This document shows, piece by piece, positions 1-64,000 of a stretch of 64,000 nucleotides of DNA (position 1 is its first letter; each line of letters begins with the position of its first letter). The translations under genes were made by a program, and so were the position numbers. The notes under the pieces are model-generated. The model was not told the DNA's origin, ran no database searches, and saw only the letters and a list, made by a program, of their open reading frames with translations. The DNA comes from Herminiimonas sp. (GTDB lineage: Bacteria; Pseudomonadota; Gammaproteobacteria; Burkholderiales; Burkholderiaceae): positions 248,001-312,000 of the forward strand of contig NZ_JAURVN010000014.1 in assembly GCF_030655415.1 (NCBI RefSeq), read 5' to 3'.

Positions 1-324
1 ATAATGCTGGATGTCTGGTCCACCGAGTAACTTTGCAGTATTGAAATTGCCCTTGGCGAGCTTGCCCGCAGTTTCCGCAGTGACGATAGCAATCACGCCC
101 GGCGCCTTGCTGGCTTCGCTCAAATTGATCGATGTGATTCGACCTTTGGCAATCGCAGATCCGACCACGTAACCATACGCGGCGTTCGGTGCAGCTGCAT
201 GCTGCTCATAAGCGTAAGGTGCGGCGCCTGTGGTTTTCAGCGGGCCATCAATACGATCAACAGGACGGCCAACAAACTTGAGTTGATCGATAGGATTTGT
301 CGTGGCTGGTGTAGTGAATTTCAT
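1..324 (-). CDS. paoC: Aldehyde oxidoreductase, molybdopterin-binding subunit (N-terminal part)
   Basis: This is the first 108 codons of the large molybdenum-cofactor subunit of a periplasmic xanthine-dehydrogenase-family aldehyde oxidoreductase; the gene runs off the left edge. Translated from the ATG at 324, it begins MKFTTPATTNPIDQLKFVG and continues with an RIDGPLKTTGAAPYAYE stretch, the conserved start of the PaoC/YagR aldehyde-oxidase a/b hammerhead domain. It begins three bases after the paoB stop, so the order is paoA-paoB-paoC, as in Escherichia coli. The catalytic molybdenum site lies in the missing part and cannot be checked. Family assignment rests on the N-terminus and the operon. 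Confidence 0.85.
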   Translation of the reverse strand, partial: MKFTTPATTNPIDQLKFVGRPVDRIDGPLKTTGAAPYAYEQHAAAPNAAYGYVVGSAIAKGRITSINLSEASKAPGVIAIVTAETAGKLAKGNFNTAKLLGGPDIQHY

Positions 325-327
325 GTC

Positions 328-1281
328 TTAGCCTTTCTTTGCTTCAGCCAGCACAGCGGCGAGCGTGCGGTGGACTAAATGAATCTTGAAGGCGTTTTCA
401 TGCGTCGGTTTGGCACCGGCCAGCAGTTGATCCGCAACGGCCTTTGCACCATTCGGCAATTTTTTCTCAGCCGCTTCGACCCGCCATGGTTTATGCGCGA
501 CGCCACCCAATGCCACTCGACCATTGCCGTCGGGCTGGATGATTGCAGCAACCGACACCAAGGCAAATGCATACGAAGAACGATCGCGAACCTTGCGATA
601 AATATGTTTGCCACCGATAGGCTTGGGCAGATTCACGCTAGTGATCAATTCACCTGCTTGCAATACGTGTTCAATGTGCGGTGTATTGCCCGGTAATGCA
701 TGGAAATCAGCAATTGGAATTGTCCGTATCGAGCCATCCGGCTTTACAGTTTCGACCTGTGCATCCAGCACGCGCATGGCGACAGCCATATCGCTAGGAT
801 GCGTTGCGATGCAGGCATCACTCACACCAACGACAGCTAGTTGACGACTGAAACCACCTATCGCAGAACAACCGCTACCGGGAACGCGTTTATTGCAGGG
901 CAGGTTGGTGTCGTAGAAATATGGACAACGCGTACGTTGCAGCAAATTGCCCGAGGTCGTCGCCTTGTTACGCAACTGAGCTGATGCGCCTGCCAGCAAG
1001 GCGCGTGAAAGGACACCGTAATCACGTCGCACCCGCACGTCAGCCGCAAGATCGGTGTTGCGCACTAGTGCACCGATACGCAGACCACCGTCAGCCATCA
1101 CTTCGATTTTATCGAGCGCCAAACCATTCACATCTATCAGATGTGCGGGCGTCTCGATTTCAAGTTTCATCAGGTCTAACAGGTTGGTACCACCGGCGAT
1201 GAACTTCGCGCCGGGTGTGCGCAATGCGGCTGCGGCAGCTTCCGCTGGCGACTGCGCGCGCTGATAAGTGAAGACCTTCAT
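328..1281 (-). CDS. paoB: Aldehyde oxidoreductase, FAD-binding subunit
   Basis: FAD subunit (317 aa) of the PaoABC complex; it passes electrons from the molybdenum site and iron-sulfur clusters to FAD. The sequence shows the FAD_binding_5 glycine motif ([13 protein letters not shown], about residues 30-42), the [18 protein letters not shown] region, and cysteines in CPYFYD, PCNKR and GSGCSA that correspond to the extra [4Fe-4S] cluster known for the E. coli enzyme. The CO-dehydrogenase flavoprotein C-terminal domain follows. An upstream in-frame ATG at 1338 exists, but the start at 1281 gives the family N-terminus (MKVFTYQRA) and an ATGA overlap with paoA, so it is preferred. Confidence 0.9.
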
Positions 1282-1925
1282 GCTGGCCTCCCTGCGACTT
1301 CGGTAATGGCATCGACAATGTTCGAATACGCGCCACAACGACAGATGTTGCCGCTCATGCGCTCGCGGATTTCTTCTGCAGTGATCTTCGGACTTGCGTT
1401 GAGATCGCCGCTGACATGACTAGGAATGCCTTGCTTGATTTCTTCCAGCACCGAGACGGCAGAACAGATTTGACCAGGTGTGCAATAACCGCACTGGTAG
1501 CCATCATGTTTAACAAATGCTGCCTGCATCGGATGCAATTTATTGACGTTGCCCAGACCTTCGATGGTCGTAATGTTCGCGCCTTCGTGCATCACGGCGA
1601 GGCTGAGACAGGAATTAATTCGTCGCCCATCTACGATCACGGTACACGCACCACACTGGCCGTGATCGCAACCTTTTTTCGTACCGTTTAACTGAAGATG
1701 CTCACGTAAAGCATCCAGCAAAGTAGTGCGGGTATCAAGATCGAGTTTGTGGACTTCGCCATTAACCTTGAACGAAACGCTGGACGTAACAGGGGACGGA
1801 CTTGGGGTAGTTTCCATAGAAGTTTGGGCTCCCGCTACTGACGGCACGGCCATCGCAGTTGTGGATACCGCACCTGCAATCAACAGATTGCGGCGGGTGA
1901 TTTTGATATCGCTGAATTGATTCAT
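1278..1925 (-). CDS. paoA: Aldehyde oxidoreductase, [2Fe-2S] subunit with Tat signal
   Basis: Small iron-sulfur subunit (215 aa) of the periplasmic aldehyde oxidoreductase. The N-terminus carries a twin-arginine signal ([19 protein letters not shown], residues 10-28), which exports the folded complex. A plant-type ferredoxin domain follows with [11 protein letters not shown], then the helical second cluster domain with [10 protein letters not shown] and GNICRCGAY, giving the full ligand set for two [2Fe-2S] clusters. It is the first gene of the leftward paoABC operon and overlaps paoB by four bases. Of the three subunits it is the only one expected to carry an export signal. Confidence 0.92.
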
Positions 1926-2188
1926 TTTGCGCTCATCCTATTTGGCTATAAATACTGGCTGATAGAGATCGACCTGACTTGGCAAGGAACACCGGACTTA
2001 ATGATCCTCTGAAGACTAGGTTAAGGCCCTAGTAAGATACTCGACTTAAGAAAGACTCGCTGGCGGCGGAATAATTCCCTGTGAAAACAGGAATCTACCC
2101 AAAGTGCTTATTCAAGTACGTGATGTGTTGCATTAATACTGTCTTGTTCGAATACGAATTGCACAAGCTCAAGCTTGATTGGGATTTC

Positions 2189-3082
2189 TCATTCAACGTA
2201 ACGGATCGCGTCTATCACCAATTGAAATGCGCGGGTCGAATGACGACGGCTTGAGTAGTACGCGTGCAAACCTGGGAACGATGGACACCAATCCTCCATT
2301 ACGCTGACTAGACGGCCATCCCAGACTGGGTTCTCCGCAAGATCGGCCGTCAAAAATGCCAAGCCTGCTCCACTGAGTGCCGCATTCAACATTTGGTAAG
2401 CGCCGGTGCAGATGACCTGGCCGTCAACGCGAGCCTGAATTTCGCGCTCGCCATCACGCAGCTCCCACGCATAAATCCCACCGTTGCTGGATAAGCGCAA
2501 GGTAATGCAATTATGTTTAAGCAGGTCTTGCGGCGTTTGCGGAATCGGATGGTGTAAAAAATAGCTAGGCGCCGCGACGATCATCAGACGCATATCCGGC
2601 GTCAAGCGAACCGCGATCATGTCTTGCTCGACTTGATCACCATATCGCACACCGATGTCGTACTGCTCCGCTGCAATATCCACCAAGCGATAGTCGGAGT
2701 TGATTTCCACTCGCACGCCAGGATTGTCGGGTAACACTTTTGATAACCGTGGCCACAGAACATTGTCGATCACGTGATCAATCGCTGTGATGCGTATTGT
2801 GCCAACGGGCTTTTCACCTAATTCACTCGCCGCCGCAATCTGGCTTTCGATTTCATCAAAATGGGGCGCAACGCTATCCATTAATTGTTGACCCGCTGCA
2901 GTCGGCGACACGCTCCGCGTTGTGCGCGCCAAAAGACGTACACCCATGCGTGCCTCGAGTGTACTTACAGCGCGGCTCAGTGCCGACTGTGACATCCCGA
3001 GTTTAGCTGCAGCGCGCGTGAAACTCCGCTCTTTTGCTACCGCCAAAAACAGCATGATTTCGTTGATATTGTTTTGCACCAA
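2189..3082 (-). CDS. LysR-family transcriptional regulator
   Basis: A LysR-type regulator of 297 aa. The N-terminal winged helix-turn-helix is clear (FLAVAKERSFTRAAAKLGMS then QSALSRAVSTLEARMG, about residues 12-48), followed by a periplasmic-binding-protein-like effector domain (IRITAIDHVIDNVLWPRL onward). No ATG sits at the expected place: the reading frame opens with TTG (3082) followed by GTG (3079). Both give a normal LysR N-terminus, whereas the next ATG (3055) would shorten helix 1. It is transcribed away from the cyclophilin-like/MFS pair across a 482 bp gap, so it probably controls that pair and itself. The effector is unknown. Confidence 0.9.
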   Translation of the reverse strand: MVQNNINEIMLFLAVAKERSFTRAAAKLGMSQSALSRAVSTLEARMGVRLLARTTRSVSPTAAGQQLMDSVAPHFDEIESQIAAASELGEKPVGTIRITAIDHVIDNVLWPRLSKVLPDNPGVRVEINSDYRLVDIAAEQYDIGVRYGDQVEQDMIAVRLTPDMRLMIVAAPSYFLHHPIPQTPQDLLKHNCITLRLSSNGGIYAWELRDGEREIQARVDGQVICTGAYQMLNAALSGAGLAFLTADLAENPVWDGRLVSVMEDWCPSFPGLHAYYSSRRHSTRAFQLVIDAIRYVE

Positions 3083-3564
3083 GGTCAGTCCTAAGCTAAA
3101 GGTAGTCTGAGGATTCTATCTGCGAATGATCCTTTACTGCTTCGCCATTCTGCCTGTTTCAGCCCTTTATGAATGTCCTAAATTACCTCCTCTGGCGCAT
3201 AAGCCCATGCATCTGACGGTGTTTTTCTGCAACGAAATTAGCACTAACATCTACGGTGTTCAAATAAGTCATCAAGCGTCCAAGCCTTGCCGGCTCTATG
3301 TTTGTCACGTTTTCCAGTCACAGAAAATGCTGGAATCTTGTTCTTGAAAGGACTTTTCGACAGACAGCAAACTAATACTCGCTGATGCGATTAATGATGC
3401 ACAAGGACTAATGCAAGTCGGGGCGTGCCCTGATTCCTGCATCGTCCATGCGTCAAATATGGGCACGTCTTTTTTACAGATGATTGGTCGTAGCACCCAT
3501 CGCTTTGAATTCGCTGCTTTTGTGTACTGCCAGCAAGTCATCAACAGAAAAGTGGAGATAGAAA
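3083..3564. other. Intergenic region between LysR gene and divergent MFS pair
   Basis: This 482 bp spacer holds the divergent promoters of the LysR gene and the rightward cyclophilin-like/MFS genes. I see no convincing gene in it. Two opposing open frames at about 3305-3544 (minus) and 3411-3564 (plus) lack a plausible start and ribosome site and match no family I know. A LysR binding site (T-N11-A type) would be expected here, but I could not single one out. Confidence 0.5.
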
Positions 3565-4008
3565 ATGATCAAAGCTGCATGGTTGGCATGCGCGTCCCTG
3601 GCGATATTTTCGGGGCAACCTGCTCAAGCTCAGGAAAGTCGCGTGAAGATCAGCATCACCATCAACAACGACAGGGTTATCACGGCAACGATGGAAGATA
3701 ACGAGACCGCACGTGATTTCGTCGCTCTGCTACCGCTGACCTTGGCGCTGGACGATTACAACAAGACAGAAAAAGTCAGCGACCTTCCAAAGAAGCTGAC
3801 GAAGCAAGGTGCACCAGCGGCCAGCACGCCACAAACGGGCGACATCTCTTATTACGCACCGTGGGGAAACCTGGCGATTTTCTATCGTAATTTTGGCCAT
3901 TCCCCAGGTTTGATAAAGCTTGGACGTATAGATTCGGGCGTTGATGCTCTGAATATTTCTGGTCCGATTAAAGCAAGCATTGAAGTGCTGAAACAGCCAC
4001 GCAGATAA
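3565..4008 (+). CDS. Periplasmic cyclophilin-like fold protein
   Basis: A secreted 147-aa protein with a cleavable signal peptide (hydrophobic residues 2-16, cleavage near AQA, about residue 22). The mature part matches the cyclophilin-like-2 family (PF18050): VKISITINNDRVITATMEDN, then TARDFVALLPLTLALDDYN, the TGDISYYAPWGNLAIFYR core, and GLIKLGRIDSGVDAL. The family shares the cyclophilin barrel but is not known to be a proline isomerase, and its role is not established. A good ribosome site (GGAGA) precedes the ATG. It sits just before an MFS exporter and opposite a LysR gene, an arrangement that suggests LysR-controlled export or stress genes. Confidence 0.85.
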   Translation: MIKAAWLACASLAIFSGQPAQAQESRVKISITINNDRVITATMEDNETARDFVALLPLTLALDDYNKTEKVSDLPKKLTKQGAPAASTPQTGDISYYAPWGNLAIFYRNFGHSPGLIKLGRIDSGVDALNISGPIKASIEVLKQPRR

Positions 4009-4018
4009 ATTGAAAAAT

Positions 4019-5227
4019 ATGGAAACACTGACGCAACAATCTCTACATAACTCTGAGGCCATCAATAAACAGCCAGCATGGGGCGCAGTACTTGCGCTAT
4101 CGCTAGGTGCGTTCGCGTTGATCGCATCAGAGTTCATGCCTGTCAGTTTGCTTACGCCGATCGCAACAGATCTGCACATCAGCGAAGGTCAGGCAGGGCA
4201 GGCCATCGCGGTCTCCGGCGCGTTTGCTTTACTGACAAGTCTGTTCATTTCATCACTGGCAGGGCAGCTTGATCGCAAGATTGTTCTTTTGGCGCTGACG
4301 CTGCTAATGATTGTTTCGGGAACAGTAGTGGCAATCGCGCCAAACTATCTGACATTCATGATCGGCAGGGCGCTGATCGGCGTAGCCATTGGTGGCTTTT
4401 GGTCTATGTCGGCAGCGACGGCGATGCGCTTGGTGCCGAATCATCAAGTACCGCGTGCGATGGCAATCGTCAATGGCGGGAATGCGTTGGCTACAGTTAT
4501 TGCCGTACCTTTGGGAAGCTTTCTTGGCGCCATCATAGGCTGGAGAGGTGCATTCTTTTGCATCGTTCCGATTGCAGCAATTGCCTTCGCCTGGTTAACG
4601 ATAAGTCTGCCAGCAATGAAGCCCACGATAAAGCCAGAAGCGGGCAATCTATTCAAGCTGCTGAAGCGTCCATCCGTTGCTTTAGGCATGGTGGCGGTCA
4701 GCGTTTTCTTCATGGGTCAGTTCTCACTGTTCACCTATCTGCGTCCATTTCTTGAATCGGTGACGCACGTTAATGTTTCCACGCTTTCGTTCATATTGCT
4801 TGTCATTGGCGTCGCCGGCGTTGTTGGCACCACGTTGATCGGCGGATTTCTGAAAGAGGGTTTGTACCGAACACTGATCATCATTCCATTGCTGATGGCA
4901 GCCATCGCAGTGGCGCTTATTTTATTTGGCGGTTCGGTAACCATGACGACTATTCTGTTGGGCGTTTGGGGACTGATCTCAACCGCCGCTCCGGTAGGGT
5001 GGTGGACTTGGTTAGCCAGAACACTACCGCAAGATGCGGAGGCGGGTGGTGGACTCATGGTTGCGATTATTCAGCTTGCGATTACGCTGGGCGCAACTCT
5101 TGGTGGCACCTTGTTCGACCAGATTGGCTATCAAGCGACATTCGGTATGAGTTCGGTGCTGCTTGTTATTGCGGCAGCTCTGACTGTGATGGCGGCACGC
5201 TCCAGCTCGCGTAACTTGTCAGCATGA
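4019..5227 (+). CDS. MFS transporter, DHA1/NepI-like exporter
   Basis: A major facilitator of about 402 aa with twelve predicted membrane spans. It shows the DHA1-type motif A region (SLAGQLDRKIVLL) and a motif C-like AIVNGGNALATVIAVPLGSF segment. The sequence resembles NepI/AraJ/YdhP-type exporters of nucleosides, sugars or drugs; the substrate cannot be told from sequence. The ATG at 4019 is chosen; a TTG at 4010 is in frame and nearly abuts the upstream stop. It is probably cotranscribed with the cyclophilin-like gene (10 bp gap) and ends before a clear terminator. Confidence 0.88.
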   Translation: METLTQQSLHNSEAINKQPAWGAVLALSLGAFALIASEFMPVSLLTPIATDLHISEGQAGQAIAVSGAFALLTSLFISSLAGQLDRKIVLLALTLLMIVSGTVVAIAPNYLTFMIGRALIGVAIGGFWSMSAATAMRLVPNHQVPRAMAIVNGGNALATVIAVPLGSFLGAIIGWRGAFFCIVPIAAIAFAWLTISLPAMKPTIKPEAGNLFKLLKRPSVALGMVAVSVFFMGQFSLFTYLRPFLESVTHVNVSTLSFILLVIGVAGVVGTTLIGGFLKEGLYRTLIIIPLLMAAIAVALILFGGSVTMTTILLGVWGLISTAAPVGWWTWLARTLPQDAEAGGGLMVAIIQLAITLGATLGGTLFDQIGYQATFGMSSVLLVIAAALTVMAARSSSRNLSA

Positions 5228-5321
5228 TCGCCTGTGATTTTCGACGAGTGAGTATGTTTGGTTTGAACTTCAAGTCATTCTGCTGATCAATTACAAAGCG
5301 GTATCGCTTAAATGTAGACAG

Positions 5322-5350
5322 AAAGGCTACGAAGTTTTTGTAGCCTTTTT
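5322..5350 (+). terminator. Rho-independent terminator after the MFS gene
   Basis: An AAAGGCTAC / GTAGCCTTT inverted repeat with a short loop is followed by T residues. It ends the rightward MFS transcript and lies just before the next gene's ribosome site. Confidence 0.85.
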
Positions 5351-5373
5351 GTATTTCAAGGAAAGGTAAAAAC

Positions 5374-6501
5374 GTGTTTCATGCTGTCTCTTGTATCATC
5401 GCTTTGTATGTCATCTGGCGGCTTGTCCTGCCCTTATCGATACCTAAAGTATTCAAGCTCGTATTAGCGGCGATTGTTCTGTTGGGAGCCGAGCATCAAC
5501 TAATTACACGGAATTTTTTCGGCAGTATGGCATCGCCGGAAATTCCGTTTGCCTTGTTGATTTCTCTAAGCTGCTTGTATGGGGCGATCTGCTTTACCGG
5601 ACTTTTGCTGATGCTAAAAGATGCCATCGGCGTGTTGAGCTATTTGCCGTTCAAGACATTTGCAAAACGTCTACTGTCATCAAAGCAGATTCCAGTAGCG
5701 ATTGCCGTGATTGCTACATCGCTATCCTTAATCGGTGTGTGGCAGGCGGCGCGTGTTCCCGACGTCAAGAAGATGGAAATAGTATTGCCGAATCTGCCGC
5801 CGCAACTGGATGGATTCCGGCTAGTGCAGTTGACTGATCTACATGCGAGCAAACTGTTGCAAGCGTCGTGGATGAATGAGGTTGTGACGAAGACAAATGC
5901 CTTGGATCCTGATCTGATTGTGATCACCGGCGATTTGGTTGATGGCACACCCGAGGCGCGGCATGACGATGTGCAGCCGCTACGCAAACTTCAAGCGAAG
6001 CAGGGTGTGTATGCAATTCCCGGCAACCATGAATACTATGCAGACTACGCAAGCTGGCTACAGAAGTTCGATGAACTCGGCTTGCCGATGCTATTGAATG
6101 CGAATGTAAAAATCAGCCATCAAAACGCATCTTTTGTTCTAGCCGGCGTGACGGATACGATAGCGCCGAACTTTCAACAAACTCCGCCAGACTTGGCTGC
6201 AGCACTGAAAGATGCGCCAAAAAATCATCCTGTGATTTTGCTTGCGCATCGGCCTATCGATGCAATTGCCAATGCCGCGGCAGGCGTATCGCTGCAGCTT
6301 TCTGGCCATACGCATGGCGGGCAGATTCTTGGATTTCATAAACTAGTACAGCGTGCCAATCAGGGATTCGTCTCGGGTCTGTACCAGGTAGATGACATGC
6401 AGCTGTATGTAAGTAACGGCACCGGTCTGTGGGCTGGCTTACCGATTCGTCTTGGTCGGCCATCCGAGATCACGGAGATTACATTGCGAGCGAAGTTATA
6501 A
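5374..6501 (+). CDS. Membrane-anchored metallophosphoesterase (YkuE/YaeI-like)
   Basis: A 375-aa calcineurin-like phosphoesterase with about four N-terminal membrane spans (residues 1-125). The catalytic domain follows with all metal-binding motifs: QLTDLHAS (D-x-H), VITGDLVDG (GD-x-x-D), GNHEYY (GNHE), LAHRP and SGHTHGGQ. Relatives hydrolyse phosphodiester or phosphomonoester substrates, and some cleave UDP-linked lipid A or phospholipid precursors; the substrate here is unknown. The start is GTG at 5374, supported by a strong AAGGAAAGG ribosome site. It stands alone between two terminators. Confidence 0.88.
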   Translation: MFHAVSCIIALYVIWRLVLPLSIPKVFKLVLAAIVLLGAEHQLITRNFFGSMASPEIPFALLISLSCLYGAICFTGLLLMLKDAIGVLSYLPFKTFAKRLLSSKQIPVAIAVIATSLSLIGVWQAARVPDVKKMEIVLPNLPPQLDGFRLVQLTDLHASKLLQASWMNEVVTKTNALDPDLIVITGDLVDGTPEARHDDVQPLRKLQAKQGVYAIPGNHEYYADYASWLQKFDELGLPMLLNANVKISHQNASFVLAGVTDTIAPNFQQTPPDLAAALKDAPKNHPVILLAHRPIDAIANAAAGVSLQLSGHTHGGQILGFHKLVQRANQGFVSGLYQVDDMQLYVSNGTGLWAGLPIRLGRPSEITEITLRAKL

Positions 6502-6543
6502 AAAGGGTAATCGCTAGTCGTAACAATCTGCGTTCAAGAAATA

Positions 6544-6572
6544 AAAAAGCCTCCGAATCAGGAGGCTTTTTA
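6544..6572 (+). terminator. Rho-independent terminator after the phosphoesterase
   Basis: The inverted repeat AAAAAGCCTCC / GGAGGCTTTTT with a six-base loop ends the phosphoesterase transcript. Flanking A and T runs make it potentially bidirectional. Confidence 0.9.
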
Positions 6573-6930
6573 TTTGAGACGCGCTTAATGCACCGTCTAG
6601 AAAACATAGTGCAGATTCAGCACCAAGTCAGACCTTGTTTTCAATTCATAATCGACCGAGATATTGCGTGATTAACGCAGGCCAGTAAATATATTTTGTA
6701 GCAGGGCGCTTGAGGCAACTAAGAACGCGCCTTTATTACGGCCTTCGACATCCTTCCTTATCCAGAAAATAATTATCTAAGGTTTGTGCAAACTGACGTA
6801 CAAGACGAAGTCGAAGGTGAGGGTGGAACCAAATTTGTCTAACCAATCAAGCCGAAACGGCGCTTTAGCCCAGTGTTCAGAGATGGACTGCTTGTCACTA
6901 ACTGAAATCCGATGCAACAGATTGTTCGTC
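6573..6930. other. Non-coding spacer
   Basis: This 358 bp AT-rich stretch lies between the terminator and the leftward SDR stop. Opposing short open frames at about 6777-7008 overlap each other and the SDR gene and have no family resemblance. I see no gene or clear site here. Confidence 0.5.
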
Positions 6931-7635
6931 TTACCAGGGAATTTCTTGTCCTTGATAGTCAATGAAATGCGCTCCTTTTTTTGGAGTAAGCATCTTCAGA
7001 GCGGTTAGCATTCCACTGACGGATTCTTCAGGTTCAAGCAGGTTGTCAACGTGCGCAGAAAAGGGGTTCGACAATCTTGATCTGACTGTTCCTGGTTGCA
7101 AGGCGACGATCATCGCCTCTGGGTTTTTTCTTTGGAGTTCAAGTGCAGCTGTCTGGAGGATCATGTTCATGGCCGCCTTGGAACTTCTATAACCATACCA
7201 ACCGCCCTTTCTATTATCCGTAATACTGCCCACTCTAGCTGACAGCTTTGCATAGATGCAAGGCCCCGCGGCCAGGAGTGGGGCGAATTGCTGGAGCACT
7301 AATGCAGGCCCGATAGTATTGGTTTGAAACGTACGCATCAGATGGTCGTACTGCAGTCCGGCAAGCGATTTTTCTGGTCCGATGCCATCGATGTGCAAAG
7401 CTCCGGTTGCATCCACGATGATCTGGTAAGGGCCTCCGGCCTTGCTGATAGCGGCATGCTTAACGATGCTAGAAGGTACGGAAAGATCAAAACGATCTTT
7501 CTCGAATCGGGGATCTGAACGCGATATTGTCTCTACATGCAAGCAAAACAAATCCTTCTGAAATGCATCAAAAAAAGCGTTTCCTATAGCACCACCTGAA
7601 CCAATGATCAGTGCTTTGTAGTCGGTCGATAACAT
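6931..7635 (-). CDS. Short-chain dehydrogenase/reductase family protein
   Basis: A cytosolic Rossmann-fold protein (234 aa from this start). It has the nucleotide-binding glycine motif GSGGAIGNAFFDAF near the N-terminus, NTIGPALVLQQFAPLL, a serine in the expected beta-5 position (LSARVGSI), and the active-site YGYRSSKAA, giving the Y-x-x-x-K pair. It resembles the C-factor-like SDR branch. The ATG at 7635 is preferred because a GGAA sits just upstream; an in-frame ATG at 7647 has no ribosome site. It follows the DCC-family gene by 39 bp on the same strand and is probably cotranscribed. The substrate is unknown; related SDRs occur in light-inducible photolyase-associated gene sets. Confidence 0.85.
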   Translation of the reverse strand: MLSTDYKALIIGSGGAIGNAFFDAFQKDLFCLHVETISRSDPRFEKDRFDLSVPSSIVKHAAISKAGGPYQIIVDATGALHIDGIGPEKSLAGLQYDHLMRTFQTNTIGPALVLQQFAPLLAAGPCIYAKLSARVGSITDNRKGGWYGYRSSKAAMNMILQTAALELQRKNPEAMIVALQPGTVRSRLSNPFSAHVDNLLEPEESVSGMLTALKMLTPKKGAHFIDYQGQEIPW

Positions 7636-7674
7636 GTTTCCGGTCATTAGCAGACAATCCGGGATGAGTTGGCG

Positions 7675-8073
7675 TTAAGGCTTTGCCACAAAAAATCTGA
7701 CAATTTTTTGTAATGCGGGCCGTACGACAAGGAAGCTGCGATATACCAGCTCCATTAGAAACATCATTCCAGGTAAGCGAGAAGTCAGCCCAAGCCAGCG
7801 CCAACCAGGCAATCGATTCCAGACAAATACAAAAGCTTCGGCGCCACTGATTATCTCGCCGTCAGGAGTAATCAAATGAAAGCGCCGCAGCAATTGTTCT
7901 TTGCTGGTGCCGACTGGAGGTTGAAACTCATCGGCAGAGACATCTATCCAGTTGATTTCTGCCTTCGTCTGTAGTTTTCGATAAATATCAATCTCCAAGC
8001 GACAAAGAGGGCATGCGCCATCAAACATCACCTCTGTAGGTCTACCGTCTTGACCAGCCGCGCAGTCTTCCAT
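7675..8073 (-). CDS. DCC-family thiol-disulfide oxidoreductase-like protein
   Basis: A 132-aa protein of the DUF393/DCC family. The diagnostic start VMFDGACPLCRLEIDIY carries the D-x-x-C-x-x-C motif, and the downstream PDGEIISGAEAFVFVWNRLP region is typical. The family has a thioredoxin-like fold and presumed redox activity, but substrates are not known. The ATG at 8073 has an AAAGGAATAG ribosome site; an upstream TTG (8094) is less likely. It leads a short leftward pair with the SDR gene. Confidence 0.88.
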   Translation of the reverse strand: MEDCAAGQDGRPTEVMFDGACPLCRLEIDIYRKLQTKAEINWIDVSADEFQPPVGTSKEQLLRRFHLITPDGEIISGAEAFVFVWNRLPGWRWLGLTSRLPGMMFLMELVYRSFLVVRPALQKIVRFFVAKP

Positions 8074-8108
8074 ATCTATTCCTTTCAACAGCAACGACCG
8101 AAAAAGAC

Positions 8109-9521
8109 CTAAGACGTGAGTTTGAATATACCTATAACGCTGACCAGTCGCCGGACCTGCTCGCTGAGTGTTGCGGAGATGGCTGACGCCTCTTCAACCA
8201 TGCTCCTGTTCTGATGCGTCACGGCCTCAATTTCCAGTACGGCCTGATTGACATGCTCAATAGCTGAACTTTGTTCGCGTGCGGCTGCACGGATTTCCGC
8301 CATCGTTGCCGTCACACTGCGGATGCTGGCGACGACATCTCCCATGGTTTTCCCTGCTTGCGTAACCAGAATGCCGCCGGTATCAACTTCCTGTGCTGAT
8401 GCATTGATCAACTGCTTGATCTCTTTCGCCGCTAATGCCGCGCGCTGGGCTAGGCTGCGCACTTCACCCGCCACGACAGCAAAGCCACGCCCTTGTTCTC
8501 CGGCGCGGGCAGCTTCCACTGCGGCATTGAGCGCGAGAATATTGGTCTGAAACGCAATGCCGTCAATGACTGAAATGATATCGACGATTTTTTGCGACGA
8601 CTCGTTGATGGAAGCCATCGTAGCAACGACTTTCCCTACTTCGGCGCCGCCGCGTTCTGCAACTTCCGCAGCAGTTTTTGCGAGCGCGTCGGCATGATTC
8701 GCATGTGAAGCACCATTCTTTAAGGTCGAGGTAATCTCCGCCATTAAGCTCGCGGTCTCGGTAAGAGAGCTGCTTTGCTGCGCCGTACGTTCTGCCAATG
8801 CATTATTGTTGTTCGCAATCTTTGCGGATGCAGAGTCAATAGTGCTGGTGCCATCGCGGACATCGATAATGGCTTCGCGCAATTCGACCATCATCAGTTG
8901 CAAGGCTTTACCGGCATGACTCATGGGTGCTTCTGCCGCGAGACGCAAATCGATGCTGCCGTCGCCAGCACCGGTCATGGATGCGACACGTGTGCGTAGC
9001 TCTCCAGCCTGTACTGCATCGCGATAGAGTAGTTGTGCAAGATAGGCGAGCACGGCAGATTCAATCACCACAAATAAAGCGTGCAGCACAACGTTGCCCA
9101 AGCCAGGCTTAGTAAAACAAATCACGCCATATCCCCATTCTTGTAGATAGCTGAAGCTGAGGTGATGAATAGCAATGACGACTGCCGCGACTAGGATTAC
9201 TTTCCAATCTCGGTAGCAAAGTAGAAACGCCAGCAAGACGAAGATGGCGAAATGCATTTCAGTCAATCCAGCCGCTTGATGAATGAAGAGGGCCGCGAAG
9301 ATCATCAGCGCTGACGCGACTAGAGCGCGGGTAGAAAAAGCCTCGGGTGCACGCCAGATGAAGAGTGAAGGTACGATGGCTGTTGGAAGTCCGATGAGAA
9401 GCGCCCAATGCCAAGTTCCGTGTAGTGTGGACAATCCGAGCCCACATAGAAAAAGTAGCCACAATAACGGCAGCATGAGGCGATGAGTCTGCTTGTAATA
9501 TTGGTATAAAAAGAGCGGCAT
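8109..9521 (-). CDS. Methyl-accepting chemotaxis protein with six-span membrane sensor
   Basis: A chemoreceptor-like protein of 470 aa. The first about 170 residues form five or six membrane helices with several histidines ([18 protein letters not shown]) and no periplasmic ligand domain, so it probably senses something within or near the membrane. A HAMP-like linker leads to the cytoplasmic signalling domain with the conserved hairpin tip ([20 protein letters not shown], then [19 protein letters not shown]), which contacts CheA and CheW. No chemotaxis operon is nearby. The ligand is unknown. Confidence 0.9.
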
Positions 9522-9729
9522 TGGTATCGAAAGTTATGTGAGCACCCAATACGCTTGCGCGAAAGTTTGCGGCAAAGCGATGCTCGGGACCGAATTTACG
9601 CCACCGTAGCAACAATACCTTTGGCTTATTTAGCTGTTTGCAAGCAATGAGCCAGAGCCTACAGTGGCAAGCATATAGTCGATAAATATACCAGAATGAA
9701 CCATTATTGAACTGTATAATTAAGTTAAA

Positions 9730-9782
9730 TGTCGGTTCAAAATTAACTTAAGAGAAATTAATTTTTAATATTGTCGGTTCAA
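9730..9782. repeat. Two direct repeats TGTCGGTTCAA upstream of folE
   Basis: The 11-mer TGTCGGTTCAA occurs at 9730-9740 and again at 9772-9782, 42 bp apart (about four helical turns), in the AT-rich gap between the chemoreceptor gene and folE. The spacing suggests two copies of a protein-binding site controlling one or both divergent genes. The regulator is not identified. The rest of the 9522-9935 interval shows no gene. Confidence 0.5.
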
Positions 9783-9935
9783 TATAGGTTCATCGTATTT
9801 AGTAAATATGCAGTTTCTTGTAATCTGTCTTGCTGACAGTTTGCGCCGCAGCCCATTTCCGCGGTGCTCGATAGCTTGCGGATTTTTTCAGAACGCGTAG
9901 CGGCATTTTTATTACCCTTTGATAAGGCTCCCTAC

Positions 9936-10643
9936 ATGTCAGATGATAGCGCTGTTGAAATTTCCTCCGTTGCACTGCCGGTATCAAAACGTATCCGCAA
10001 CCGTTTGGTGGCGAGCAAGGTACGTTTTCATGCAAATGACAATATCGCGCGTTTTATCGAACCGGGCGAGCTCGATGCACTGCTGGTTGAAGTGAGTGAG
10101 AAGCTTCAAGGCGTGCTGGAAAGTCTGGTTATCGACACCGCGAGCGACCATAACACTCAGGACACGGGCCGCCGCGTGGCCAAGATGTTTATCAATGAAG
10201 TTTTCCGTGGGCGTTACGTCGACATGCCAGCGGTGACCGAATTTCCAAATGCCTCACACCTGAACGAGCTGATGATCATCGGTCCGATCACTGTGCGAAG
10301 CGCTTGTTCCCACCATTTGTGTCCGGTCATCGGCAAAGTGTGGATTGGAGTTATGCCGAACCAGCACTCGAATCTCATCGGGCTGTCCAAATACGCACGT
10401 ATTGCCGAGTGGATTATGAGCCGTCCGCAAATCCAGGAAGAGGCGGTCGTGCAACTGGCCGATCTGCTGCAAGAAAAAATGCAGCCCGATGGTCTTGCCG
10501 TAGTGATGGAAGCGGACCACTTTTGCATGCAGTGGCGCGGGGTCAAGGACATGGGTGCCCAGATGGTCAACAGTGTGATGCACGGCTCTTTTCTGAAAGA
10601 CTCGGCGCTGCGTCGCGAGTTTCTTTCACTGATCAAACGCTAA
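9936..10643 (+). CDS. folE: GTP cyclohydrolase I
   Basis: Converts GTP to 7,8-dihydroneopterin triphosphate, the first step of tetrahydrofolate and pterin synthesis; a cytosolic zinc enzyme (235 aa). Conserved elements are visible: DTGRRVAKMF, the zinc-site CSHHLCPVIGK, IGLSKYARI, RPQIQEE and the second zinc cysteine in DHFCMQWRGV. The frame extends upstream to 9864, but the ATG at 9936 fits the family. It is followed 19 bp later by a BLUF photoreceptor gene. Pterins and folates are antenna cofactors of DNA photolyases, so this may be a light-linked extra folE rather than the housekeeping copy; that is inference. Confidence 0.92.
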   Translation: MSDDSAVEISSVALPVSKRIRNRLVASKVRFHANDNIARFIEPGELDALLVEVSEKLQGVLESLVIDTASDHNTQDTGRRVAKMFINEVFRGRYVDMPAVTEFPNASHLNELMIIGPITVRSACSHHLCPVIGKVWIGVMPNQHSNLIGLSKYARIAEWIMSRPQIQEEAVVQLADLLQEKMQPDGLAVVMEADHFCMQWRGVKDMGAQMVNSVMHGSFLKDSALRREFLSLIKR

Positions 10644-10662
10644 TATTTTTAGAGAGAACAAC

Positions 10663-11088
10663 ATGCTAATTCGACTCTTGTACGCCAGTCGCGCCATCGG
10701 TGAAAATCAGTGTGGCGATCTGAATGACATCATGCAACAGTCTCATGTTCATAATCCTCATAAAGGTATCACTGGCATTCTTTGCCATAGCGAGGGAGTG
10801 TATATGCAGGTGCTCGAAGGCGGTCGCGATCCCATCAACAGGCTTTACGCCAAGATCATCGCCGATCCTCGCCACACCGATGTGGTGTTGCTGCACTACG
10901 AAGAAATCAACGAACGTCGTTACGCCGGCTGGACCATGGGCCAGGTCAATCTAGCCAAGGTTAATGTCGCGATCTTGCTGCGGTTTTCAGATCTGCCCGC
11001 GTTGAATCCGCACGCGATGTCGGGCAAACATTCGTTGGCACTCATCGACGACCTGATCGCCAACGCTGCGATCATCGGGCGCAAGTAA
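10663..11088 (+). CDS. BLUF-domain blue-light sensor protein
   Basis: A short (141 aa) single-domain BLUF protein that binds FAD and senses blue light. Key residues are present: Tyr7 in LIRLLYASRA, Asn31 in HNPHKGITG and Gln49 in VYMQVLEGG, the trio that rearranges hydrogen bonds to the flavin, plus the Trp-x-Met of GWTMG. There is no output domain, so it must act on a partner protein. It is 19 bp after folE and probably in the same transcript, behind a usable AGAGAG ribosome site. Confidence 0.92.
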   Translation: MLIRLLYASRAIGENQCGDLNDIMQQSHVHNPHKGITGILCHSEGVYMQVLEGGRDPINRLYAKIIADPRHTDVVLLHYEEINERRYAGWTMGQVNLAKVNVAILLRFSDLPALNPHAMSGKHSLALIDDLIANAAIIGRK

Positions 11089-11198
11089 AACCGCATTTTG
11101 TTGAGCGCATGCGGCATGCCTAACTAGTGGGTAGTGGGGTGCTGCGAAGTTCAACATGCTTTAGCAGCTTTGAAAGCGTTCGATAACCCGCCAATGCA

Positions 11199-11226
11199 AT
11201 TTTACATAATATAAAGTGAAGCATCC
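11199..11226 (-). other. Left dif-like attachment site
   Basis: The site reads ATTTTACATAA (XerD-type arm), TATAAA centre, then a divergent XerC-side arm GTGAAGCATCC. Arm and centre match the right site in 16 of 17 bases. The E. coli dif, read on this strand, has ATTTAACATAA as its XerD arm. The left arm should be host DNA and the right arm phage DNA. The repressor-like gene's stop codon (11202-11204) lies inside it. Confidence 0.8.
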
Positions 11227-11561
11227 TGCGAAGCGAGTAGCGGTGCGGCTTTCGCGGGTGTTGGTGTCAAAAATAAATTGACAGCGATGAATCCTGTTAC
11301 CAGAGAGGCAATTGCGGGTCTGAGAAAAGAATGCATTTTTTCAGGTCGCAATTCAGCTTTTTTTTGCGCTACTGCTACCACCATTTCCTCTATCGATACT
11401 CCTGCTGCTTTAGCCAAGATTATTGCGGTTGCGCAGTCTGGTAAGTGTTCGCCTTTCATATAGCGATCTAATGACTTCTGAGGGATATCAAGTTCTTTCG
11501 CTTTTGCATTGACGCTTGAGTTTCCTAAAACTTTTTTCATTAAATTGTCGTATTTCATCAT
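11202..11561 (-). CDS. Phage repressor-like helix-turn-helix protein with membrane segment
   Basis: A 119-aa protein in the place where inoviruses encode their repressor, transcribed opposite to the structural genes. Residues 15-45 (NAKAKELDIPQKSLDRYMKG) look like an XRE-type helix-turn-helix; a hydrophobic segment near residues 82-102 (AIASLVTGFIAVNLFLTP) could span the membrane, which is unusual for a repressor. An AAGGGG ribosome site precedes the paired ATG codons at 11561/11558. Its last codons and stop lie inside the left att site, and in the circular phage its transcript would continue into the terminator at 17802-17822. A DUF3693-like phage protein is another reading. Confidence 0.65.
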   Translation of the reverse strand: MMKYDNLMKKVLGNSSVNAKAKELDIPQKSLDRYMKGEHLPDCATAIILAKAAGVSIEEMVVAVAQKKAELRPEKMHSFLRPAIASLVTGFIAVNLFLTPTPAKAAPLLASQDASLYIM

Positions 11562-11577
11562 TTACCCCTTGCGTGTT

Positions 11578-11667
11578 AAGTCGGTTCTGACTAATATCCA
11601 TTTTGATTAGTCGCATCCGACTAAGTCTGATATGTCCAATGGCTCCAATGTAGCCGAATATGACTAA
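11578..11667. promoter_or_regulatory. Operator cluster in the prophage divergent control region
   Basis: A perfect inverted repeat TTAGTCG-CATC-CGACTAA (11607-11624), an imperfect relative AAGTCGGTTCTGACTA (11579-11594) and a half-site TGACTAA (11661-11667) sit between the leftward repressor-like gene and the first rightward gene. This is the expected layout for repressor operators covering divergent promoters. Confidence 0.7.
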
Positions 11668-11694
11668 CTCAACAAGTAAACAAGGGGTACTGCC

Positions 11695-11862
11695 ATGCCT
11701 TTCTCACCGTTTGTAACTGCTCATCTTCGTGAGCTACTGGATCAAAACTTTTATTCAATGCGTCTCGCCGATTCTGAGCGTGACGCCTCTATGTACTTTG
11801 CCTCGTCCTCTGGTGCTGCTTATTGCATACATGTTCTTGGTGGTATGGCAGGGCAGTGGTAA
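11695..11862 (+). CDS. Small prophage protein (first gene of rightward operon)
   Basis: A 55-residue open frame starting MPFSPFVTAHLRELLDQN and ending MAGQW. An AAGGGG ribosome site lies at the right distance, and its stop overlaps the next ATG (TAATG), which supports real translation. I recognise no domain. Its place as first gene after the operators suggests an early phage function, but none can be assigned. Confidence 0.55.
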   Translation: MPFSPFVTAHLRELLDQNFYSMRLADSERDASMYFASSSGAAYCIHVLGGMAGQW

Positions 11863-12041
11863 TGCCACGCGCTCAAAAGCAGGACTACACCGTTTGGGTC
11901 TATCGCCCTAACGGCTGGCTCCTAACCAAAATTACCGAATCTGCGACACGTTCCGAAGTCGCTGTAGCAAGGGCTAAAAAAGCCATCCAAAAGCAAGGGC
12001 GTCTTGCCCATTTTTATACATACGTTCCAAAAACTAATTAA
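11862..12041 (+). CDS. Small basic prophage protein
   Basis: A 59-residue basic protein (MPRAQKQDYTVWVYRPNG start, many Lys/Arg) translated through a TAATG overlap with the upstream gene. No family is recognised; the charge suggests nucleic-acid contact. It lies ten bases before the ssDNA-binding protein gene. Confidence 0.55.
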   Translation: MPRAQKQDYTVWVYRPNGWLLTKITESATRSEVAVARAKKAIQKQGRLAHFYTYVPKTN

Positions 12042-12051
12042 GGAAACTGCC

Positions 12052-12360
12052 ATGTCCGCTGTCGATAACAAACACCTAATCGAAATCATCGCTGTTAATA
12101 AAGAATCCGGCATTGCAAAGCGCACCGGCAACCCGTGGGAAATGCATAAGGCGCAATGCGTCGTGCGTGGTCCCGGCAACAGCGTCCAAATCGGCGAATT
12201 GATCTTGCCGAAAGATTTAGCCAACACCACGCCCGGTACTTACTTGGCAGAGTTTGAACTGGCTGTGAGTTTTGAACGCATCGTTGTCCCACGCATCACC
12301 GTCCTGCACCCACACGGCAAAACAACTGCCGTTCCTGCACCTCAAAAACAAGCTGCTTAA
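12052..12360 (+). CDS. Filamentous phage ssDNA-binding protein (gene V-like)
   Basis: A 102-aa protein in the position of the inovirus helix-destabilising protein, which coats newly made single strands and switches replication to packaging. It has the size of an OB-fold protein with beta-rich segments (VVRGPGNSVQIGELILP, GTYLAEFELAVSFERIVVPR) and a Pro/Lys-rich tail. Assignment rests on size, position and the look of related betaproteobacterial phages rather than a sharp motif. An AAGGAAA ribosome site precedes the ATG at 12052. Confidence 0.65.
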   Translation: MSAVDNKHLIEIIAVNKESGIAKRTGNPWEMHKAQCVVRGPGNSVQIGELILPKDLANTTPGTYLAEFELAVSFERIVVPRITVLHPHGKTTAVPAPQKQAA

Positions 12361-12374
12361 ACCGAGGGGGTTGT

Positions 12375-12608
12375 ATGGGTCGCATTTGTGATTTCTGTAG
12401 TTTCTCTGTAGAGGAAAACGGCGATTTTGACGAAGGGCCGGATGGTTCGGTCATTTGTTATACCTGCCGCGATGAACTCGAGGAGGGCGCTGATAAGCAA
12501 TGCGAGATATGCGGCGACTTCAAATATCCCGATCAGTTTGATGATCTGACAACCCCATTGGTTTGCTCTGAGTGCTTGCACGCTTCTGAACATCTGAATT
12601 CGCCATAA
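12375..12608 (+). CDS. Zinc-ribbon-like small prophage protein
   Basis: A 77-residue acidic protein with four C-x-x-C knuckles: CDFC, CYTC, CEIC and CSEC. This pattern can bind two zinc ions. It sits between the ssDNA-binding protein and the major coat gene, behind a GAGGGGG ribosome site. Classical Ff phages have no equivalent here. It could be a host-takeover or regulatory protein; the function is not known. Confidence 0.6.
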   Translation: MGRICDFCSFSVEENGDFDEGPDGSVICYTCRDELEEGADKQCEICGDFKYPDQFDDLTTPLVCSECLHASEHLNSP

Positions 12609-12662
12609 CGGCAAATCCGCTGCCTGTCGGTTACAGGCGAATACCTTAAAAGGAAATTTAAA

Positions 12663-12890
12663 ATGAGCAAACGTCTCTTGAAAAAACTGGCCATTGTTGG
12701 CTCGGCATTGCCTCTGGCAATCGTTTCGCAGTCTTCGCATGCTGCTGTAGATGTGACTGCGATCACGGCAGCTGTGGCTGAAGCTGCAACCGGCCTGACT
12801 TCGGTTCAAATGGCCTTCATCAGTTTGTCTACCGGCATTCTGGCGTTGGCAATGGTCTACGCGTTCATCCGTCGTCGCGCAGGCGCGTAA
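12663..12890 (+). CDS. Filamentous phage major coat protein (pVIII-like)
   Basis: A 75-aa precursor with the full pVIII architecture: signal peptide (residues 1-27, cleavage after SSHA), a short amphipathic acidic/Ala segment (AVDVTAITAAVAEAATGL), one membrane helix (MAFISLSTGILALAMVYAF) and a basic C-terminus (IRRRAGA) that faces the DNA. Thousands of copies form the virion tube. A strong AAGGAAA ribosome site precedes it, and the next gene starts by TAATG overlap. Confidence 0.9.
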   Translation: MSKRLLKKLAIVGSALPLAIVSQSSHAAVDVTAITAAVAEAATGLTSVQMAFISLSTGILALAMVYAFIRRRAGA

Positions 12891-13270
12891 TGTCGTATCA
12901 GGTCGGTCTCTTCTGCTATGCAACTCCTGTTGAGGCAGGGGCGGCTACCTGTGGTCGTTATGACCCGGTGTCCTCTGTGACATCGGGCGGCGATCAAGTA
13001 ATGACTGTGAGCTGTGAGGGTGTCAATTCTGATACCGGCGCTCTGCTTTTAAAAGTCGCTTCAACGCCTACTAATGGCTCCGCTTCTACATACCGAACAG
13101 TCGAGCAAATTCCTGTATTCGCGCCGTGCCAGCAAGCCGATCTTATGGCGGCTGGTATGGAAATATTTTGGGCGTTAGTTGGGCTCATCGTTGTCCCTTA
13201 CTGCCTCTATAAATTTTTCATGCGCTTGATTGACTACCGTAATTCTCACAGAGGCAATGACAATGCGTAA
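12890..13270 (+). CDS. Prophage minor structural protein, single-span
   Basis: A 126-aa protein with an N-terminal Cys-containing domain (cysteines in LFCYAT, ATCGRY, SCEG and APCQQ could form two disulfides) and a C-terminal membrane helix (EIFWALVGLIVVPYCLYKFF). It is translated by TAATG overlap with the coat gene and overlaps the next start. Position suggests a minor coat or adsorption accessory protein, but there is no clear match to pVII or pIX. Confidence 0.6.
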   Translation: MSYQVGLFCYATPVEAGAATCGRYDPVSSVTSGGDQVMTVSCEGVNSDTGALLLKVASTPTNGSASTYRTVEQIPVFAPCQQADLMAAGMEIFWALVGLIVVPYCLYKFFMRLIDYRNSHRGNDNA

Positions 13271-14618
13271 TTTCTTTTATTTCTGCGTCGGTCTGCTCAT
13301 TTCGGTAGGTCTTTTTTTTGTGCCTTATGCAAACGCTCAAACTTATGTTCAGTGGAATGCAGCGGGAAGCATTGAAGGTACTCTTGCGAATAGCACTCGG
13401 CAAACTGTCGTTGACGCCTTTGGTGTCGTTGATAAAACAACTGGCCATATTGTTTTAAAAGGTACTGAAGTCCCTGTATCTGTTGGTGCTAAAGTGAGTA
13501 AGGCTGCTATCGCTAAGGCTGCTGGAAAAATTGCAGCTAAAGCTATTCCTGCTGTAGCGATGGCTGAAGTTGTTGTTGAGTTGTGTGATTTATTGTGTCC
13601 AAGCGGCGACTATAAAATAAATCCAAACGGCGATTTTCAGCAGAAAGAAAAGCCAGGTATTCCAACTGATTCTCCAGGTACCGGCTATGGCTATAACGCT
13701 CCTCCATACGCTGTTAAAAAATCACCTTCTGAAGCTTGTACTTTCCTCGCTAATCACTGGGCGTCTACAGTTCCCAATTACACTGCTCAGGGTACTTTAA
13801 ACGGTGCTAATGCTTGTACTGTAACTGGATATACGACTGGATATAGCGGCGTTGTTTATAACCAGTTGACTCTTCAAAGAACAACTAATTTTTATGTTCC
13901 TGATTACATTCTCGCCACCGAAGTGCAAACCGAAACGGATGTACTTTTAAGGGCGGAGCAGCAAGCTAAATTTAAGCCTCTGTATGACGCGATGATGCGC
14001 GATGGTGCTATCTCCGGTCTGCCTGAACCTTATAGTCCTGTAAAAACCAACACGCCAGTTGAGGTCAATGCCCCTCCTGTGACGACCCCTGAAAAAGTCG
14101 TCAGTACTACAACCAAAACAAATCCTGACGGTTCCTCCGATACGACGACGAAAACGGAAAAGACAGTTATTACTCCTACTACGACTGGCACCACTGTAGG
14201 CGATTCAAAAACCACTTTTCCAAGTCAGACAATAACCACCTCAACGACGATAAATAACGTCACCAACAATACGAGTACTGAGACAACTACTGTCAATCAT
14301 CCCGGCTCTGCAGATCCCGCTGATCCGTCAGAAATAGAAGATCCCTGTTTGGCAAATCCCTTGCGGGTAGGGTGCGCAGTACTCGGTGATCCTCCTCCTG
14401 CAGAGGACATCCCAAAGCTTGATGTTCCAGTGACTGTTACGCCTGTTGTCTTTGCATCTTCCGCTGGTTGTCCCTCGCCTATCACCTATGAGTTATACGG
14501 CCTTCGCACTATCTCTTATCAGCCGTACTGCGATCTCGCTGTGTTTCTGCGCTCTATCTTTTTAATGATCGCTGCCGTCACGTCTGCATACATATTTATG
14601 GAGGCGTTCAAGCCATGA
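13263..14618 (+). CDS. Phage adsorption/minor coat protein (pIII/TspB-like)
   Basis: A 452-aa secreted virion-tip protein. It has a signal peptide (MRNFFYFCVGLLISVGLFF, cleavage near ANA), an N-terminal domain, a long Thr/Ser-rich linker (about residues 280-365), a Cys-containing domain and a C-terminal membrane anchor (RSIFLMIAAVTSAYIFMEAF). This layout matches pIII and the TspB-like proteins of betaproteobacterial inoviruses, which bind the host pilus and terminate assembly. The start at 13263 gives a clean signal peptide. The linker and receptor domain are expected to vary between phages. Confidence 0.8.
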   Translation: MRNFFYFCVGLLISVGLFFVPYANAQTYVQWNAAGSIEGTLANSTRQTVVDAFGVVDKTTGHIVLKGTEVPVSVGAKVSKAAIAKAAGKIAAKAIPAVAMAEVVVELCDLLCPSGDYKINPNGDFQQKEKPGIPTDSPGTGYGYNAPPYAVKKSPSEACTFLANHWASTVPNYTAQGTLNGANACTVTGYTTGYSGVVYNQLTLQRTTNFYVPDYILATEVQTETDVLLRAEQQAKFKPLYDAMMRDGAISGLPEPYSPVKTNTPVEVNAPPVTTPEKVVSTTTKTNPDGSSDTTTKTEKTVITPTTTGTTVGDSKTTFPSQTITTSTTINNVTNNTSTETTTVNHPGSADPADPSEIEDPCLANPLRVGCAVLGDPPPAEDIPKLDVPVTVTPVVFASSAGCPSPITYELYGLRTISYQPYCDLAVFLRSIFLMIAAVTSAYIFMEAFKP

Positions 14619-14896
14619 GCATTGCAGTTTGGTTAGTTAGCCTCGTAGGGCCGCTAGTAATCCGGGGAATCATCGCTCTCGGTTTTACTGCAGTAACCCT
14701 TACCGGTTTAACCGCCGCCACTAATGCACTTGTCCAGTCTGCCCAGCAAAGTTGGTCAACTCTTCCTCTCGTTGTTATGCAGCTTGCTTCTCTCTCTGGC
14801 GTTCCTGAATCTCTCGGCTTAGTCATGGGTAGTTACGTCGCTCGTATCGCTATTTTCGCGAGTTTGGGCGCTTCCAAATATGTCTTTAAAAAGTGA
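14615..14896 (+). CDS. DUF2523 minor coat protein (pVI-like)
   Basis: A 93-aa, very hydrophobic protein with about three membrane segments (WLVSLVGPLVIRGIIALGFT and later spans). It belongs by size, position and hydropathy to the DUF2523 group, found between the adsorption protein and Zot genes of inoviruses and considered pVI equivalents. Its ATG overlaps the stop of the adsorption gene by four bases. Confidence 0.75.
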   Translation: MSIAVWLVSLVGPLVIRGIIALGFTAVTLTGLTAATNALVQSAQQSWSTLPLVVMQLASLSGVPESLGLVMGSYVARIAIFASLGASKYVFKK

Positions 14897-14903
14897 GGCC
14901 GTT

Positions 14904-15080
14904 ATGACGCAAGTAGAAGTCGACTTAATCTTAAATTTAATGCTGCAGACAATCGCTGTGTGTTCGTTCGTCGGCTTCATCTTCGGTTACGCAATGCACG
15001 ACTTTATTTTTCACTGGCTTGACGTGGCGTTTCGCTTTCTTCGTCGTCGTACCTTCCGCGCTAGTCGTATTCAAAAATGA
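14904..15080 (+). CDS. Small prophage membrane protein
   Basis: A 58-aa protein (MTQVEVDLILNLMLQTIAV start) with one membrane helix and a basic C-terminus (RFLRRRTFRASRIQK). The start at 14904 is preferred for its GAGG ribosome site; an in-frame ATG at 14880 overlaps the upstream gene. The stop overlaps the Zot start by four bases. Assembly-associated by position only. Confidence 0.55.
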   Translation: MTQVEVDLILNLMLQTIAVCSFVGFIFGYAMHDFIFHWLDVAFRFLRRRTFRASRIQK

Positions 15081-16153
15081 TTATTCTCCGCACTGGTGTA
15101 CCGGGAGCGGGTAAAACTCTATCGATGGTGCAAGCACTGGCAGAGTTGGTCGCCCGTTGGAAAACACATCCTGAAGAAGCGCGTCCGATCTTCGTGCTTG
15201 GCATTCCTGATCTCGCGTTGCCTCATTCTTTGCTGCCGACAAAATCAGTAATCATAGGCAGGGCGCTTGCACCACAAATTGTTCCCGATCTGGAAGCGAT
15301 CCCAGATGGCTCCTTGATCTTGATCGATGAAGCGCAAGGGTGCTATCCGCCTCGCTCGTCCGCTATGGCACCGCCTGACCACGTTTCAGAGCTAAATACG
15401 CATCGCCATCGCGGAATAGACATGTGGCTGACCACACAGCATCCAAAGCTCGTTGATCACGCTGTACGTGCCCTTGTTGGCAAGCACATGCATTACCGTC
15501 GTCTCTTCGGTGGCATGCGTGCAATGGTCTACGAATGGGATGCATGTAGTGATTCACTTGCTGGAACAAAAAACGCAGTTGTTAGCTATTGGTCGTATCC
15601 TAAAAAAGTTTTCAATTGGTACAAATCTGCCGAGATACACACAAAGCAAAAGTTTAAATATCCTGCGTGGGTATGGCTTCCAGTGATCGCTTTCGGTCTC
15701 TGCATTTATACATTTCCCGGTGCTTACGATTCCCTCTTCGGTTCGAAAAAAGCTAAGCCTGAAACAAAGCAATCATCGTCAAGCGCTGTTACGGCCAAGT
15801 CATCTCCGCCGCCTAGTACTTCAACTGTGGTTACTCAATCGTCGCCTGAACCTGTTCCCGTTCAGATTGAATACGTAGGGTGCGTTGCTAGTGAGACTAA
15901 ATGCACGTGCATGACATCTTCCGGCGTAACTATCATTGAGCCGCCGCAATGCAGAGAGTCCGCAAGTGGCTTCGGCTATCTAATCAAGGTTTCTATGACT
16001 GCGCACGCGGCACAGCCTTCATACGCCCCTGCCTCATTGGCTGCACCTCCAGCTAGCAAAGAAACTGCGCATACGCCTGTTCAAACGCTTGCTGCTGACG
16101 GTTTTGGCGTGCTTGGCGCTCGTAAAGACGGTGTACGTCAGCCAGGTTCTTAA
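15077..16153 (+). CDS. zot: Zot-family phage assembly ATPase (pI-like)
   Basis: A 358-aa inner-membrane ATPase that powers extrusion of filamentous virions. The cytoplasmic domain starts with a Walker A motif (GVPGAGKTLS) and includes a Walker B-like segment (SLILIDEAQGCYPPR); one membrane helix follows at about residues 198-216 (WVWLPVIAFGLCIYTF), and a periplasmic Ser/Pro-rich tail carries cysteines (YVGCVASETKCTC). Zot/pI is the hallmark gene of inoviruses. No secretin (pIV) gene is in the prophage, so it probably uses a host secretin, as many such phages do. Confidence 0.92.
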   Translation: MIILRTGVPGAGKTLSMVQALAELVARWKTHPEEARPIFVLGIPDLALPHSLLPTKSVIIGRALAPQIVPDLEAIPDGSLILIDEAQGCYPPRSSAMAPPDHVSELNTHRHRGIDMWLTTQHPKLVDHAVRALVGKHMHYRRLFGGMRAMVYEWDACSDSLAGTKNAVVSYWSYPKKVFNWYKSAEIHTKQKFKYPAWVWLPVIAFGLCIYTFPGAYDSLFGSKKAKPETKQSSSSAVTAKSSPPPSTSTVVTQSSPEPVPVQIEYVGCVASETKCTCMTSSGVTIIEPPQCRESASGFGYLIKVSMTAHAAQPSYAPASLAAPPASKETAHTPVQTLAADGFGVLGARKDGVRQPGS

Positions 16154-16463
16154 TTGGCGGGGTATGGGCTGCAAGGCCCATGTAGACGGTGACTATCAAT
16201 GGCTATTTTCCTAGTAATGCGCGCACCGGGCACAGCAATGATGCTCACGTTGCCGCGCCATGCAAAACCGCTTTTGAATTCGATGCCGCCGGCCAAGGCG
16301 AAGCCGGCCGAGCGGCGCGAAGCGCCGCTTAACTTGTACCTAGGACACTTAAGGAACAACAGAGTGGAAACAAGAAAGAATTAGAAAAATACGGACGTAA
16401 AAATGCCGCGTTAGGTCTGCCAACCTTCGCGGCTCGCACATCACCCGCTTAGAGGTATCTGAC
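16154..16463 (+). other. Prophage intergenic region with hairpins (probable origin and packaging signal)
   Basis: This 310 bp non-coding stretch between zot and rep holds three inverted repeats: ATGGGC/GCCCAT (16164-16181), GCCGGC/GCCGGC (16288-16308) and a perfect 8-bp stem AGCGGCGC-GAA-GCGCCGCT (16311-16329). Filamentous phages keep both strand origins and the packaging hairpin in such a region. The nick site itself cannot be assigned by eye. Confidence 0.6.
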
Positions 16464-17321
16464 ATGCTTGAAAAGATAGTATCGCAGTTTCAAGATCGTA
16501 ACCATCCATCGTGTCCACAATACGACGCAGTAGAGTCGAAAGTCTGGAAAACAGTAACGATTCATCAGTTTCCCGATGGTGTTGAGGTCTTCATTGACGA
16601 AGCCAAGCGCACCTGGTCGGATGGTGCTGATTTCGATGACCTTGATTTACCTGCAAAGGCGGAGCGCGGGGAAGGGGACAGAGACAGATCGATCGATCGC
16701 GCTGCACGTCGTGCAAAAACACAAGTCCGTCGCCGTTGCAAAATGATTCAAGCAAACTGCATGATGACTTTGACTACACGTGAAAATATCCAAGACGAGA
16801 AACGCATGCAATCGCTGTTTAAAGCCTTTCGCAAACGTTTAGCTACTTTGGGTAAGTTTCAATACGTTGCCACGCTGGAGCCGCAAGCAAGGGGCGCTCT
16901 GCATATCCATATCGCTTGCCAACAGTTCCCAGCATATCTGCGCAATGAACATGGTGTGCGAGTCAAAAGCTACGGACTGATATCGTCAATGTGGTCGCGT
17001 GTTATTGGCCGCGGGAATGGTAACGTCAACTTCACGAAACCACGTGGCCGCAATAGCTCTCACCGCATTGCTAGCTACATCGCGAAGTACGTATCTAAGA
17101 AAGTCAGCGAAGCCGATTTGAACGCCAAGAGCTACTGGTCTAGCAAAGATATAACTATGCCTAAGCCGGAGCGCATTTGGTACGACGGTGACACGTCCAC
17201 CTATGACATCGTTGTGCAGCTAGCTAAGCAATTCGCGTTGAATGGTTATTCAGATATTGCGCAGTACGCTGACTCAATGAACCAGTTTCATTGGTTTTCC
17301 GCTTCTAAGCCTCCGGTGTAA
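16464..17321 (+). CDS. Rolling-circle replication initiator (HUH endonuclease, pII-like)
   Basis: A 285-aa replication protein of the HUH class. It has the metal-binding HUH motif (RGALHIHIACQQ) and a downstream catalytic tyrosine motif (ASYIAKYVSKK, Y-x-x-x-Y), with the usual spacing. Such proteins nick the plus origin, covalently attach through tyrosine and start rolling-circle synthesis. It lies right after the hairpin-rich region, which supports that region as the origin. The N-terminal about 80 residues are unrelated to the catalytic core and may bind the origin. Confidence 0.85.
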   Translation: MLEKIVSQFQDRNHPSCPQYDAVESKVWKTVTIHQFPDGVEVFIDEAKRTWSDGADFDDLDLPAKAERGEGDRDRSIDRAARRAKTQVRRRCKMIQANCMMTLTTRENIQDEKRMQSLFKAFRKRLATLGKFQYVATLEPQARGALHIHIACQQFPAYLRNEHGVRVKSYGLISSMWSRVIGRGNGNVNFTKPRGRNSSHRIASYIAKYVSKKVSEADLNAKSYWSSKDITMPKPERIWYDGDTSTYDIVVQLAKQFALNGYSDIAQYADSMNQFHWFSASKPPV

Positions 17322-17349
17322 AATCGCCCTCGTAAATACGGGGGAATGC

Positions 17350-17631
17350 TTGAATAAACATCTTATTTTTGCTTGCTTAATGCTCGCCTTAGCTCTGTTC
17401 TTTCTATGGCTCTATGGTCTCTATACATCTCCATCTGCACGTGTCAAAAGGCTAGCTCCCTTTGATGGGCCATTTGTGGTCGCTAGGCGCAAGCTTATTG
17501 TCTCGCTGTTCGGTGACTACAAAGCTGCTGATCGCTTGATCGCGTTTGAACAGTCGAAGGGTTCATGCACATGGCTTGAGGCTGCTATTCGTGCTTGTGA
17601 GTCATTAGAGCGTGATCGTTCTCGGAGTTGA
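17350..17631 (+). CDS. Small membrane protein, shared with a gene at 35.9-36.2 kb
   Basis: A 93-aa protein starting with TTG behind a GGGGAA ribosome site. It has one N-terminal membrane helix (FACLMLALALFFLWLYGLY) and a conserved cytoplasmic part (RRKLIVSLFGDYKAADRLIA, then AIRACESLERDRSRS). The same pattern (R-LI--L-GD-K-ADRLIA-E--K, then RA---L---RSR) recurs in the leftward gene ending at 35869. Function unknown; probably an inovirus accessory protein. Confidence 0.65.
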   Translation: MNKHLIFACLMLALALFFLWLYGLYTSPSARVKRLAPFDGPFVVARRKLIVSLFGDYKAADRLIAFEQSKGSCTWLEAAIRACESLERDRSRS

Positions 17632-17637
17632 GGGCCA

Positions 17638-17922
17638 ATGCAATTAGAGTTGTTTCCGTTCGATACGATTTCTCCCGCTGATCGATATAGCCTCTTGCAG
17701 CAGGTTCGGCAAGGGTATTGGCATTTGCGGAATCTTCGTGGCGGACGTTTCGGACTAGCTGCTCGACGTAGACATTACAGATTCATAGCGCGCATAAAAA
17801 AACGCCTGCAATTAGCAGGCGTCTCAAGTAGGGATATTTTGGATTTTTTAGCGTGTTGCAGGGGTCAGCGTCTTTGCCAAAAATGTCTTCAGTGCATACC
17901 AGAATCTACGGATTCTATTTGA
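17638..17922 (+). CDS. Last prophage gene, unknown function
   Basis: A 94-aa basic protein (MQLELFPFDTISPADRYSLL start; Arg-rich centre; C-terminal cysteines in ACCRG and CQKCLQC). It begins 6 bp after the previous stop, with a GAGG ribosome site. Its TGA (17920-17922) is inside the right att site. A leftward terminator hairpin is embedded in its coding sequence, so its codons are doubly constrained, or else the frame is fortuitous at the end. No family recognised. Confidence 0.5.
   Translation: MQLELFPFDTISPADRYSLLQQVRQGYWHLRNLRGGRFGLAARRRHYRFIARIKKRLQLAGVSSRDILDFLACCRGQRLCQKCLQCIPESTDSI
17802..17822 (-). terminator. Leftward terminator hairpin inside the last prophage gene
   Basis: A perfect 8-bp stem ACGCCTGC-AATTA-GCAGGCGT is followed, read leftward, by seven T residues. 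In the integrated state no leftward gene precedes it; in the circular phage genome it would lie just downstream of the repressor-like gene, across attP. Confidence 0.75.
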
Positions 17923-17944
17923 CATAATATAAATTATACGAATG
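17917..17944 (-). other. Right dif-like attachment site
   Basis: The site reads ATTTGACATAA, TATAAA, TTATACGAATG. It agrees with the E. coli dif (this strand) at 22 of 28 positions by my count, including both arms. The XerD-side arm should be phage DNA and the XerC-side arm host DNA. Confidence 0.82.
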
Positions 17945-18042
17945 CCTGGTAGTTTTCATAGTGTTGCATGTTCTTGAATAACTACCGCAACAATCGCCTG
18001 TTAAATGGTATCTTTTAGCGTTGCATATTATTCCACGACTGA

Positions 18043-19263
18043 ATGATTGCTCAACTTTCAGACCCGCTGATTCCATCAAGCTTGTTAGGTCCTGTTCTAT
18101 TGGATCAACTTGGCTTGCCTCGATACTGGGCGACAATTTGGTCCATCGCTACGGCTGGACATTTGGCGGAATCGACCCATCTCAAGAAACTCAGATACCT
18201 AAATAATCTGTATCAACACGCTGATGAGCTCAAAGGTCATGGTGCTTTAGATTTAGCGCTAGGCACGTTAGACGATCATGCGTTAGCCGAGATACTGGAA
18301 TCTTGGTTCATCTCAATCCGCAACCAACCCGAAACAACCGACGCCGATGAAACTCGTTGGCAAGCAGGACTTAGCTTTGTCATTACGGTCGTCACGTGGA
18401 TCACGAAAGGCAATTCTGACCAACGATTACGGCCGATCGAAATTCGACTACAACAACTTTCCATACTTTATCGCCAGTTAAAAATAAATAAGCGAAACTC
18501 AGCAGAGCCCATTAGATCGCTGCCTGCATCAACTATTGAGACACTATATAAAATTCTCGATCCTGAATCAGAACAAAATCCATTTCCCAGGATTGGAACT
18601 CGCTGGCGAATTTACGTTTCATTCATCCTGATGCTTCATCAAGGCTTAAGGCGAGGTGAAATTCTGCTTTTACCCGCCGATGCAGTTAAGAGTGCATACG
18701 ACATTAAGCTAAAGCGAGTTCGCTATTGGATCAACATTCAAGAAAACGGTTACGAAGATGCGATCAACGATCCACGCCATTCAAAGCCAGGCATCAAAAC
18801 AAAAGCCTCTATTCGACAGATTCCGGTTGGCGAAACAACCGCACGAATTATTGAGACTTACTTACAAAATTACCGCGCAAAACCGAATCACTCATATCTC
18901 CTCAATTCTCAAAATAACAAACCTTTATCAACCGAAGCGTTGACAAAGGCATTTGCCCAAATATCTGAACACATACCAAAGACAGTAATTAAGGATCTTG
19001 AAGCAAGAACCGCAAAAACATCTATTACGCCACATGATTTACGTCATACCTGTGCCGTTGTTCGCCTTCAACAACTGCTTGAACAAGGTGATTCGATGGA
19101 TGAAGCCATTCAAAAGATACGCACTTTCTTCGGGTGGTCTAGGGAATCGACAATGCCCTCCCGCTATGCTCGAGCAGTATTCGAAGATAGGCTTTCAAGT
19201 GTTTGGAACAATGCCTTTGATGATCGAATTACATTGTTACGAGCACTTCCAAAGGGGCATTAG
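18043..19263 (+). CDS. Tyrosine recombinase/integrase, first of three
   Basis: A 406-aa site-specific recombinase. The C-terminal catalytic domain has the first arginine in LHQGLRRGEILLLPA, the H-x-L-R-H motif (TPHDLRHTCAVVRLQQ) and a candidate tyrosine in PSRYARAVF. The second histidine position is a tryptophan (FFGWSRES), seen in some recombinases. It heads a tight rightward operon: the next ATG follows its stop with no gap. It starts about 100 bp from the right dif site of the prophage. Confidence 0.85.
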   Translation: MIAQLSDPLIPSSLLGPVLLDQLGLPRYWATIWSIATAGHLAESTHLKKLRYLNNLYQHADELKGHGALDLALGTLDDHALAEILESWFISIRNQPETTDADETRWQAGLSFVITVVTWITKGNSDQRLRPIEIRLQQLSILYRQLKINKRNSAEPIRSLPASTIETLYKILDPESEQNPFPRIGTRWRIYVSFILMLHQGLRRGEILLLPADAVKSAYDIKLKRVRYWINIQENGYEDAINDPRHSKPGIKTKASIRQIPVGETTARIIETYLQNYRAKPNHSYLLNSQNNKPLSTEALTKAFAQISEHIPKTVIKDLEARTAKTSITPHDLRHTCAVVRLQQLLEQGDSMDEAIQKIRTFFGWSRESTMPSRYARAVFEDRLSSVWNNAFDDRITLLRALPKGH

Positions 19264-20790
19264 ATGGATCAACACCCTGCCGATTCTTCATCAGAACTTG
19301 CCTGTGCCAAAGATATATTAGGTAAATTCTGTGCTGCTTTGCCTCTGCTGCCGTCCGTTCTCCGATACCGCGACGAGTTCTCCGACACTATTCATTCGAT
19401 TCGCCACCCAGAGGAGAAAAGTAGCTTTGAATTAATGGTTCATGGAGATTCGCGAACTCTGGACTTCTCTAAGCTCGACTCTGATTGTGCACTTATATTT
19501 AAGCATGTGTTCGCGTTCCTCATTGTGCAGAATTTGAGTATAGGAACGGCTTATAACTACATCTTTTATGCTCATCAATTTACCCCCGCAGACGTTGCAT
19601 TAATTTTGGAGGCTCAGCCATCTGGTATTGCTAATGTCTGGAAAAACCTACGGGGACGTGAATTACAACCACAAGCATACAAAGCCGCAAAATCTTTACT
19701 TTATTTACTATGCGCATATAGGTTATACGGTTGGTCCAATGACTATCACGTATTTCTGAGTACTACCCTTCCCCTACCAGTTGTTGATAAATATGCCGCC
19801 GTACGGGCTGGCGATGTATTTTTATCGACAGATGAGGAGGCTGTGATTGTTCGCTATATAGATGAGATAGCTCAGCAACCAGGCATCGTCTCGTACAACA
19901 CCTTGGTAAATACGGGAATGCTAATTTGTGCTTACCAATTTGCAATGCGGCCATTTCAAATCGGAATGCTGGATCAACGTCACGTGAGGATATGGAATGA
20001 TGAAATATCCAACGAAACCACCGTTCATTTGTCATTTCACATGGCTAAACAGCGCGGTGGAAAGAACCGTATTCTATTAACACGAAGAGTGAAGCGAGAA
20101 TGGGTACCTATTTTCACACTCCTAAAAACGAAATTAGAGTTGAGCGGTACTGATGGGACTACGAAATTTTTCCAAGCGAAGTCCAGCATGGAAGTTGGTA
20201 ATCGAATCTCGACATTTGTGCGCAATCTGATTGATTCTGACGATATTGGAACGGCAACTGACTTACGTCATACAGCCGCTCAGCGCTTAGTCGATGCTGG
20301 AGCCAGTCATGAGGAGTTAGCAGAGTTCATGGGGCATGCGCAGACAGATACTGGCCTAGTGTATTACGCAACGTCTGCCTCGCATGCCGAACGTGTTAAT
20401 AGAGCTTTGGGCGCGTCGGAAGTATATCGGCGCGTAGAAAAAATCGCACATGATAAGTTCATCTCAAACGAGGAGCTAACTCAACTAAAGGAAGAGCAGC
20501 AGATTGCCGCCGTACCACATGGAATATCTATTGCCGGAATTGGAGGGTGCCAGTCTGGCCAGCCTAGCTGTCCTTACAATCCCATCACGTCTTGCTATGG
20601 GTGTCATAAATTCATGCCAGTGAGAGACATTGTGCTTCACGAAAAGGTGCTTGATAACATCCGAGAAATTGTATTGTTCTTTGAACGTAGTTCGCGGGCT
20701 GACGTAAAGTCACCAGCGTATATGCAACTGCAACGTACGATCGCAGAAATACAAGTAGTCATCGATGAGATTGAGAAAAATTCACGATGA
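19264..20790 (+). CDS. gmtY: Tyrosine recombinase, GmtY-like
   Basis: A 508-aa recombinase, second in the module. Catalytic residues are visible: AMRPFQIGML (first Arg), ATDLRHTAAQRLVDAG, EFMGHAQTD (Gly-His) and LVYYATSA (Tyr). A C-terminal cysteine cluster (GGCQSGQPSCPYN, then SCYGCHKFM) probably binds zinc and resembles the tail of Tn554-type transposases. Length, order and the partners that follow match the gamma-mobile-trio recombinase GmtY, which marks genomic islands rich in defence and toxin cargo. The trio name is from memory of family sizes and order, not a search. Confidence 0.7.
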   Translation: MDQHPADSSSELACAKDILGKFCAALPLLPSVLRYRDEFSDTIHSIRHPEEKSSFELMVHGDSRTLDFSKLDSDCALIFKHVFAFLIVQNLSIGTAYNYIFYAHQFTPADVALILEAQPSGIANVWKNLRGRELQPQAYKAAKSLLYLLCAYRLYGWSNDYHVFLSTTLPLPVVDKYAAVRAGDVFLSTDEEAVIVRYIDEIAQQPGIVSYNTLVNTGMLICAYQFAMRPFQIGMLDQRHVRIWNDEISNETTVHLSFHMAKQRGGKNRILLTRRVKREWVPIFTLLKTKLELSGTDGTTKFFQAKSSMEVGNRISTFVRNLIDSDDIGTATDLRHTAAQRLVDAGASHEELAEFMGHAQTDTGLVYYATSASHAERVNRALGASEVYRRVEKIAHDKFISNEELTQLKEEQQIAAVPHGISIAGIGGCQSGQPSCPYNPITSCYGCHKFMPVRDIVLHEKVLDNIREIVLFFERSSRADVKSPAYMQLQRTIAEIQVVIDEIEKNSR

Positions 20791-23108
20791 ACCAACATTA
20801 CACTTCATTCATTAAACTTGGAAAATCGCTCGCCAGCGACAAGGGATTAACATGGGATTTTCCTATTAGTGACGAAGGAAATGCCGTTGATGGAATTGGT
20901 TGGAATCTAACCGCATGTATCGGTGATGTCCCACCACCGACGTTCTATTTGCGTGATCTTGGTTATGAGTCGAAGGCAATTCAGCAAATCAATGCAGAAC
21001 GCGCCGCAGAAAATCTCCCCGTTTTACCTCGGCAAAGGCTCTCCCCTGCGTGGCAAGATTTGATGAAGGCAGCAGTTTCTGAACAATTGTTCTTTAAACG
21101 CAATTCGGCAGCACACGTCGCCTCACAAATTGCAAGACCTCTACGTATTTTGGCGACCTGTACTCAGAAGGAGCCTTGGGAGATAACGCTCGATGACCTT
21201 CAATATTCAGTTCGCATTGCGTCAATAATTCAAACCTCCGGCAAACTTTCCGAAGTTGTAGCGGGCATAGTCAAGGTCATCTTAGATCAATATCACATCT
21301 GTGATGCAGGACAGATGTACAGCATGCTCAGCGTGAAACGTGTTGCATTAAAAAACGTGAAGTCTAAGCACACTATGTCGGAAGATGAACTTCGCACCAA
21401 CCTTGAAGATCGCAAGCGGGCGGAAAGATTGCCTTCTAAACAGGCGTTCTGGGAATTAGTTCGAATAGTAATGACTGAGCGCCCCAGAACATTCATGGAT
21501 GAATTACGCTTCGCTGCAGTAAAAACGATGATCTTCACCGGTTTACGTGCTGGAGAAATTGTTCTTCTGCCCATAGACTGGAAACGTGAACGCACTTATC
21601 TTGATGCCAAGAAACAACCTGCGGGAAAAGCCGGTGGCTTTTCATCAGCATTGTTGTTGCGTCACTTTGCAGAAAAACAGCAGGAAGAAGAATCGGATAG
21701 CCGGATACTGAGGGTAAATGTGCAGCCGATCCCTGAAATGTTTCGTGAGTTACTAACTGACACATTGGAACGAGTTGCCGACATCACCGCCCCATTGCGC
21801 GAAACATTGAAACTGCAATGTCAGTCCGGGAGATTGCTTCCGTGGTATCAAAAAAACGAGCTCGTTCCGTTCACCCAACTCTATACGCATATCACTGGGA
21901 ACCCATTCTGGTTGGCAATCAAGCGAGAACCATTTTTAGACGAATATCGCTTAAATTTTGATGCTGCAATACTGCACAAATTACATGATTTCCAGAAAAC
22001 GCAATACAGCGTATCAATCAAACAGTTGGACATGTCAATTTACATGTTCGGTAATCGTCTGCAGAAGCAAATGGATAGTAAAGCCACTCTCCTCACTTAC
22101 CGCACTTCGGATGGCCATCCTATTAGTGCTAATGCTCGAAAATCTTGGGGCGAAACCTATTTGCATATTGGCGAACTGGAAGATCATATTAGGAAAATGA
22201 CGCCAACCAAAATCTCTGACACATTGCCTCTACCTGCAGAAACTGGAGCAATTCAACCATGGGAATTGCTGTTCATGCATCCCAAACGATCCCTCGCCGA
22301 AGAGCGCAATGAAGGTCTTTGCGACATCACTCGATACATCGCCGTGAGTCGACCTGACCCTACTCTAATAGGCTTTGCTCTTGGAGGCCAAAATCAGACA
22401 CCCTCTTTATTTGCTCAATACGGTGCGACAGAAGAAGATCGAAATCTGAAATTGGAGTCTCACAAACTACGGCATCTACAGAACACTGAGCTTTTTCGGT
22501 TAGGGGTCGCAGACACGATTATTTCAAAACGTTTTAATAGAAGAAGCGTTGCACAGAGCTACGAATATGATCATCGCAGCTTGGCTGAAGATCTTGAGCA
22601 AATATCCATTCCGGAAGAGATTGAGTTAATGCTCGGTGAAAAGGCGACGACCGTGGCTAAGATGATCAAAGCCGGCAAGGCTAACGGCCCTATCGTTGAG
22701 GCATTTCTCCGAATACAAGAAAAAGATGGCGACACTTCTGCTTACGAATATTTACGTGTTGAGGCTGATGGTTTCCACGCGACACCTTATGGGCACTGTT
22801 TGAATTCCTTCACAGTAGACCCCTGCCCCAAGCACCTGGAATGCTTTGCCAATTGTCGGCATCTATCTGCCACGGACCTACCTGAGAACAAGAAAAATCT
22901 CGTGCGTCTTGAAGAAAAGTTCAAAGTAGCCATCGAAACAATACGATTACGGCCATCGACAAGTATTGGCTGGCGTAATCAGCTTCAACATGCTGAAGAA
23001 CGTCTTTCTGGAGTTCAAAAATTGCTTGCTACTTCTCCAGGGGAGCTAGTTTTTCCGGATGGTGTTGACCTCTCTAAGCCTCATTCGAGAACGGTTGTCG
23101 ACGAGTAA
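20787..23108 (+). CDS. gmtZ: Large tyrosine recombinase, GmtZ-like
   Basis: A 773-aa integrase-like protein overlapping the previous stop by ATGA. It keeps a first Arg (FTGLRAGEIVLLPIDW), a H-x-L-R-H motif (SHKLRHLQNTELFRLG) and a C-terminal Tyr (RSVAQSYEYDHRS) with Asn in the usual second His place. The tail has a zinc-like cluster (GHCLNSFTVDPCPKHLECFA, then NCRHLS). It is far longer than ordinary integrases, with about 240 extra N-terminal residues and an insertion in the catalytic domain. This fits GmtZ or a TnpB-like protein of Tn554-type elements. Confidence 0.7.
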   Translation: MNQHYTSFIKLGKSLASDKGLTWDFPISDEGNAVDGIGWNLTACIGDVPPPTFYLRDLGYESKAIQQINAERAAENLPVLPRQRLSPAWQDLMKAAVSEQLFFKRNSAAHVASQIARPLRILATCTQKEPWEITLDDLQYSVRIASIIQTSGKLSEVVAGIVKVILDQYHICDAGQMYSMLSVKRVALKNVKSKHTMSEDELRTNLEDRKRAERLPSKQAFWELVRIVMTERPRTFMDELRFAAVKTMIFTGLRAGEIVLLPIDWKRERTYLDAKKQPAGKAGGFSSALLLRHFAEKQQEEESDSRILRVNVQPIPEMFRELLTDTLERVADITAPLRETLKLQCQSGRLLPWYQKNELVPFTQLYTHITGNPFWLAIKREPFLDEYRLNFDAAILHKLHDFQKTQYSVSIKQLDMSIYMFGNRLQKQMDSKATLLTYRTSDGHPISANARKSWGETYLHIGELEDHIRKMTPTKISDTLPLPAETGAIQPWELLFMHPKRSLAEERNEGLCDITRYIAVSRPDPTLIGFALGGQNQTPSLFAQYGATEEDRNLKLESHKLRHLQNTELFRLGVADTIISKRFNRRSVAQSYEYDHRSLAEDLEQISIPEEIELMLGEKATTVAKMIKAGKANGPIVEAFLRIQEKDGDTSAYEYLRVEADGFHATPYGHCLNSFTVDPCPKHLECFANCRHLSATDLPENKKNLVRLEEKFKVAIETIRLRPSTSIGWRNQLQHAEERLSGVQKLLATSPGELVFPDGVDLSKPHSRTVVDE

Positions 23109-23121
23109 ACGAGGAGAAATA

Positions 23122-23553
23122 ATGGAAGAAGTTGATTCGCAAATGAGGATAATTCTGGAGACGTTACTCGCGGAAGATGTGAACATTACAGCACGCGCAG
23201 TTGCACGTTTACATCCTTCAATTAAGGCAGCCTCATCGATTACTCGCAGTGAAGCTAGGAGTAAGCTTTTAGCCGATTACCAACGACAGCAATTAGCATA
23301 TCGAGGTTGGCGAAGCCGTGCTGGCAAACAATCTCATCACAGCATGGCGGTTGCCCTTGCCCAAAAAGAGCAACAGATCGCAGAACTTGAAGCCAATCTA
23401 CGACTTCTTACTGCTTCCCACGTCGCTATGTTGCGTGCAGTAGGGGCTATGGGAGGTTTTAATAAATGGGCACAGTTTTTCGAAAAACATCAAGAAGTAC
23501 GAACTAAACTAGTAGAGTTAGGAGCTATTCCAAACAATGTTACAGCGATGTAG
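23122..23553 (+). CDS. gmtX: Small helical recombination accessory protein, GmtX/TnpC-like
   Basis: A 143-aa mostly helical protein at the end of the recombinase operon, with a GAGGAGA ribosome site before the ATG at 23122. A basic N-terminal half with a possible helix-turn-helix (NITARAVARLHPSIKAASSI) leads into a coiled coil (ALAQKEQQIAELEANLRLL). Proteins of this size and place are TnpC in Tn554-like elements and GmtX in gamma-mobile-trio islands. A DNA-binding helper role is inferred. Confidence 0.65.
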   Translation: MEEVDSQMRIILETLLAEDVNITARAVARLHPSIKAASSITRSEARSKLLADYQRQQLAYRGWRSRAGKQSHHSMAVALAQKEQQIAELEANLRLLTASHVAMLRAVGAMGGFNKWAQFFEKHQEVRTKLVELGAIPNNVTAM

Positions 23554-23614
23554 GGAGAGCCAATCCCGATGAAAGGATTTCGCGCCCGCGAAATTATTGA
23601 TTAACAAGGATAAA

Positions 23615-23905
23615 TTGAAAAATCATCGTAAGACAGCAATTGAATCTGCGATAAATAACAACGCGATTAGTGGGCTAACGCCGAGTCCGTTTGCGATTTC
23701 CATTTTCGAGCAGTGGATATTGGGACATTGGACAACAAATGAGGCCGTGGAATTATTACGCCAATATCATATAGAACTCGAATTAACTTCGGCACAAAGC
23801 GATCTACAAGCGTCGCCCAATATGCTTGGAATTACTGATACGACTCGTATGAGACAGGCTGAAGCAGATCTAACAACATTAAGAATGGCTGACATGACTA
23901 ACTAG
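23615..23905 (+). CDS. Orphan VbhA-like antitoxin-domain protein
   Basis: A 96-aa protein whose first about 55 residues match the antitoxin VbhA/Fic-inhibitor domain: RKTAIESAINNNAISGLTPS followed by EQWILGHWTTNEAVELL. In true inhibitors the position before Gly is a glutamate (S/T-x-x-x-E-G); here it is Ser (AISGL). No Fic protein (H-P-F-x-D/E-G-N motif) is encoded nearby. The start is probably TTG at 23615, close behind AAGGA; another TTG (23597) is possible. It may be a relic or a repurposed DNA-binding regulator of the island. Confidence 0.6.
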   Translation: MKNHRKTAIESAINNNAISGLTPSPFAISIFEQWILGHWTTNEAVELLRQYHIELELTSAQSDLQASPNMLGITDTTRMRQAEADLTTLRMADMTN

Positions 23906-24033
23906 GTCGACCGATGGGAGAGCTGCTACATAATCAGCAAAAGTAATATTGCATTGAACAGTCATAGTGATGCGAAGCATGTCAGCGCAATGCTCAACAC
24001 CTGTTGGCGCGGAAACACACCCGAACAACGTAA

Positions 24034-25776
24034 TCAAGAGGAAGTAACCTCGCAGGTAACGCTAGAAGAATCTGCAGCACTTATTTCTATAACCTTATAC
24101 CAAAAACTCGCTGGCATTGGGTTCTTGAAATGTCTACAAGCGACGAAATCAAGTGCCCATAAACCTATGGCTAGAGTTTGAGAATTTTTTACCCAATCGT
24201 AACGCTCAAGTTGCATAAAATCTTTAACCCTTTGATTCAATAATTCAGAATTTTCGGGAAGATGAAACGGTGCTTCCGCATCCCCAGTCGAAAACTGGGC
24301 ATTTTCGTAATACCAACTGGATGACCAATCCTGTGTCGGATGCCAAAGTTGACCACACACATTTGAGTAGTCTGTATTACTACCATTTGAAAGCACTTGA
24401 TATTGCTCACTCAAACCTCTCAAGGAACACCAAGTGGCGATCGTGGGTAAGGTCCACGATGTGCTCATCAATTTTTCTGCGGTATCGGCATCGCCAAATA
24501 CTTCTAAGTCAATTAAATCATCCGTTGAATCTGTGCTTATTGGAAATGCTCGCTTACGCAAAAAATTAAAGTTAAGCCTATGTGCCAAATCATTCAACCA
24601 AGCGTCCAACTGTTTATAGCGTTTGGTAACGACCAGTAAGGTCAGCGCAAGATTGATTTCGACAATATGACGATCAAGCCTAGGTGAAGCCGTAGCATCA
24701 TGATTGTTAAGCAATACAACTAGTGCATCTGCAATGATCAAAGCATTGCGTTCTTTTTGTTTCTCATCTTCGTCGCTGATTGCCGGCCTAAATGCTTGGC
24801 ATAGGCCAACGGTTGCCACTAGGCCTATATGTTCAAAAAGTACCAGGGTATATTCGGCATTCTCTCGACAGTAACCGCTCATTCCATCACGAACTGAAAA
24901 ATGCTTTTGCATTTTTTCAAAATATTCCCTTGAAACTTGCAAGTATGCCTGCCACATATCGGCTAATGCGCTAAAAAAAACCTTTCTATCATCACTTTCA
25001 TAAAATTGAATACGATGCCATGACCACAAAAGTCCTCGCTCTATTACCCATAGTGCTTGCTTAATATCCCCTTCATTTCTTGCCCAATGTGAACAAACTT
25101 GCGCAGCCAAATTTACGCGACGCATGGCCTTCAACATCTGCGTCTGATTGCTAGGTGACGCAATCACGGAACCATCCTCCTGCAAACCAAGCTGCCGCCT
25201 TAAAACGTTTAAATAGTCACCAAATTTGTAATCGCGATCACCGCAAAGAGCCAGCGCCTTACGCAAATCTTGCCGATCATCTGATGCGAACAAAGTTTCG
25301 TCTAGAAGATATTTTTCTAAAAGCTCTGCTACCTTGTCACCGTGCCAAAAATGAAATGATGCTTTATCGCGATTTTTTTCTACATAACCTGTCCAATTAG
25401 GTAGCAACTCTTGCTTCAATTCCCCTGTGGTTGCTACGACCACAACCCTTCGGAGCAATACATATTCATTCGGAATATGTGAAGAAACAAAGACATCTAA
25501 AACTTCGTCGAGGCTGGGGCGCAAGTCAGCAGGTTCCGATGCACTCCACTCTCTTCGTCCAATGTTTCCCTGTTTAATTACAAAGAGCAGTATTTCCTTG
25601 ATGCCATCATCAGGGGAGTGACCAACAGCCGCGAAGTCAACGCCAAATTGTCGGATTCCAGCTTGAGGTTTAGATAATGGCACGTAACCCATTGCAACCA
25701 AAAGCTCAGGCAAAAGGCGATCAAATTCGTCTCTCTCCCGTAGAGTCCTTAAGTAATGAGAAAGAATCAACCTCAT
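24034..25776 (-). CDS. Mrr-like nuclease-domain protein with helical C-terminus
   Basis: A 580-aa protein, last in the leftward cargo operon. The first about 175 residues resemble a PD-(D/E)xK restriction-endonuclease (Mrr-like) fold: RLLPELLVAMGYVPLS, QFGVDFAAVG (metal Asp), ILLFVIKQGNI (strand with Lys) and a later VVVVATTGEL strand and HFWHGDKVAELLEKYLL helix. The usual Glu/Gln two residues before the Lys is not conserved, so activity is uncertain. The rest is alpha-helical with no known domain. It overlaps the upstream gene by ATGA, implying coupled translation and perhaps a complex. Confidence 0.6.
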   Translation of the reverse strand: MRLILSHYLRTLRERDEFDRLLPELLVAMGYVPLSKPQAGIRQFGVDFAAVGHSPDDGIKEILLFVIKQGNIGRREWSASEPADLRPSLDEVLDVFVSSHIPNEYVLLRRVVVVATTGELKQELLPNWTGYVEKNRDKASFHFWHGDKVAELLEKYLLDETLFASDDRQDLRKALALCGDRDYKFGDYLNVLRRQLGLQEDGSVIASPSNQTQMLKAMRRVNLAAQVCSHWARNEGDIKQALWVIERGLLWSWHRIQFYESDDRKVFFSALADMWQAYLQVSREYFEKMQKHFSVRDGMSGYCRENAEYTLVLFEHIGLVATVGLCQAFRPAISDEDEKQKERNALIIADALVVLLNNHDATASPRLDRHIVEINLALTLLVVTKRYKQLDAWLNDLAHRLNFNFLRKRAFPISTDSTDDLIDLEVFGDADTAEKLMSTSWTLPTIATWCSLRGLSEQYQVLSNGSNTDYSNVCGQLWHPTQDWSSSWYYENAQFSTGDAEAPFHLPENSELLNQRVKDFMQLERYDWVKNSQTLAIGLWALDFVACRHFKNPMPASFWYKVIEISAADSSSVTCEVTSS

Positions 25777-27740
25777 ATAAAAGTCTTCTTAAGCGTGCGA
25801 TAGTAAAAACCGCGATGATCATTACCAACGGAATCTAATGTATTTCGCCTTGGTAGCTCAATTGAGTATGAAACTGTATGCATGGTGCTAGGCTCACTAT
25901 ACTGCCCATGCGAATGATTAAAGAATCCGCGTCCTGCCTTCACAGGAATTTGAGTTGCAATCTGCCGCATAATGGATTTTTCGGATGCTTTTTCGCGAGC
26001 TTGATTCATTTGCTTATTTCTCGCGGCCTGAAACTTTCGCTGTAACTGTGCAGGGGGGCGAAGTTCATTGAGGCGAGGTAGCGCGTCCAATTCTTGCTGC
26101 AAAAGTTCTATTTCGACTCGCCATTCCTTAAGAACTAATTGAATACTTGGTCGTGTCTCAGCCTGCTCTGCTTGCTTAAGTGCGTCGACAGTCGTTCCAG
26201 GGTAGTCATATCCAATCTCCTCAACTAACAACCATCGCAGGATGGGAATGGTCTTAACCAAGGCGCTATCTTCTACCTGGAGAAACGAAAAAGCGATTGA
26301 AATCAGATATTTTGTGCTGTGAACAAATCCGAGAATGCGGGCAACCAAAAATCTCAAGTCGTTTTCGTTCATTTCAGCTAATCTGTCCGCATCTAATTGG
26401 ATAGTTTCGTAGCCATATACTTCAAGTTCCGAAAGCATGCTCGCGGCAGCACCTGCCAATTGACGGTCATCGTGCGAAAACCAATCTACTACGAGCTTTG
26501 CCAAAATAGCTGGTTTACCTGAAATCTTAACCATGCATTCATTAAAATTTTCAGAGAATGCGCTCTCCAATGGCGAGCTTCCGCTGTTGCGCAATGTCCA
26601 GGCTGTTAGAAACTTGATTACATCTATTGAGTGAGCACTGTCATCGGCTATATGCTGAGCAAGTACGTAGTCAATTCCGCCGAGGGAATCTTCACCGCTA
26701 GGTTTAAGTGCGACTAATAAGGGGAGCCAAATAAAAAAACGATTTTGCGACTGCAACTCGTTTGATCTTTGGAAAAGAGCATTTCCAATTAAAGCAAGAA
26801 CCTCCTGATCTTCATTTTTTGCAAGTGCAATCAATGCATCATCAAACGTAGTGCAAACATGAAGTACGTTTGTAGTGGCGCGTATCGCTTGCGTCCTTAA
26901 AATGCCGGGCCCTTCTTTCAAAGCTGCAAGAATATAGCCCTCAATTTCATTACGCTGCTCAATGGCCAATTCTGTTCGTTGTAGAAGCTGGCCAGCCATC
27001 CATCGGCCAACACCTTGCAATCGAGGCTTTGCAGCGTTTATGAGGCTCACACATAGAGACGCGGCCTTATTGATATCGGACTTCGAGATGGCATAAAGGG
27101 AAACGCTGATAAAGCTAGCCGTTATATCATCCGTTTCTTCTATCGCTCGTTGATACATTTCGTGTGCGATTTTTGGGCGCAGAGTAATCCATTTTTCGAT
27201 CGCGTTGTATAAAGTCCCAGACATCAAGTCATTTTTTGTTTTTTCGTGCTGTTCACGAGCAAGAAAAAATAAACTCTCGATATTCAAACTATCTGCATGA
27301 TGCAAATATGTTTCTAGTACATGGAGAACTCGAAAAGTATTTGGCCCCTCGCCTAGAAACTTCCCGGCAAGTAAAAAGACGTCTGCAATTTCAGATACTT
27401 TTAATAATAATCTACCCGCTACAAAATCTTCTCGACCAAATTCTCGGTTATAAAGATCATTAGCAACCGAAAACAGCTCTTTGAAATTTTCAATTTTTCC
27501 ACTGAAATACTCAGCATAAAGAAATTCAGCCAACAGTTGGTTACGATGTTTTAGTGACTCAAATTTTAGAACCCCAGACACTACTTCGTAACCGTCGCCC
27601 ACATTCGAGAGAGAGCCATCCCAATTATCAGGAAACGGGATGCTCAATTCTGTGTTCCCTGCCATATGCAGAACCAAAGCTAAATGAGCTGGAGTCACTC
27701 GAGATGATGCCAACGATTCGAGGATGAATGAATGTTTCAC
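25773..27740 (-). CDS. HEAT-repeat-like protein of unknown function
   Basis: A 655-aa protein that looks entirely helical, with repeated amphipathic helix pairs (such as GRWMAGQLLQRTELAIEQRN and KIDGKP-type turns), in the manner of HEAT or TPR scaffolds. There is no nucleotide-binding motif. The C-terminal about 100 residues are basic and probably partly disordered (RKFQAARNKQMNQAREKASE). It starts with GTG behind GAAGG, 129 bp after the upstream gene, and overlaps the nuclease-like gene by four bases. A sensor or scaffold for the nuclease-like partner is the likeliest role, by inference only. Confidence 0.55.
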   Translation of the reverse strand: MKHSFILESLASSRVTPAHLALVLHMAGNTELSIPFPDNWDGSLSNVGDGYEVVSGVLKFESLKHRNQLLAEFLYAEYFSGKIENFKELFSVANDLYNREFGREDFVAGRLLLKVSEIADVFLLAGKFLGEGPNTFRVLHVLETYLHHADSLNIESLFFLAREQHEKTKNDLMSGTLYNAIEKWITLRPKIAHEMYQRAIEETDDITASFISVSLYAISKSDINKAASLCVSLINAAKPRLQGVGRWMAGQLLQRTELAIEQRNEIEGYILAALKEGPGILRTQAIRATTNVLHVCTTFDDALIALAKNEDQEVLALIGNALFQRSNELQSQNRFFIWLPLLVALKPSGEDSLGGIDYVLAQHIADDSAHSIDVIKFLTAWTLRNSGSSPLESAFSENFNECMVKISGKPAILAKLVVDWFSHDDRQLAGAAASMLSELEVYGYETIQLDADRLAEMNENDLRFLVARILGFVHSTKYLISIAFSFLQVEDSALVKTIPILRWLLVEEIGYDYPGTTVDALKQAEQAETRPSIQLVLKEWRVEIELLQQELDALPRLNELRPPAQLQRKFQAARNKQMNQAREKASEKSIMRQIATQIPVKAGRGFFNHSHGQYSEPSTMHTVSYSIELPRRNTLDSVGNDHRGFYYRTLKKTFI

Positions 27741-27869
27741 GTTGAGCCTTCTTTTTTTGAGTGGGGCGTGCCTAGTGCAGCGCTATTACGCTGGATGGCT
27801 TACATTCAAAGAAACTCGTACGCGCTTTCGCATTACAAAATAATAGATGCGTCAACTAGAATAAACCTA

Positions 27870-29090
27870 TCAAAGTAATCGATCGCTGTAGTTGGTCAGG
27901 AAATGAGAAATCGCTCTTGCAGATACCGACGCAGCGTATTCTTGAAAATCATCGTTCTTCTGCAAATCACCTTTGTCGCATACTGCTTTAAGACTAATCA
28001 CAGTAATGTGGGGGGCGCAAGATTGAACCGCAGCATAAACACCGTACGTTTCCATATCAAGCCCGACCACGTTCTTGTGCTGTTGTAGTTTAATTCGAGC
28101 AGTAATCCGTTCGTCAGCCAAAACAGATGATCCAGTAGCCATCGGTCCTATCACGAGCTTCGGAATCGTTGTTTTATGTTGCACAGCGTCCATTGCAAAA
28201 GACTGCCAAAATTGGTTGTCTTTTTTAAATAAAATTAACGGACTACGTAGGCTTTCGCCAATATCAAGTTGATGGGGGGCAATCTGAAATGCATCTTCTC
28301 CTGCGGAATCAACGAACTTCCCGCTTTGCCAATCCCAAGAAACATCCGCAGCCACGACATCTCCAATTTCGGTTTTTCCAGGAAGTCCTGCACATATACC
28401 GCCCATGATTACGAGCTTTGGATTCAATAATACTAGGCATTTAGTAGTTAAAATCGCAGCTTGGACAGGTCCCATTCTGAGACAAAAAACTGCGACAACT
28501 TCCTTCGTTATGCCGGCAGTCTGGAATGTGCCCCTGCGCATAAGATGCTGCTCATCTAAAGGTTCGTATGCTCCCCAAGCGAGAGGTAAAGCTTCAATCG
28601 CAGTAAATTCCGGATCGATTAGAGCAGTAATGATCAGCACGTCACATTTCGGCAATACTGAAATGTGACTTTGGGATGATATAAATGCAGCCACCTTCTG
28701 TATGCTTTTTAATGCGTTGTCGTCTGTATCGTTGTAAGGAAGAATTCCCCATGGCCGGCCAATAAAATAGCCGTGCGCCAAATCGCTCAATTCTAATGAC
28801 GAACTTATTGGCAAAATGAACCTAGGCACATTTGCCGAGGTGGCTCTTTCATCTAAGCTCTCAAGTAACGCAATACTGTTACGTTCATGCTTTTCTCCAG
28901 CGAGCGACTTTGGTACAACAATGTCTACAATAAATAAGTCATATGTATGTTCACAAAGGAACCTCTCAGCATCATCAGTACAGATCGCCGTATCTATTCT
29001 TTCTATAAAGTCACTAGATTCTTGAAGAAATTTTAGTAGTTTTATTTTTTTGGACGGGTCGTCCTCTAGAAGAAGTACTTGCAGGGACAT
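27870..29090 (-). CDS. Receiver domain fused to nucleoside phosphorylase/nucleosidase
   Basis: A 406-aa two-domain protein. Residues 1-130 form a response-regulator receiver: LLLEDDPSKK (acid pair) and LFIVDIVVP (phosphoacceptor Asp). Residues 145-400 are a PNP/UDP phosphorylase-MTA/SAH nucleosidase-type enzyme: LVIMGGICAGLPGKTEIGDV, VVGLDMETYGVYAA (substrate-binding Met-Glu) and LKAVCDKGDLQKNDD (catalytic Asp). The fusion implies that phosphorylation or partner binding switches nucleoside or nucleotide cleavage on. It is third in the operon, four bases after the stand-alone receiver gene. Related nucleosidase domains act as effectors in bacterial conflict systems. Confidence 0.8.
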   Translation of the reverse strand: MSLQVLLLEDDPSKKIKLLKFLQESSDFIERIDTAICTDDAERFLCEHTYDLFIVDIVVPKSLAGEKHERNSIALLESLDERATSANVPRFILPISSSLELSDLAHGYFIGRPWGILPYNDTDDNALKSIQKVAAFISSQSHISVLPKCDVLIITALIDPEFTAIEALPLAWGAYEPLDEQHLMRRGTFQTAGITKEVVAVFCLRMGPVQAAILTTKCLVLLNPKLVIMGGICAGLPGKTEIGDVVAADVSWDWQSGKFVDSAGEDAFQIAPHQLDIGESLRSPLILFKKDNQFWQSFAMDAVQHKTTIPKLVIGPMATGSSVLADERITARIKLQQHKNVVGLDMETYGVYAAVQSCAPHITVISLKAVCDKGDLQKNDDFQEYAASVSARAISHFLTNYSDRLL

Positions 29091-29094
29091 AATT

Positions 29095-29562
29095 TTATTT
29101 GCTCTGATTAATGGACTTATGGATTAATTCGACGAAATTAGATTCCCACGTCGAATACGCTGAATCGAAATATACGGACCCACAATAATTCAATGGAAAT
29201 TGCCGTTTGAGACGATCGCTAAGCTGTTTAAGATTTAATGCATTTTCACCGTCACCTAATGACGGATATGAGGTGACGACAATGACAGGAGTGTTCAGAT
29301 CGAACCGGTCCAAATGTTCGAACACCTCGATACCTCCAAATGGTCGAGGAGTGCCACCGCGCTCGCGTCTATCGATGTCAAACGTCGGCAGCGACATATC
29401 AGCAACAATCAGGTCTGGTCCCGGTTCTACAATCGAATCTATAGCCGATCGGACAGAGTAGGCAACGCTTGTTTTTAAGTCCGGAATCTCTCGTTTTAAA
29501 ATGGCTCGAATACTTTCTAACTTTGCATCGCTATCTTCGATAATTAAAATGTGCACGCTCAT
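29095..29562 (-). CDS. Stand-alone response-regulator receiver protein
   Basis: A 155-aa receiver domain without output domain. It has ILIIEDSDAKLESI (acid pair), DLIVADMSLPTFD (phosphoacceptor Asp) and IVVTSYPS (switch Thr/Ser), but the conserved Lys after beta-5 is not evident (NYCGSVYFDS instead). An insertion after the phosphoacceptor loop (DIDRRERGGTPRPFGG) is also atypical. It overlaps the large ATPase-like gene by ATGA and is followed at four bases by the receiver-nucleosidase gene, so it may shuttle or gate a signal between the two. Confidence 0.8.
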   Translation of the reverse strand: MSVHILIIEDSDAKLESIRAILKREIPDLKTSVAYSVRSAIDSIVEPGPDLIVADMSLPTFDIDRRERGGTPRPFGGIEVFEHLDRFDLNTPVIVVTSYPSLGDGENALNLKQLSDRLKRQFPLNYCGSVYFDSAYSTWESNFVELIHKSINQSK

Positions 29563-32500
29563 TCCTTTACTGCGCTATCAACAAATGGCACATAAGAAAG
29601 TTCGAATTGAAGATTAAATTTATCTTTTTGAATGAAATCAAAAGAGAGATTGGTATTCTTCGATTGGTGCACCAAGGCTGCCAGTTTGTACAAGCCAGAG
29701 TGCTTATTTCGCCTAGCACCATCTACAAACGTTTTTCTCTGAATATCCGCTTTAATAGATTGAAATCTTTGCAATTTATCGGGCTTCCTAGCAGAAGGTG
29801 CCGTTTCGCTTGTTATGTCGAACGTCAGTAATGATCGTTCTCGGTCGAAATCAATTAGAAAAGAGATTTTGTTATCCATTTTCTTACCCGAATGTTGGGC
29901 GACATTATCGACCGCAACATATAAAGCATCAGAAACGATTGCAAAACCTCTACTGTCAAGCGCAATGTCCGTCTTTATGCATGGCTCTACAATGGGCTTG
30001 AACCCTGGCACCTGTCCAGAAACTACTGCTACAGCAATATCAATCGTTTTCCTCAATTCGTGATACTGAGTTTCAAGGAGTAACTTTGGTACACCAACCC
30101 AGCTGGCAATCGTGATTGCTCGACGTTCCAGCTCTTCAGCTGCTCGTTGCACAGTAGAGATTACTGTTATATCTACGCCTTGGGTTGTGAGTTCAAGTGA
30201 AAATTTTTGGAAAGAAAGTCGCAGAATGCGTAATATTTCTGCTTCAATATCAGGACGAGTCACTTCCAGCTTAAATGATAAAAACATCCAAAATGACGAG
30301 ATGCACTCTCGCGTAAATTGTTCAAGATGAGTGCAAGTTTGAGCAGCGGATCGAACCAGTGCAATCAACACCGAGTTGATCGATAATTCGAAAACACCAC
30401 GCGGCTTGGTTCGAGATTTCACATTAAAATAATGATCACGCAAGACCGCAACAAGCTGGTCAATGGACTCTGAAAACCGTGCATTCGCGGCAAAAACGAT
30501 TTTTTTTTGCTTCGCATTCATTTGCGAACATGCACGCATAACAGTACCAGCAGGCTGATATATTCCGTGATGAATCGTACCAATTAGGTCATCCTTTTCA
30601 AGAACTCCGCGTAACTCACTTGAAATAGTGTTGTGCCGGATACGCCGTCCAATAATTATGTCCAATCCAGAAGCGGGGTCGTAAAGAAAACGCTGAAGAA
30701 TGTTGTTTGTTAATTGCACCAACAAATCATCCGCGTCGTTTTTAGGTATCTGGAATATGCGTGCGGAAGGAGTGTCTATGTATTTCAAAATGTCGTTAAG
30801 CGACTCCGCTTGCCCAATGCCACTTGCGACCAATTTTTTGTAACGTTGAAAATCTGCTTGATATTCGGTCGAAATATAGTTGACTACCGCCTCTTCATCG
30901 ACGTGAACTTTACTGTCATCTAGAACTGAAAGACCATCATCAACCTGAAGCGCATCCTCTAAGCTTTGTGCTTCTGTTTCAAATAAAACGGCACGATTTG
31001 TATGAAGTGCTGCAAGGTGTCTCAATAGCGATACGCGAACCCGTCTGACATGGCGAGATTCACCCATTCCAGGAAGCAGTTCTATCGTCGCGATATCACA
31101 GACGTTGTATCCAAAGTAGGCAACTACCTCATGATCTATATCTGTCGCTAATTTGGGTATAAGCTCGTCTATTGTTAAACAGCTGTGTTTTGTTAGCAGT
31201 TCTTCTGTAGCAAATCGTTTAAAAGTGCGTAATTTTTCGTCGTCAATAACTTTACAAGCATGAGTCAGTGCTATAGCTAGTTCTACTGATGGTCCGAATG
31301 TTCGAACCTTTACCCAACGTTTTCCTATAAATAAGTCGCTAAAAGGAAGTAAGGGGAGCAACCGTTCATTGGTCTGCCCTGCAGCTGCGCATATGGACAC
31401 ACATTCTTGCAGTTCGCCCGTTTGGAAAAGTGCATCAGCATAGAGAATCGTCAAAGCATCTTCTACATCTCCACCAACCCCTGTTTTTAGTTCCACTCTT
31501 AAGAATTCAACTAACTCTTCTATACGTTGTTCATTACGTAGTTCATAGATACGCCAAAATTTTCGAAGAGCTTGAACTGCATCTTTTGAAAACGGATCTG
31601 TATTTTTTGATGTTAACTTCGTATGAAGTCCAATAAGAAATGGGGTGGCAAGTACCGCAGGATCATTAAATAATACGAGTTCGGGCAAAGTTGGAATATT
31701 TTGTATTTCACCAATTGCATTCGCCACAGGCAACCAACTCATATTAATGAAAGCCTTCGAAGCTTCATCTGCCTGTAATTCATTGCCTCTTGTAGATAAT
31801 TGCGCAGCTACTGCGCTCACAGCTTGAACGTCTTCGCAAGAAATTGACCCCTGCTCTGGAGATTGGAAAAAATAATTTAGTACGTTAAATGCGAGATCAC
31901 TAATCTCATCACATTTTGGTTCAGTGCCAGATGTTTTAAGAGCAAAAGATTTTATCGCCTCGGCAAGAAGTGTAAGTCCCTCTTTCGCCAAATCGACCGT
32001 CCTCCCAGAAAAATGGCGACTCTGAGAAAGTACAAGGTTACAAACCTTCGTGAATGTAAAAAACAGGTCTACAAGAGTAGTAGATTGTTCGTATGCAATG
32101 ATCTCAGCTAAAACATCTGAGCGAGGCTCAATCCATCCATACAAACGAAACTTAAGGTAAGACTTAAGTGAATTGGAAAGCTTGCTATCGTCAATAACTT
32201 TTTTGACGGACGATCGAAACCGTAAAGAACTTTGTGCTGGTTCGTTGCGCACACCAAAGTAATAGAAAAAAAACCGCTGGTGTCCTTGACCACCAATTGA
32301 CAATTTCTCTACCTCACTTTTAAGCTTTTCCACGCCACAGTTCAGTCGCGTTAAAGCCAATTTGCTTTCAACGTACCAGAAGGAGTAGCCCTCTGAATTC
32401 TTCACTTCCTCTAACGTACTCAATGCATCTGAATACTGACGTCGTCCGACATTTTCAGCGATTCGTTTTGCCACTTTAGAAAATGAAATAATTTCAGGAA

Positions 32501-32882
32501 TGCAAGTTTTTAAGCGTCGAATACTTGCTTCAAGCTCTTTATCTAAACCACTTGTTAATAACTCTTGTGGCAGCATCCCTAAAGATGGCAAATGTACTCC
32601 TAATCCTCCAGAATCTAAATCCAAGGACGGAATAATACTGTCAAGCCACTTATTGAATTTCTCAACATCAGCTTTCGTTAGTCCACTTCTTGCGGATTCA
32701 ATCGCTTTATTCAAGCGATGAGTTCTGGTTTGCTGAACGTCCCAAATTGAGGTGCGCTCAATTGGAGCAACGTCACCACGTCGCTTAAGAGTTTTTACAG
32801 CAGGTTGTAAACTTGCAAGAGCCCCACGAGCAAGGTTTTTCGCATCGTTTAATTTTTTTGGGTGTGCTTTGATATGGCGCAT
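29559..32882 (-). CDS. Large helical sensor with degenerate GHKL/histidine-kinase-like ATPase end
   Basis: A 1107-aa cytosolic protein, first gene of the cargo operon. Residues 1 to about 850 are helical and repeat-like with no catalytic motif. The end resembles a GHKL ATPase: an N-box-like ALYVAVDNVAQHSGKK and a G2-like KHSGLYKLAALVHQS, but no clear D-x-G-x-G box and no obvious H-box histidine. It is followed by two receiver proteins, which supports a phospho-signalling or nucleotide-binding sensor. No membrane span, so the signal is intracellular. The ATG at 32882 has only a weak ribosome site. Confidence 0.6.
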   Translation of the reverse strand: MRHIKAHPKKLNDAKNLARGALASLQPAVKTLKRRGDVAPIERTSIWDVQQTRTHRLNKAIESARSGLTKADVEKFNKWLDSIIPSLDLDSGGLGVHLPSLGMLPQELLTSGLDKELEASIRRLKTCIPEIISFSKVAKRIAENVGRRQYSDALSTLEEVKNSEGYSFWYVESKLALTRLNCGVEKLKSEVEKLSIGGQGHQRFFFYYFGVRNEPAQSSLRFRSSVKKVIDDSKLSNSLKSYLKFRLYGWIEPRSDVLAEIIAYEQSTTLVDLFFTFTKVCNLVLSQSRHFSGRTVDLAKEGLTLLAEAIKSFALKTSGTEPKCDEISDLAFNVLNYFFQSPEQGSISCEDVQAVSAVAAQLSTRGNELQADEASKAFINMSWLPVANAIGEIQNIPTLPELVLFNDPAVLATPFLIGLHTKLTSKNTDPFSKDAVQALRKFWRIYELRNEQRIEELVEFLRVELKTGVGGDVEDALTILYADALFQTGELQECVSICAAAGQTNERLLPLLPFSDLFIGKRWVKVRTFGPSVELAIALTHACKVIDDEKLRTFKRFATEELLTKHSCLTIDELIPKLATDIDHEVVAYFGYNVCDIATIELLPGMGESRHVRRVRVSLLRHLAALHTNRAVLFETEAQSLEDALQVDDGLSVLDDSKVHVDEEAVVNYISTEYQADFQRYKKLVASGIGQAESLNDILKYIDTPSARIFQIPKNDADDLLVQLTNNILQRFLYDPASGLDIIIGRRIRHNTISSELRGVLEKDDLIGTIHHGIYQPAGTVMRACSQMNAKQKKIVFAANARFSESIDQLVAVLRDHYFNVKSRTKPRGVFELSINSVLIALVRSAAQTCTHLEQFTRECISSFWMFLSFKLEVTRPDIEAEILRILRLSFQKFSLELTTQGVDITVISTVQRAAEELERRAITIASWVGVPKLLLETQYHELRKTIDIAVAVVSGQVPGFKPIVEPCIKTDIALDSRGFAIVSDALYVAVDNVAQHSGKKMDNKISFLIDFDRERSLLTFDITSETAPSARKPDKLQRFQSIKADIQRKTFVDGARRNKHSGLYKLAALVHQSKNTNLSFDFIQKDKFNLQFELSYVPFVDSAVKE

Positions 32883-33283
32883 TTCGACTTAGACAATCAT
32901 TACGTATGCCAGGACATTGAAACATATGCCCTTGGCAGGCTAGGTTTTTTGCAAATTGCGCCTAATCGGCGTTCACCAAGCTTCTTCGTTTAAGGAATTA
33001 ATCAAAGTGAAATCTGACTGGCACACTATTTTTAACAGCAACATGTCCAGCACTGAAAATGCTAATTGATGTCATCACTTAGAACCGCTGAGCCCAAGTT
33101 AGAAAATCCTAAATAGTTATTCTAATAAGATCGTTCGTAGGATTGGTGTACATCGTTTTTAGCCAGCTTATTCTCCTAGGGAAGGATACAGTAGGCCATC
33201 CCATGAATATGGTACGGAAACTAGTTTGAATAGGATCGATGACTCAATAGTTTTATCAACTTAGCTAGTGGCTTTAATGAAAA
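32883..33283. other. Spacer upstream of the cargo operon
   Basis: This 401 bp AT-rich stretch separates the cargo operon start from the Cas2-like gene's stop. It should hold the operon promoter. I find no gene, no repeat array and no strong palindrome in it. Confidence 0.5.
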
Positions 33284-33541
33284 TTAATTTATATCAGGGG
33301 GACGCCTCAACAAATTGAAGCCAGACCAGTCCGTTACGCGCGATACGAGCAATCCATCATCATTATCGATATACCTTCGAAAATGAGACGCAAGACCTTG
33401 GCAAGTTAGATCAGCAACGACTGGCTTAATGGCCCAAAGGGACTTTAGGATACGAATTCCGCCCATTTTTTCTAACTCTTCAATAAGCTTTGGATAATTT
33501 CGATCCTTACGAAGATCGTATTCAACAAAAAATATCGCCAT
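33284..33541 (-). CDS. Cas2/SinR-like small ferredoxin-fold protein
   Basis: An 85-aa protein of the Cas2/SinR/VapD-like type: it starts MAIFFVEYDLRKDRNYPKL, with the beta-1 Asp and following Arg/Lys, then KMGGIRILKSLWAIK and DGLLVSRVTDWSGFN. Cas2-like stand-alone proteins of this kind occur without CRISPR, and some VapD relatives are ribonucleases. No CRISPR array or cas1 is present. The ATG at 33541 has an AAGGGG ribosome site; an in-frame ATG at 33565 is worse. A perfect SOS box lies 109 bp upstream. Confidence 0.7.
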   Translation of the reverse strand: MAIFFVEYDLRKDRNYPKLIEELEKMGGIRILKSLWAIKPVVADLTCQGLASHFRRYIDNDDGLLVSRVTDWSGFNLLRRPPDIN

Positions 33542-33649
33542 TGTGGTCCCCTTAAAAAGAGCCAATCAATTCCCTAAAAACTCCACGTTAATATTCGTGA
33601 TTCTCTAGCAACGATTCTAAGAACTAAATTGGGACATCGCAAGAAATAA

Positions 33650-33665
33650 CTGTATTTACATACAG
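33650..33665 (-). promoter_or_regulatory. LexA (SOS) box
   Basis: CTGTATTTACATACAG is a perfect match to the CTG-N10-CAG LexA consensus. Read leftward, it covers a promoter-like TTGATT-17-TATGTA whose -10 falls inside the box. The only leftward gene downstream is the Cas2-like gene (start 33541), which is therefore predicted to be SOS-induced. Confidence 0.7.
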
Positions 33666-33784
33666 GGTTGTTGTTTTGAAATCAAAACTAATAATAACTT
33701 TTGAAAACGCTACTCTGTGGCCCCCTTAAGGAGAGATCGGACTCTAACAGCAGGCCTCTTCGGTATAACCAAGGCTCGATAAAA

Positions 33785-33814
33785 TGAAAAGGCCTCACCA
33801 GTTGGTGAGGCCTT
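33785..33814 (-). terminator. Strong leftward terminator after the tRNA-like sequence
   Basis: An 11-bp perfect stem AAGGCCTCACC-AGTT-GGTGAGGCCTT is followed leftward by a TTTT run. It ends 2 bases from the tRNA-like 3' end. Confidence 0.85.
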
Positions 33815-33815
33815 C

Positions 33816-33882
33816 GAATACTGGTGGGATTCGAACCCACAACTCCAAGCTTGCGAAGCCCGGCCGGAATCCAATCCGCAGT
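33816..33882 (-). tRNA. Degenerate tRNA-like gene, loop TTCGCAA (anticodon CGC)
   Basis: Read leftward, this stretch has a perfect T-arm (GTGGG-TTCGAAT-CCCAC), a five-base variable loop, an anticodon arm CGGGC-TTCGCAA-GCTTG (two G-T pairs; anticodon CGC would read Ala GCG) and a D-arm-like CGG-ATTGGATT-CCG containing the GG pair. The acceptor stem is broken: the 3' side CAGTATT finds only ACTG on the 5' side. A strong terminator follows. It may be a decayed or mobile-element tRNA, or the scar of an insertion. No standard isoacceptor that I know matches. Confidence 0.4.
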
Positions 33883-34000
33883 CGCCCGATCATATTAGCA
33901 CGGAGCCCCACTTCGATCTCCCCAATGTTGTTAGTACACAATCGATTAACAAACATCTGGAGCAATCAATTTCATTTTGCGGTCAAATTTACAGAATCAA

Positions 34001-34079
34001 ATGACAACAAAAGCTCTACACTTATAATAAAAATCACATCCGCATAAATTTATGCTAAGGTATGCATAAATTTATGCGG
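34001..34079 (+). promoter_or_regulatory. Promoter and twin palindromic operator of the RHH gene
   Basis: A promoter-like ATGACA-16-TATAAT (34001-34028) is followed by two copies of the palindrome GCATAAATTTATGC (34042-34055 and 34064-34077), 22 bp centre to centre. With flanking bases the whole is a perfect inverted repeat (34040-34079). Its last GG begins the ribosome site (GGAGGT) of the gene at 34088. Binding here would block both transcription and translation start; autoregulation is inferred. Confidence 0.75.
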
Positions 34080-34087
34080 AGGTAACT

Positions 34088-35206
34088 ATGTCTATGCAAA
34101 ACTTAAACTTGCCTAATCTTTTTCAAACGATGTTTCGGCAAGGATCTGCCGAGAATAGCGAGCCTACCGCAGCGGTCGATAGTCGATTGGATGGAATGGT
34201 ATCCATGACAATTCGCGTTCCACCTGCTCTTCGTAGCTATTATGAAATCCAGGCCAAGGCGATTGGCGCCGCAAGTCCTTCCGCACTCATAGCTATGGCA
34301 TTGGAAGGTGTACGGCATGAGACCAATGCCTTATTTTCTTCCGATTTGACTTCTAAAGTTTCGCAAGATGCACGCGTAGTTAGAGAACGCCTTTTACATT
34401 TGTTTGATGCACATAAATTCAATGCGTTAATGATTGCAGATTTTTTAAAGGAAGATGGATTCACACTAGAAACACTTCAAAACCCTAGCGCATTTACAAG
34501 CCTTCTTTCTATCCCGATGCTGGAAAGAATTGCTGATTCTTTTAACGTAAATCGCGCTTGGCTAACAAATACTGTCGATAGTAGTTCGGGACCCAGTACC
34601 TGTGTTTGCGAGTGGTACAAAAGACCCGGAGCTGCATGCAAACGCATAGCCGAACTTTACAAACAAAATCTTAAACTACGTATTATTTTTTTGAGAAGGC
34701 ATCGCGCCAAGTTCCCTCAAGCATTCAAAGAGTCGGAAGATGCCCAATGGGAACAAATTGGCATAATTTGTCAAACCGAACATTCCACTCCATCAGGAGC
34801 TAAATATTATAAATATGAACGATGGTCTTTTGATCGCTGGAATAACCCGCGAGGGCGAGAGTCGTTTAAAGCAGTTGCAATGTGGATTGCACAAGTGCGC
34901 TTGGTCTTGCACTCTGGAATTTCGCTTGATTCTATCGAAGTTGATGAAAATTTATTAACTGAGCTGGCGAATGGGAAAAGTTTGCCTGCCTTAATTTACG
35001 TTGAAAAGAATAAGAAAGGCAGCTGGGACATTACAGATTACTTGCCAGATCCTAGATGGGAGGCGGAACATGAAAAAGATGATGTTCTAGCTGTTGAGAA
35101 CCATTATGAATTCCATAAGTTGGATCAATATCTAAATGATGTTGGTACTGATAAAGAAAGTGTTGATGCCATGAAAAAAGATTTAGCTCAACGCCGTATT
35201 AAATAG
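34088..35206 (+). CDS. Ribbon-helix-helix-type regulator with unknown C-terminal domain
   Basis: A 372-aa protein. Residues about 33-78 (DGMVSMTIRVPPALRSYYEI, then AIGAASPSALIAMALEGVRH) look like a ribbon-helix-helix DNA-binding domain. A second helical part (MLERIADSFNVNRAWLTN) could be a helix-turn-helix. The C-terminal half has a Trp-rich segment (YKYERWSFDRWNNPRGRES) and no known family. The twin palindromes overlapping its ribosome site point to self-control. No toxin partner is adjacent. Confidence 0.6.
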   Translation: MSMQNLNLPNLFQTMFRQGSAENSEPTAAVDSRLDGMVSMTIRVPPALRSYYEIQAKAIGAASPSALIAMALEGVRHETNALFSSDLTSKVSQDARVVRERLLHLFDAHKFNALMIADFLKEDGFTLETLQNPSAFTSLLSIPMLERIADSFNVNRAWLTNTVDSSSGPSTCVCEWYKRPGAACKRIAELYKQNLKLRIIFLRRHRAKFPQAFKESEDAQWEQIGIICQTEHSTPSGAKYYKYERWSFDRWNNPRGRESFKAVAMWIAQVRLVLHSGISLDSIEVDENLLTELANGKSLPALIYVEKNKKGSWDITDYLPDPRWEAEHEKDDVLAVENHYEFHKLDQYLNDVGTDKESVDAMKKDLAQRRIK

Positions 35207-35501
35207 CGCAACAGCTATTATTTCCCACGCGCCCTTATCGATTTCCTGTTGCGTCCCAGAGCAGTGATTGCGCAACAATTGGTCGAATGTAGCAAAGCAA
35301 CATCCAGCAAAGAAAATTTCTTCGCAAAACTGTTTTTTGTCGAGTAAATTGCAGCGACAACGTGACGCAACACGGTGCCGCAAGTACCAAGATTGCGAAG
35401 TTAATGATTGTGGATCGGACCTATATAGTGGATACCTCGCACTCTCAAATCGATTACTTCCACCTCCCGCCAGAGCCTCAGAATCAACCACGACAAAGCT
35501 T

Positions 35502-35843
35502 CTAGCGAATACACTCACGATGGTAACGAAGTTGATTGGCTTCAAGTTGATTGACCAAGGAAGTCCGTAACAAAGTAGATCCAGGCGATACAGAATAAAT
35601 AATGTCTGAATCGTAGCGGGCTATGGAGTTTCTCGTATTGGTAATGGTGTCCTTGATCGCACCGCACTGTTTTGGAGTGATATTGATGTCTTGAATTACG
35701 GCTTCATCTTTCATACCAATCTTTGCGCACTCATAGTCAGTAAAGGTCTTTTTACCTTTGCTGTCGACACAAACCTTAACTTGAGCGATTGATTGAAGAG
35801 GAAGTAAGACTGCTAGAGCAACTACCAAAAGCGGAAAATTCAT
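35502..35843 (-). CDS. Secreted DUF4124-like small protein
   Basis: A 113-aa protein with a signal peptide (FPLLVVALAVLLPLQSIAQ). The mature start KVCVDSKGKKTFTDYECAK resembles DUF4124 proteins (a beta-hairpin with 'y-k-y-D--G---ysD'-type pattern). Four cysteines may pair in the periplasm. Function unknown. Ribosome site weak; the start is set by the signal peptide. Confidence 0.6.
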   Translation of the reverse strand: MNFPLLVVALAVLLPLQSIAQVKVCVDSKGKKTFTDYECAKIGMKDEAVIQDINITPKQCGAIKDTITNTRNSIARYDSDIIYSVSPGSTLLRTSLVNQLEANQLRYHRECIR

Positions 35844-35868
35844 ATTGTGATTTTGTATTTATAAGTAT

Positions 35869-36204
35869 TTAGTTCACACGGGACCGATTGTTCTGCAACC
35901 CGACAAATGCACGTTCGATAGCTTCAAGCTTACCGCAGCCAATTTTGCCAGCTTTAGTATGTTCTAAGGCAATCAATCTATCCGCAGTCTTATCATCGCC
36001 ACGCAATGCCTTAATTAACCTTTTTCTAGCTTTAACCGCAAGATAAGCCGTTGAAGTATTACGACTCCCCCTGGAATCACGCCTAAAGAATGAAACTAGG
36101 GCAGAAATAACGAAAATAGCTATGCAAAGTGATATCCAAAACGTGGATATATCCGTAACCCATTCAGGTAAATCGTGGTGACCTCCTCCCCCTCTTCGCG
36201 GCAT
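35869..36204 (-). CDS. Small membrane protein homologous to a prophage protein
   Basis: A 111-aa protein with a Gly/His-rich N-terminus, one membrane helix (FWISLCIAIFVISALVSFF) and a conserved tail (ARKRLIKALRGDDKTADRLI, then EAIERAFVGLQNNRSR). The tail is plainly homologous to the prophage protein at 17350-17631. A GGAG ribosome site precedes the ATG. It suggests that this corner is a remnant of another phage or element. Confidence 0.65.
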   Translation of the reverse strand: MPRRGGGGHHDLPEWVTDISTFWISLCIAIFVISALVSFFRRDSRGSRNTSTAYLAVKARKRLIKALRGDDKTADRLIALEHTKAGKIGCGKLEAIERAFVGLQNNRSRVN

Positions 36205-36244
36205 CTACTACTCCAATTTTTATATTAAGCAGCCAATAAATTGA

Positions 36245-36571
36245 TTATTTATCAGCTTTACCAAAACCCTCAAACAAACCAAGCACCGGCCCGTCCAGCA
36301 TTATGGTCAAAGGATGATCGCTTGCCGAACTGATCAAACCAACCGCATCCAAATTATCAGACCCTTTATTCACGGGCGCGTCGACTACTGGCGTTAAAAA
36401 GTTGGTGGCGCGTGCGATCTCTAGTGAACGTTCGCGGTCGTCTTTGTCGTGATAACCCTCGGCGCTGGTGAAAATGATTTTTCCATTGGCCCAAAATCGC
36501 CACCGGTATTTACCTTGGGACGCGGCTAAAGGATCATCCAGCGCGGTTTGCTCGTATCTTTCAAAATACAT
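36245..36571 (-). CDS. DUF1508/YegP-like protein
   Basis: A 108-aa protein with the DUF1508 pattern: YFERYEQTA start, GKYRWRFWANGKIIFTSAEG and the YHDKDDRERSLEIARA repeat end. The family is small, cytosolic and of unknown function, often stress-linked. The ATG at 36571 has an AAGGGA ribosome site. GC content is back to that of the core genome. Confidence 0.75.
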   Translation of the reverse strand: MYFERYEQTALDDPLAASQGKYRWRFWANGKIIFTSAEGYHDKDDRERSLEIARATNFLTPVVDAPVNKGSDNLDAVGLISSASDHPLTIMLDGPVLGLFEGFGKADK

Positions 36572-36890
36572 GATGAGTTTCCCTTTTGAAGACGGCATGC
36601 AAATAGCAAATCATTGATCGGCGCTTGGAACAAGCGCGTGCAGGGTAAACCAATATAGCGCATGAACAATACAAAACAAGCGTGTTTAATTGCTTTGATT
36701 ACTCAGCGCAATTCTGCCAAATGACAGGTATCTGAGGCCATACCATATATATGTGAGCCCTCATTCTGCTTGGCTCCCCATGAGAATGCTCTGAAAAGAC
36801 TGTCAGCGTCCGTTCTCAGTTAAACGAGCAGACAAGCAAATCAGCGATAATGCAGACCATCCTGCATATTTTTGAATGCGAATATTACAA
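36572..36890. other. Spacer between DUF1508 gene and selU
   Basis: This 319 bp gap holds divergent promoters for the DUF1508 gene and selU. I see no additional gene or strong inverted repeat. Confidence 0.5.
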
Positions 36891-37970
36891 ATGAAGTACC
36901 CCGCCGTACTTTCCTTTAGCGAAATCCTGCCGCAACTTGCACAGTTCGACGCCATTATTGATGTGCGCAGTCCCGCGGAATTTGCTGAAGATCATTTGCC
37001 TGGCGCGATCAATTGCCCGGTTCTGGACGATGCTCAGCGCATTCAAGTTGGGACAATGTACAAGACCATCAGCGCGTTTGAAGCTAAAAAGCTGGGTGCT
37101 GCGTTCGTGGCAAAAAACATTGCGCAGCACATCGAAAACCAGTTCCTCAGCTATCCACAGGACTGGAAACCGTTGGTGTATTGCTGGCGTGGCGGTAATC
37201 GTAGCGGCGCGATGGCACTAATTTTTGCGCGTATCGGTTGGCCAGTGACGCAACTCGATGGTGGATATAAAACCTATCGCAATCATGTGAATGCGGAATT
37301 GGCTGTGCTGCCGCAGAAATTCAATTTCAATGTTTTATGCGGGCCGACTGGCAGTGGCAAAAGCCGTTTGCTGCAGGTGCTGGCAAGCCAGGGCGCGCAA
37401 GTGCTTGATCTGGAAAAGCTGGCCGCACATCGTGGCTCGGTTCTCGGTGATTTGCCTGCAGCGCCCCAACCTTCACAAAAACGTTTTGAAAGTCTATTGT
37501 GGGAGCTGTTGATCAAGTTCGATCCGTCGCGGCCGATTTTTGTGGAGGCCGAAAGCAAGAAGGTAGGCAAGCTGCGTGTGCCGGATCTGTTGATGGAAAA
37601 AATGCGTGCATCGCCTTGCACTGCGGTCACGCTGTCGATTACTGATCGCGTCGCGTTATTGATGCAGGACTATCCGCACTTTGTCGCCGATCCAGGACTT
37701 CTAAATACACAACTCGATTTTTTGACTCATTTGCACGGAAAAGAAAAAATCGCGCACTGGCATCAATTGGCATTAACCGGCAAAACGTCAGAGCTGGTGG
37801 ACGAGTTGCTGCGCAAGCATTACGATCCGGGTTATCTGCAATCGATACGACGTAATTTCGTTCGCTTGGATCAGGCTAGGTCCCTGAGCTTGCCGGATAT
37901 TTCGGATGAGACTTTTCAGCAGGCTGCTCGTCAGTTGAATGAAGCCGCGAACAGCCCCCTCCTCGCCTGA
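36891..37970 (+). CDS. selU: tRNA 2-selenouridine synthase
   Basis: Also called mnmH or ybbB (359 aa). It replaces sulfur by selenium in 2-thiouridine at the wobble position of tRNA-Lys, -Glu and -Gln, using selenophosphate. The N-terminal rhodanese domain has the active-site Cys in LVYCWRGGNRSGAMALIF; the C-terminal part has a P-loop (CGPTGSGKSRLLQVL). An in-frame ATG at 36876 adds five residues; neither start has a strong ribosome site. The next gene, selD, supplies its substrate, so the pair forms a complete selenouridine pathway. Confidence 0.92.
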   Translation: MKYPAVLSFSEILPQLAQFDAIIDVRSPAEFAEDHLPGAINCPVLDDAQRIQVGTMYKTISAFEAKKLGAAFVAKNIAQHIENQFLSYPQDWKPLVYCWRGGNRSGAMALIFARIGWPVTQLDGGYKTYRNHVNAELAVLPQKFNFNVLCGPTGSGKSRLLQVLASQGAQVLDLEKLAAHRGSVLGDLPAAPQPSQKRFESLLWELLIKFDPSRPIFVEAESKKVGKLRVPDLLMEKMRASPCTAVTLSITDRVALLMQDYPHFVADPGLLNTQLDFLTHLHGKEKIAHWHQLALTGKTSELVDELLRKHYDPGYLQSIRRNFVRLDQARSLSLPDISDETFQQAARQLNEAANSPLLA

Positions 37971-37995
37971 ATCACCAATACATTTTCAACCCAGG

Positions 37996-39072
37996 ATGCA
38001 GATGACGACAGTAATTCCTCCAGCTATTACACCCCCAGCGATTCGATTGACTGAGTTCTCCCACGGTGGTGGCTGTGGCTGCAAGATTGCGCCTGGTGTT
38101 TTATCACAAATATTGAAAGGCACGGGTGGCTTTCCGTTGCCGAAAGAACTGCTGGTCGGGATCGAAACATCGGACGACGCTGCAGTCTACAAACTCAACG
38201 ATGAGCAGGCCTTGATTGCGACAACGGATTTCTTCATGCCCATCGTTGACGATCCTTTCGACTTTGGCCGGATTGCTGCAACCAACGCGATCTCTGATGT
38301 GTATGCGATGGGCGGCACGCCTATCATGGCACTGGCGCTGGTCGGCATGCCTGTCAATCAGTTGCCATTAGAAGTGATCGCAGAAATTCTCAAAGGTGGT
38401 GAAGCGATCTGCGCACAGGCAGGTATCCCGATTGCTGGCGGCCATACTATCGATTCCGTCGAGCCGATTTATGGGCTGGTTGTGATGGGCCTTATCCATC
38501 CCTCCAAAATCAAACGCAACGCCGATGCACGCGCCGGCGACAAACTGATTCTGGGCAAGCCACTAGGTGTTGGCGTCTTGTCCGCGGCATTAAAGAAAAA
38601 TGTCCTGGACGCAGATGGTTATGCGTCAATGATCGCCAATACAACCAAATTGAATACGCCGGGCAAAAAGCTGGCGCAGATGGATGGCGTTCATGCCTTG
38701 ACGGATGTGACCGGCTTTGGCTTGTTGGGACATTTACTTGAGCTAACGCGTGGCGCAAAACTGTTGGCCAAGCTGGACATGTCTGCCATTCCATTTTTAC
38801 CGCAAGTGCAAAAACTCGCAGAGCAAGGTTGTATCACCGGCGCGTCCGGTAGAAATTGGCAAGGCTACGGTCATGAAGTGACATTAGCCGCATCGATCAG
38901 CCCGTTGCAGCAAGCACTATTGACCGACCCTCAAACTGCGGGCGGGCTATTGGTGTCATGCGCGCCAGAGTCGGTAGATCAAGTATTGGCCTTGTTCAGG
39001 GAAGAAGGTTTTGCCGAAGCCGCTGTCATAGGCGAAATGCATAGTGGCGTGCCGGGTATTGAAGTCGCATAA
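37996..39072 (+). CDS. selD: Selenophosphate synthetase (Cys form)
   Basis: ATP-dependent selenide, water dikinase (358 aa) that makes selenophosphate. The catalytic Cys and Lys are in FSHGGGCGCKIAPGVL; the Cys is encoded by TGT, so it is not a selenoprotein. The AIRS-type fold shows ATTDFFMPIVDDPFDFGRIA and TDVTGFGLLGHLLELT. Starts at 37996 or 38002 are possible; frame extension to 37939 overlaps selU. It is cotranscribed with selU and precedes a putative selenate ABC transporter. Confidence 0.93.
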   Translation: MQMTTVIPPAITPPAIRLTEFSHGGGCGCKIAPGVLSQILKGTGGFPLPKELLVGIETSDDAAVYKLNDEQALIATTDFFMPIVDDPFDFGRIAATNAISDVYAMGGTPIMALALVGMPVNQLPLEVIAEILKGGEAICAQAGIPIAGGHTIDSVEPIYGLVVMGLIHPSKIKRNADARAGDKLILGKPLGVGVLSAALKKNVLDADGYASMIANTTKLNTPGKKLAQMDGVHALTDVTGFGLLGHLLELTRGAKLLAKLDMSAIPFLPQVQKLAEQGCITGASGRNWQGYGHEVTLAASISPLQQALLTDPQTAGGLLVSCAPESVDQVLALFREEGFAEAAVIGEMHSGVPGIEVA

Positions 39073-39144
39073 ATTTACATCAAACCGCCCTACTTTTGGG
39101 CTCCTTATTAATCAGTTTTCTTTGCATACAAGAATGGGCACTAC

Positions 39145-40020
39145 ATGACTCGTTTTTCAATCCCTAAACTTCCTGCCTTGATGGCAGCTGTACTGGCAAC
39201 ACTCACACTGAGTATGGCGAGCTTCGCGCATGCACAGCAAGTCTTGCGCGTATCGGCCATTCCTGATGAAGCGCCAACCGAGTTGCAGCGCAAGTTCAAA
39301 CCACTTGGTAATTATCTGGAACAAAAACTAGGGATGAAGGTTGAATTTACGCCTGTAACCGATTACGCCGCATCAGTTGAAGGCCTGATCAACAACAAGC
39401 TTGATATGGTCTGGTTTGGAGGCTTTACTTTCGTGCAAGCGAATGTACGCAGTGGCGGCAAAGTCGTCCCTTTGGTGCAACGTGAAGAAGATGAAAAATT
39501 CAAATCCGTTTTTATCACCACTGATAAATCGATCGCCAAACTCAGCGACCTTAAAGGCAAGAATTTCAGCTTTGGTTCCGAGTCATCGACCTCGGGACAT
39601 TTGATGCCGCGTTCGTTTTTGCTGGATGCAAAGATCAATCCTGATCTCGACATGAAGCGCGTGGCATTCTCTGGCGCGCATGATGCAACAGTGGCAGCCG
39701 TAGCAGGTGGCAAGGTTGATGCCGGCGTGTTGAATATTTCGGTATGGGAAAAACTCGTTGCGTCGGGCAAGGTCGATCCGCAACAAGTCCGCGTGTTCTA
39801 CACCACACCTGGCTATTACGACTATAACTGGAGTGTGCGTTCGGACATGAACCCTGTCGTGCGTAAAAAATTGACAGATGCTTTCCTTGCACTGGATGCC
39901 AAAAATCCACAAGACAAGGAAATTCTGGATCTGCAACGTGCCACACGTTTCATTCCAACCAAGCCGGACAATTACAAGGCCATCGAAGCAGCGGCACGTA
40001 ATGCCGGTTTGTTGAAATAA
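39145..40020 (+). CDS. Putative selenate ABC transporter, periplasmic binding protein
   Basis: A 291-aa PhnD-like substrate-binding protein with signal peptide (cleavage near SFAHAQ, about residue 30). The mature start VLRVSAIPDEAPTELQRKF and the WFGGFTFVQANVRSG and FGSESSTSGHLMPRSF segments match the PhnD/TIGR04553 type, called selenate-binding by its genomic link to selD. That link is present here. Phosphonate or phosphite are alternative ligands. Confidence 0.82.
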   Translation: MTRFSIPKLPALMAAVLATLTLSMASFAHAQQVLRVSAIPDEAPTELQRKFKPLGNYLEQKLGMKVEFTPVTDYAASVEGLINNKLDMVWFGGFTFVQANVRSGGKVVPLVQREEDEKFKSVFITTDKSIAKLSDLKGKNFSFGSESSTSGHLMPRSFLLDAKINPDLDMKRVAFSGAHDATVAAVAGGKVDAGVLNISVWEKLVASGKVDPQQVRVFYTTPGYYDYNWSVRSDMNPVVRKKLTDAFLALDAKNPQDKEILDLQRATRFIPTKPDNYKAIEAAARNAGLLK

Positions 40021-40084
40021 CAGTCTTGAAATGCTGCTCTGCAATGGTTGCAGAGCAGCGTTCAGGCAACTCTCATTTCCACGG

Positions 40085-40903
40085 ATGACATTTCTTCTTC
40101 AACATATCAGCACGCGCCATATCGGCGCAGCCAAGTCATCCTTTGCCTTGCGCGATTTGTCGCTATCGATTCAACAAGGCGAACAAATTGCATTGATTGG
40201 TCCATCGGGAGCGGGCAAGACTAGTCTGTTGCATACGCTTGCCTGCGCATTGAAGCCGGAACAAGGCGCACTTCAAATATTCGGCAATGATCCGTGGCAC
40301 ATCAGCAGTGCCGAACGGCATGCGATGCGTGCGCGTTTATTCCTCGCACCGCAGACGCCGCCTTTGCCACCCCGTCAACGTGTCGTGAATGCTGTACTTG
40401 CCGGTGCGCTGCCTCAATGGAGCGTGTGGCAAGCCATTCGTTCATTGATCAAACCGGTAGAGATTGATGCTGCATATCAGGCATTGCTACCGTTTAATCT
40501 GCAAGACAAGTTGTATGCGCGTGTCGATCGTTTGTCTGGTGGCGAGCGTCAACGCTGCGGGATGGCGCGCGCTTTGGTGTCGAAGGCAGAAGCTTTTCTG
40601 GTGGATGAACCGCTGTCCGCGCTTGATCCGACGCTGGCATTGCAAACGCTGACAGTCTTGCAACAAGAAGCACATAAACGCAATGCGACGCTTATCTGCA
40701 GCTTGCATCAGGTCGAGTTGGCACGAGCGAATTTCTCGCGCATCATCGCCTTGCGGGACGGTCGCATCGTGTTCGATGCCAACAGCGCCGAGATAAGCGA
40801 TGCGATGATTGCAGCGCTGTATCAAAATGCGCATGATGATTCCAATTCGAATATCGACAACGCCATCGATCTTGGTGTCAACGATGCGGTTCCACGTTGT
40901 TGA
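40085..40903 (+). CDS. ABC transporter ATP-binding protein (putative selenate system)
   Basis: A 272-aa ATPase subunit with Walker A (GPSGAGKTSLLHTL), signature LSGGERQRCGMARAL, Walker B (AFLVDEPLSALD) and switch His (CSLHQVE). It resembles PhnC and energises the two permeases that follow. The ATG at 40085 gives the normal N-terminus (MTFLLQHISTRHIGAAKS). It lies 64 bp after the binding protein gene. Confidence 0.88.
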   Translation: MTFLLQHISTRHIGAAKSSFALRDLSLSIQQGEQIALIGPSGAGKTSLLHTLACALKPEQGALQIFGNDPWHISSAERHAMRARLFLAPQTPPLPPRQRVVNAVLAGALPQWSVWQAIRSLIKPVEIDAAYQALLPFNLQDKLYARVDRLSGGERQRCGMARALVSKAEAFLVDEPLSALDPTLALQTLTVLQQEAHKRNATLICSLHQVELARANFSRIIALRDGRIVFDANSAEISDAMIAALYQNAHDDSNSNIDNAIDLGVNDAVPRC

Positions 40904-40974
40904 TGTCCAAATGGGCGCAGTCGTGCGCCTTCTGAACATTCAAACAATATCTATTACTTACCAAGACCAGCCTA

Positions 40975-41814
40975 ATGTCGAGCGCCCCTCTCCTCAGCAA
41001 AGCCACAGCAGATCCTGCATGGCGTGGCCGCGTGCTCGGATGTGGTGCCGTGCTGCTGATCCTGTGGCCGATGCTGGTTCAGGCTGAATTCAAGCCGTGG
41101 ATACTATTCGACAAACAGAGCTTGCGCGCTACGTGGAATTTCGTTTCCAGTTTTTTTCCGCCAGCGCATACGCTGGAATTTTTGCAGATGGTACTGGCTG
41201 CAACCTGGGAAACCTTTGCCATGGCGACCGCCGGTATGACGCTGGCATTGCTGGCCGCAATCCCGATGACATTGCTGGCTACCGAGCGCTTATCCATTTC
41301 TCGATTAGGTAAAGGTCGTGCATCTTTAGTCTCGACAGCATTTCGTAATCTCATACGCTGGTTGCTGATTCTGTTGCGCAGCGTGCCTGAACTGGTATGG
41401 GCTTTGCTGCTGGTGCGCATCGTTGGTCTCGGCCCAACCGCCGGCGTCGTCGCAATTGCGCTGACCTACAGCGGCATGCTGGGCAAGGTCTATGCCGACA
41501 TCCTCGAATCATCCGACGCGAGCGCATGCAATACCCTTTTGCAAAATGGCAGTGGTCGTCTCGCTGCCTTCTTTTATGGTGCCTTGCCAGAATCCGCGGC
41601 CGAGCTGGTTTCATACACAGTTTATCGTTGGGAATGCGCGATTCGCGGTTCGGTCGTGATGGGCTTTGTAGGTGCAGGCGGACTGGGACAACGGATGGAT
41701 GAATCGATCAAGATGATGGCCGGCGATGAACTGTCGACCATGCTGATCGTCTTTATTTTATTGGTCGCCGCTGCTGATGGCGTATCCGGCATGTTACGCA
41801 GGCGGCTGGAATGA
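40975..41814 (+). CDS. ABC transporter permease 1 (PhnE-like)
   Basis: A 279-aa inner-membrane permease with about six spans and the EAA-type cytoplasmic loop (SSDASACNTLLQNGSGRLAA, then GALPESAAELVSYT). The C-terminal VVMGFVGAGGLGQRMDESI is the typical PhnE end. It pairs with the next permease, overlapping it by ATGA. Confidence 0.88.
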   Translation: MSSAPLLSKATADPAWRGRVLGCGAVLLILWPMLVQAEFKPWILFDKQSLRATWNFVSSFFPPAHTLEFLQMVLAATWETFAMATAGMTLALLAAIPMTLLATERLSISRLGKGRASLVSTAFRNLIRWLLILLRSVPELVWALLLVRIVGLGPTAGVVAIALTYSGMLGKVYADILESSDASACNTLLQNGSGRLAAFFYGALPESAAELVSYTVYRWECAIRGSVVMGFVGAGGLGQRMDESIKMMAGDELSTMLIVFILLVAAADGVSGMLRRRLE

Positions 41815-42614
41815 CGCCGGCACAAACCTACACCTTGCCGCAACGTCCTCGCATGCGATGGTCGACGGTGGCGCTGCTGGCGGGCATCGTGTTGCTGGTG
41901 CTTGCCAGCTTTGCTTCTTTACCTTTGAAACTGCATGAGTTCTTCGGTGCAGAAGCACTTCGTACCAGCATTGAATTTCTGCGTGGATTTTCACCGCCTG
42001 AAATGGCGCCAGCATTCCTGAAGAAGATCGGGATCGCCACCTTTGAAACCTTGGCAATGTCTGCAGTCGGGACATTGATCGCTGCATTCTTCGGCGTGTT
42101 AATCGGCTTGCCTGCCAGTGGTCGATTCGGTGTCACCGCGCGACTTGCGACACGTGCGGTGCTGAATTTTCTGCGTTCTATTCCCGAACTGGTATGGGCA
42201 TCGATTTTATTGATCGCCGCCGGCCTCGGACCATTTGCCGGAACACTGGCTCTGGCCTTGCATACGATAGGTGTGTTGGGACGGCTGTTTGCCGAGGCAT
42301 TTGAAAACTGCTCGCCTTTGCCAGAGGAAACCTTACGCACCAATGGTGTCAATCCGATCGCGGCTTTTTTGTATTCGACCTTGCCGCAATGCAGTCCGCA
42401 AATGATGTCCTACACGCTATATAGATGGGAAAACAATATTCGCGCAGCCGCAATATTGGGTGTGGTCGGTGCAGGTGGTCTTGGTCAGATGTTGAAGTAC
42501 CACTTGTCGCTATTTCAAATGCAACAAGCCGCCAGCGTGATTGTTGCGATGCTCTTGATGGTTGCACTTGTCGATGCCGTGAGCTTTATGCTTAGACGGA
42601 TGATGACGCGATAA
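41811..42614 (+). CDS. ABC transporter permease 2 (PhnE-like)
   Basis: A 267-aa permease homologous to its neighbour, with ENCSPLPEETLRTNGVNPIA as the coupling loop and ILGVVGAGGLGQMLKYHLSL near the end. The two form a heterodimeric channel with the ATPase. It is the last gene of the selU-selD-transporter cluster before a short membrane-protein gene. Confidence 0.88.
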   Translation: MTPAQTYTLPQRPRMRWSTVALLAGIVLLVLASFASLPLKLHEFFGAEALRTSIEFLRGFSPPEMAPAFLKKIGIATFETLAMSAVGTLIAAFFGVLIGLPASGRFGVTARLATRAVLNFLRSIPELVWASILLIAAGLGPFAGTLALALHTIGVLGRLFAEAFENCSPLPEETLRTNGVNPIAAFLYSTLPQCSPQMMSYTLYRWENNIRAAAILGVVGAGGLGQMLKYHLSLFQMQQAASVIVAMLLMVALVDAVSFMLRRMMTR

Positions 42615-42682
42615 GAATACTATTTATGCGGCAACGAAACCTGCATGCTTGTATGACTAAAAAGTGACGAGATGGAGATGCG

Positions 42683-43033
42683 ATGACCTGGATTATTACA
42701 AAGTATTTTATTACTGCAGGTGTGGTGGTTCTGATTTCTGAACTTGCCAAACGTAGCGATAAATTGGGTGGCTTGATCGCGGCTTTACCAATGATCACCA
42801 TATTGACTTTGATATGGCTGTATATCGAAAAACAGCCAGAAGCAAAAATAGCGAATCACGCTTGGTATACGTTTTGGTATGTGATCCCTACTCTGCCCAT
42901 GTTTCTTATTTTTCCGATGTTGTTGCCTCGTATCGGCTTCTGGCCAACATTGTTGGTATCTGCGGCAATCACGATTTTCTGCTTTTTTTCTTTTGCTTTT
43001 CTTGTACGTCGCTTCGGTATCGAGCTGCTGTAA
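42683..43033 (+). CDS. DUF3147-family small membrane protein
   Basis: A 116-aa protein with about four membrane helices (ITKYFITAGVVVLISELAK, AALPMITILTLIWLYIE, then two more). It has the family's KRSDKLGGLIAALP motif. Function unknown. A GGAGATG ribosome site precedes the ATG; it lies 68 bp after the permease gene and may be cotranscribed. Confidence 0.75.
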   Translation: MTWIITKYFITAGVVVLISELAKRSDKLGGLIAALPMITILTLIWLYIEKQPEAKIANHAWYTFWYVIPTLPMFLIFPMLLPRIGFWPTLLVSAAITIFCFFSFAFLVRRFGIELL

Positions 43034-43192
43034 AACAAAAAACCTTTCTTAAAAATGCACTTATCAATGCGCAACTAATACTGCAAGCCAACTGTTGAAA
43101 TAACGCGGTTGTATTAGTTTCGTAAGTCATTGTAACGTCTGCATAGTGCCGGCTTATGCGTGTTACGTTGAGCATTCAAGAAGGAGAACACC

Positions 43193-43375
43193 ATGCTCAA
43201 AATCGAATGGCGAGATAGATGGATTAATACCCTGATCGATGGAGGAATTTCTTCGGTAAAAGCGAAAGATACTTTTCTCCTGCTGTATGGTTTGGATGGT
43301 TTTGATAACACGCAAAATCCAGCGCATTCCGCGCACGAGACACTGTTGAAAATTGCAAAAGATAAAGAGCAATAA
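43193..43375 (+). CDS. Small conserved-looking protein
   Basis: A 60-residue protein (MLKIEWRDRWINTLIDGGIS start, KDKEQ end) behind a very strong AAGGAGAA ribosome site. No membrane segment or known domain. It could be translated abundantly; role unknown. Confidence 0.6.
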   Translation: MLKIEWRDRWINTLIDGGISSVKAKDTFLLLYGLDGFDNTQNPAHSAHETLLKIAKDKEQ

Positions 43376-43538
43376 ACGCACTTCACGTAATTTTTCTGAA
43401 TGGATTTACGCTTGATGCCATTATTATTAAAGTAATAGCATTTACCTTGTTTCAAGCGTAAAAGGATAAAACAGACATGATTAGTGAGTCTAACTCAGTC
43501 CTTTGTAGAACCATCCATTCATACAGGAGAATCCAGAC

Positions 43539-44066
43539 ATGAAGATCATCCCAATCACTCTCTTGAGCGCTGTTGCTGTGCTCGCAGGTTGCACCGGCTT
43601 TTCTACACCGCCGACCACTGCAGAAGCCATCATGAAACCGACGCAGGGTAATACGACAAGTGGTGTCGTGAGTTTTTCGCAGGATGGCGATAAGATTGTC
43701 GTGGATGCGCGCATACAAGGTTTGTCGCCAGGCTTGCACGGTTTTCACATTCATGAAAAAGGCGATTGCAGCGCACCTGATGCGATGAGCGCTGGCGGAC
43801 ATTTCAATCCGGCCGGAACAAAACATGGCGCGCCTTCCAATGCCGAACATCATGGCGGTGACTTTGGTAATCTGACAGCCGACGCTGCGGGAACCGCAAC
43901 GCTGTCCATCGCGATTCCTGCCAGTCAAATCACCTTATCTAAAAGCGGTGCCAATAGCATCATCGGTAAAGGCTTGATTGTGCATGCTGACCCTGATGAT
44001 TACGCGACGCAGCCGACCGGCAATTCAGGCAAACGCTTGGCTTGTGGCGTCATCAATCTGAATTAG
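43539..44066 (+). CDS. sodC: Cu/Zn superoxide dismutase, lipoprotein
   Basis: A 175-aa periplasmic SodC that dismutates superoxide. It has a lipobox (VAVLAGC, Cys about 18), the copper/zinc motif GLHGFHIHEKGDC, HFNPAGTKHGAPS, AEHHGGDFGN and the C-terminal HADPDDY, with cysteines for the structural disulfide. A GGAGAA ribosome site precedes the ATG. A bidirectional terminator separates it from the copper cluster; sharing copper makes the neighbourhood sensible. Confidence 0.93.
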   Translation: MKIIPITLLSAVAVLAGCTGFSTPPTTAEAIMKPTQGNTTSGVVSFSQDGDKIVVDARIQGLSPGLHGFHIHEKGDCSAPDAMSAGGHFNPAGTKHGAPSNAEHHGGDFGNLTADAAGTATLSIAIPASQITLSKSGANSIIGKGLIVHADPDDYATQPTGNSGKRLACGVINLN

Positions 44067-44131
44067 TTGTATTAATAGGTGGTTGAAATTAGCCACCGCT
44101 AAGCCAATTTGGAATTTCTTGGCACGACATG

Positions 44132-44171
44132 AAAAAGCACTCTCGCAGAATGAACTGCCAGAGTGCTTTTT
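44132..44171. terminator. Bidirectional terminator between sodC and the CusF-like gene
   Basis: The stem AAAAAGCACTCT / AGAGTGCTTTTT, with A and T runs at the ends, lies between two convergent genes and can stop both. Confidence 0.85.
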
Positions 44172-44276
44172 CTATTTGAGCCGTCGGATTAATTGCGATG
44201 TTTTAAAAGTACTCCACAGGCGACTACTCGCTTGCCTAGCTTCGGCACTTGGTTTTGTGATTGCTTACAAAAGAAA

Positions 44277-44627
44277 TTATTGCTCTACCTGCAGCGATTT
44301 CACGACGAATTCTCCACCAACTTTATCCGCAACAAACTTGATCTTGTCGCCCTCTTTGATTTGATCGATCATCGTCGGCGGCTCGAGTAGAAATAGCATC
44401 GTCATGGCCGGCATATTGAGGTTCTTCAAAGGCCCATGCTTGATCGTGACCTTACCGGTTTCCTTATTGATTCTTCTGATTTCGCCTTCACTCATGGCTG
44501 CAGTTGCCGACGTAGTAGCTTGTGCTGCTTGATCTTGAGCGTGATCCAGATGCGTGTTATCACCTTGTGAAAACGCCAGCATCGGTGCCATCAACATGGC
44601 CACTAAAGCCAATTTTGCTTTATTCAT
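44277..44627 (-). CDS. CusF-like periplasmic copper-binding protein
   Basis: A 116-aa secreted protein (signal peptide, cleavage near AFSQG). The mature C-terminal OB-like domain carries the CusF pattern: GEIRRINKETGKVTIKHG with the His ligand, and LNMPAMTMLFLLE with the Met ligands; the usual aromatic Trp between them is replaced. It would bind Cu(I) in the periplasm and deliver it to an efflux system. Last gene of the leftward copper cluster. Confidence 0.85.
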   Translation of the reverse strand: MNKAKLALVAMLMAPMLAFSQGDNTHLDHAQDQAAQATTSATAAMSEGEIRRINKETGKVTIKHGPLKNLNMPAMTMLFLLEPPTMIDQIKEGDKIKFVADKVGGEFVVKSLQVEQ

Positions 44628-44687
44628 TTTTCATTCCTTGATTTAAAAATATCTAGATCGACGATTTAACGTCGAATGATGGGTCAC

Positions 44688-45965
44688 TTATTTCAATTCG
44701 TAAGCCACGGTGCCTTTAGGATGCTTGTACCAACCAGGATCTTTATAGTCGCCAGGCTTTTGATCCTTGCGTATTTTCACGGTCGTGAACATTCCACCCA
44801 TTTCTATCGGACCATACGGCCCATTACCGCTCATCATCGGCAGCGTGTTATCGGGCAAAGGCATTTCCATAGAGCCCATATCAGCCATGCCGTTCTCGCC
44901 CATCGCCATGTAATCAGGAATGATGCGGATGATTTTTTCGGCGATCTTGCGTTGGTCGACGCCTATCATGGTCGGCACGTCATGTCCCATTGCGTTCATC
45001 GTGTGATGTCCTTTGTGGCAATGGAAAGCCCAGTCGCCGACATCAGTCGCATCAAACTCTATCGCACGCATCTGCCCGACTGCGACATCCGTCGTGACTT
45101 CAGGCCAGCGCGCCGACGGCGGCACCCAACCACCATCGGTTCCTGTCACTTCAAACTCATGTCCGTGAATGTGAATCGGATGATTCGTCATGCTCAAATT
45201 GCCGAAGCGTATCCGCACGCGATCGCCCTGCCGACAAACCAGTGAATCGATGCCGGGAAACACGCGGCTGTTCCATGTCCATAGATTGAAGTCGAGCATC
45301 GTATTCACTTTGGGTGTGCTGCTACCCGGTTCGATATCGTAGGAATTCAGCAAAAATACAAAGTCACGATCAACTTTATGCAGCTCCGGATTCTTCGGAT
45401 GCGTGACCCAAAATCCCATCATGCCCATTGCCATTTGCGTGACTTCATCCGCGTGCGGGTGATACATGAATGTGCCCGGCCGCTTGGCTACAAACTCGTA
45501 GACATAGGTTTTACCCACCGGGATTTGCGGCTGCGTCATCCCGCCGATTCCATCCATACCATTCGGCAGACGTTGGCCGTGCCAATGGATCGTCGTGTGC
45601 TCGGGCAGTTTGTTGGTTACGAAAATACGTACCTTGTCACCCTCCACTACTTCTATCGTCGGCCCTGGGCTCGATCCGTTGTAACCCCACAAGGTCGCCT
45701 TCATGCCGGGTGCGAGTTCGCGAATTACAGGTTCGGCGATCAGATGGAATTCCTTCCAACCGTTTTTCATGCGCCACGGCGCGCTCCAGCCGTTAAGCGT
45801 CACCACTGGATTGAATGGGCGGCCGGACGAAGGTGCCTTTGGCGGCAAGGTTTGCGCATGTTGAATAATTTGCGCTTCGGGAATCGATGCGGCACCAGCC
45901 TTGCTGACAAAACCTGCCCCCAATATCGTGGTCGCGCTTGCGAGAAAATTTCTGCGAGAAATCAT
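44688..45965 (-). CDS. Multicopper oxidase, Tat-exported
   Basis: A 425-aa periplasmic multicopper oxidase that probably oxidises Cu(I) to the less toxic Cu(II). It has a Tat signal (MISRRNFLASATTILGAGF) and the four copper motifs: TIHWHGQRLP, MYHPHADE, HPIHIHGHEF and HCHKGHHTMNAMGH (type-1 Cys, His and Met). It is shorter than CopA and lacks a long Met-rich insert. It lies 22 bp downstream of the TolC-like gene and upstream of the CusF-like gene. Confidence 0.88.
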   Translation of the reverse strand: MISRRNFLASATTILGAGFVSKAGAASIPEAQIIQHAQTLPPKAPSSGRPFNPVVTLNGWSAPWRMKNGWKEFHLIAEPVIRELAPGMKATLWGYNGSSPGPTIEVVEGDKVRIFVTNKLPEHTTIHWHGQRLPNGMDGIGGMTQPQIPVGKTYVYEFVAKRPGTFMYHPHADEVTQMAMGMMGFWVTHPKNPELHKVDRDFVFLLNSYDIEPGSSTPKVNTMLDFNLWTWNSRVFPGIDSLVCRQGDRVRIRFGNLSMTNHPIHIHGHEFEVTGTDGGWVPPSARWPEVTTDVAVGQMRAIEFDATDVGDWAFHCHKGHHTMNAMGHDVPTMIGVDQRKIAEKIIRIIPDYMAMGENGMADMGSMEMPLPDNTLPMMSGNGPYGPIEMGGMFTTVKIRKDQKPGDYKDPGWYKHPKGTVAYELK

Positions 45966-45987
45966 GTGTTTTCCTATTTATTCTTGA

Positions 45988-47424
45988 TCAATGTTCGGCT
46001 GGCGTTGCCGACGTAGACATCGCGCTTGATGCAACACCAGCGATCGGTGCGACACCGCTGCCATTGATTGCCATCTGTAGATCGGACTCTGCTATCCAGT
46101 AGTCGCGTTGAGCCGAGATGGCCGCATTGACCGCGCCGATCTGCAAACGCGCATCGGCCAATAATTCAAAAACGCTGGCCAGCATGCCGTTGTAGCGTAA
46201 TAGCATTTCTTCCGAGATTTGCTTGCGAAGTGGTACCAGCTTATCGCGGTAATGTGCCGACAGATCGTAGGCGTTGCGATAGGCGGCATAGCTTTTGCGT
46301 ACTTCGGACCGAGCGCGAACCGCGATGTCGGTGGTGCGATGTACCGATTGCATGTAGAGCGCTTCTGCCCTCGCCGATTTCGCGCTGCCCCAGTCGAACA
46401 AGGGAAGTTCGATGCTGATTTCGTAACCGTTGCTGCGCGACTTGCCGGTTTCGCTCTTGTTCATGTAACCGGCATCAATCACATTGATGAAGCGCGTGGC
46501 TTTACTTAAACCGAGTGCGCTCGCTGTCGCTTCGGCATCACGCTTGGCCATTTGCACATCCAGCCTTTTCTGCATGGCCTGCGCTTCTAGATCAGCAATC
46601 TCCATCGTTGTCTTGGGCAGATCAGGCAGCTTTGAAGGCAAGGTGAATGTATTGTCTGATTGCAGCAGGCCTAAGGTGCGCGTCAGGTGTTCACGCGAGC
46701 TGACTGCGCTTTGGCGACTGCGCGCAACTTGTGCGATCGCATCCGCATAAAACATTTGCTCGCGTGCCGTGTCCAGCTTGTTCCAGTTGCCCACCTTGCG
46801 CATGGCTAGTGCGAGCTCGGCACCAGCTTCTGCTGATTCTCTGGCTTGTTCCATGAACATTGCGGTCTGTTGCGCGGCGACGGCATTGAAAAATGCACGG
46901 CGCGTTTCGGACACAAGAGCGACGACATCCATCGCCGCTTGCAGCTTTGCCTGTTCAAAGCGACCTTTTTCAATTCCGCTACGTAGCGGAATCGTCAGCA
47001 AACCGATCAAATCAAACGTCACGCTGCGCTCGATTTCGACATCGCCACCGCCACTCAAGCGGCCGAATGAAAATCCCGGATTACGCATGCGGCCAGCTTG
47101 TACCAGGTCGGATTCGGCGATGCCTAAGGCGCTTAACTTGGCTTGCAAGCCTGGATTATTGATCAAGGCAATGTGAACTGCGCTGTCTGCTGTAAGCGGC
47201 CGCGATAGCAAATCGCGCACTGTTTTATCTTTCTGAAGACGTTCTTGATCCGTGCTTGTGCGTTGCGCAATTTGACCAGTGCGATCCTTGGTCAGCGCGG
47301 CGACATCGTTCATGCCGCCATCTGCTGAAAAGCTGGCGCAACCTGACAGCAAGGCAAGCGACACCAAGACTGCAATTGGAGAACGGCGTTGCAAGCGAAT
47401 GTGCGAGTTAAATAGAACTCTCAT
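45988..47424 (-). CDS. TolC-family outer-membrane efflux lipoprotein
   Basis: A 478-aa outer-membrane factor (CusC-like) with a lipoprotein signal (LVSLALLSGCAS). The mature chain is largely coiled-coil, with the two TolC repeats (HIALINNPGLQAKLSALGIA; ASVFELLADARLQIGAVNAA). No membrane-fusion or RND pump gene is adjacent, so it may work with a pump elsewhere or export the oxidase substrate. The ATG at 47424 is chosen for the signal; an in-frame ATG at 47466 lies upstream. Confidence 0.85.
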   Translation of the reverse strand: MRVLFNSHIRLQRRSPIAVLVSLALLSGCASFSADGGMNDVAALTKDRTGQIAQRTSTDQERLQKDKTVRDLLSRPLTADSAVHIALINNPGLQAKLSALGIAESDLVQAGRMRNPGFSFGRLSGGGDVEIERSVTFDLIGLLTIPLRSGIEKGRFEQAKLQAAMDVVALVSETRRAFFNAVAAQQTAMFMEQARESAEAGAELALAMRKVGNWNKLDTAREQMFYADAIAQVARSRQSAVSSREHLTRTLGLLQSDNTFTLPSKLPDLPKTTMEIADLEAQAMQKRLDVQMAKRDAEATASALGLSKATRFINVIDAGYMNKSETGKSRSNGYEISIELPLFDWGSAKSARAEALYMQSVHRTTDIAVRARSEVRKSYAAYRNAYDLSAHYRDKLVPLRKQISEEMLLRYNGMLASVFELLADARLQIGAVNAAISAQRDYWIAESDLQMAINGSGVAPIAGVASSAMSTSATPAEH

Positions 47425-47529
47425 GAAATTCTCGTTTAATAAATGATGAGGAATCGGCGTACGCAAGGCGCACGCACATCAATCGCAACTTGAACAGCAA
47501 TGCCATTCAAGCAAATTGATTACCGCGAT

Positions 47530-47970
47530 TTAAACGAGAGAAAACTTGGGGGGACGTTTGAGCCCGTCAGGAATATGACCGGGAAACAAGGAAGAAAGCG
47601 AAGCAACAATCGGCGTTGAAGCAAGTGGGAAAGTAGGCAATTGCGGCATCACAGGCAACATGGCGATACCAATACAGCATGTTGCGCAGGCACTGCACTT
47701 CACGTTGGCGTGCGAATTGGTTTGATGATCTGGCGCTGCGCTCGTATCGACGTTGGCAGCATGCTCAGCCTGCACATTCATCTGATGATGTTGATGTTCC
47801 GCGGAAGCACTTTGATGATGAGACTGCACCGAGCTTTGCATCACTGCAGGCTCTGCAAACACATGTTGCATCTGCGGCGCGCAAGACGATTGCGTTACCG
47901 CAGCAAAGCCCTGCACTGGCAAAGCCAGCGCGAGCAGCCACAACATCGCAGTCTTGAAAAGTCGGTTCAT
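47530..47970 (-). CDS. His/Cys-rich secreted protein of the copper cluster
   Basis: A 146-aa protein with a signal peptide (cleavage near GFAAVT). The middle is very rich in His and Gln (HHQSASAEHQHHQMNVQAEH), followed by CSACATCCIGIAM and a hydrophobic segment. It is the first gene of the leftward copper cluster. It resembles DUF2946-like copper-associated proteins and probably binds metal; the exact family is uncertain. Confidence 0.65.
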   Translation of the reverse strand: MNRLFKTAMLWLLALALPVQGFAAVTQSSCAPQMQHVFAEPAVMQSSVQSHHQSASAEHQHHQMNVQAEHAANVDTSAAPDHQTNSHANVKCSACATCCIGIAMLPVMPQLPTFPLASTPIVASLSSLFPGHIPDGLKRPPKFSLV

Positions 47971-48040
47971 GGATAAAGTTTAGCACGGCTTGTTTGCCGA
48001 GTTGTTGCTATGAATAAGCCCCGCATGCGAGGTAAGGCTG

Positions 48041-48718
48041 TTACTTCAGGAAAAACTCTACTGCCAATTCCACGATAGGCGGCTGTATCGAATGATTGCC
48101 GGCGAATTCGAGGAAAGTCACATCGTAGCCAGCCGCTTTCAACTTCTCTGCATGCGGACGGCCGCTGGTTTCTATCGGCAATTGTTCATCCGACAAGCCA
48201 TGCGAGATGAATATTCTTGGTGCGCCTTCTTGCATGAAAACTGACATGAAGCCGCCTGAAAACACGATCACGTGCGTGATCAAATCGCCATTCGTAATAC
48301 CGTTCGACAAAGCATAACTACCGCCATCCGAGAAGCCGGCAAAGCCGAAATGATCTGGATCGATAAAGTAATGTGCCGTTACCGCCGTCAGTGCTTGATT
48401 CAAACGCTGCAGATCAGGACCGTTGCCGCCAATAACGATATCCCAGGTTGGATAAATCGATTGCGGCACCAGCAGCAAGAATTGATTGCGCTCTGCGTGC
48501 TCTTGCAGGAAAGGCAGCACTTTTTCTGCGCTACCGCCGCCGCCATGAAACATGACAAGTAAAGGCACGGCCACTTCTTCTTCGAGGCCGGTTGGAACAT
48601 ACAGCATAGCATCGCGTTCTTCGGCTATGCCGAGCGGATGCAGACCAGGCTGTAACGGTGATTTGGTAGGAGCTGTCGGCGTAAAGGAAAGCCTGCCCAT
48701 CAGTGAAGGATCTATCAT
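48041..48718 (-). CDS. Alpha/beta hydrolase (phospholipase/carboxylesterase-like)
   Basis: A 225-aa cytosolic serine esterase. It has the oxyanion LLVMFHGGGGSAEKVL, the nucleophile elbow GFAGFSDGGSYAL, the late Asp in ISHGLSDEQLP and a His in FAGNHSIQP. It belongs to the YpfH/esterase D-like group. Single gene; substrate unknown. Confidence 0.85.
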   Translation of the reverse strand: MIDPSLMGRLSFTPTAPTKSPLQPGLHPLGIAEERDAMLYVPTGLEEEVAVPLLVMFHGGGGSAEKVLPFLQEHAERNQFLLLVPQSIYPTWDIVIGGNGPDLQRLNQALTAVTAHYFIDPDHFGFAGFSDGGSYALSNGITNGDLITHVIVFSGGFMSVFMQEGAPRIFISHGLSDEQLPIETSGRPHAEKLKAAGYDVTFLEFAGNHSIQPPIVELAVEFFLK

Positions 48719-48822
48719 GCCGTCATCTTACCTTCTTCATTAAAAATTGAAAACGGCCGAGGCTGCACGACGACCAAATTTCGGCCATGTTTTTGCTGTT
48801 AAAAATAGGATCTGAATATGAA

Positions 48823-48860
48823 AAAGCAGGATGCGACTGTAATTAATCGCACCCTGCTTT
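48823..48860 (-). terminator. Terminator after opgD
   Basis: The inverted repeat AAAGCAGGATGCGA / TCGCACCCTGCTTT with a T run on the leftward strand lies 70 bp past the opgD stop. Confidence 0.8.
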
Positions 48861-48929
48861 GATGGTTCAATCAAATAAAACCAGCGCTTGCCTCGCCCAC
48901 TAATACAAAACGAGGCAAGCAAATGGCTA

Positions 48930-50516
48930 TTACTGAATGCTGCGTTTAACTGGCGGCGTCCATTGATACAGCCAGGTTTCAGACAAGGTTTGTCCATCTG
49001 CGGTCAGATATAAACGCAAGTCGATCGGCCCCTGAATATCGTCAGCCACTTTGACGTCGAACATCGCGCGATAGCCTTTGATATCGTCCAGCGGTCTAGC
49101 CGATGTGATTTCAATCTCACCTTTGCTCGCAGTGACGACCGCTTCAACTTTGGTATCGCGGCCCAGCAAAGCCAGATCGCCACCGGCGAAGTCCACCGCA
49201 AAACGCCACGAAAAATACGAGCGCTGCTTGCCGATCACGCCACCGATACCGGTACGCGTTGCCACGACTGTCGCGGCTTGCGGGCTGACTGGCATCTTGG
49301 CGCCCCAATGCAGCTTGTAGCCAAACAATAATTCCTGGCCGGGCTGCGGCGTTGCTTCCGGATTCCAGAAGGCGACGATGTTGTCGAAGGTTTCATCCAC
49401 AGTTGGGATCTCAACCAATTGCACCGAGCCTTTGCCCCAACCCGATTTAGGCTCCACCCACAAGCTAGGACGTCTGTCGTAAAAGACACCGTCATCCTGA
49501 TAGTGATCGAAATTACGATCGCGTTGCATCAAACCAAAACCGCGCGGACTTTGATCGGCATAAGCATTGAAGCGCAGGTTTTCTGGATTAACCAAAGGCC
49601 GCCAGATCCATTCACCATTGCCCGACCACATAGACAGACCATCGGAATCATGAATCTCTGTACGCCAATCGTTGCCAATGCGTCTGTCGTTTTCTGCGGT
49701 CAGGAACATGCTGGTCAATGGTGCGATGCCCATGCGCTCGATCGCTTTGCGCGGATAAAGCGCGACGTCGATATCCATCAACATGGTCGCGCCTGGCATG
49801 ATTTCAAAGCGATATGCGCCGGCCACACTAGGCGAATCCAGCAAGGCATACACAATCAACTTGCTTGATTGCTTGGCCGGGCGTTCCAGCCAAAACTCAG
49901 TAAAACGAGGGAATTCTTCAGGCCGCGACATGCCGCAATCGATCGCCAAACCGCGTGCCGACAAACCGTATTGCCAATCGCCACCGACTGCACGGAAATA
50001 GCTCGCGCCCAAAAATGCCGCAATATCGCGCACCAGATCAGTATGGAAATTTACGCGGAAACCCGCAAAGCCAAGATCCTTAGGCAAGTCCGAGCCCTTC
50101 AATCCGCTCTTGCCGTAATTGAACATCTCGGGATCGTAGGCCAGCTCGCGTGCCTTGCCATCTTCCAGTTCATGGATTTTGACCGACTGTGTCGCGTACA
50201 TGCCGAGATGGAAAAACTTGGTTTGAAAGCGCAGCTTCTCCTTGCCCCACAATGCGTGGTCGTCGCGATAGCCGATCGATTGGTATTGATCCCAATCCAG
50301 CGCCTTGACCTTGGCTGGAACCTTGTCGACAGTCTGCTGATAAGGCTTGCCCGCCATGTCTCGCGCGCGACCTTTCAGGAATGCGTAATCGAAGAGTTCC
50401 GACTTGCCTAGTGTTTTGAGTTTGGCGGGAGCGTTACCAGCGGCGTACAAAGACGGTGCAGAAAATCCGGCCAGCGCGAGCGCGGCGGATGCTTTGAGTA
50501 GGTCACGACGTTGCAT
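48930..50516 (-). CDS. opgD: Periplasmic glucan biosynthesis protein OpgD
   Basis: Also mdoD (528 aa). It acts in the periplasm on osmoregulated periplasmic glucans, controlling backbone structure. A Tat signal (MQRRDLLKASAALALAGFSA) is present, as in E. coli OpgD and unlike OpgG. Conserved blocks include DLGFAGFRVNF, FLGASYFRAVG, QYGLSARGLAID, IHDSDGLSMWSGNGEWIWRP and RPSLWVEPKSGWGKG. No glucosyltransferase (opgH) gene is beside it. A terminator follows at 48.8 kb. Confidence 0.93.
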   Translation of the reverse strand: MQRRDLLKASAALALAGFSAPSLYAAGNAPAKLKTLGKSELFDYAFLKGRARDMAGKPYQQTVDKVPAKVKALDWDQYQSIGYRDDHALWGKEKLRFQTKFFHLGMYATQSVKIHELEDGKARELAYDPEMFNYGKSGLKGSDLPKDLGFAGFRVNFHTDLVRDIAAFLGASYFRAVGGDWQYGLSARGLAIDCGMSRPEEFPRFTEFWLERPAKQSSKLIVYALLDSPSVAGAYRFEIMPGATMLMDIDVALYPRKAIERMGIAPLTSMFLTAENDRRIGNDWRTEIHDSDGLSMWSGNGEWIWRPLVNPENLRFNAYADQSPRGFGLMQRDRNFDHYQDDGVFYDRRPSLWVEPKSGWGKGSVQLVEIPTVDETFDNIVAFWNPEATPQPGQELLFGYKLHWGAKMPVSPQAATVVATRTGIGGVIGKQRSYFSWRFAVDFAGGDLALLGRDTKVEAVVTASKGEIEITSARPLDDIKGYRAMFDVKVADDIQGPIDLRLYLTADGQTLSETWLYQWTPPVKRSIQ

Positions 50517-50906
50517 CAGACTCCTTTATTGATTTGTTGAATGTTGGCAATGAATCACAAACTCTTGGGCATAGGCAAACGAATAACGTTCAATATTCGT
50601 GCCATCGTTTGTGCATCAAATCTGCGCACGCTACGTTGAAGAATTTTTTGAAAAAACTGTTTAATCCAATCCATCTTCATAAACCACTGTTAATCTAAAT
50701 TATTTTATTCAAATAAATCATAAACTTAAATGGATAATTTAAAGCTATACATGCAAATAAAATTAGGGTGATGACGCTATGTAAATTCTATGACATCTTG
50801 CAGCTATTTCTGACTTGCAAGAATTAAAACAAATCACACAGAAGACAATTTATCTCATGTTAGTTATCATTTCGGCTTCAGCCACTGAATGGAAAAGGAA
50901 GCATCA
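50517..50906. other. AT-rich spacer upstream of opgD
   Basis: A 390 bp stretch, strongly AT-rich in its centre (about 50690-50770), separates opgD from the divergent small gene. It should contain both promoters. I see no gene or strong palindrome. Confidence 0.5.
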
Positions 50907-51152
50907 ATGAGCGACACGAATACAAGCGCAGCACCAGTAGAAACCGTTAGCAAAAGTGAAGTTGCTTCATTCTGCCGTCACCTTGGCCGCAGCCTGAAGG
51001 GCATCACCACCAACGATACCGCCCTCGCCGTCCATCTGATGCGCGAATCCGAATACCTGGAACGCAATAAATTTAAAGCCGCGTCTGAAATGTTTGCCGC
51101 AGTTGCGAAATCTATCGATCCAAATCTGCCAGCTAGCCCTGACGCTTCTTAA
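50907..51152 (+). CDS. Small conserved hypothetical protein
   Basis: An 81-aa protein (MSDTNTSAAPVETVSKSEVA start) with helices around HLMRESEYLERNKFKAASEM. A GGAAGCATCA stretch precedes the ATG at 50907; an upstream in-frame ATG at 50889 is possible. No family recognised. A hairpin lies just past its stop. Confidence 0.6.
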   Translation: MSDTNTSAAPVETVSKSEVASFCRHLGRSLKGITTNDTALAVHLMRESEYLERNKFKAASEMFAAVAKSIDPNLPASPDAS

Positions 51153-51454
51153 GCCAAGGCGGACGATGCGAGATCTTCTTTGCATCGTCCAAAATCCCTC
51201 AAAATAAGCTTTTCATACAAACAAGTTATCAGCATTACTGAGCACTGATCGTTAAGGATTATCTTAATTACGCATACGATTTACGCGACGTATTTTTTCT
51301 GTTTTCTTGTTCTGTTTACATCTTGTCAGCGTCACCTGCTTAATCAATTTGCATCGGTTACAAAAAATATCGCCGTTGCGACACGATAACCACATACAAG
51401 CCCCGCAAACGACGCTATGATCAGCGCCCGTAGCAACTATTTTTTCGAGCGCAC
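51153..51454. other. Spacer with hairpin before pbpG
   Basis: It contains a 9-bp inverted repeat GGACGATGC / GCATCGTCC (51161-51190) just after the preceding stop, without a T run, so termination there is uncertain. The rest shows no gene; the pbpG promoter must be here. Confidence 0.5.
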
Positions 51455-52279
51455 ATGATCAAGTCTTTTCTCTTTGCCGCACTGGTTACGCTTACCGCAT
51501 CAGCCTCGGCAATGTCGCTGGCTTCCAAGCACGCGATCGTGATTGATGAAGCTACTGGCAAAGTGCTGTTCGAGAAAAACTCCAGCGATATCGTGCCGAT
51601 TGCGTCACTGACAAAATTGATGACCGCGATGGTCGTACTTGATGCGCATCTGGATATGCATGAACATATCGTCATCACCGAAGAAGATGTTGATGTATTC
51701 AAGTTCAGCTCATCGCGCGTACCAGTCGGCGCCATCTTGACCCGCAACACCTTACTGGAACTTGCCTTGATGTCGTCGGACAATCGCGCAGCACACGCAC
51801 TCGCTCGTACTTATCCAGGTGGCATTGAATATTTCAAGCAGGCGGTACGCAACAAATCGCATGCACTTGCTTTGCGTCGCACCAATATCGAAGAGCCGAC
51901 TGGCCTCTCCCCTTTCAACACATCGACAGCAAGTGATTTGGCCAAACTGGCGATGGCTGCTTCGCGCTACCCAGATATCGAAAGAATCACAACCGTATCC
52001 GGTGATCTGATCGATGTCGGCGGTTCAGCGCGCCACTATCACAACACCAACAAACTGGTGGGCGACAAAAACTGGACGATCTCGCTGTCCAAAACTGGCT
52101 ATACGCAAGAAGCTGGACGTTGCATCATCATGCGGGTACGCACTGCCGGGCGCGATGCGATCATGGTTTTATTGAATGCACGTGCCAGTGCCAATCGCAC
52201 AGCCGATGCCATCAGCCTGCATCGCTTCTTGATGGCGGAACGTCAACAGCCAGTCATGGCTGGCTTGAATATTAAATAA
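51455..52279 (+). CDS. pbpG: D-alanyl-D-alanine endopeptidase (PBP7-like)
   Basis: A 274-aa periplasmic serine peptidase of family S11 that cleaves peptide cross-links in murein. It has a signal peptide (cleavage near SASAM) and the three active-site motifs: SLTK (IASLTKLMTAMV), SDN (LMSSDNRAAHAL) and KTG (SLSKTGYTQEAG). The lack of a C-terminal amphipathic anchor fits PbpG rather than DacA. Confidence 0.88.
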   Translation: MIKSFLFAALVTLTASASAMSLASKHAIVIDEATGKVLFEKNSSDIVPIASLTKLMTAMVVLDAHLDMHEHIVITEEDVDVFKFSSSRVPVGAILTRNTLLELALMSSDNRAAHALARTYPGGIEYFKQAVRNKSHALALRRTNIEEPTGLSPFNTSTASDLAKLAMAASRYPDIERITTVSGDLIDVGGSARHYHNTNKLVGDKNWTISLSKTGYTQEAGRCIIMRVRTAGRDAIMVLLNARASANRTADAISLHRFLMAERQQPVMAGLNIK

Positions 52280-52306
52280 AAGTATCAAATAAGAGTTGGA
52301 TTTATC

Positions 52307-52340
52307 TTCAGCGCGAGATCACATTTATGTGTGCGCTGAA
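52307..52340 (+). terminator. Hairpin after pbpG (possible terminator)
   Basis: TTCAGCGC / GCGCTGAA encloses an inner CACAT/ATGTG pairing. There is no T run, so this is a weak candidate. Confidence 0.4.
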
Positions 52341-52396
52341 TGATGGATGAATTACTTCTGGAGCTAACAATCTGCTTCAAATCAGCGAATGCCGAC

Positions 52397-52723
52397 TTAG
52401 ATATGACGTTGAAACTCTAGAGGTTTAGTTTCCACTTTTGCATCAAGCTTTTTTTCGCTCTTGTCTTGCGCTACAGGCTCGGAACCGCAGCTGGAACAAC
52501 TGCTGCAGCCGCTACCACAGCCACCACCGGACGAATCGTCGGGCGTCATAAAACTTCCCAACTTGCGCACCAAAAATGAATGCGATGGCTGATTCAGCAT
52601 TGTTGCGAATGCCAGTTGTCGGCCGCGTACCCATTTCGGCATCAGCTTGCGCAGGACGTACAGAACACTCAGCAAGACAACCAAGCTGATAATCGCATCC
52701 TGTACAAATCCATACATCGTCAT
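52397..52723 (-). CDS. FeoB-associated Cys-rich membrane protein
   Basis: A 108-aa protein with one N-terminal membrane helix (ISLVVLLSVLYVLRKLM) and a cysteine- and glycine-rich stretch (SSGGGCGSGCSSCSSCGSEP). It overlaps the feoB stop by ATGA. Small Cys-rich membrane proteins after feoB take the place of FeoC in many bacteria and may bind iron or an iron-sulfur cluster. The start at 52723 is preferred; the frame extends upstream inside feoB. Confidence 0.8.
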   Translation of the reverse strand: MTMYGFVQDAIISLVVLLSVLYVLRKLMPKWVRGRQLAFATMLNQPSHSFLVRKLGSFMTPDDSSGGGCGSGCSSCSSCGSEPVAQDKSEKKLDAKVETKPLEFQRHI

Positions 52724-54564
52724 GAGAGTGCCTTTGAAATGTGATACGTCAAAAACGCCGCTAAATAAGCCAGACCAAACAAGTAGCCGGCTGAAACCGC
52801 CACCACACGCCATGAGTTCGTTTCGCGGCGTATCACGGCCAGCGTCGACAGACATTGCGGTGCAAATACATACCAGGCCAGTAATGCCAGCGCGGTCGCT
52901 AGTGACCATTGTGCCGCAATTACAGGCCCGAGTTGCGACGCAACTGCTTCTTCACTACCCGACATTGCATACACAGTACCCAAAGCAGCCACCGCAACTT
53001 CGCGTGCAGCAAGACCGGGGATCAAGGCAATACAAATTTGCCAGTTGAAACCGATAGGTGCAAATACCGGCTCAATAAATCGACCTATCATGCCGGCCAA
53101 ACTGTAATCAATCGCCGGTAACGTCGCGCCTTCTGGCGGCGATGGAAAGGTCGATAGAAACCACAATATCACTGTCAAGGACAGGATGATGGTAGTCACG
53201 CGGCGCATAAAAATATAAGCACGTTCCCACAAACCAATCACGATATTGCGGGGATTAGGCAAGCGGTAAGATGGCAATTCCATCAACAAAGCATGCTCAC
53301 TTTTATCCTTGCGCATGCGCTTGATAAACCACGCAACCGCCAGCGCACTCGTCACACCAGCGACATACAGTACAAACAATACGATGCCTTGCAGGTTGAA
53401 AAGGTTCCAGACTGTTGTGTTTGGAATAAACGCTGCAATCAACAAGGTATAGACCGGCAAACGTGCCGAACATGTCATCAGCGGCGCGACCAATATCGTT
53501 GTCAAGCGATCGCGTGGATCCTGAATACTGCGCGTTGCCATCACCCCTGGAATCGCACAGGCAAAGCTGGACAACAATGGAATAAATGAACGTCCGGTCA
53601 AGCCAGCCTTAAACATCATGCGGTCAAGCAAGAAAGCCGCACGTGGCAAGTAACCGGATTCTTCCAATACCAGAATGAACAAAAACAGAATCAAAATCTG
53701 CGGCAGAAAAACCAGCACAGCGCCCAAGCCTGCAAATAAACCATCAACTATCAAGCTGCGCAACAAGCCATCCGGCAAAGTCGAAGCGAACCATTCGCCA
53801 GTAAACGTCACGCCTTCGGTGATGCCATCCATCAGCGGTTCTGCCCACGAGAACACCGCCTGGAAGATAAAGAACATCACGGCAGCAAGTATCATCAGGC
53901 CGAAGATCGGATGCAAAGCCCAGCGATCGATTGCATCATCGACAACCGCCGTTGTGCGCGGCATCGTGACTGCAGAAGCAAGGATGGCGCGCACTTGTGT
54001 GTGCAGATCGGCATCGCTTTCGTGGGTTGCCGCATGGACTTCCGGCACAGCCATCTGATCAATATGCGCCACCAGATTTTTTGCGCCATCGTGTTTAATC
54101 GCAACCGTCTCGATCACGTCCATGCCGAGTTGACGTTGCAGCTCTTCACGATTGATCGTGATACCACGCTTGCGCGCCGCATCCATCATGTTCAGCGCGA
54201 GCACCATAGGTCGGCCAAGACGTTTTACTTCAAGCACAAAACGCAAATGCAAACGCAGGTTGGTGGCGTCGGCCACGCAGACGATCAAGTCAGGTAATTC
54301 TTCGCCAGGAATACGTCCCAGACAAATATCACGCGTCACCACTTCATCCGGACTGGTTGCTTCGAGACTGTAAGCGCCAGGCAAATCAAGCAGTTTGAAG
54401 ACGCGACCAGATGGCGCAGTAAAGCGCCCTTCCTTGCGTTCAACCGTGACGCCAGCATAGTTCGCGACCTTCTGGCGGCTACCTGTCAGCTGATTGAATA
54501 AAGCGGTTTTGCCGCAGTTTGGATTGCCGACCAGCGCAATGCGTGAAATACCTGAAATAGCCAT
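52720..54564 (-). CDS. feoB: Ferrous iron transporter FeoB
   Basis: A 614-aa inner-membrane Fe(II) transporter. The N-terminal G domain has G1 (GNPNCGKTALFNQLTG), G2/G3 (GVTVERKEG; DLPGAYSL) and G4 (ALNMMDAA). The membrane part has the gate motifs with conserved Cys (SSFACAIPGVMATR; LVAPLMTCSARLPVY). It is shorter than E. coli FeoB because the C-terminal extension is missing. Twelve bases separate it from feoA; a Fur box lies upstream of feoA. Confidence 0.93.
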   Translation of the reverse strand: MAISGISRIALVGNPNCGKTALFNQLTGSRQKVANYAGVTVERKEGRFTAPSGRVFKLLDLPGAYSLEATSPDEVVTRDICLGRIPGEELPDLIVCVADATNLRLHLRFVLEVKRLGRPMVLALNMMDAARKRGITINREELQRQLGMDVIETVAIKHDGAKNLVAHIDQMAVPEVHAATHESDADLHTQVRAILASAVTMPRTTAVVDDAIDRWALHPIFGLMILAAVMFFIFQAVFSWAEPLMDGITEGVTFTGEWFASTLPDGLLRSLIVDGLFAGLGAVLVFLPQILILFLFILVLEESGYLPRAAFLLDRMMFKAGLTGRSFIPLLSSFACAIPGVMATRSIQDPRDRLTTILVAPLMTCSARLPVYTLLIAAFIPNTTVWNLFNLQGIVLFVLYVAGVTSALAVAWFIKRMRKDKSEHALLMELPSYRLPNPRNIVIGLWERAYIFMRRVTTIILSLTVILWFLSTFPSPPEGATLPAIDYSLAGMIGRFIEPVFAPIGFNWQICIALIPGLAAREVAVAALGTVYAMSGSEEAVASQLGPVIAAQWSLATALALLAWYVFAPQCLSTLAVIRRETNSWRVVAVSAGYLFGLAYLAAFLTYHISKALS

Positions 54565-54576
54565 GGAATCTAAAAA

Positions 54577-54816
54577 TTAATTGTCGAGATGGATGCTGAC
54601 GCGCTGTGCTTCTGAACGGCGCAAGGCAAAACGTGTAAAGCCGATTTGGACCAGCAAAGGATCGGCGCCTATCGGCCCACGCGCAACAATACGAACCGGT
54701 TCGCCAGAAACAAAACCAAGTTCACGCAAACGTTTGGCAATTGGATCATCGCTCTCAACGTTTGTTACTTGATCGACAACGGCAGAAGTAAAGGGAGGGA
54801 GTTCAGAAAGATTCAC
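54577..54816 (-). CDS. feoA: Ferrous iron transport protein FeoA
   Basis: A 79-aa SH3-like cytosolic protein that supports FeoB. It shows the AKRLRELGFVSGEPVRIVAR core and a LRRSEAQRVSIHL end. First gene of the leftward feoAB operon, directly after a Fur box. Confidence 0.9.
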   Translation of the reverse strand: MNLSELPPFTSAVVDQVTNVESDDPIAKRLRELGFVSGEPVRIVARGPIGADPLLVQIGFTRFALRRSEAQRVSIHLDN

Positions 54817-54832
54817 AGAAAACCAATTTAAA

Positions 54833-54853
54833 TAACAATGATTCTCATTGTAT
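54833..54853. promoter_or_regulatory. Fur box upstream of feoA
   Basis: The palindrome ACAATGA-TTC-TCATTGT (54835-54851) matches the Fur consensus well and sits 19 bp upstream of the feoA start. It predicts repression by iron-loaded Fur. Confidence 0.82.
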
Positions 54854-54912
54854 TCTAATTTGCTCGAGCGTTCTACCCGCTCACTCTGAATCAGACGAGA
54901 GCGCAGGCTGTT

Positions 54913-55359
54913 TCAATCCAGAGAAAGTCGCATAGGAAGCATGTCAGATACGACAAAGCCTTGTTTAGCGTAGAACTGCTGCGCCAAATTATTGCTGCCG
55001 TCTGTCAGCAAGGTAATGCGCTTGCAAGCACGAGTGCGTGCGAGCGAAATGGCTTCCATCAAAAGCTGCGTACCGATATTTTCGCCACGTGATGCCGAGG
55101 CAATAATCATATCTTCCAGCAATGCGACGCGCGCACCAAGCGCAGTGGAAATAGTGAATAGAATATTCACCATGCCGACGATTTTTTCATTTTGGCGGGC
55201 AACCAAAACGGCGCCTGTATCCGGATTATTAATGATCATTAACAAGCCTCTGGACTGCGCCTCGCTGTTTGGCGTGAACTCTTGTTCTTGCGAAAACAGT
55301 TCTGCTAGCAGTTCATTCAGTGCCGGAATATCAGACGAGATTGCTGCTTCGATGTGCAT
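54913..55359 (-). CDS. GNAT-family N-acetyltransferase
   Basis: A 148-aa acetyltransferase. The acetyl-CoA-binding motif A is visible (LLEDMIIASASRGENIGTQL), and the C-terminus has NNLAQQFYAKQGF. Substrate unknown. Single gene. Confidence 0.85.
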   Translation of the reverse strand: MHIEAAISSDIPALNELLAELFSQEQEFTPNSEAQSRGLLMIINNPDTGAVLVARQNEKIVGMVNILFTISTALGARVALLEDMIIASASRGENIGTQLLMEAISLARTRACKRITLLTDGSNNLAQQFYAKQGFVVSDMLPMRLSLD

Positions 55360-55471
55360 GTAAAGTTAATACCGAGGTTGAAAACTGATTTCTATCTATT
55401 AAAAAATGATCGGACTGTTTCAAGCACAACTGGGCGCCTGCAGTCCGACCATAAAATTTAACGACCAGTTA

Positions 55472-56026
55472 TCAAACTGCTGCGTGCTTCTTCACCCAAG
55501 CCACATACAAATCCATCCAGCCTTGCAGGAATTTTTTGCTGCCTTCGCCGATATTGCCGTCTGCGTCGAACAAACCATCTTTGGCTTGAATAAATGCTTC
55601 CGGCTGGCCGAGTGTAGGCACATCAAGGTAAGCGAGAATATTGCGCAGATGCTGTTGTGCCAGCGCCGTCCCGATTGCACCGACAGAGACGCCAAGCACG
55701 CCAGCCGGTTTGCCAGCCCATGCACTTTGACCATAAGGACGCGAGGCGTGATCGATGGCGTTTTTCAGCACGCCAGGAATTGAGCGATTGTATTCAGGCG
55801 TCAAAAACAGCAAGCCTTGCGAGGCTGAAATATCTGCCTTCAAGCGTTGCACTGCTGCAGATGGATTGCCATCGTCGTCTTGGTTATAGAGCGGTAAATC
55901 GCCGATCTGCACGTGCTTGAAAACGAAGCCGGTTGGTGCGAGCTTGGCAAGCGCGTTTGCCATTTTGTGATTGAAAGAATCCTTGCGCAGACTACCGACG
56001 ACCACTGCAATTTGATATTGACTCAT
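55472..56026 (-). CDS. NADPH-dependent FMN reductase
   Basis: A 184-aa flavodoxin-like reductase (ChrR/SsuE/YieF type). It has the FMN phosphate loop GSLRKDSFNHKMANAL and the LTPEYNRSIPGVLKNAIDHA motif. Such enzymes reduce quinones or other acceptors. The ATG at 56026 has a GGAGAA ribosome site; an upstream ATG at 56047 is less likely. Confidence 0.9.
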   Translation of the reverse strand: MSQYQIAVVVGSLRKDSFNHKMANALAKLAPTGFVFKHVQIGDLPLYNQDDDGNPSAAVQRLKADISASQGLLFLTPEYNRSIPGVLKNAIDHASRPYGQSAWAGKPAGVLGVSVGAIGTALAQQHLRNILAYLDVPTLGQPEAFIQAKDGLFDADGNIGEGSKKFLQGWMDLYVAWVKKHAAV

Positions 56027-56223
56027 GCTGTTCTCCATATTCGACATGTGATTTAAATTTACATTGTTGGCCAGGATGTAGCCGGGAAACGGTATTGCAT
56101 GCAGGCTAGCAGCATACCCTTATTGGCAAACCATCGCAGCGCTGTAGCAATTCAATTTTTGATCAACAAAGGCAACGCGGCTCGTTGGCGGTTTATCATT
56201 TGCCCTTATATAGAACAACGCAA

Positions 56224-56445
56224 ATGCCAGAAATGAATCCAGAACACCTGTCACTGCTAGTCAGTCGCACCATGCCATATGGAAAATATAAAGACCGCCT
56301 GCTGGCGGATCTGCCTGGACATTACCTAGGCTGGTTTGCGCGCGAAGGTTTTCCAAAAGGTGAATTAGGCAGTCTGATTGCCCTGATGTACGAGTTGGAC
56401 CATAACGACTTGCGCCAGTTGCTCGACCCGCTGCGTTCACGCTGA
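56224..56445 (+). CDS. DUF3820 family protein
   Basis: A 73-aa protein with the family motif TMPYGKYKDRLLADLPGHYL and WFAREGFPKGELG. DUF3820 proteins are small and cytosolic; the function is not known. Start at 56224 or 56233. Confidence 0.75.
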   Translation: MPEMNPEHLSLLVSRTMPYGKYKDRLLADLPGHYLGWFAREGFPKGELGSLIALMYELDHNDLRQLLDPLRSR

Positions 56446-56492
56446 AATGAAATTTTGGCTACGATATTAGACTGAGTAGTACGACAAGATTA

Positions 56493-57149
56493 TCAACTAA
56501 CCTTGCGAAAAGTCAGATTGATGCGATGTTCTCCGACCAAGGGATGCGTTGCCGTCTTGAGTGCCAACACGCCGTGATAGCGCAATCTTGCACTGCCACC
56601 CCACACCACCACATCGCCATGCGCCAACGGTACGCGGATGGCTTTGTCTGCACGTTGCATGCCGCCGAATAAAAACATCGCGGGAATGCCAAGAGAAACA
56701 GAAACAATCGGTTGCGTGAAATCGCGTTCGTTCTTGTCTTGATGGAGAGACATGCGTGCGCTGGCTTCATAGCGATTGATCAAGCAGGCATCAGGCAAAA
56801 AATCTTGGTAGCCGGCTTGCGCTGCAGCCTCTTGCGCCAGCTTCATAAAAAGCTCCGGCAGCGCAGGCCATGCTTGTCCCCGCTCAGGATCAATCTTAGC
56901 GTAGCGATAACCGCTTCTATCCGTCACCCAACCATACGTGCCGCAATTACTCATCGCCACCGACATGCGGAAGCCGCCGGGCGTGACCATGTGATGCAAT
57001 GGTGATTCAGTCAGGATGTTTTGCAGCGCCGCGAGAATAGCGACGTCGTGTTCAAGCGCGAAACCACGCAGTACGAGTGCACCTTCACACAAGGGCTCTT
57101 GCCATGTGCGCCTGTTTTCTTCTTCATCAAACAAGCTCAAGGTCATCAT
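56493..57149 (-). CDS. alkB: DNA oxidative demethylase AlkB
   Basis: A 218-aa Fe(II)/2-oxoglutarate dioxygenase that repairs 1-methyladenine and 3-methylcytosine. It has NRYEASARMSLHQDKNERD (metal His and Asp), GDVVVWGGSARLRYHGV (metal His) and HRINLTFRKVS (2-oxoglutarate Arg). No ada gene is adjacent. Confidence 0.92.
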   Translation of the reverse strand: MMTLSLFDEEENRRTWQEPLCEGALVLRGFALEHDVAILAALQNILTESPLHHMVTPGGFRMSVAMSNCGTYGWVTDRSGYRYAKIDPERGQAWPALPELFMKLAQEAAAQAGYQDFLPDACLINRYEASARMSLHQDKNERDFTQPIVSVSLGIPAMFLFGGMQRADKAIRVPLAHGDVVVWGGSARLRYHGVLALKTATHPLVGEHRINLTFRKVS

Positions 57150-57164
57150 ATTGTCAGCCGCTAT

Positions 57165-57701
57165 TTACTTGACGCGTTGCTTTTCCAGCTTGCGCGCCAA
57201 TGTGCGTCTGTGCATGCCGAGGCGACGCGCCGCTTCTGAAATATTGAAATCTGTTTCTACGAGGACTTCATGGATGCGCTCCCATTCCAGCGTCTTGATC
57301 GACGTTGAACGGGCTGTCAATTCAATTTCATTTGCGCCAGCCACGTGGCCAAACGCTGCTTCGATATCATCGGTATTCGACGGCTTTGCCAGATACTGGC
57401 AAGCGCCCAGTTTGATCGCTTCAACTGCCGTATTCAAACTGGCGAATCCAGTCAGTACCACGATCAACATCGTCGGGTCATGTTTGTGCAGCATTTGCAC
57501 GCAAGCCAGACCGGATGTATTTCCTTCCAGCTTGAGATCCACCACTGCATAACCCGGTGAATGTTCACTCAACAAGGCAGTCGCCGCATCCAGGTTCGCC
57601 GCCAGCAAGACGGTATAGCCACGGCGCTCGAACGAACGACCTAATGTGCGCGCAAAAGCGGCATCATCTTCTATCAATAACAACAATCTATCAGTCGACA
57701 T
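57165..57701 (-). CDS. regA: RegA/PrrA-family redox response regulator
   Basis: A 178-aa response regulator: receiver domain (LLLIEDDAAFARTL; phosphoacceptor Asp in AVVDLKLEGN; LTGFAS; AKPSNTDD with the Lys) and a Fis-type helix-turn-helix at the end (NISEAARRLGMHRRTLARKL). This highly conserved HTH is the mark of RegA/PrrA/ActR. It is coupled one base after regB and is expected to tune respiratory genes such as the upstream cyo operon. Confidence 0.88.
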   Translation of the reverse strand: MSTDRLLLLIEDDAAFARTLGRSFERRGYTVLLAANLDAATALLSEHSPGYAVVDLKLEGNTSGLACVQMLHKHDPTMLIVVLTGFASLNTAVEAIKLGACQYLAKPSNTDDIEAAFGHVAGANEIELTARSTSIKTLEWERIHEVLVETDFNISEAARRLGMHRRTLARKLEKQRVK

Positions 57702-59036
57702 TTATTCTTCCTCGTGCAGACTGATTGCAGTAAGCGGCAAGGTCAATTCAACCAGCGCGCCGCCCTCTTCCCGATTGCGCGCTTTGACGGTGCCGCCAAG
57801 TTTGCGCGCGACATTCACTACCAAAAACAAGCCAAGCCCACTACCCGGGCGCCCTTTGCTGGACTGATACGGCTTACCTATTTGCGACAGCATTGCAGGT
57901 GCAAAGCCGGGGCCTTTATCTGTGATGTGCATCGTCAAAGTATCGCCTTGACGCGATACATCGAGACTGACGAATTGCGGCGACGCTTCAAATGCATTGT
58001 CGAGGACGTTGCAGATCATCTGTTTCAATACCGAGTCAAATACCACCGGGACGTCATACGCAATCCGATTGGTGTATTCAAACGATGCCACTGGTCGGCT
58101 TTTACGCCACTCGGTCGCGAGATCATCTAGAAAGGTGCTAAGCGTGGTTTTGACTGATGATTCGCCACGCGCTTCACCAGCAGATAACAGGATGCTGCTG
58201 ACGATGCTTTTGCAGCGTTGCAACTGGGTTTCCATCTCGGTGATTTCTTCCAGCAGCACTTTGTTATTGGTGAATTCCGGCATGTGCTTCCAGTCACCAA
58301 GAATTACGGACAGCGTCGCCAATGGTGTGCCCAATTCATGCGCGGCACCGGACGCCAGCAAGCCCATACGGACGATGTGTTCTTCTTCCAGTGCGCGTTT
58401 GCGGAACTCTGCAAGGCGTGCATCGCCAGCGCGTAGATTGCGGCTGATACGCGTCATAAAAAAAGCCAGCAAGACGCCATTCAAGGTAAAGCAGATCAGC
58501 ATGCCCTGCACATACAAGCTGAAAAAACGCAGCTCGTGGTCGTAAGACAAAGTCAGCGGACTGGAAAAAAGCGTCAGACCAACGAGACAGACACTGGTGA
58601 TCGCCACAATGCTCCAGGTCGACCAAGCTTCGAGCAACATCGCGCTCAAAATGACCTGCAGCAGATACAGGAAGATGAAAGGATTGGTCGTGCCACCGCT
58701 CAAATAAAGCTGTGCGGTCAGGATGCCGACATCAACCAGCATCGCGAGGAACAACTCTTTGTTGGATACGTAAGGCCGCTCGTGCCAGCGCAGATGGCTG
58801 GCAATGTTGAAGGCAACCAAACAGACGAGCACTTCCAGCATGTGGCGCACTGGAAGATCGATACCGAAAACAAGAGTAACAACAGCGATCGTGGTGATTT
58901 GACCAACCACGGCGATCCAGCGCAGCTGTATCAGTTGCTGCATGTTTTTGTGGCCAGCGGAATTTTCGCCGCGCACAGCGGTGCTTCGAATTTTGAGGTC
59001 TTCTTTAACCGAAGGAGTTTCAGTTTTTCCCAGCAT
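57702..59036 (-). CDS. regB: RegB/PrrB-family redox sensor histidine kinase
   Basis: A 444-aa membrane histidine kinase with six spans. It has the quinone-sensing GGTTNPF motif in the membrane domain, the H-box AAHELGTPLATLSVIL, an N-box (NVLDNAFEAS), DKGPGFAP and GSGLGLFLVVN. RegB senses the quinone pool or redox state and phosphorylates RegA. Its place right after the cyo and SURF1 genes supports control of terminal oxidase expression. Confidence 0.88.
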   Translation of the reverse strand: MLGKTETPSVKEDLKIRSTAVRGENSAGHKNMQQLIQLRWIAVVGQITTIAVVTLVFGIDLPVRHMLEVLVCLVAFNIASHLRWHERPYVSNKELFLAMLVDVGILTAQLYLSGGTTNPFIFLYLLQVILSAMLLEAWSTWSIVAITSVCLVGLTLFSSPLTLSYDHELRFFSLYVQGMLICFTLNGVLLAFFMTRISRNLRAGDARLAEFRKRALEEEHIVRMGLLASGAAHELGTPLATLSVILGDWKHMPEFTNNKVLLEEITEMETQLQRCKSIVSSILLSAGEARGESSVKTTLSTFLDDLATEWRKSRPVASFEYTNRIAYDVPVVFDSVLKQMICNVLDNAFEASPQFVSLDVSRQGDTLTMHITDKGPGFAPAMLSQIGKPYQSSKGRPGSGLGLFLVVNVARKLGGTVKARNREEGGALVELTLPLTAISLHEEE

Positions 59037-59119
59037 CTTCAGTTTCTCGGTCTATACAATCGGCGCGGCTGGCGGCGCACAAGGCACAATTGAATCAACT
59101 AATGAATCAACTAATTGAG

Positions 59120-59953
59120 TCAACCGGCTCGCGCTCGTTTTGCCCTGCGCTCTTCGCGCGTTACCCAAAAGGCCGCGCCTGCCACCATCAAGGCAAGAGC
59201 ATACCAAGTAAGTGCATAAACCATATGGCTATTGTGAAACGCGATCACCGTGAGCCCCGCGACCGGGCGTATGGTTGATGTATCTGCAGTGCTGGAAGGA
59301 TTGCTTTTATCGACTTCTGCATCGATAAAGTAAGGAGCAACATTGGTCAGTTTATGCGCTTGTGCCAGTGCTTGAACGTCGCGTGAATACCAGCGATCGC
59401 CGACTGGATCATTGCTACGCAAAAAGCCGCCACCTGGCTCATTGATGCGCAATAAACCAGTAACAAGAACGCGCTCGTTATTCCCCAGCAATGTTGAATT
59501 TACTTTTGACGGATCGGAAAAAATTGCCTGGCTTTGCGCTTCTGTGATGAAGCCGCGATTGATGAAAACGACAGTGCCATCTTCTGCACGTAATGGTGTC
59601 AGTAACCAGTAGCCGGCACCAAGTGCAGTGACTGCTTGAACTTTGCTCGACAATTCATGCAGAAAGACGCCACTGGCATTGACGTGACGGTATTCGTCAT
59701 TAGCAGCACTGACTTGCGACCAGCAATCCGGTGCAGGCGCAGCAATCGCTGCGGCGTGCACGCGCTGATCTACCCGTTCAATCAGAGCGAGCTTCCATTG
59801 CAGACGATAAACCTGCCATGTGCCTAGTGCGACAAAACCGGCAAACAACAGCAGCGCACATACCGCCAATACGATACGGGTTGTGCGTGAACGTAAAGAC
59901 GGCTCGGTTTCCTGCGAAACCGAGCCGTCCTTGTTTTGCAACTCATGCACCAT
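59120..59953 (-). CDS. SURF1-family oxidase assembly protein
   Basis: A 277-aa protein with two membrane helices (VLAVCALLLFAGFVALGTWQ at the N-terminus and ALTWYALALMVAGAAFWV at the C-terminus) around a periplasmic domain (VFINRGFI; TGLLRINEPGGGFLR). SURF1 helps heme insertion into heme-copper oxidases. Its start overlaps the cyoD stop by one base. Confidence 0.88.
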   Translation of the reverse strand: MVHELQNKDGSVSQETEPSLRSRTTRIVLAVCALLLFAGFVALGTWQVYRLQWKLALIERVDQRVHAAAIAAPAPDCWSQVSAANDEYRHVNASGVFLHELSSKVQAVTALGAGYWLLTPLRAEDGTVVFINRGFITEAQSQAIFSDPSKVNSTLLGNNERVLVTGLLRINEPGGGFLRSNDPVGDRWYSRDVQALAQAHKLTNVAPYFIDAEVDKSNPSSTADTSTIRPVAGLTVIAFHNSHMVYALTWYALALMVAGAAFWVTREERRAKRARAG

Positions 59954-60396
59954 TATTTATGGTTCATGTGAGGCGTAACAGCTGGATTAGCCGATGGCAT
60001 AAGCATTTCGCCAGTCGGATCAGCCATGTGCGGCATCATATTGGTATTGAGGTGATACATGACCCAGATCGAACCGACCAGCATGATGACTACCACCATG
60101 ATGGTAAAGACCAGCGCCAGCATCGACCAGCCACCTTCGGATTTGGTATTCATGTGCAAGAAGTAAATCATGTGAACCACGATCTGAACTGCTGCAAAAC
60201 CAAGAATAACGAATGCGGTGGTGCTGGAGTTATTGATCACTTTACCCATGACCAACCAGAATGGAATCGCTGTCAGGATGACCGACAGAATGAAACCAAT
60301 CGCATAGGTTTTCAGGCTGCCGTGATCGACATGAACTTCGTGGCCGTGGTGACCGTCATCGGCACCATGTGCGGTATTTGCGTGATGATCGCTCAT
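59953..60396 (-). CDS. cyoD: Cytochrome o ubiquinol oxidase subunit IV
   Basis: A 147-aa subunit with three membrane helices (YAIGFILSVILTAIPFWLVM and two more), preceded by a His-rich start ([20 protein letters not shown]) that may be a metal-binding or simply polar tail. The C-terminus is longer than in E. coli CyoD. The ATG at 60396 overlaps cyoC by four bases. Confidence 0.9.
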   Translation of the reverse strand: MSDHHANTAHGADDGHHGHEVHVDHGSLKTYAIGFILSVILTAIPFWLVMGKVINNSSTTAFVILGFAAVQIVVHMIYFLHMNTKSEGGWSMLALVFTIMVVVIMLVGSIWVMYHLNTNMMPHMADPTGEMLMPSANPAVTPHMNHK

Positions 60397-61040
60397 GGCA
60401 AGACTCCCATCAAATAAACAAAGGTAAATACACCGATCCAGATCACGTCCAGGAAATGCCAGAACATCGACAAGCACATCAGGCGACGTGTATTTTCAGG
60501 AATCAGACCGTGACGTTTGAGTTGAAACATCAAGGTGACCAACCACACGATACCAAAGGTAACGTGCAAACCGTGAGTTGCCACCAGCGCGAAGAACGCA
60601 GTCAGGAAGCCGCTACGATGTGGACCAGCACCTTGGTGAATCAGATGACTGAATTCATACAACTCCAACGCCAGAAAGGCTGCACCGAGCAAACCAGTGA
60701 TGCCTAACCAGATCATGGTGGCACGCAGGTTTTTCTTCTGCGATTCCAGCATGGCAAAGCCGTAGGTAATCGACGACAACAGCAGGAAAGCCGTGTTCAT
60801 CGCCACCAATGGCAAGTCAAACAAGTCGGCACCAGTTGGGCCGCCAGCGTAGTTACGACCCAATACAGCGTAGGTGGCGAACAGACAAGCGAAGATCAGG
60901 CAATCGCTCATTAAGTACAACCAGAAACCCAGCAAGGTGCTGCTTTCTGGATGATGTTCATCCACGTAATAACGCGCGCTCGGATCAGCGCCAGCATCAG
61001 CGCTTATTGCGCCAGGATAATTTGCAGTAATTTCAGACAT
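60393..61040 (-). CDS. cyoC: Cytochrome o ubiquinol oxidase subunit III
   Basis: A 215-aa five-helix subunit: [20 protein letters not shown], then [17 protein letters not shown] and [17 protein letters not shown]. It stabilises the oxidase core. It overlaps cyoB by eight bases. Confidence 0.93.
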
Positions 61041-63039
61041 GGCTTTCCAGCAAACGTGTGCGAGCTTCTTCAGTACGGGTTACTTCTTCCGCCGAGATGT
61101 AGAAATCGCGTTTGTAATTAAAGGTATGAATAATGATGGCTGCCATCATGACAAGGAACACGACGCCAGCACCCAACCACATGTGCCAGATCAGGCAGAA
61201 GCCGATCGCTGCGCTCAATGCAGAAATGATGAAACCGGCTGCCGTATTTTTTGGCATGTGAATCGCGGTGTAGCCTTTCAGTGGACGCTTGTAACCGTTC
61301 TTCTTCATGTCAGCCCATGTATCATTGTCATGAACACGTGGTGTGAATGCGAAGTTGTAGTCCGGCGGTGGCGACGAAGTCGACCACTCCAGCGTACGGC
61401 CATTCCATGGATCGCCTGTCACATCGCGCAATTCCTTGCGACGTTTGAAGCTGACATAGAACTGCATGAACATCGAGCCGATACCTGCGGCGATCAGTAC
61501 TGCACCAACAGCGGCGATCTGGAACCAGATTTGCAACGATGGATCCTGGAACTGACTCATACGACGCGTCACGCCCATCAGACCCAACACGTACAACGGC
61601 ATGAACGCCATCCAGAAACCAACCAGCCAGAACCAGAACGAGCATTTACCCCAGAACACGTCGAGCTTGAAGCCGAATGCTTTCGGGAACCAGTAGTTGA
61701 TCGCGGCGAATACACCGAATACGACACCACCGATAATCACGTTGTGGAAGTGAGCAATCAAGAACAGGCTGTTATGCAACACGAAGTCGGCTGGTGGAAC
61801 TGCCAGCAACACGCCGGTCATACCGCCAATTACGAACGTGATCATGAAACCCATCGTCCACATCATCGGCAATTCGAAACGAATGCGACCGCGATACATC
61901 GTGAACAACCAGTTGAAAATCTTCGCGCCGGTCGGAATCGAAATAATCATCGTGGTGATACCGAAGAACGAGTTGACACTCGCGCCGGAACCCATTGTGA
62001 AGAAGTGATGCAGCCAAACCAGATAAGACAGAATCGTAATCACGACAGTCGCGTACACCATCGAGGTGTAACCGAACAAGCGCTTGGCCGAGAATGTCGA
62101 GACGACTTCCGAGAACACGCCGAACAGCGGCAGAATCAGAATGTAGACTTCAGGATGACCCCAGATCCAGATCAAGTTCACGTACATCATGGCATTGCCG
62201 CCCATGTCGTTCGTGAAGAAGTTGGTATCAAATACGCGATCCAGTGACAACATCGCCAGCACAGCGGTCAAGATCGGGAACGCTGCAACGATCAACACGT
62301 TGGTGCACAAAGCAGTCCACGTGAAAACCGGCATCTTCATCAAATCCATACCTGGTGCGCGCATCTTGACGATGGTTGCAATCAGATTGACGCCAGACAG
62401 CAAGGTCCCTACCCCGGCCACCTGCAGTGACCAGATGTAGTAATCCACGCCGACACCCGGGCTGGCCAAAATGCCTGACAGCGGCGGATAAGCCAACCAG
62501 CCAGTACGTGCAAATTCACCGACGAACAGCGAAGCCATCGTCAACATAGCGCCGAAAGTCGTCATCCAGAAGCTGAAGTTATTCAGGAACGGGAAAGCAA
62601 CGTCACGTGCGCCGATTTGCAAAGGCACGACATAGTTCATCAAACCGGTAACCAGCGGCATCGCCACGAAGAAAATCATGATCACGCCATGCGCGGTAAA
62701 GATTTGATCGTAGTGATGTGGTGGCAGGAAGCCAGGATTGTCGCCAAAAGCGATCGCCTGTTGTGCACGCATCATCAACGCATCGGCAAAGCCGCGCATC
62801 AACATGACCAAACCGAGGATCATGTACATGATGCCGATTTTTTTGTGATCGATACTGGTAATCCAGTCGCGCCACAAAGTGCCCCACACGCGGAAATAAG
62901 TCATAGCGCCCAGCACTGCACCGCCACCGAGCAATACCATGCCGAAAGTCAGCAGCAGGATAGGTTCATGAAACGGGATTGCGTCCCAGGTCAGACGGCC
63001 GAAGATAAGCTTCGTCAGATCAATATGGTCTAGCATCAA
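61033..63039 (-). CDS. cyoB: Cytochrome o ubiquinol oxidase subunit I
   Basis: A 668-aa catalytic subunit with heme b, heme o3 and CuB. Motifs: [15 protein letters not shown] (heme ligand His), [13 protein letters not shown] (CuB His and the Tyr cross-link), LHHFFTMG (CuB His pair) and [11 protein letters not shown] (heme ligands). It reduces O2 to water and pumps protons. Start overlaps the cyoA stop by ATGA. Confidence 0.95.
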
Positions 63040-64000
63040 TTACTCTTCAATAAATTGGTGGACGAGGTACATACCGCCGCGTCGATTTCGGCAACACGTG
63101 AGAGGTTTCCTTTACTTTGGAAACTTCTCGCAGCAGCTTCAACCTTCATGCGGTTTGCATCGTCATGCATCATTCTGTCCATGCAGACAGTGCCTTCAGC
63201 GACGCAACGATTCAAGATTGCGCCGTACAAGTCTGGAGCGACTTTGCCGTAGTAACGTACAGGCTCGCGTTCGCTAGGCGCTTCCAGCGCGGTGTAGCTT
63301 GTGCGATCCAGCGAGTTGCTTTCGGCTTTGACTTTTTTAACCCAATTGTCGAAGTCCACTTCATCCATGCCGTGATACTTGAAGCGCATGTGCGAGAAAC
63401 CGTCCCCACTGAAGTTAGCGGAGAAGCCGTCGTAGACGCCCTCTTTATTAATAACTGCGTTCAATTGCGTTTGCATGCCTGGCATGGCATAGATCTGACC
63501 AGCCAATGCAGGGATGTAGAACGAATTCATCACGGTCGAAGCGGTAATCTTGAATCGCACAGGAACGTCAATTGGCGTAACCAATTCATTGACGGTCGCA
63601 ATACCTTGCTCAGGATAGATAAACAACCACTTCCAATCGAGCGCAACCACTTCAACGATCATCGGCTGAGACGCTGATGAGATCGGACGATCGGCATCCA
63701 GTCGATCCAGCGGACGATATGGATCCAGCTTGTGCGTGCTGACCCAGGTAATTGCCCCAAGAACGATAATAATAAGGAGCGGCGCGCCCCAAATAATTAG
63801 TTCGAGCTGTGTGGAATGATCCCAATCAGGATCATATTTGGCTGTTGTATTACTTTGACGATAGCGCCATGCAAAGAAAAAAGTCAGGAAAATCACCGGA
63901 ACGATGATCAACAGCATAAGTAGCGTAGAAACAACGATTAGTTGTCCCTGCTGAGAGGCTATGTCACCGGAAGGATTGAGCACCACCAAGTCGCAGCCTG
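63036..64000 (-). CDS. cyoA: Cytochrome o ubiquinol oxidase subunit II (N-terminus cut)
   Basis: Subunit II of the bo3 oxidase, reading in from the right edge. The frame continues to the end of the window as [12 protein letters not shown], showing the lipobox Cys (63993-63995), so the signal peptide and start lie outside. Two membrane helices and a cupredoxin domain without the CuA Cys pair ([13 protein letters not shown] instead) mark it as a quinol, not cytochrome c, oxidase. A C-terminal COX_ARM-like part follows. First gene of the cyoABCD operon. Confidence 0.93.

Follow-up and report, generated by a model that had tools for sequence, protein, structure and literature searches.

The closest described relatives of the locus analysed here are two named anti-phage systems, Detocs and Olokun. 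Detocs couples a two-component signalling relay to an enzyme that destroys ATP, and Olokun pairs a helical protein with a nuclease-like one. Published descriptions in PMC11728103 and in the glossary of PMC11249213 speak for this assignment, and PNP effectors are tabulated for Detocs in PMC10952713; cleavage of ATP by DtcC and buffering of phosphate by DtcB come from the literature on other Detocs members. Olokun is a named system in PMC10121019 and, according to a 2025 paper (PMC12592470), has not been thoroughly characterised.

The window, meaning the whole 64,000-nucleotide stretch of Herminiimonas sp. DNA that was analysed, contains five leftward (minus-strand) open reading frames of 1107, 155, 406, 655 and 580 aa, and the ORF call gave their sizes, overlaps and gaps exactly as the original prediction had listed them:

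29559-32882, minus strand, gene 1, dtcA-like, 1107 aa
29095-29562, minus strand, gene 2, dtcB-like, 155 aa
27870-29090, minus strand, gene 3, dtcC-like, 406 aa
27741-27869, minus strand, 129-bp gap between the Detocs set and the Olokun set (genes 3/4)
25773-27740, minus strand, gene 4, oloA, 655 aa, GTG start
24034-25776, minus strand, gene 5, oloB, 580 aa

Genes overlap by 4 bases at junctions 1/2 and 4/5 and lie 4 bp apart at junction 2/3, while the sole wide gap (129 bp) is the boundary of the Detocs and Olokun gene sets. Each of the five products has a PADLOC family match (E 1.2e-41 to 5.6e-156), and the ORFs are therefore not due to chance. Family matches, gene order and separate occurrence in the loci and genomes examined lead us to read the five genes as two separate, already named anti-phage systems, Detocs and Olokun, abutting in an AT-rich, recombinase-bearing island (probability roughly 0.93); the conserved phospho-acceptor and nucleosidase residues and the predicted folds also count for this reading.

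Searches of PADLOC-DB matched gene 1 to PDC-M60A (E 2.3e-123, best stretch residues 433-1097), gene 2 to PDC-M60B (E 1.2e-41) and gene 3 to PDC-M60C (E 2.8e-109, residues 4-406 of 406). Because the best stretch of DtcA starts at residue 433, its N-terminal part is divergent from the model. PADLOC names genes 1-3 as candidate PDC-M60 only, not as Detocs; we take PDC-M60 to be Detocs, given the matching three-gene anatomy. The sequence features that define Detocs were found, namely adjacent dtcA-dtcB-dtcC genes, a histidine kinase (DtcA), a stand-alone receiver (DtcB) and a receiver-PNP fusion (DtcC).

The DtcA-like product of gene 1 has a helical N-terminal region followed by a C-terminal GHKL ATPase domain (937-1100), with H750, within the motif GRRIRH, as the candidate phospho-acceptor. 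Nothing in this protein scored above the Pfam cut-off, and the histidine-kinase-type ATPase domain is supported by the predicted structure, for which BCKDK and PDK were the best structural matches; a phytochrome from a plant and a single histidine kinase from a bacterium came within 1 Z of them. BCKDK and PDK have the same ATPase fold, but phosphorylate serine. In precomputed Pfam data, PF27260 is assigned to all 63 DtcA homologues listed (P0121-P0183), and it was absent from the Pfam scan of gene 1. Gene 2 encodes a DtcB-like lone receiver (PF00072, E 1.8e-10, above the Pfam cut-off), the phospho-acceptor of which, D55, is kept in 18/18 homologues, two split DtcB being excluded. The DtcC-like protein of gene 3 combines a receiver (D56) with a PNP/MTAN-type nucleosidase (PF01048, E 1.3e-14, above the cut-off); its receiver is sub-threshold in Pfam (17.7 vs 30.2 bits), yet falls inside the PDC-M60C span of residues 4-406. 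D56 is present in 20/20 DtcC homologues and the nucleosidase ME and D motifs in 18/20. Sequence searches of solved structures returned one MTA/SAH nucleosidase for DtcC (E 2.2e-5), a single row at E 0.78 for the DtcA profile and one designed protein for DtcB.

Genes 1-3 thus resemble Detocs in gene order, in their similar sizes, in the succession of sensor, lone receiver and receiver-PNP protein, and in the residues that are conserved (H, D, D and those of the nucleosidase). They differ in that the window set is followed by Olokun genes, which is so in none of the other Detocs loci examined. In two of those loci (L074, 3987-5192; L075, 6974-8152) the DtcC receiver precedes a non-PNP effector, which by eye looks alpha/beta-hydrolase-like (HSFG) with a hydrophobic end.

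By analogy with the published system, DtcA would sense an infection cue, probably via its helical N-terminal region, and would autophosphorylate a histidine, for which H750 is the best candidate. Phosphate would pass from DtcA to DtcB, which on its literature role would soak up leak signal, and to DtcC, the nucleosidase of which would then degrade ATP so that phage growth stops, as reported in the literature. The original prediction had proposed a phosphorelay built from an ATPase-domain sensor, a lone receiver and a receiver-nucleosidase and expected to end in nucleotide loss; this outline is supported and in effect re-derives Detocs.

Genes 4 and 5 correspond to Olokun. Gene 4 matched OloA of PADLOC-DB with E 3.9e-83 (residues 83-652 of 655 on model positions 18-594 of 596) and gene 5 matched OloB with E 5.6e-156 (residues 1-563 of 580); neither had anything above the Pfam cut-off, gene 4, labelled a HEAT protein in the original prediction, having no Pfam match, and sequence searches of solved structures gave none for OloB or OloA at E up to 1. 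As in Olokun, OloA comes directly before OloB; each of the two is matched across most of its length, and they share a 4-base overlap. What sets the window pair apart is the Detocs set that ends 129 bp upstream of it, an arrangement unseen in the 16 genome loci compared (in L015 the upstream DNA is too short to tell). The statement that such a gene set is absent from described systems is not supported, since genes 1-3 match Detocs (as PDC-M60) and genes 4-5 match Olokun. The original prediction had named a match to an already named system as grounds for abandoning it, and such a match was found, to two systems. That the locus is a new, undescribed five-gene defence system is therefore exceedingly improbable: the combination of Detocs and Olokun was not found described in the literature searched, but both halves match existing PADLOC families and occur separately.

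The predicted model of OloB comprises a restriction-endonuclease-like N-terminal domain (residues 1-162) and a helical C-terminal part. Residues 1-162 of the model align with FokI/MspJI/Mrr-type PD-(D/E)XK nucleases and with the N-terminal domain of Avs4, so that predicted structure gives moderate support to a restriction-nuclease-like N-terminus, and the homologue alignment shows E17, D47 and K68 as conserved. Unlike these nucleases, OloB lacks the usual acid two residues before the lysine, the position being occupied by V in 53/58 homologues and by T in 5/58. MspJI has Q instead of the acid two residues before its active-site lysine. The replacement of this acid by V/T makes nuclease activity uncertain; possibly OloB is a nuclease whose active site is non-canonical, V/T-x-K taking the place of D/E-x-K. 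Of the proposal that gene 5 encodes an Mrr-like nuclease acting as a second arm of the relay, the first part stands to the extent of the PD-(D/E)XK-like N-terminal fold in the predicted model; the second found no support.

The same motif bears on whether the island is decayed or inactive, since the departure of OloB from canonical (D/E)xK could be taken as a sign of decay. The departure is common to 58/58 aligned homologues and is thus not decay of this copy; furthermore, all five frames are open and the key Detocs residues are present, so we regard a decayed island as very unlikely. Judging by their sequences, the window copies of Detocs and Olokun would be active, and OloA may control an attack on nucleic acid by the nuclease-like OloB.

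A possible variant of Olokun was seen in two loci, L035 (7096-9686) and L078 of E. coli TB06053 (8102-10680), where a gene of about 300 aa precedes OloB. The short gene of L035 matches OloA in its later part only (371-622 of 634). For that of E. coli TB06053, position and size were the sole criteria; annotated AAA ATPase and CHAT protein genes are found just upstream.

Whether the two sets belong together was examined through their occurrence elsewhere. The Olokun sample consisted of 16 loci obtained by scanning one-genome-per-species contigs with the OloB alignment, and OloA was directly before OloB in all 16 by HMM search (15/16 by single-sequence tblastn). Dtc genes were found in 0/16 of these loci within the flanking DNA examined, which upstream of OloA extended for about 8 kb in 11 loci, 2.0-2.9 kb in four and about 170 bp in L015, making 15 testable just upstream. 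Genome searches with DtcA gave matches in 1/398 (phylum sample), 8/392 and 8/398, and in 0/399 of the order sample (the phylum and order samples being searched with the PADLOC DtcA model), the last of which returned no match of any sort and so shows no absence of DtcA. DtcA, DtcB and a DtcC-type receiver protein occurred in order in 17/17 extended DtcA loci (DtcB being split over two frames in L070 and L075), and OloA/OloB in 0/17 of these genome loci within the flanking DNA examined (at least 5.4 kb after DtcC in 15/17, about 0.3 kb in two). Genome-wide, OloB was found in 0/17 Detocs genomes, with a positive control of 12/12 Olokun genomes. The DtcC model matched 17/17 Detocs genomes, with best E values between 4.6e-142 and 1.3e-25, in 15 of them at nearly full length and in two over the receiver part, whereas among the 12 Olokun genomes searched it gave no more than partial receiver or PNP matches in 11 and none in the twelfth, the best at E 9.9e-13 and each spanning about 205 of 407 positions at most.

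Plasmids gave a similar picture. Two plasmids, one from Sphingobium and one from E. coli, carry dtcA-dtcB-dtcC sets that match PDC-M60A/B/C in PADLOC, and the flanking 6 kb or so on each side hold no Olokun genes. In PADLOC, OloB is matched by L035 and L036. None of the 24 plasmid records matched by DtcA was among the 34 matched by OloB; DtcC matched 68 records, of which the overlap comparison covered 40. As DNA queries, the window oloAB had no match in E. coli genomes, the E. coli plasmid dtcA matched only that plasmid's own genome (1/5426) and the Klebsiella oloB matched 2/5426 other genomes. Viral contigs yielded no relative of OloB or DtcA, and the neighbours of Olokun (18 loci; at most three upstream and two downstream ORFs each) had no cross-locus similarity.

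The neighbourhood survey proposed with the original prediction, for conserved co-occurrence of all five genes, did not find the sets together in any of the Olokun or Detocs genome loci compared, within the flanking DNA examined (long enough on the relevant side in 15/16 and 15/17), and the separation of the sets across the 16 Olokun and 17 Detocs loci, with OloB missing from the Detocs genomes, speaks against the five genes as one system. In such a coupled system the DtcA phosphorelay would drive both ATP cleavage by DtcC and an OloAB nuclease arm. In the 129-bp gap (27741-27869), consensus sites resembling a promoter or a terminator were not called. The shared strand, the small gaps and the lack of a called terminator-like site there would suit such coupling, but neither OloA nor OloB has a Pfam receiver match up to E 1, the Dtc and Olo sets are apart in the loci and genomes examined, and the DtcA and OloB plasmid records do not overlap; we consider it very improbable. 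Nothing examined points to functional coupling of Detocs and Olokun in this island beyond strand and spacing. It is also very doubtful that the two are co-transcribed here as a graded pair, in which loss of ATP through DtcC and attack on nucleic acid by OloB would together stop phages that evade either one by itself. Two separate systems remain the preferred reading, and their shared surroundings include recombinase genes:

18043-23553, plus strand, recombinase module: two tyrosine recombinases (406 and 508 aa), then ORFs of 773 and 164 aa
18043-19263, plus strand, 406-aa tyrosine recombinase, PF00589 above cut-off
19264-20790, plus strand, 508-aa tyrosine recombinase, PF00589 just below cut-off

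The adjoining recombinase module had been part of the original prediction, and two tyrosine-recombinase genes do lie to the left of the five genes on the plus strand. Its description of the five genes as AT-rich was likewise borne out, with a GC of 0.41-0.44 (2-kb windows) vs about 0.46-0.55 on either side of an AT-rich zone that runs from about 17000 to 37000; this zone is therefore wider than the five genes alone. For the 773-aa and 164-aa ORFs (20787-23553), none of Pfam, NCBIfam and PHROGs supplied a match by which to identify them. A portion of the 773-aa protein is similar to a protein annotated as an integrase, which is encoded close to the Detocs genes on E. coli plasmid L034. No NCBIfam model named GmtY, GmtZ or GmtX matched the five ORFs of 18043-23905, the presence of GMT models in NCBIfam being unconfirmed. 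A search of 10000-39000 for island ends found, under its settings, one 15-bp inverted match and no direct repeats.

To the left of the recombinases, 13230-17321 holds filamentous-prophage-like genes (a TspB-type C-terminal domain, a Zot/pI-type assembly protein and a rolling-circle replication protein). On the other side, upstream of DtcA, a 93-aa ORF (33284-33565) is Cas2-like just below the Pfam cut-off (22.9 vs 23.8 bits) and also matches phrog_1090. ARAGORN called a tRNA-Ala(cgc) at 33815-33886, which had no Rfam match at gathering scores and was overlapped at relaxed scores by just a 17-base tmRNA fragment; it may be a tRNA remnant. About 3 kb from it are two genes matching PF00581 and PF00586, presumably selenouridine synthase-like and selenophosphate synthetase-like, respectively. 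A perfect 17-bp inverted repeat with a loop of 8 (34039-34080), a possible operator, lies just before a 372-aa ORF at 34088.

With two named systems in place of a supposed new one, follow-up of this island can draw on what is known of Detocs. For Olokun, the predicted restriction-nuclease-like fold of OloB, together with its altered and strictly conserved motif, would offer a concrete test.
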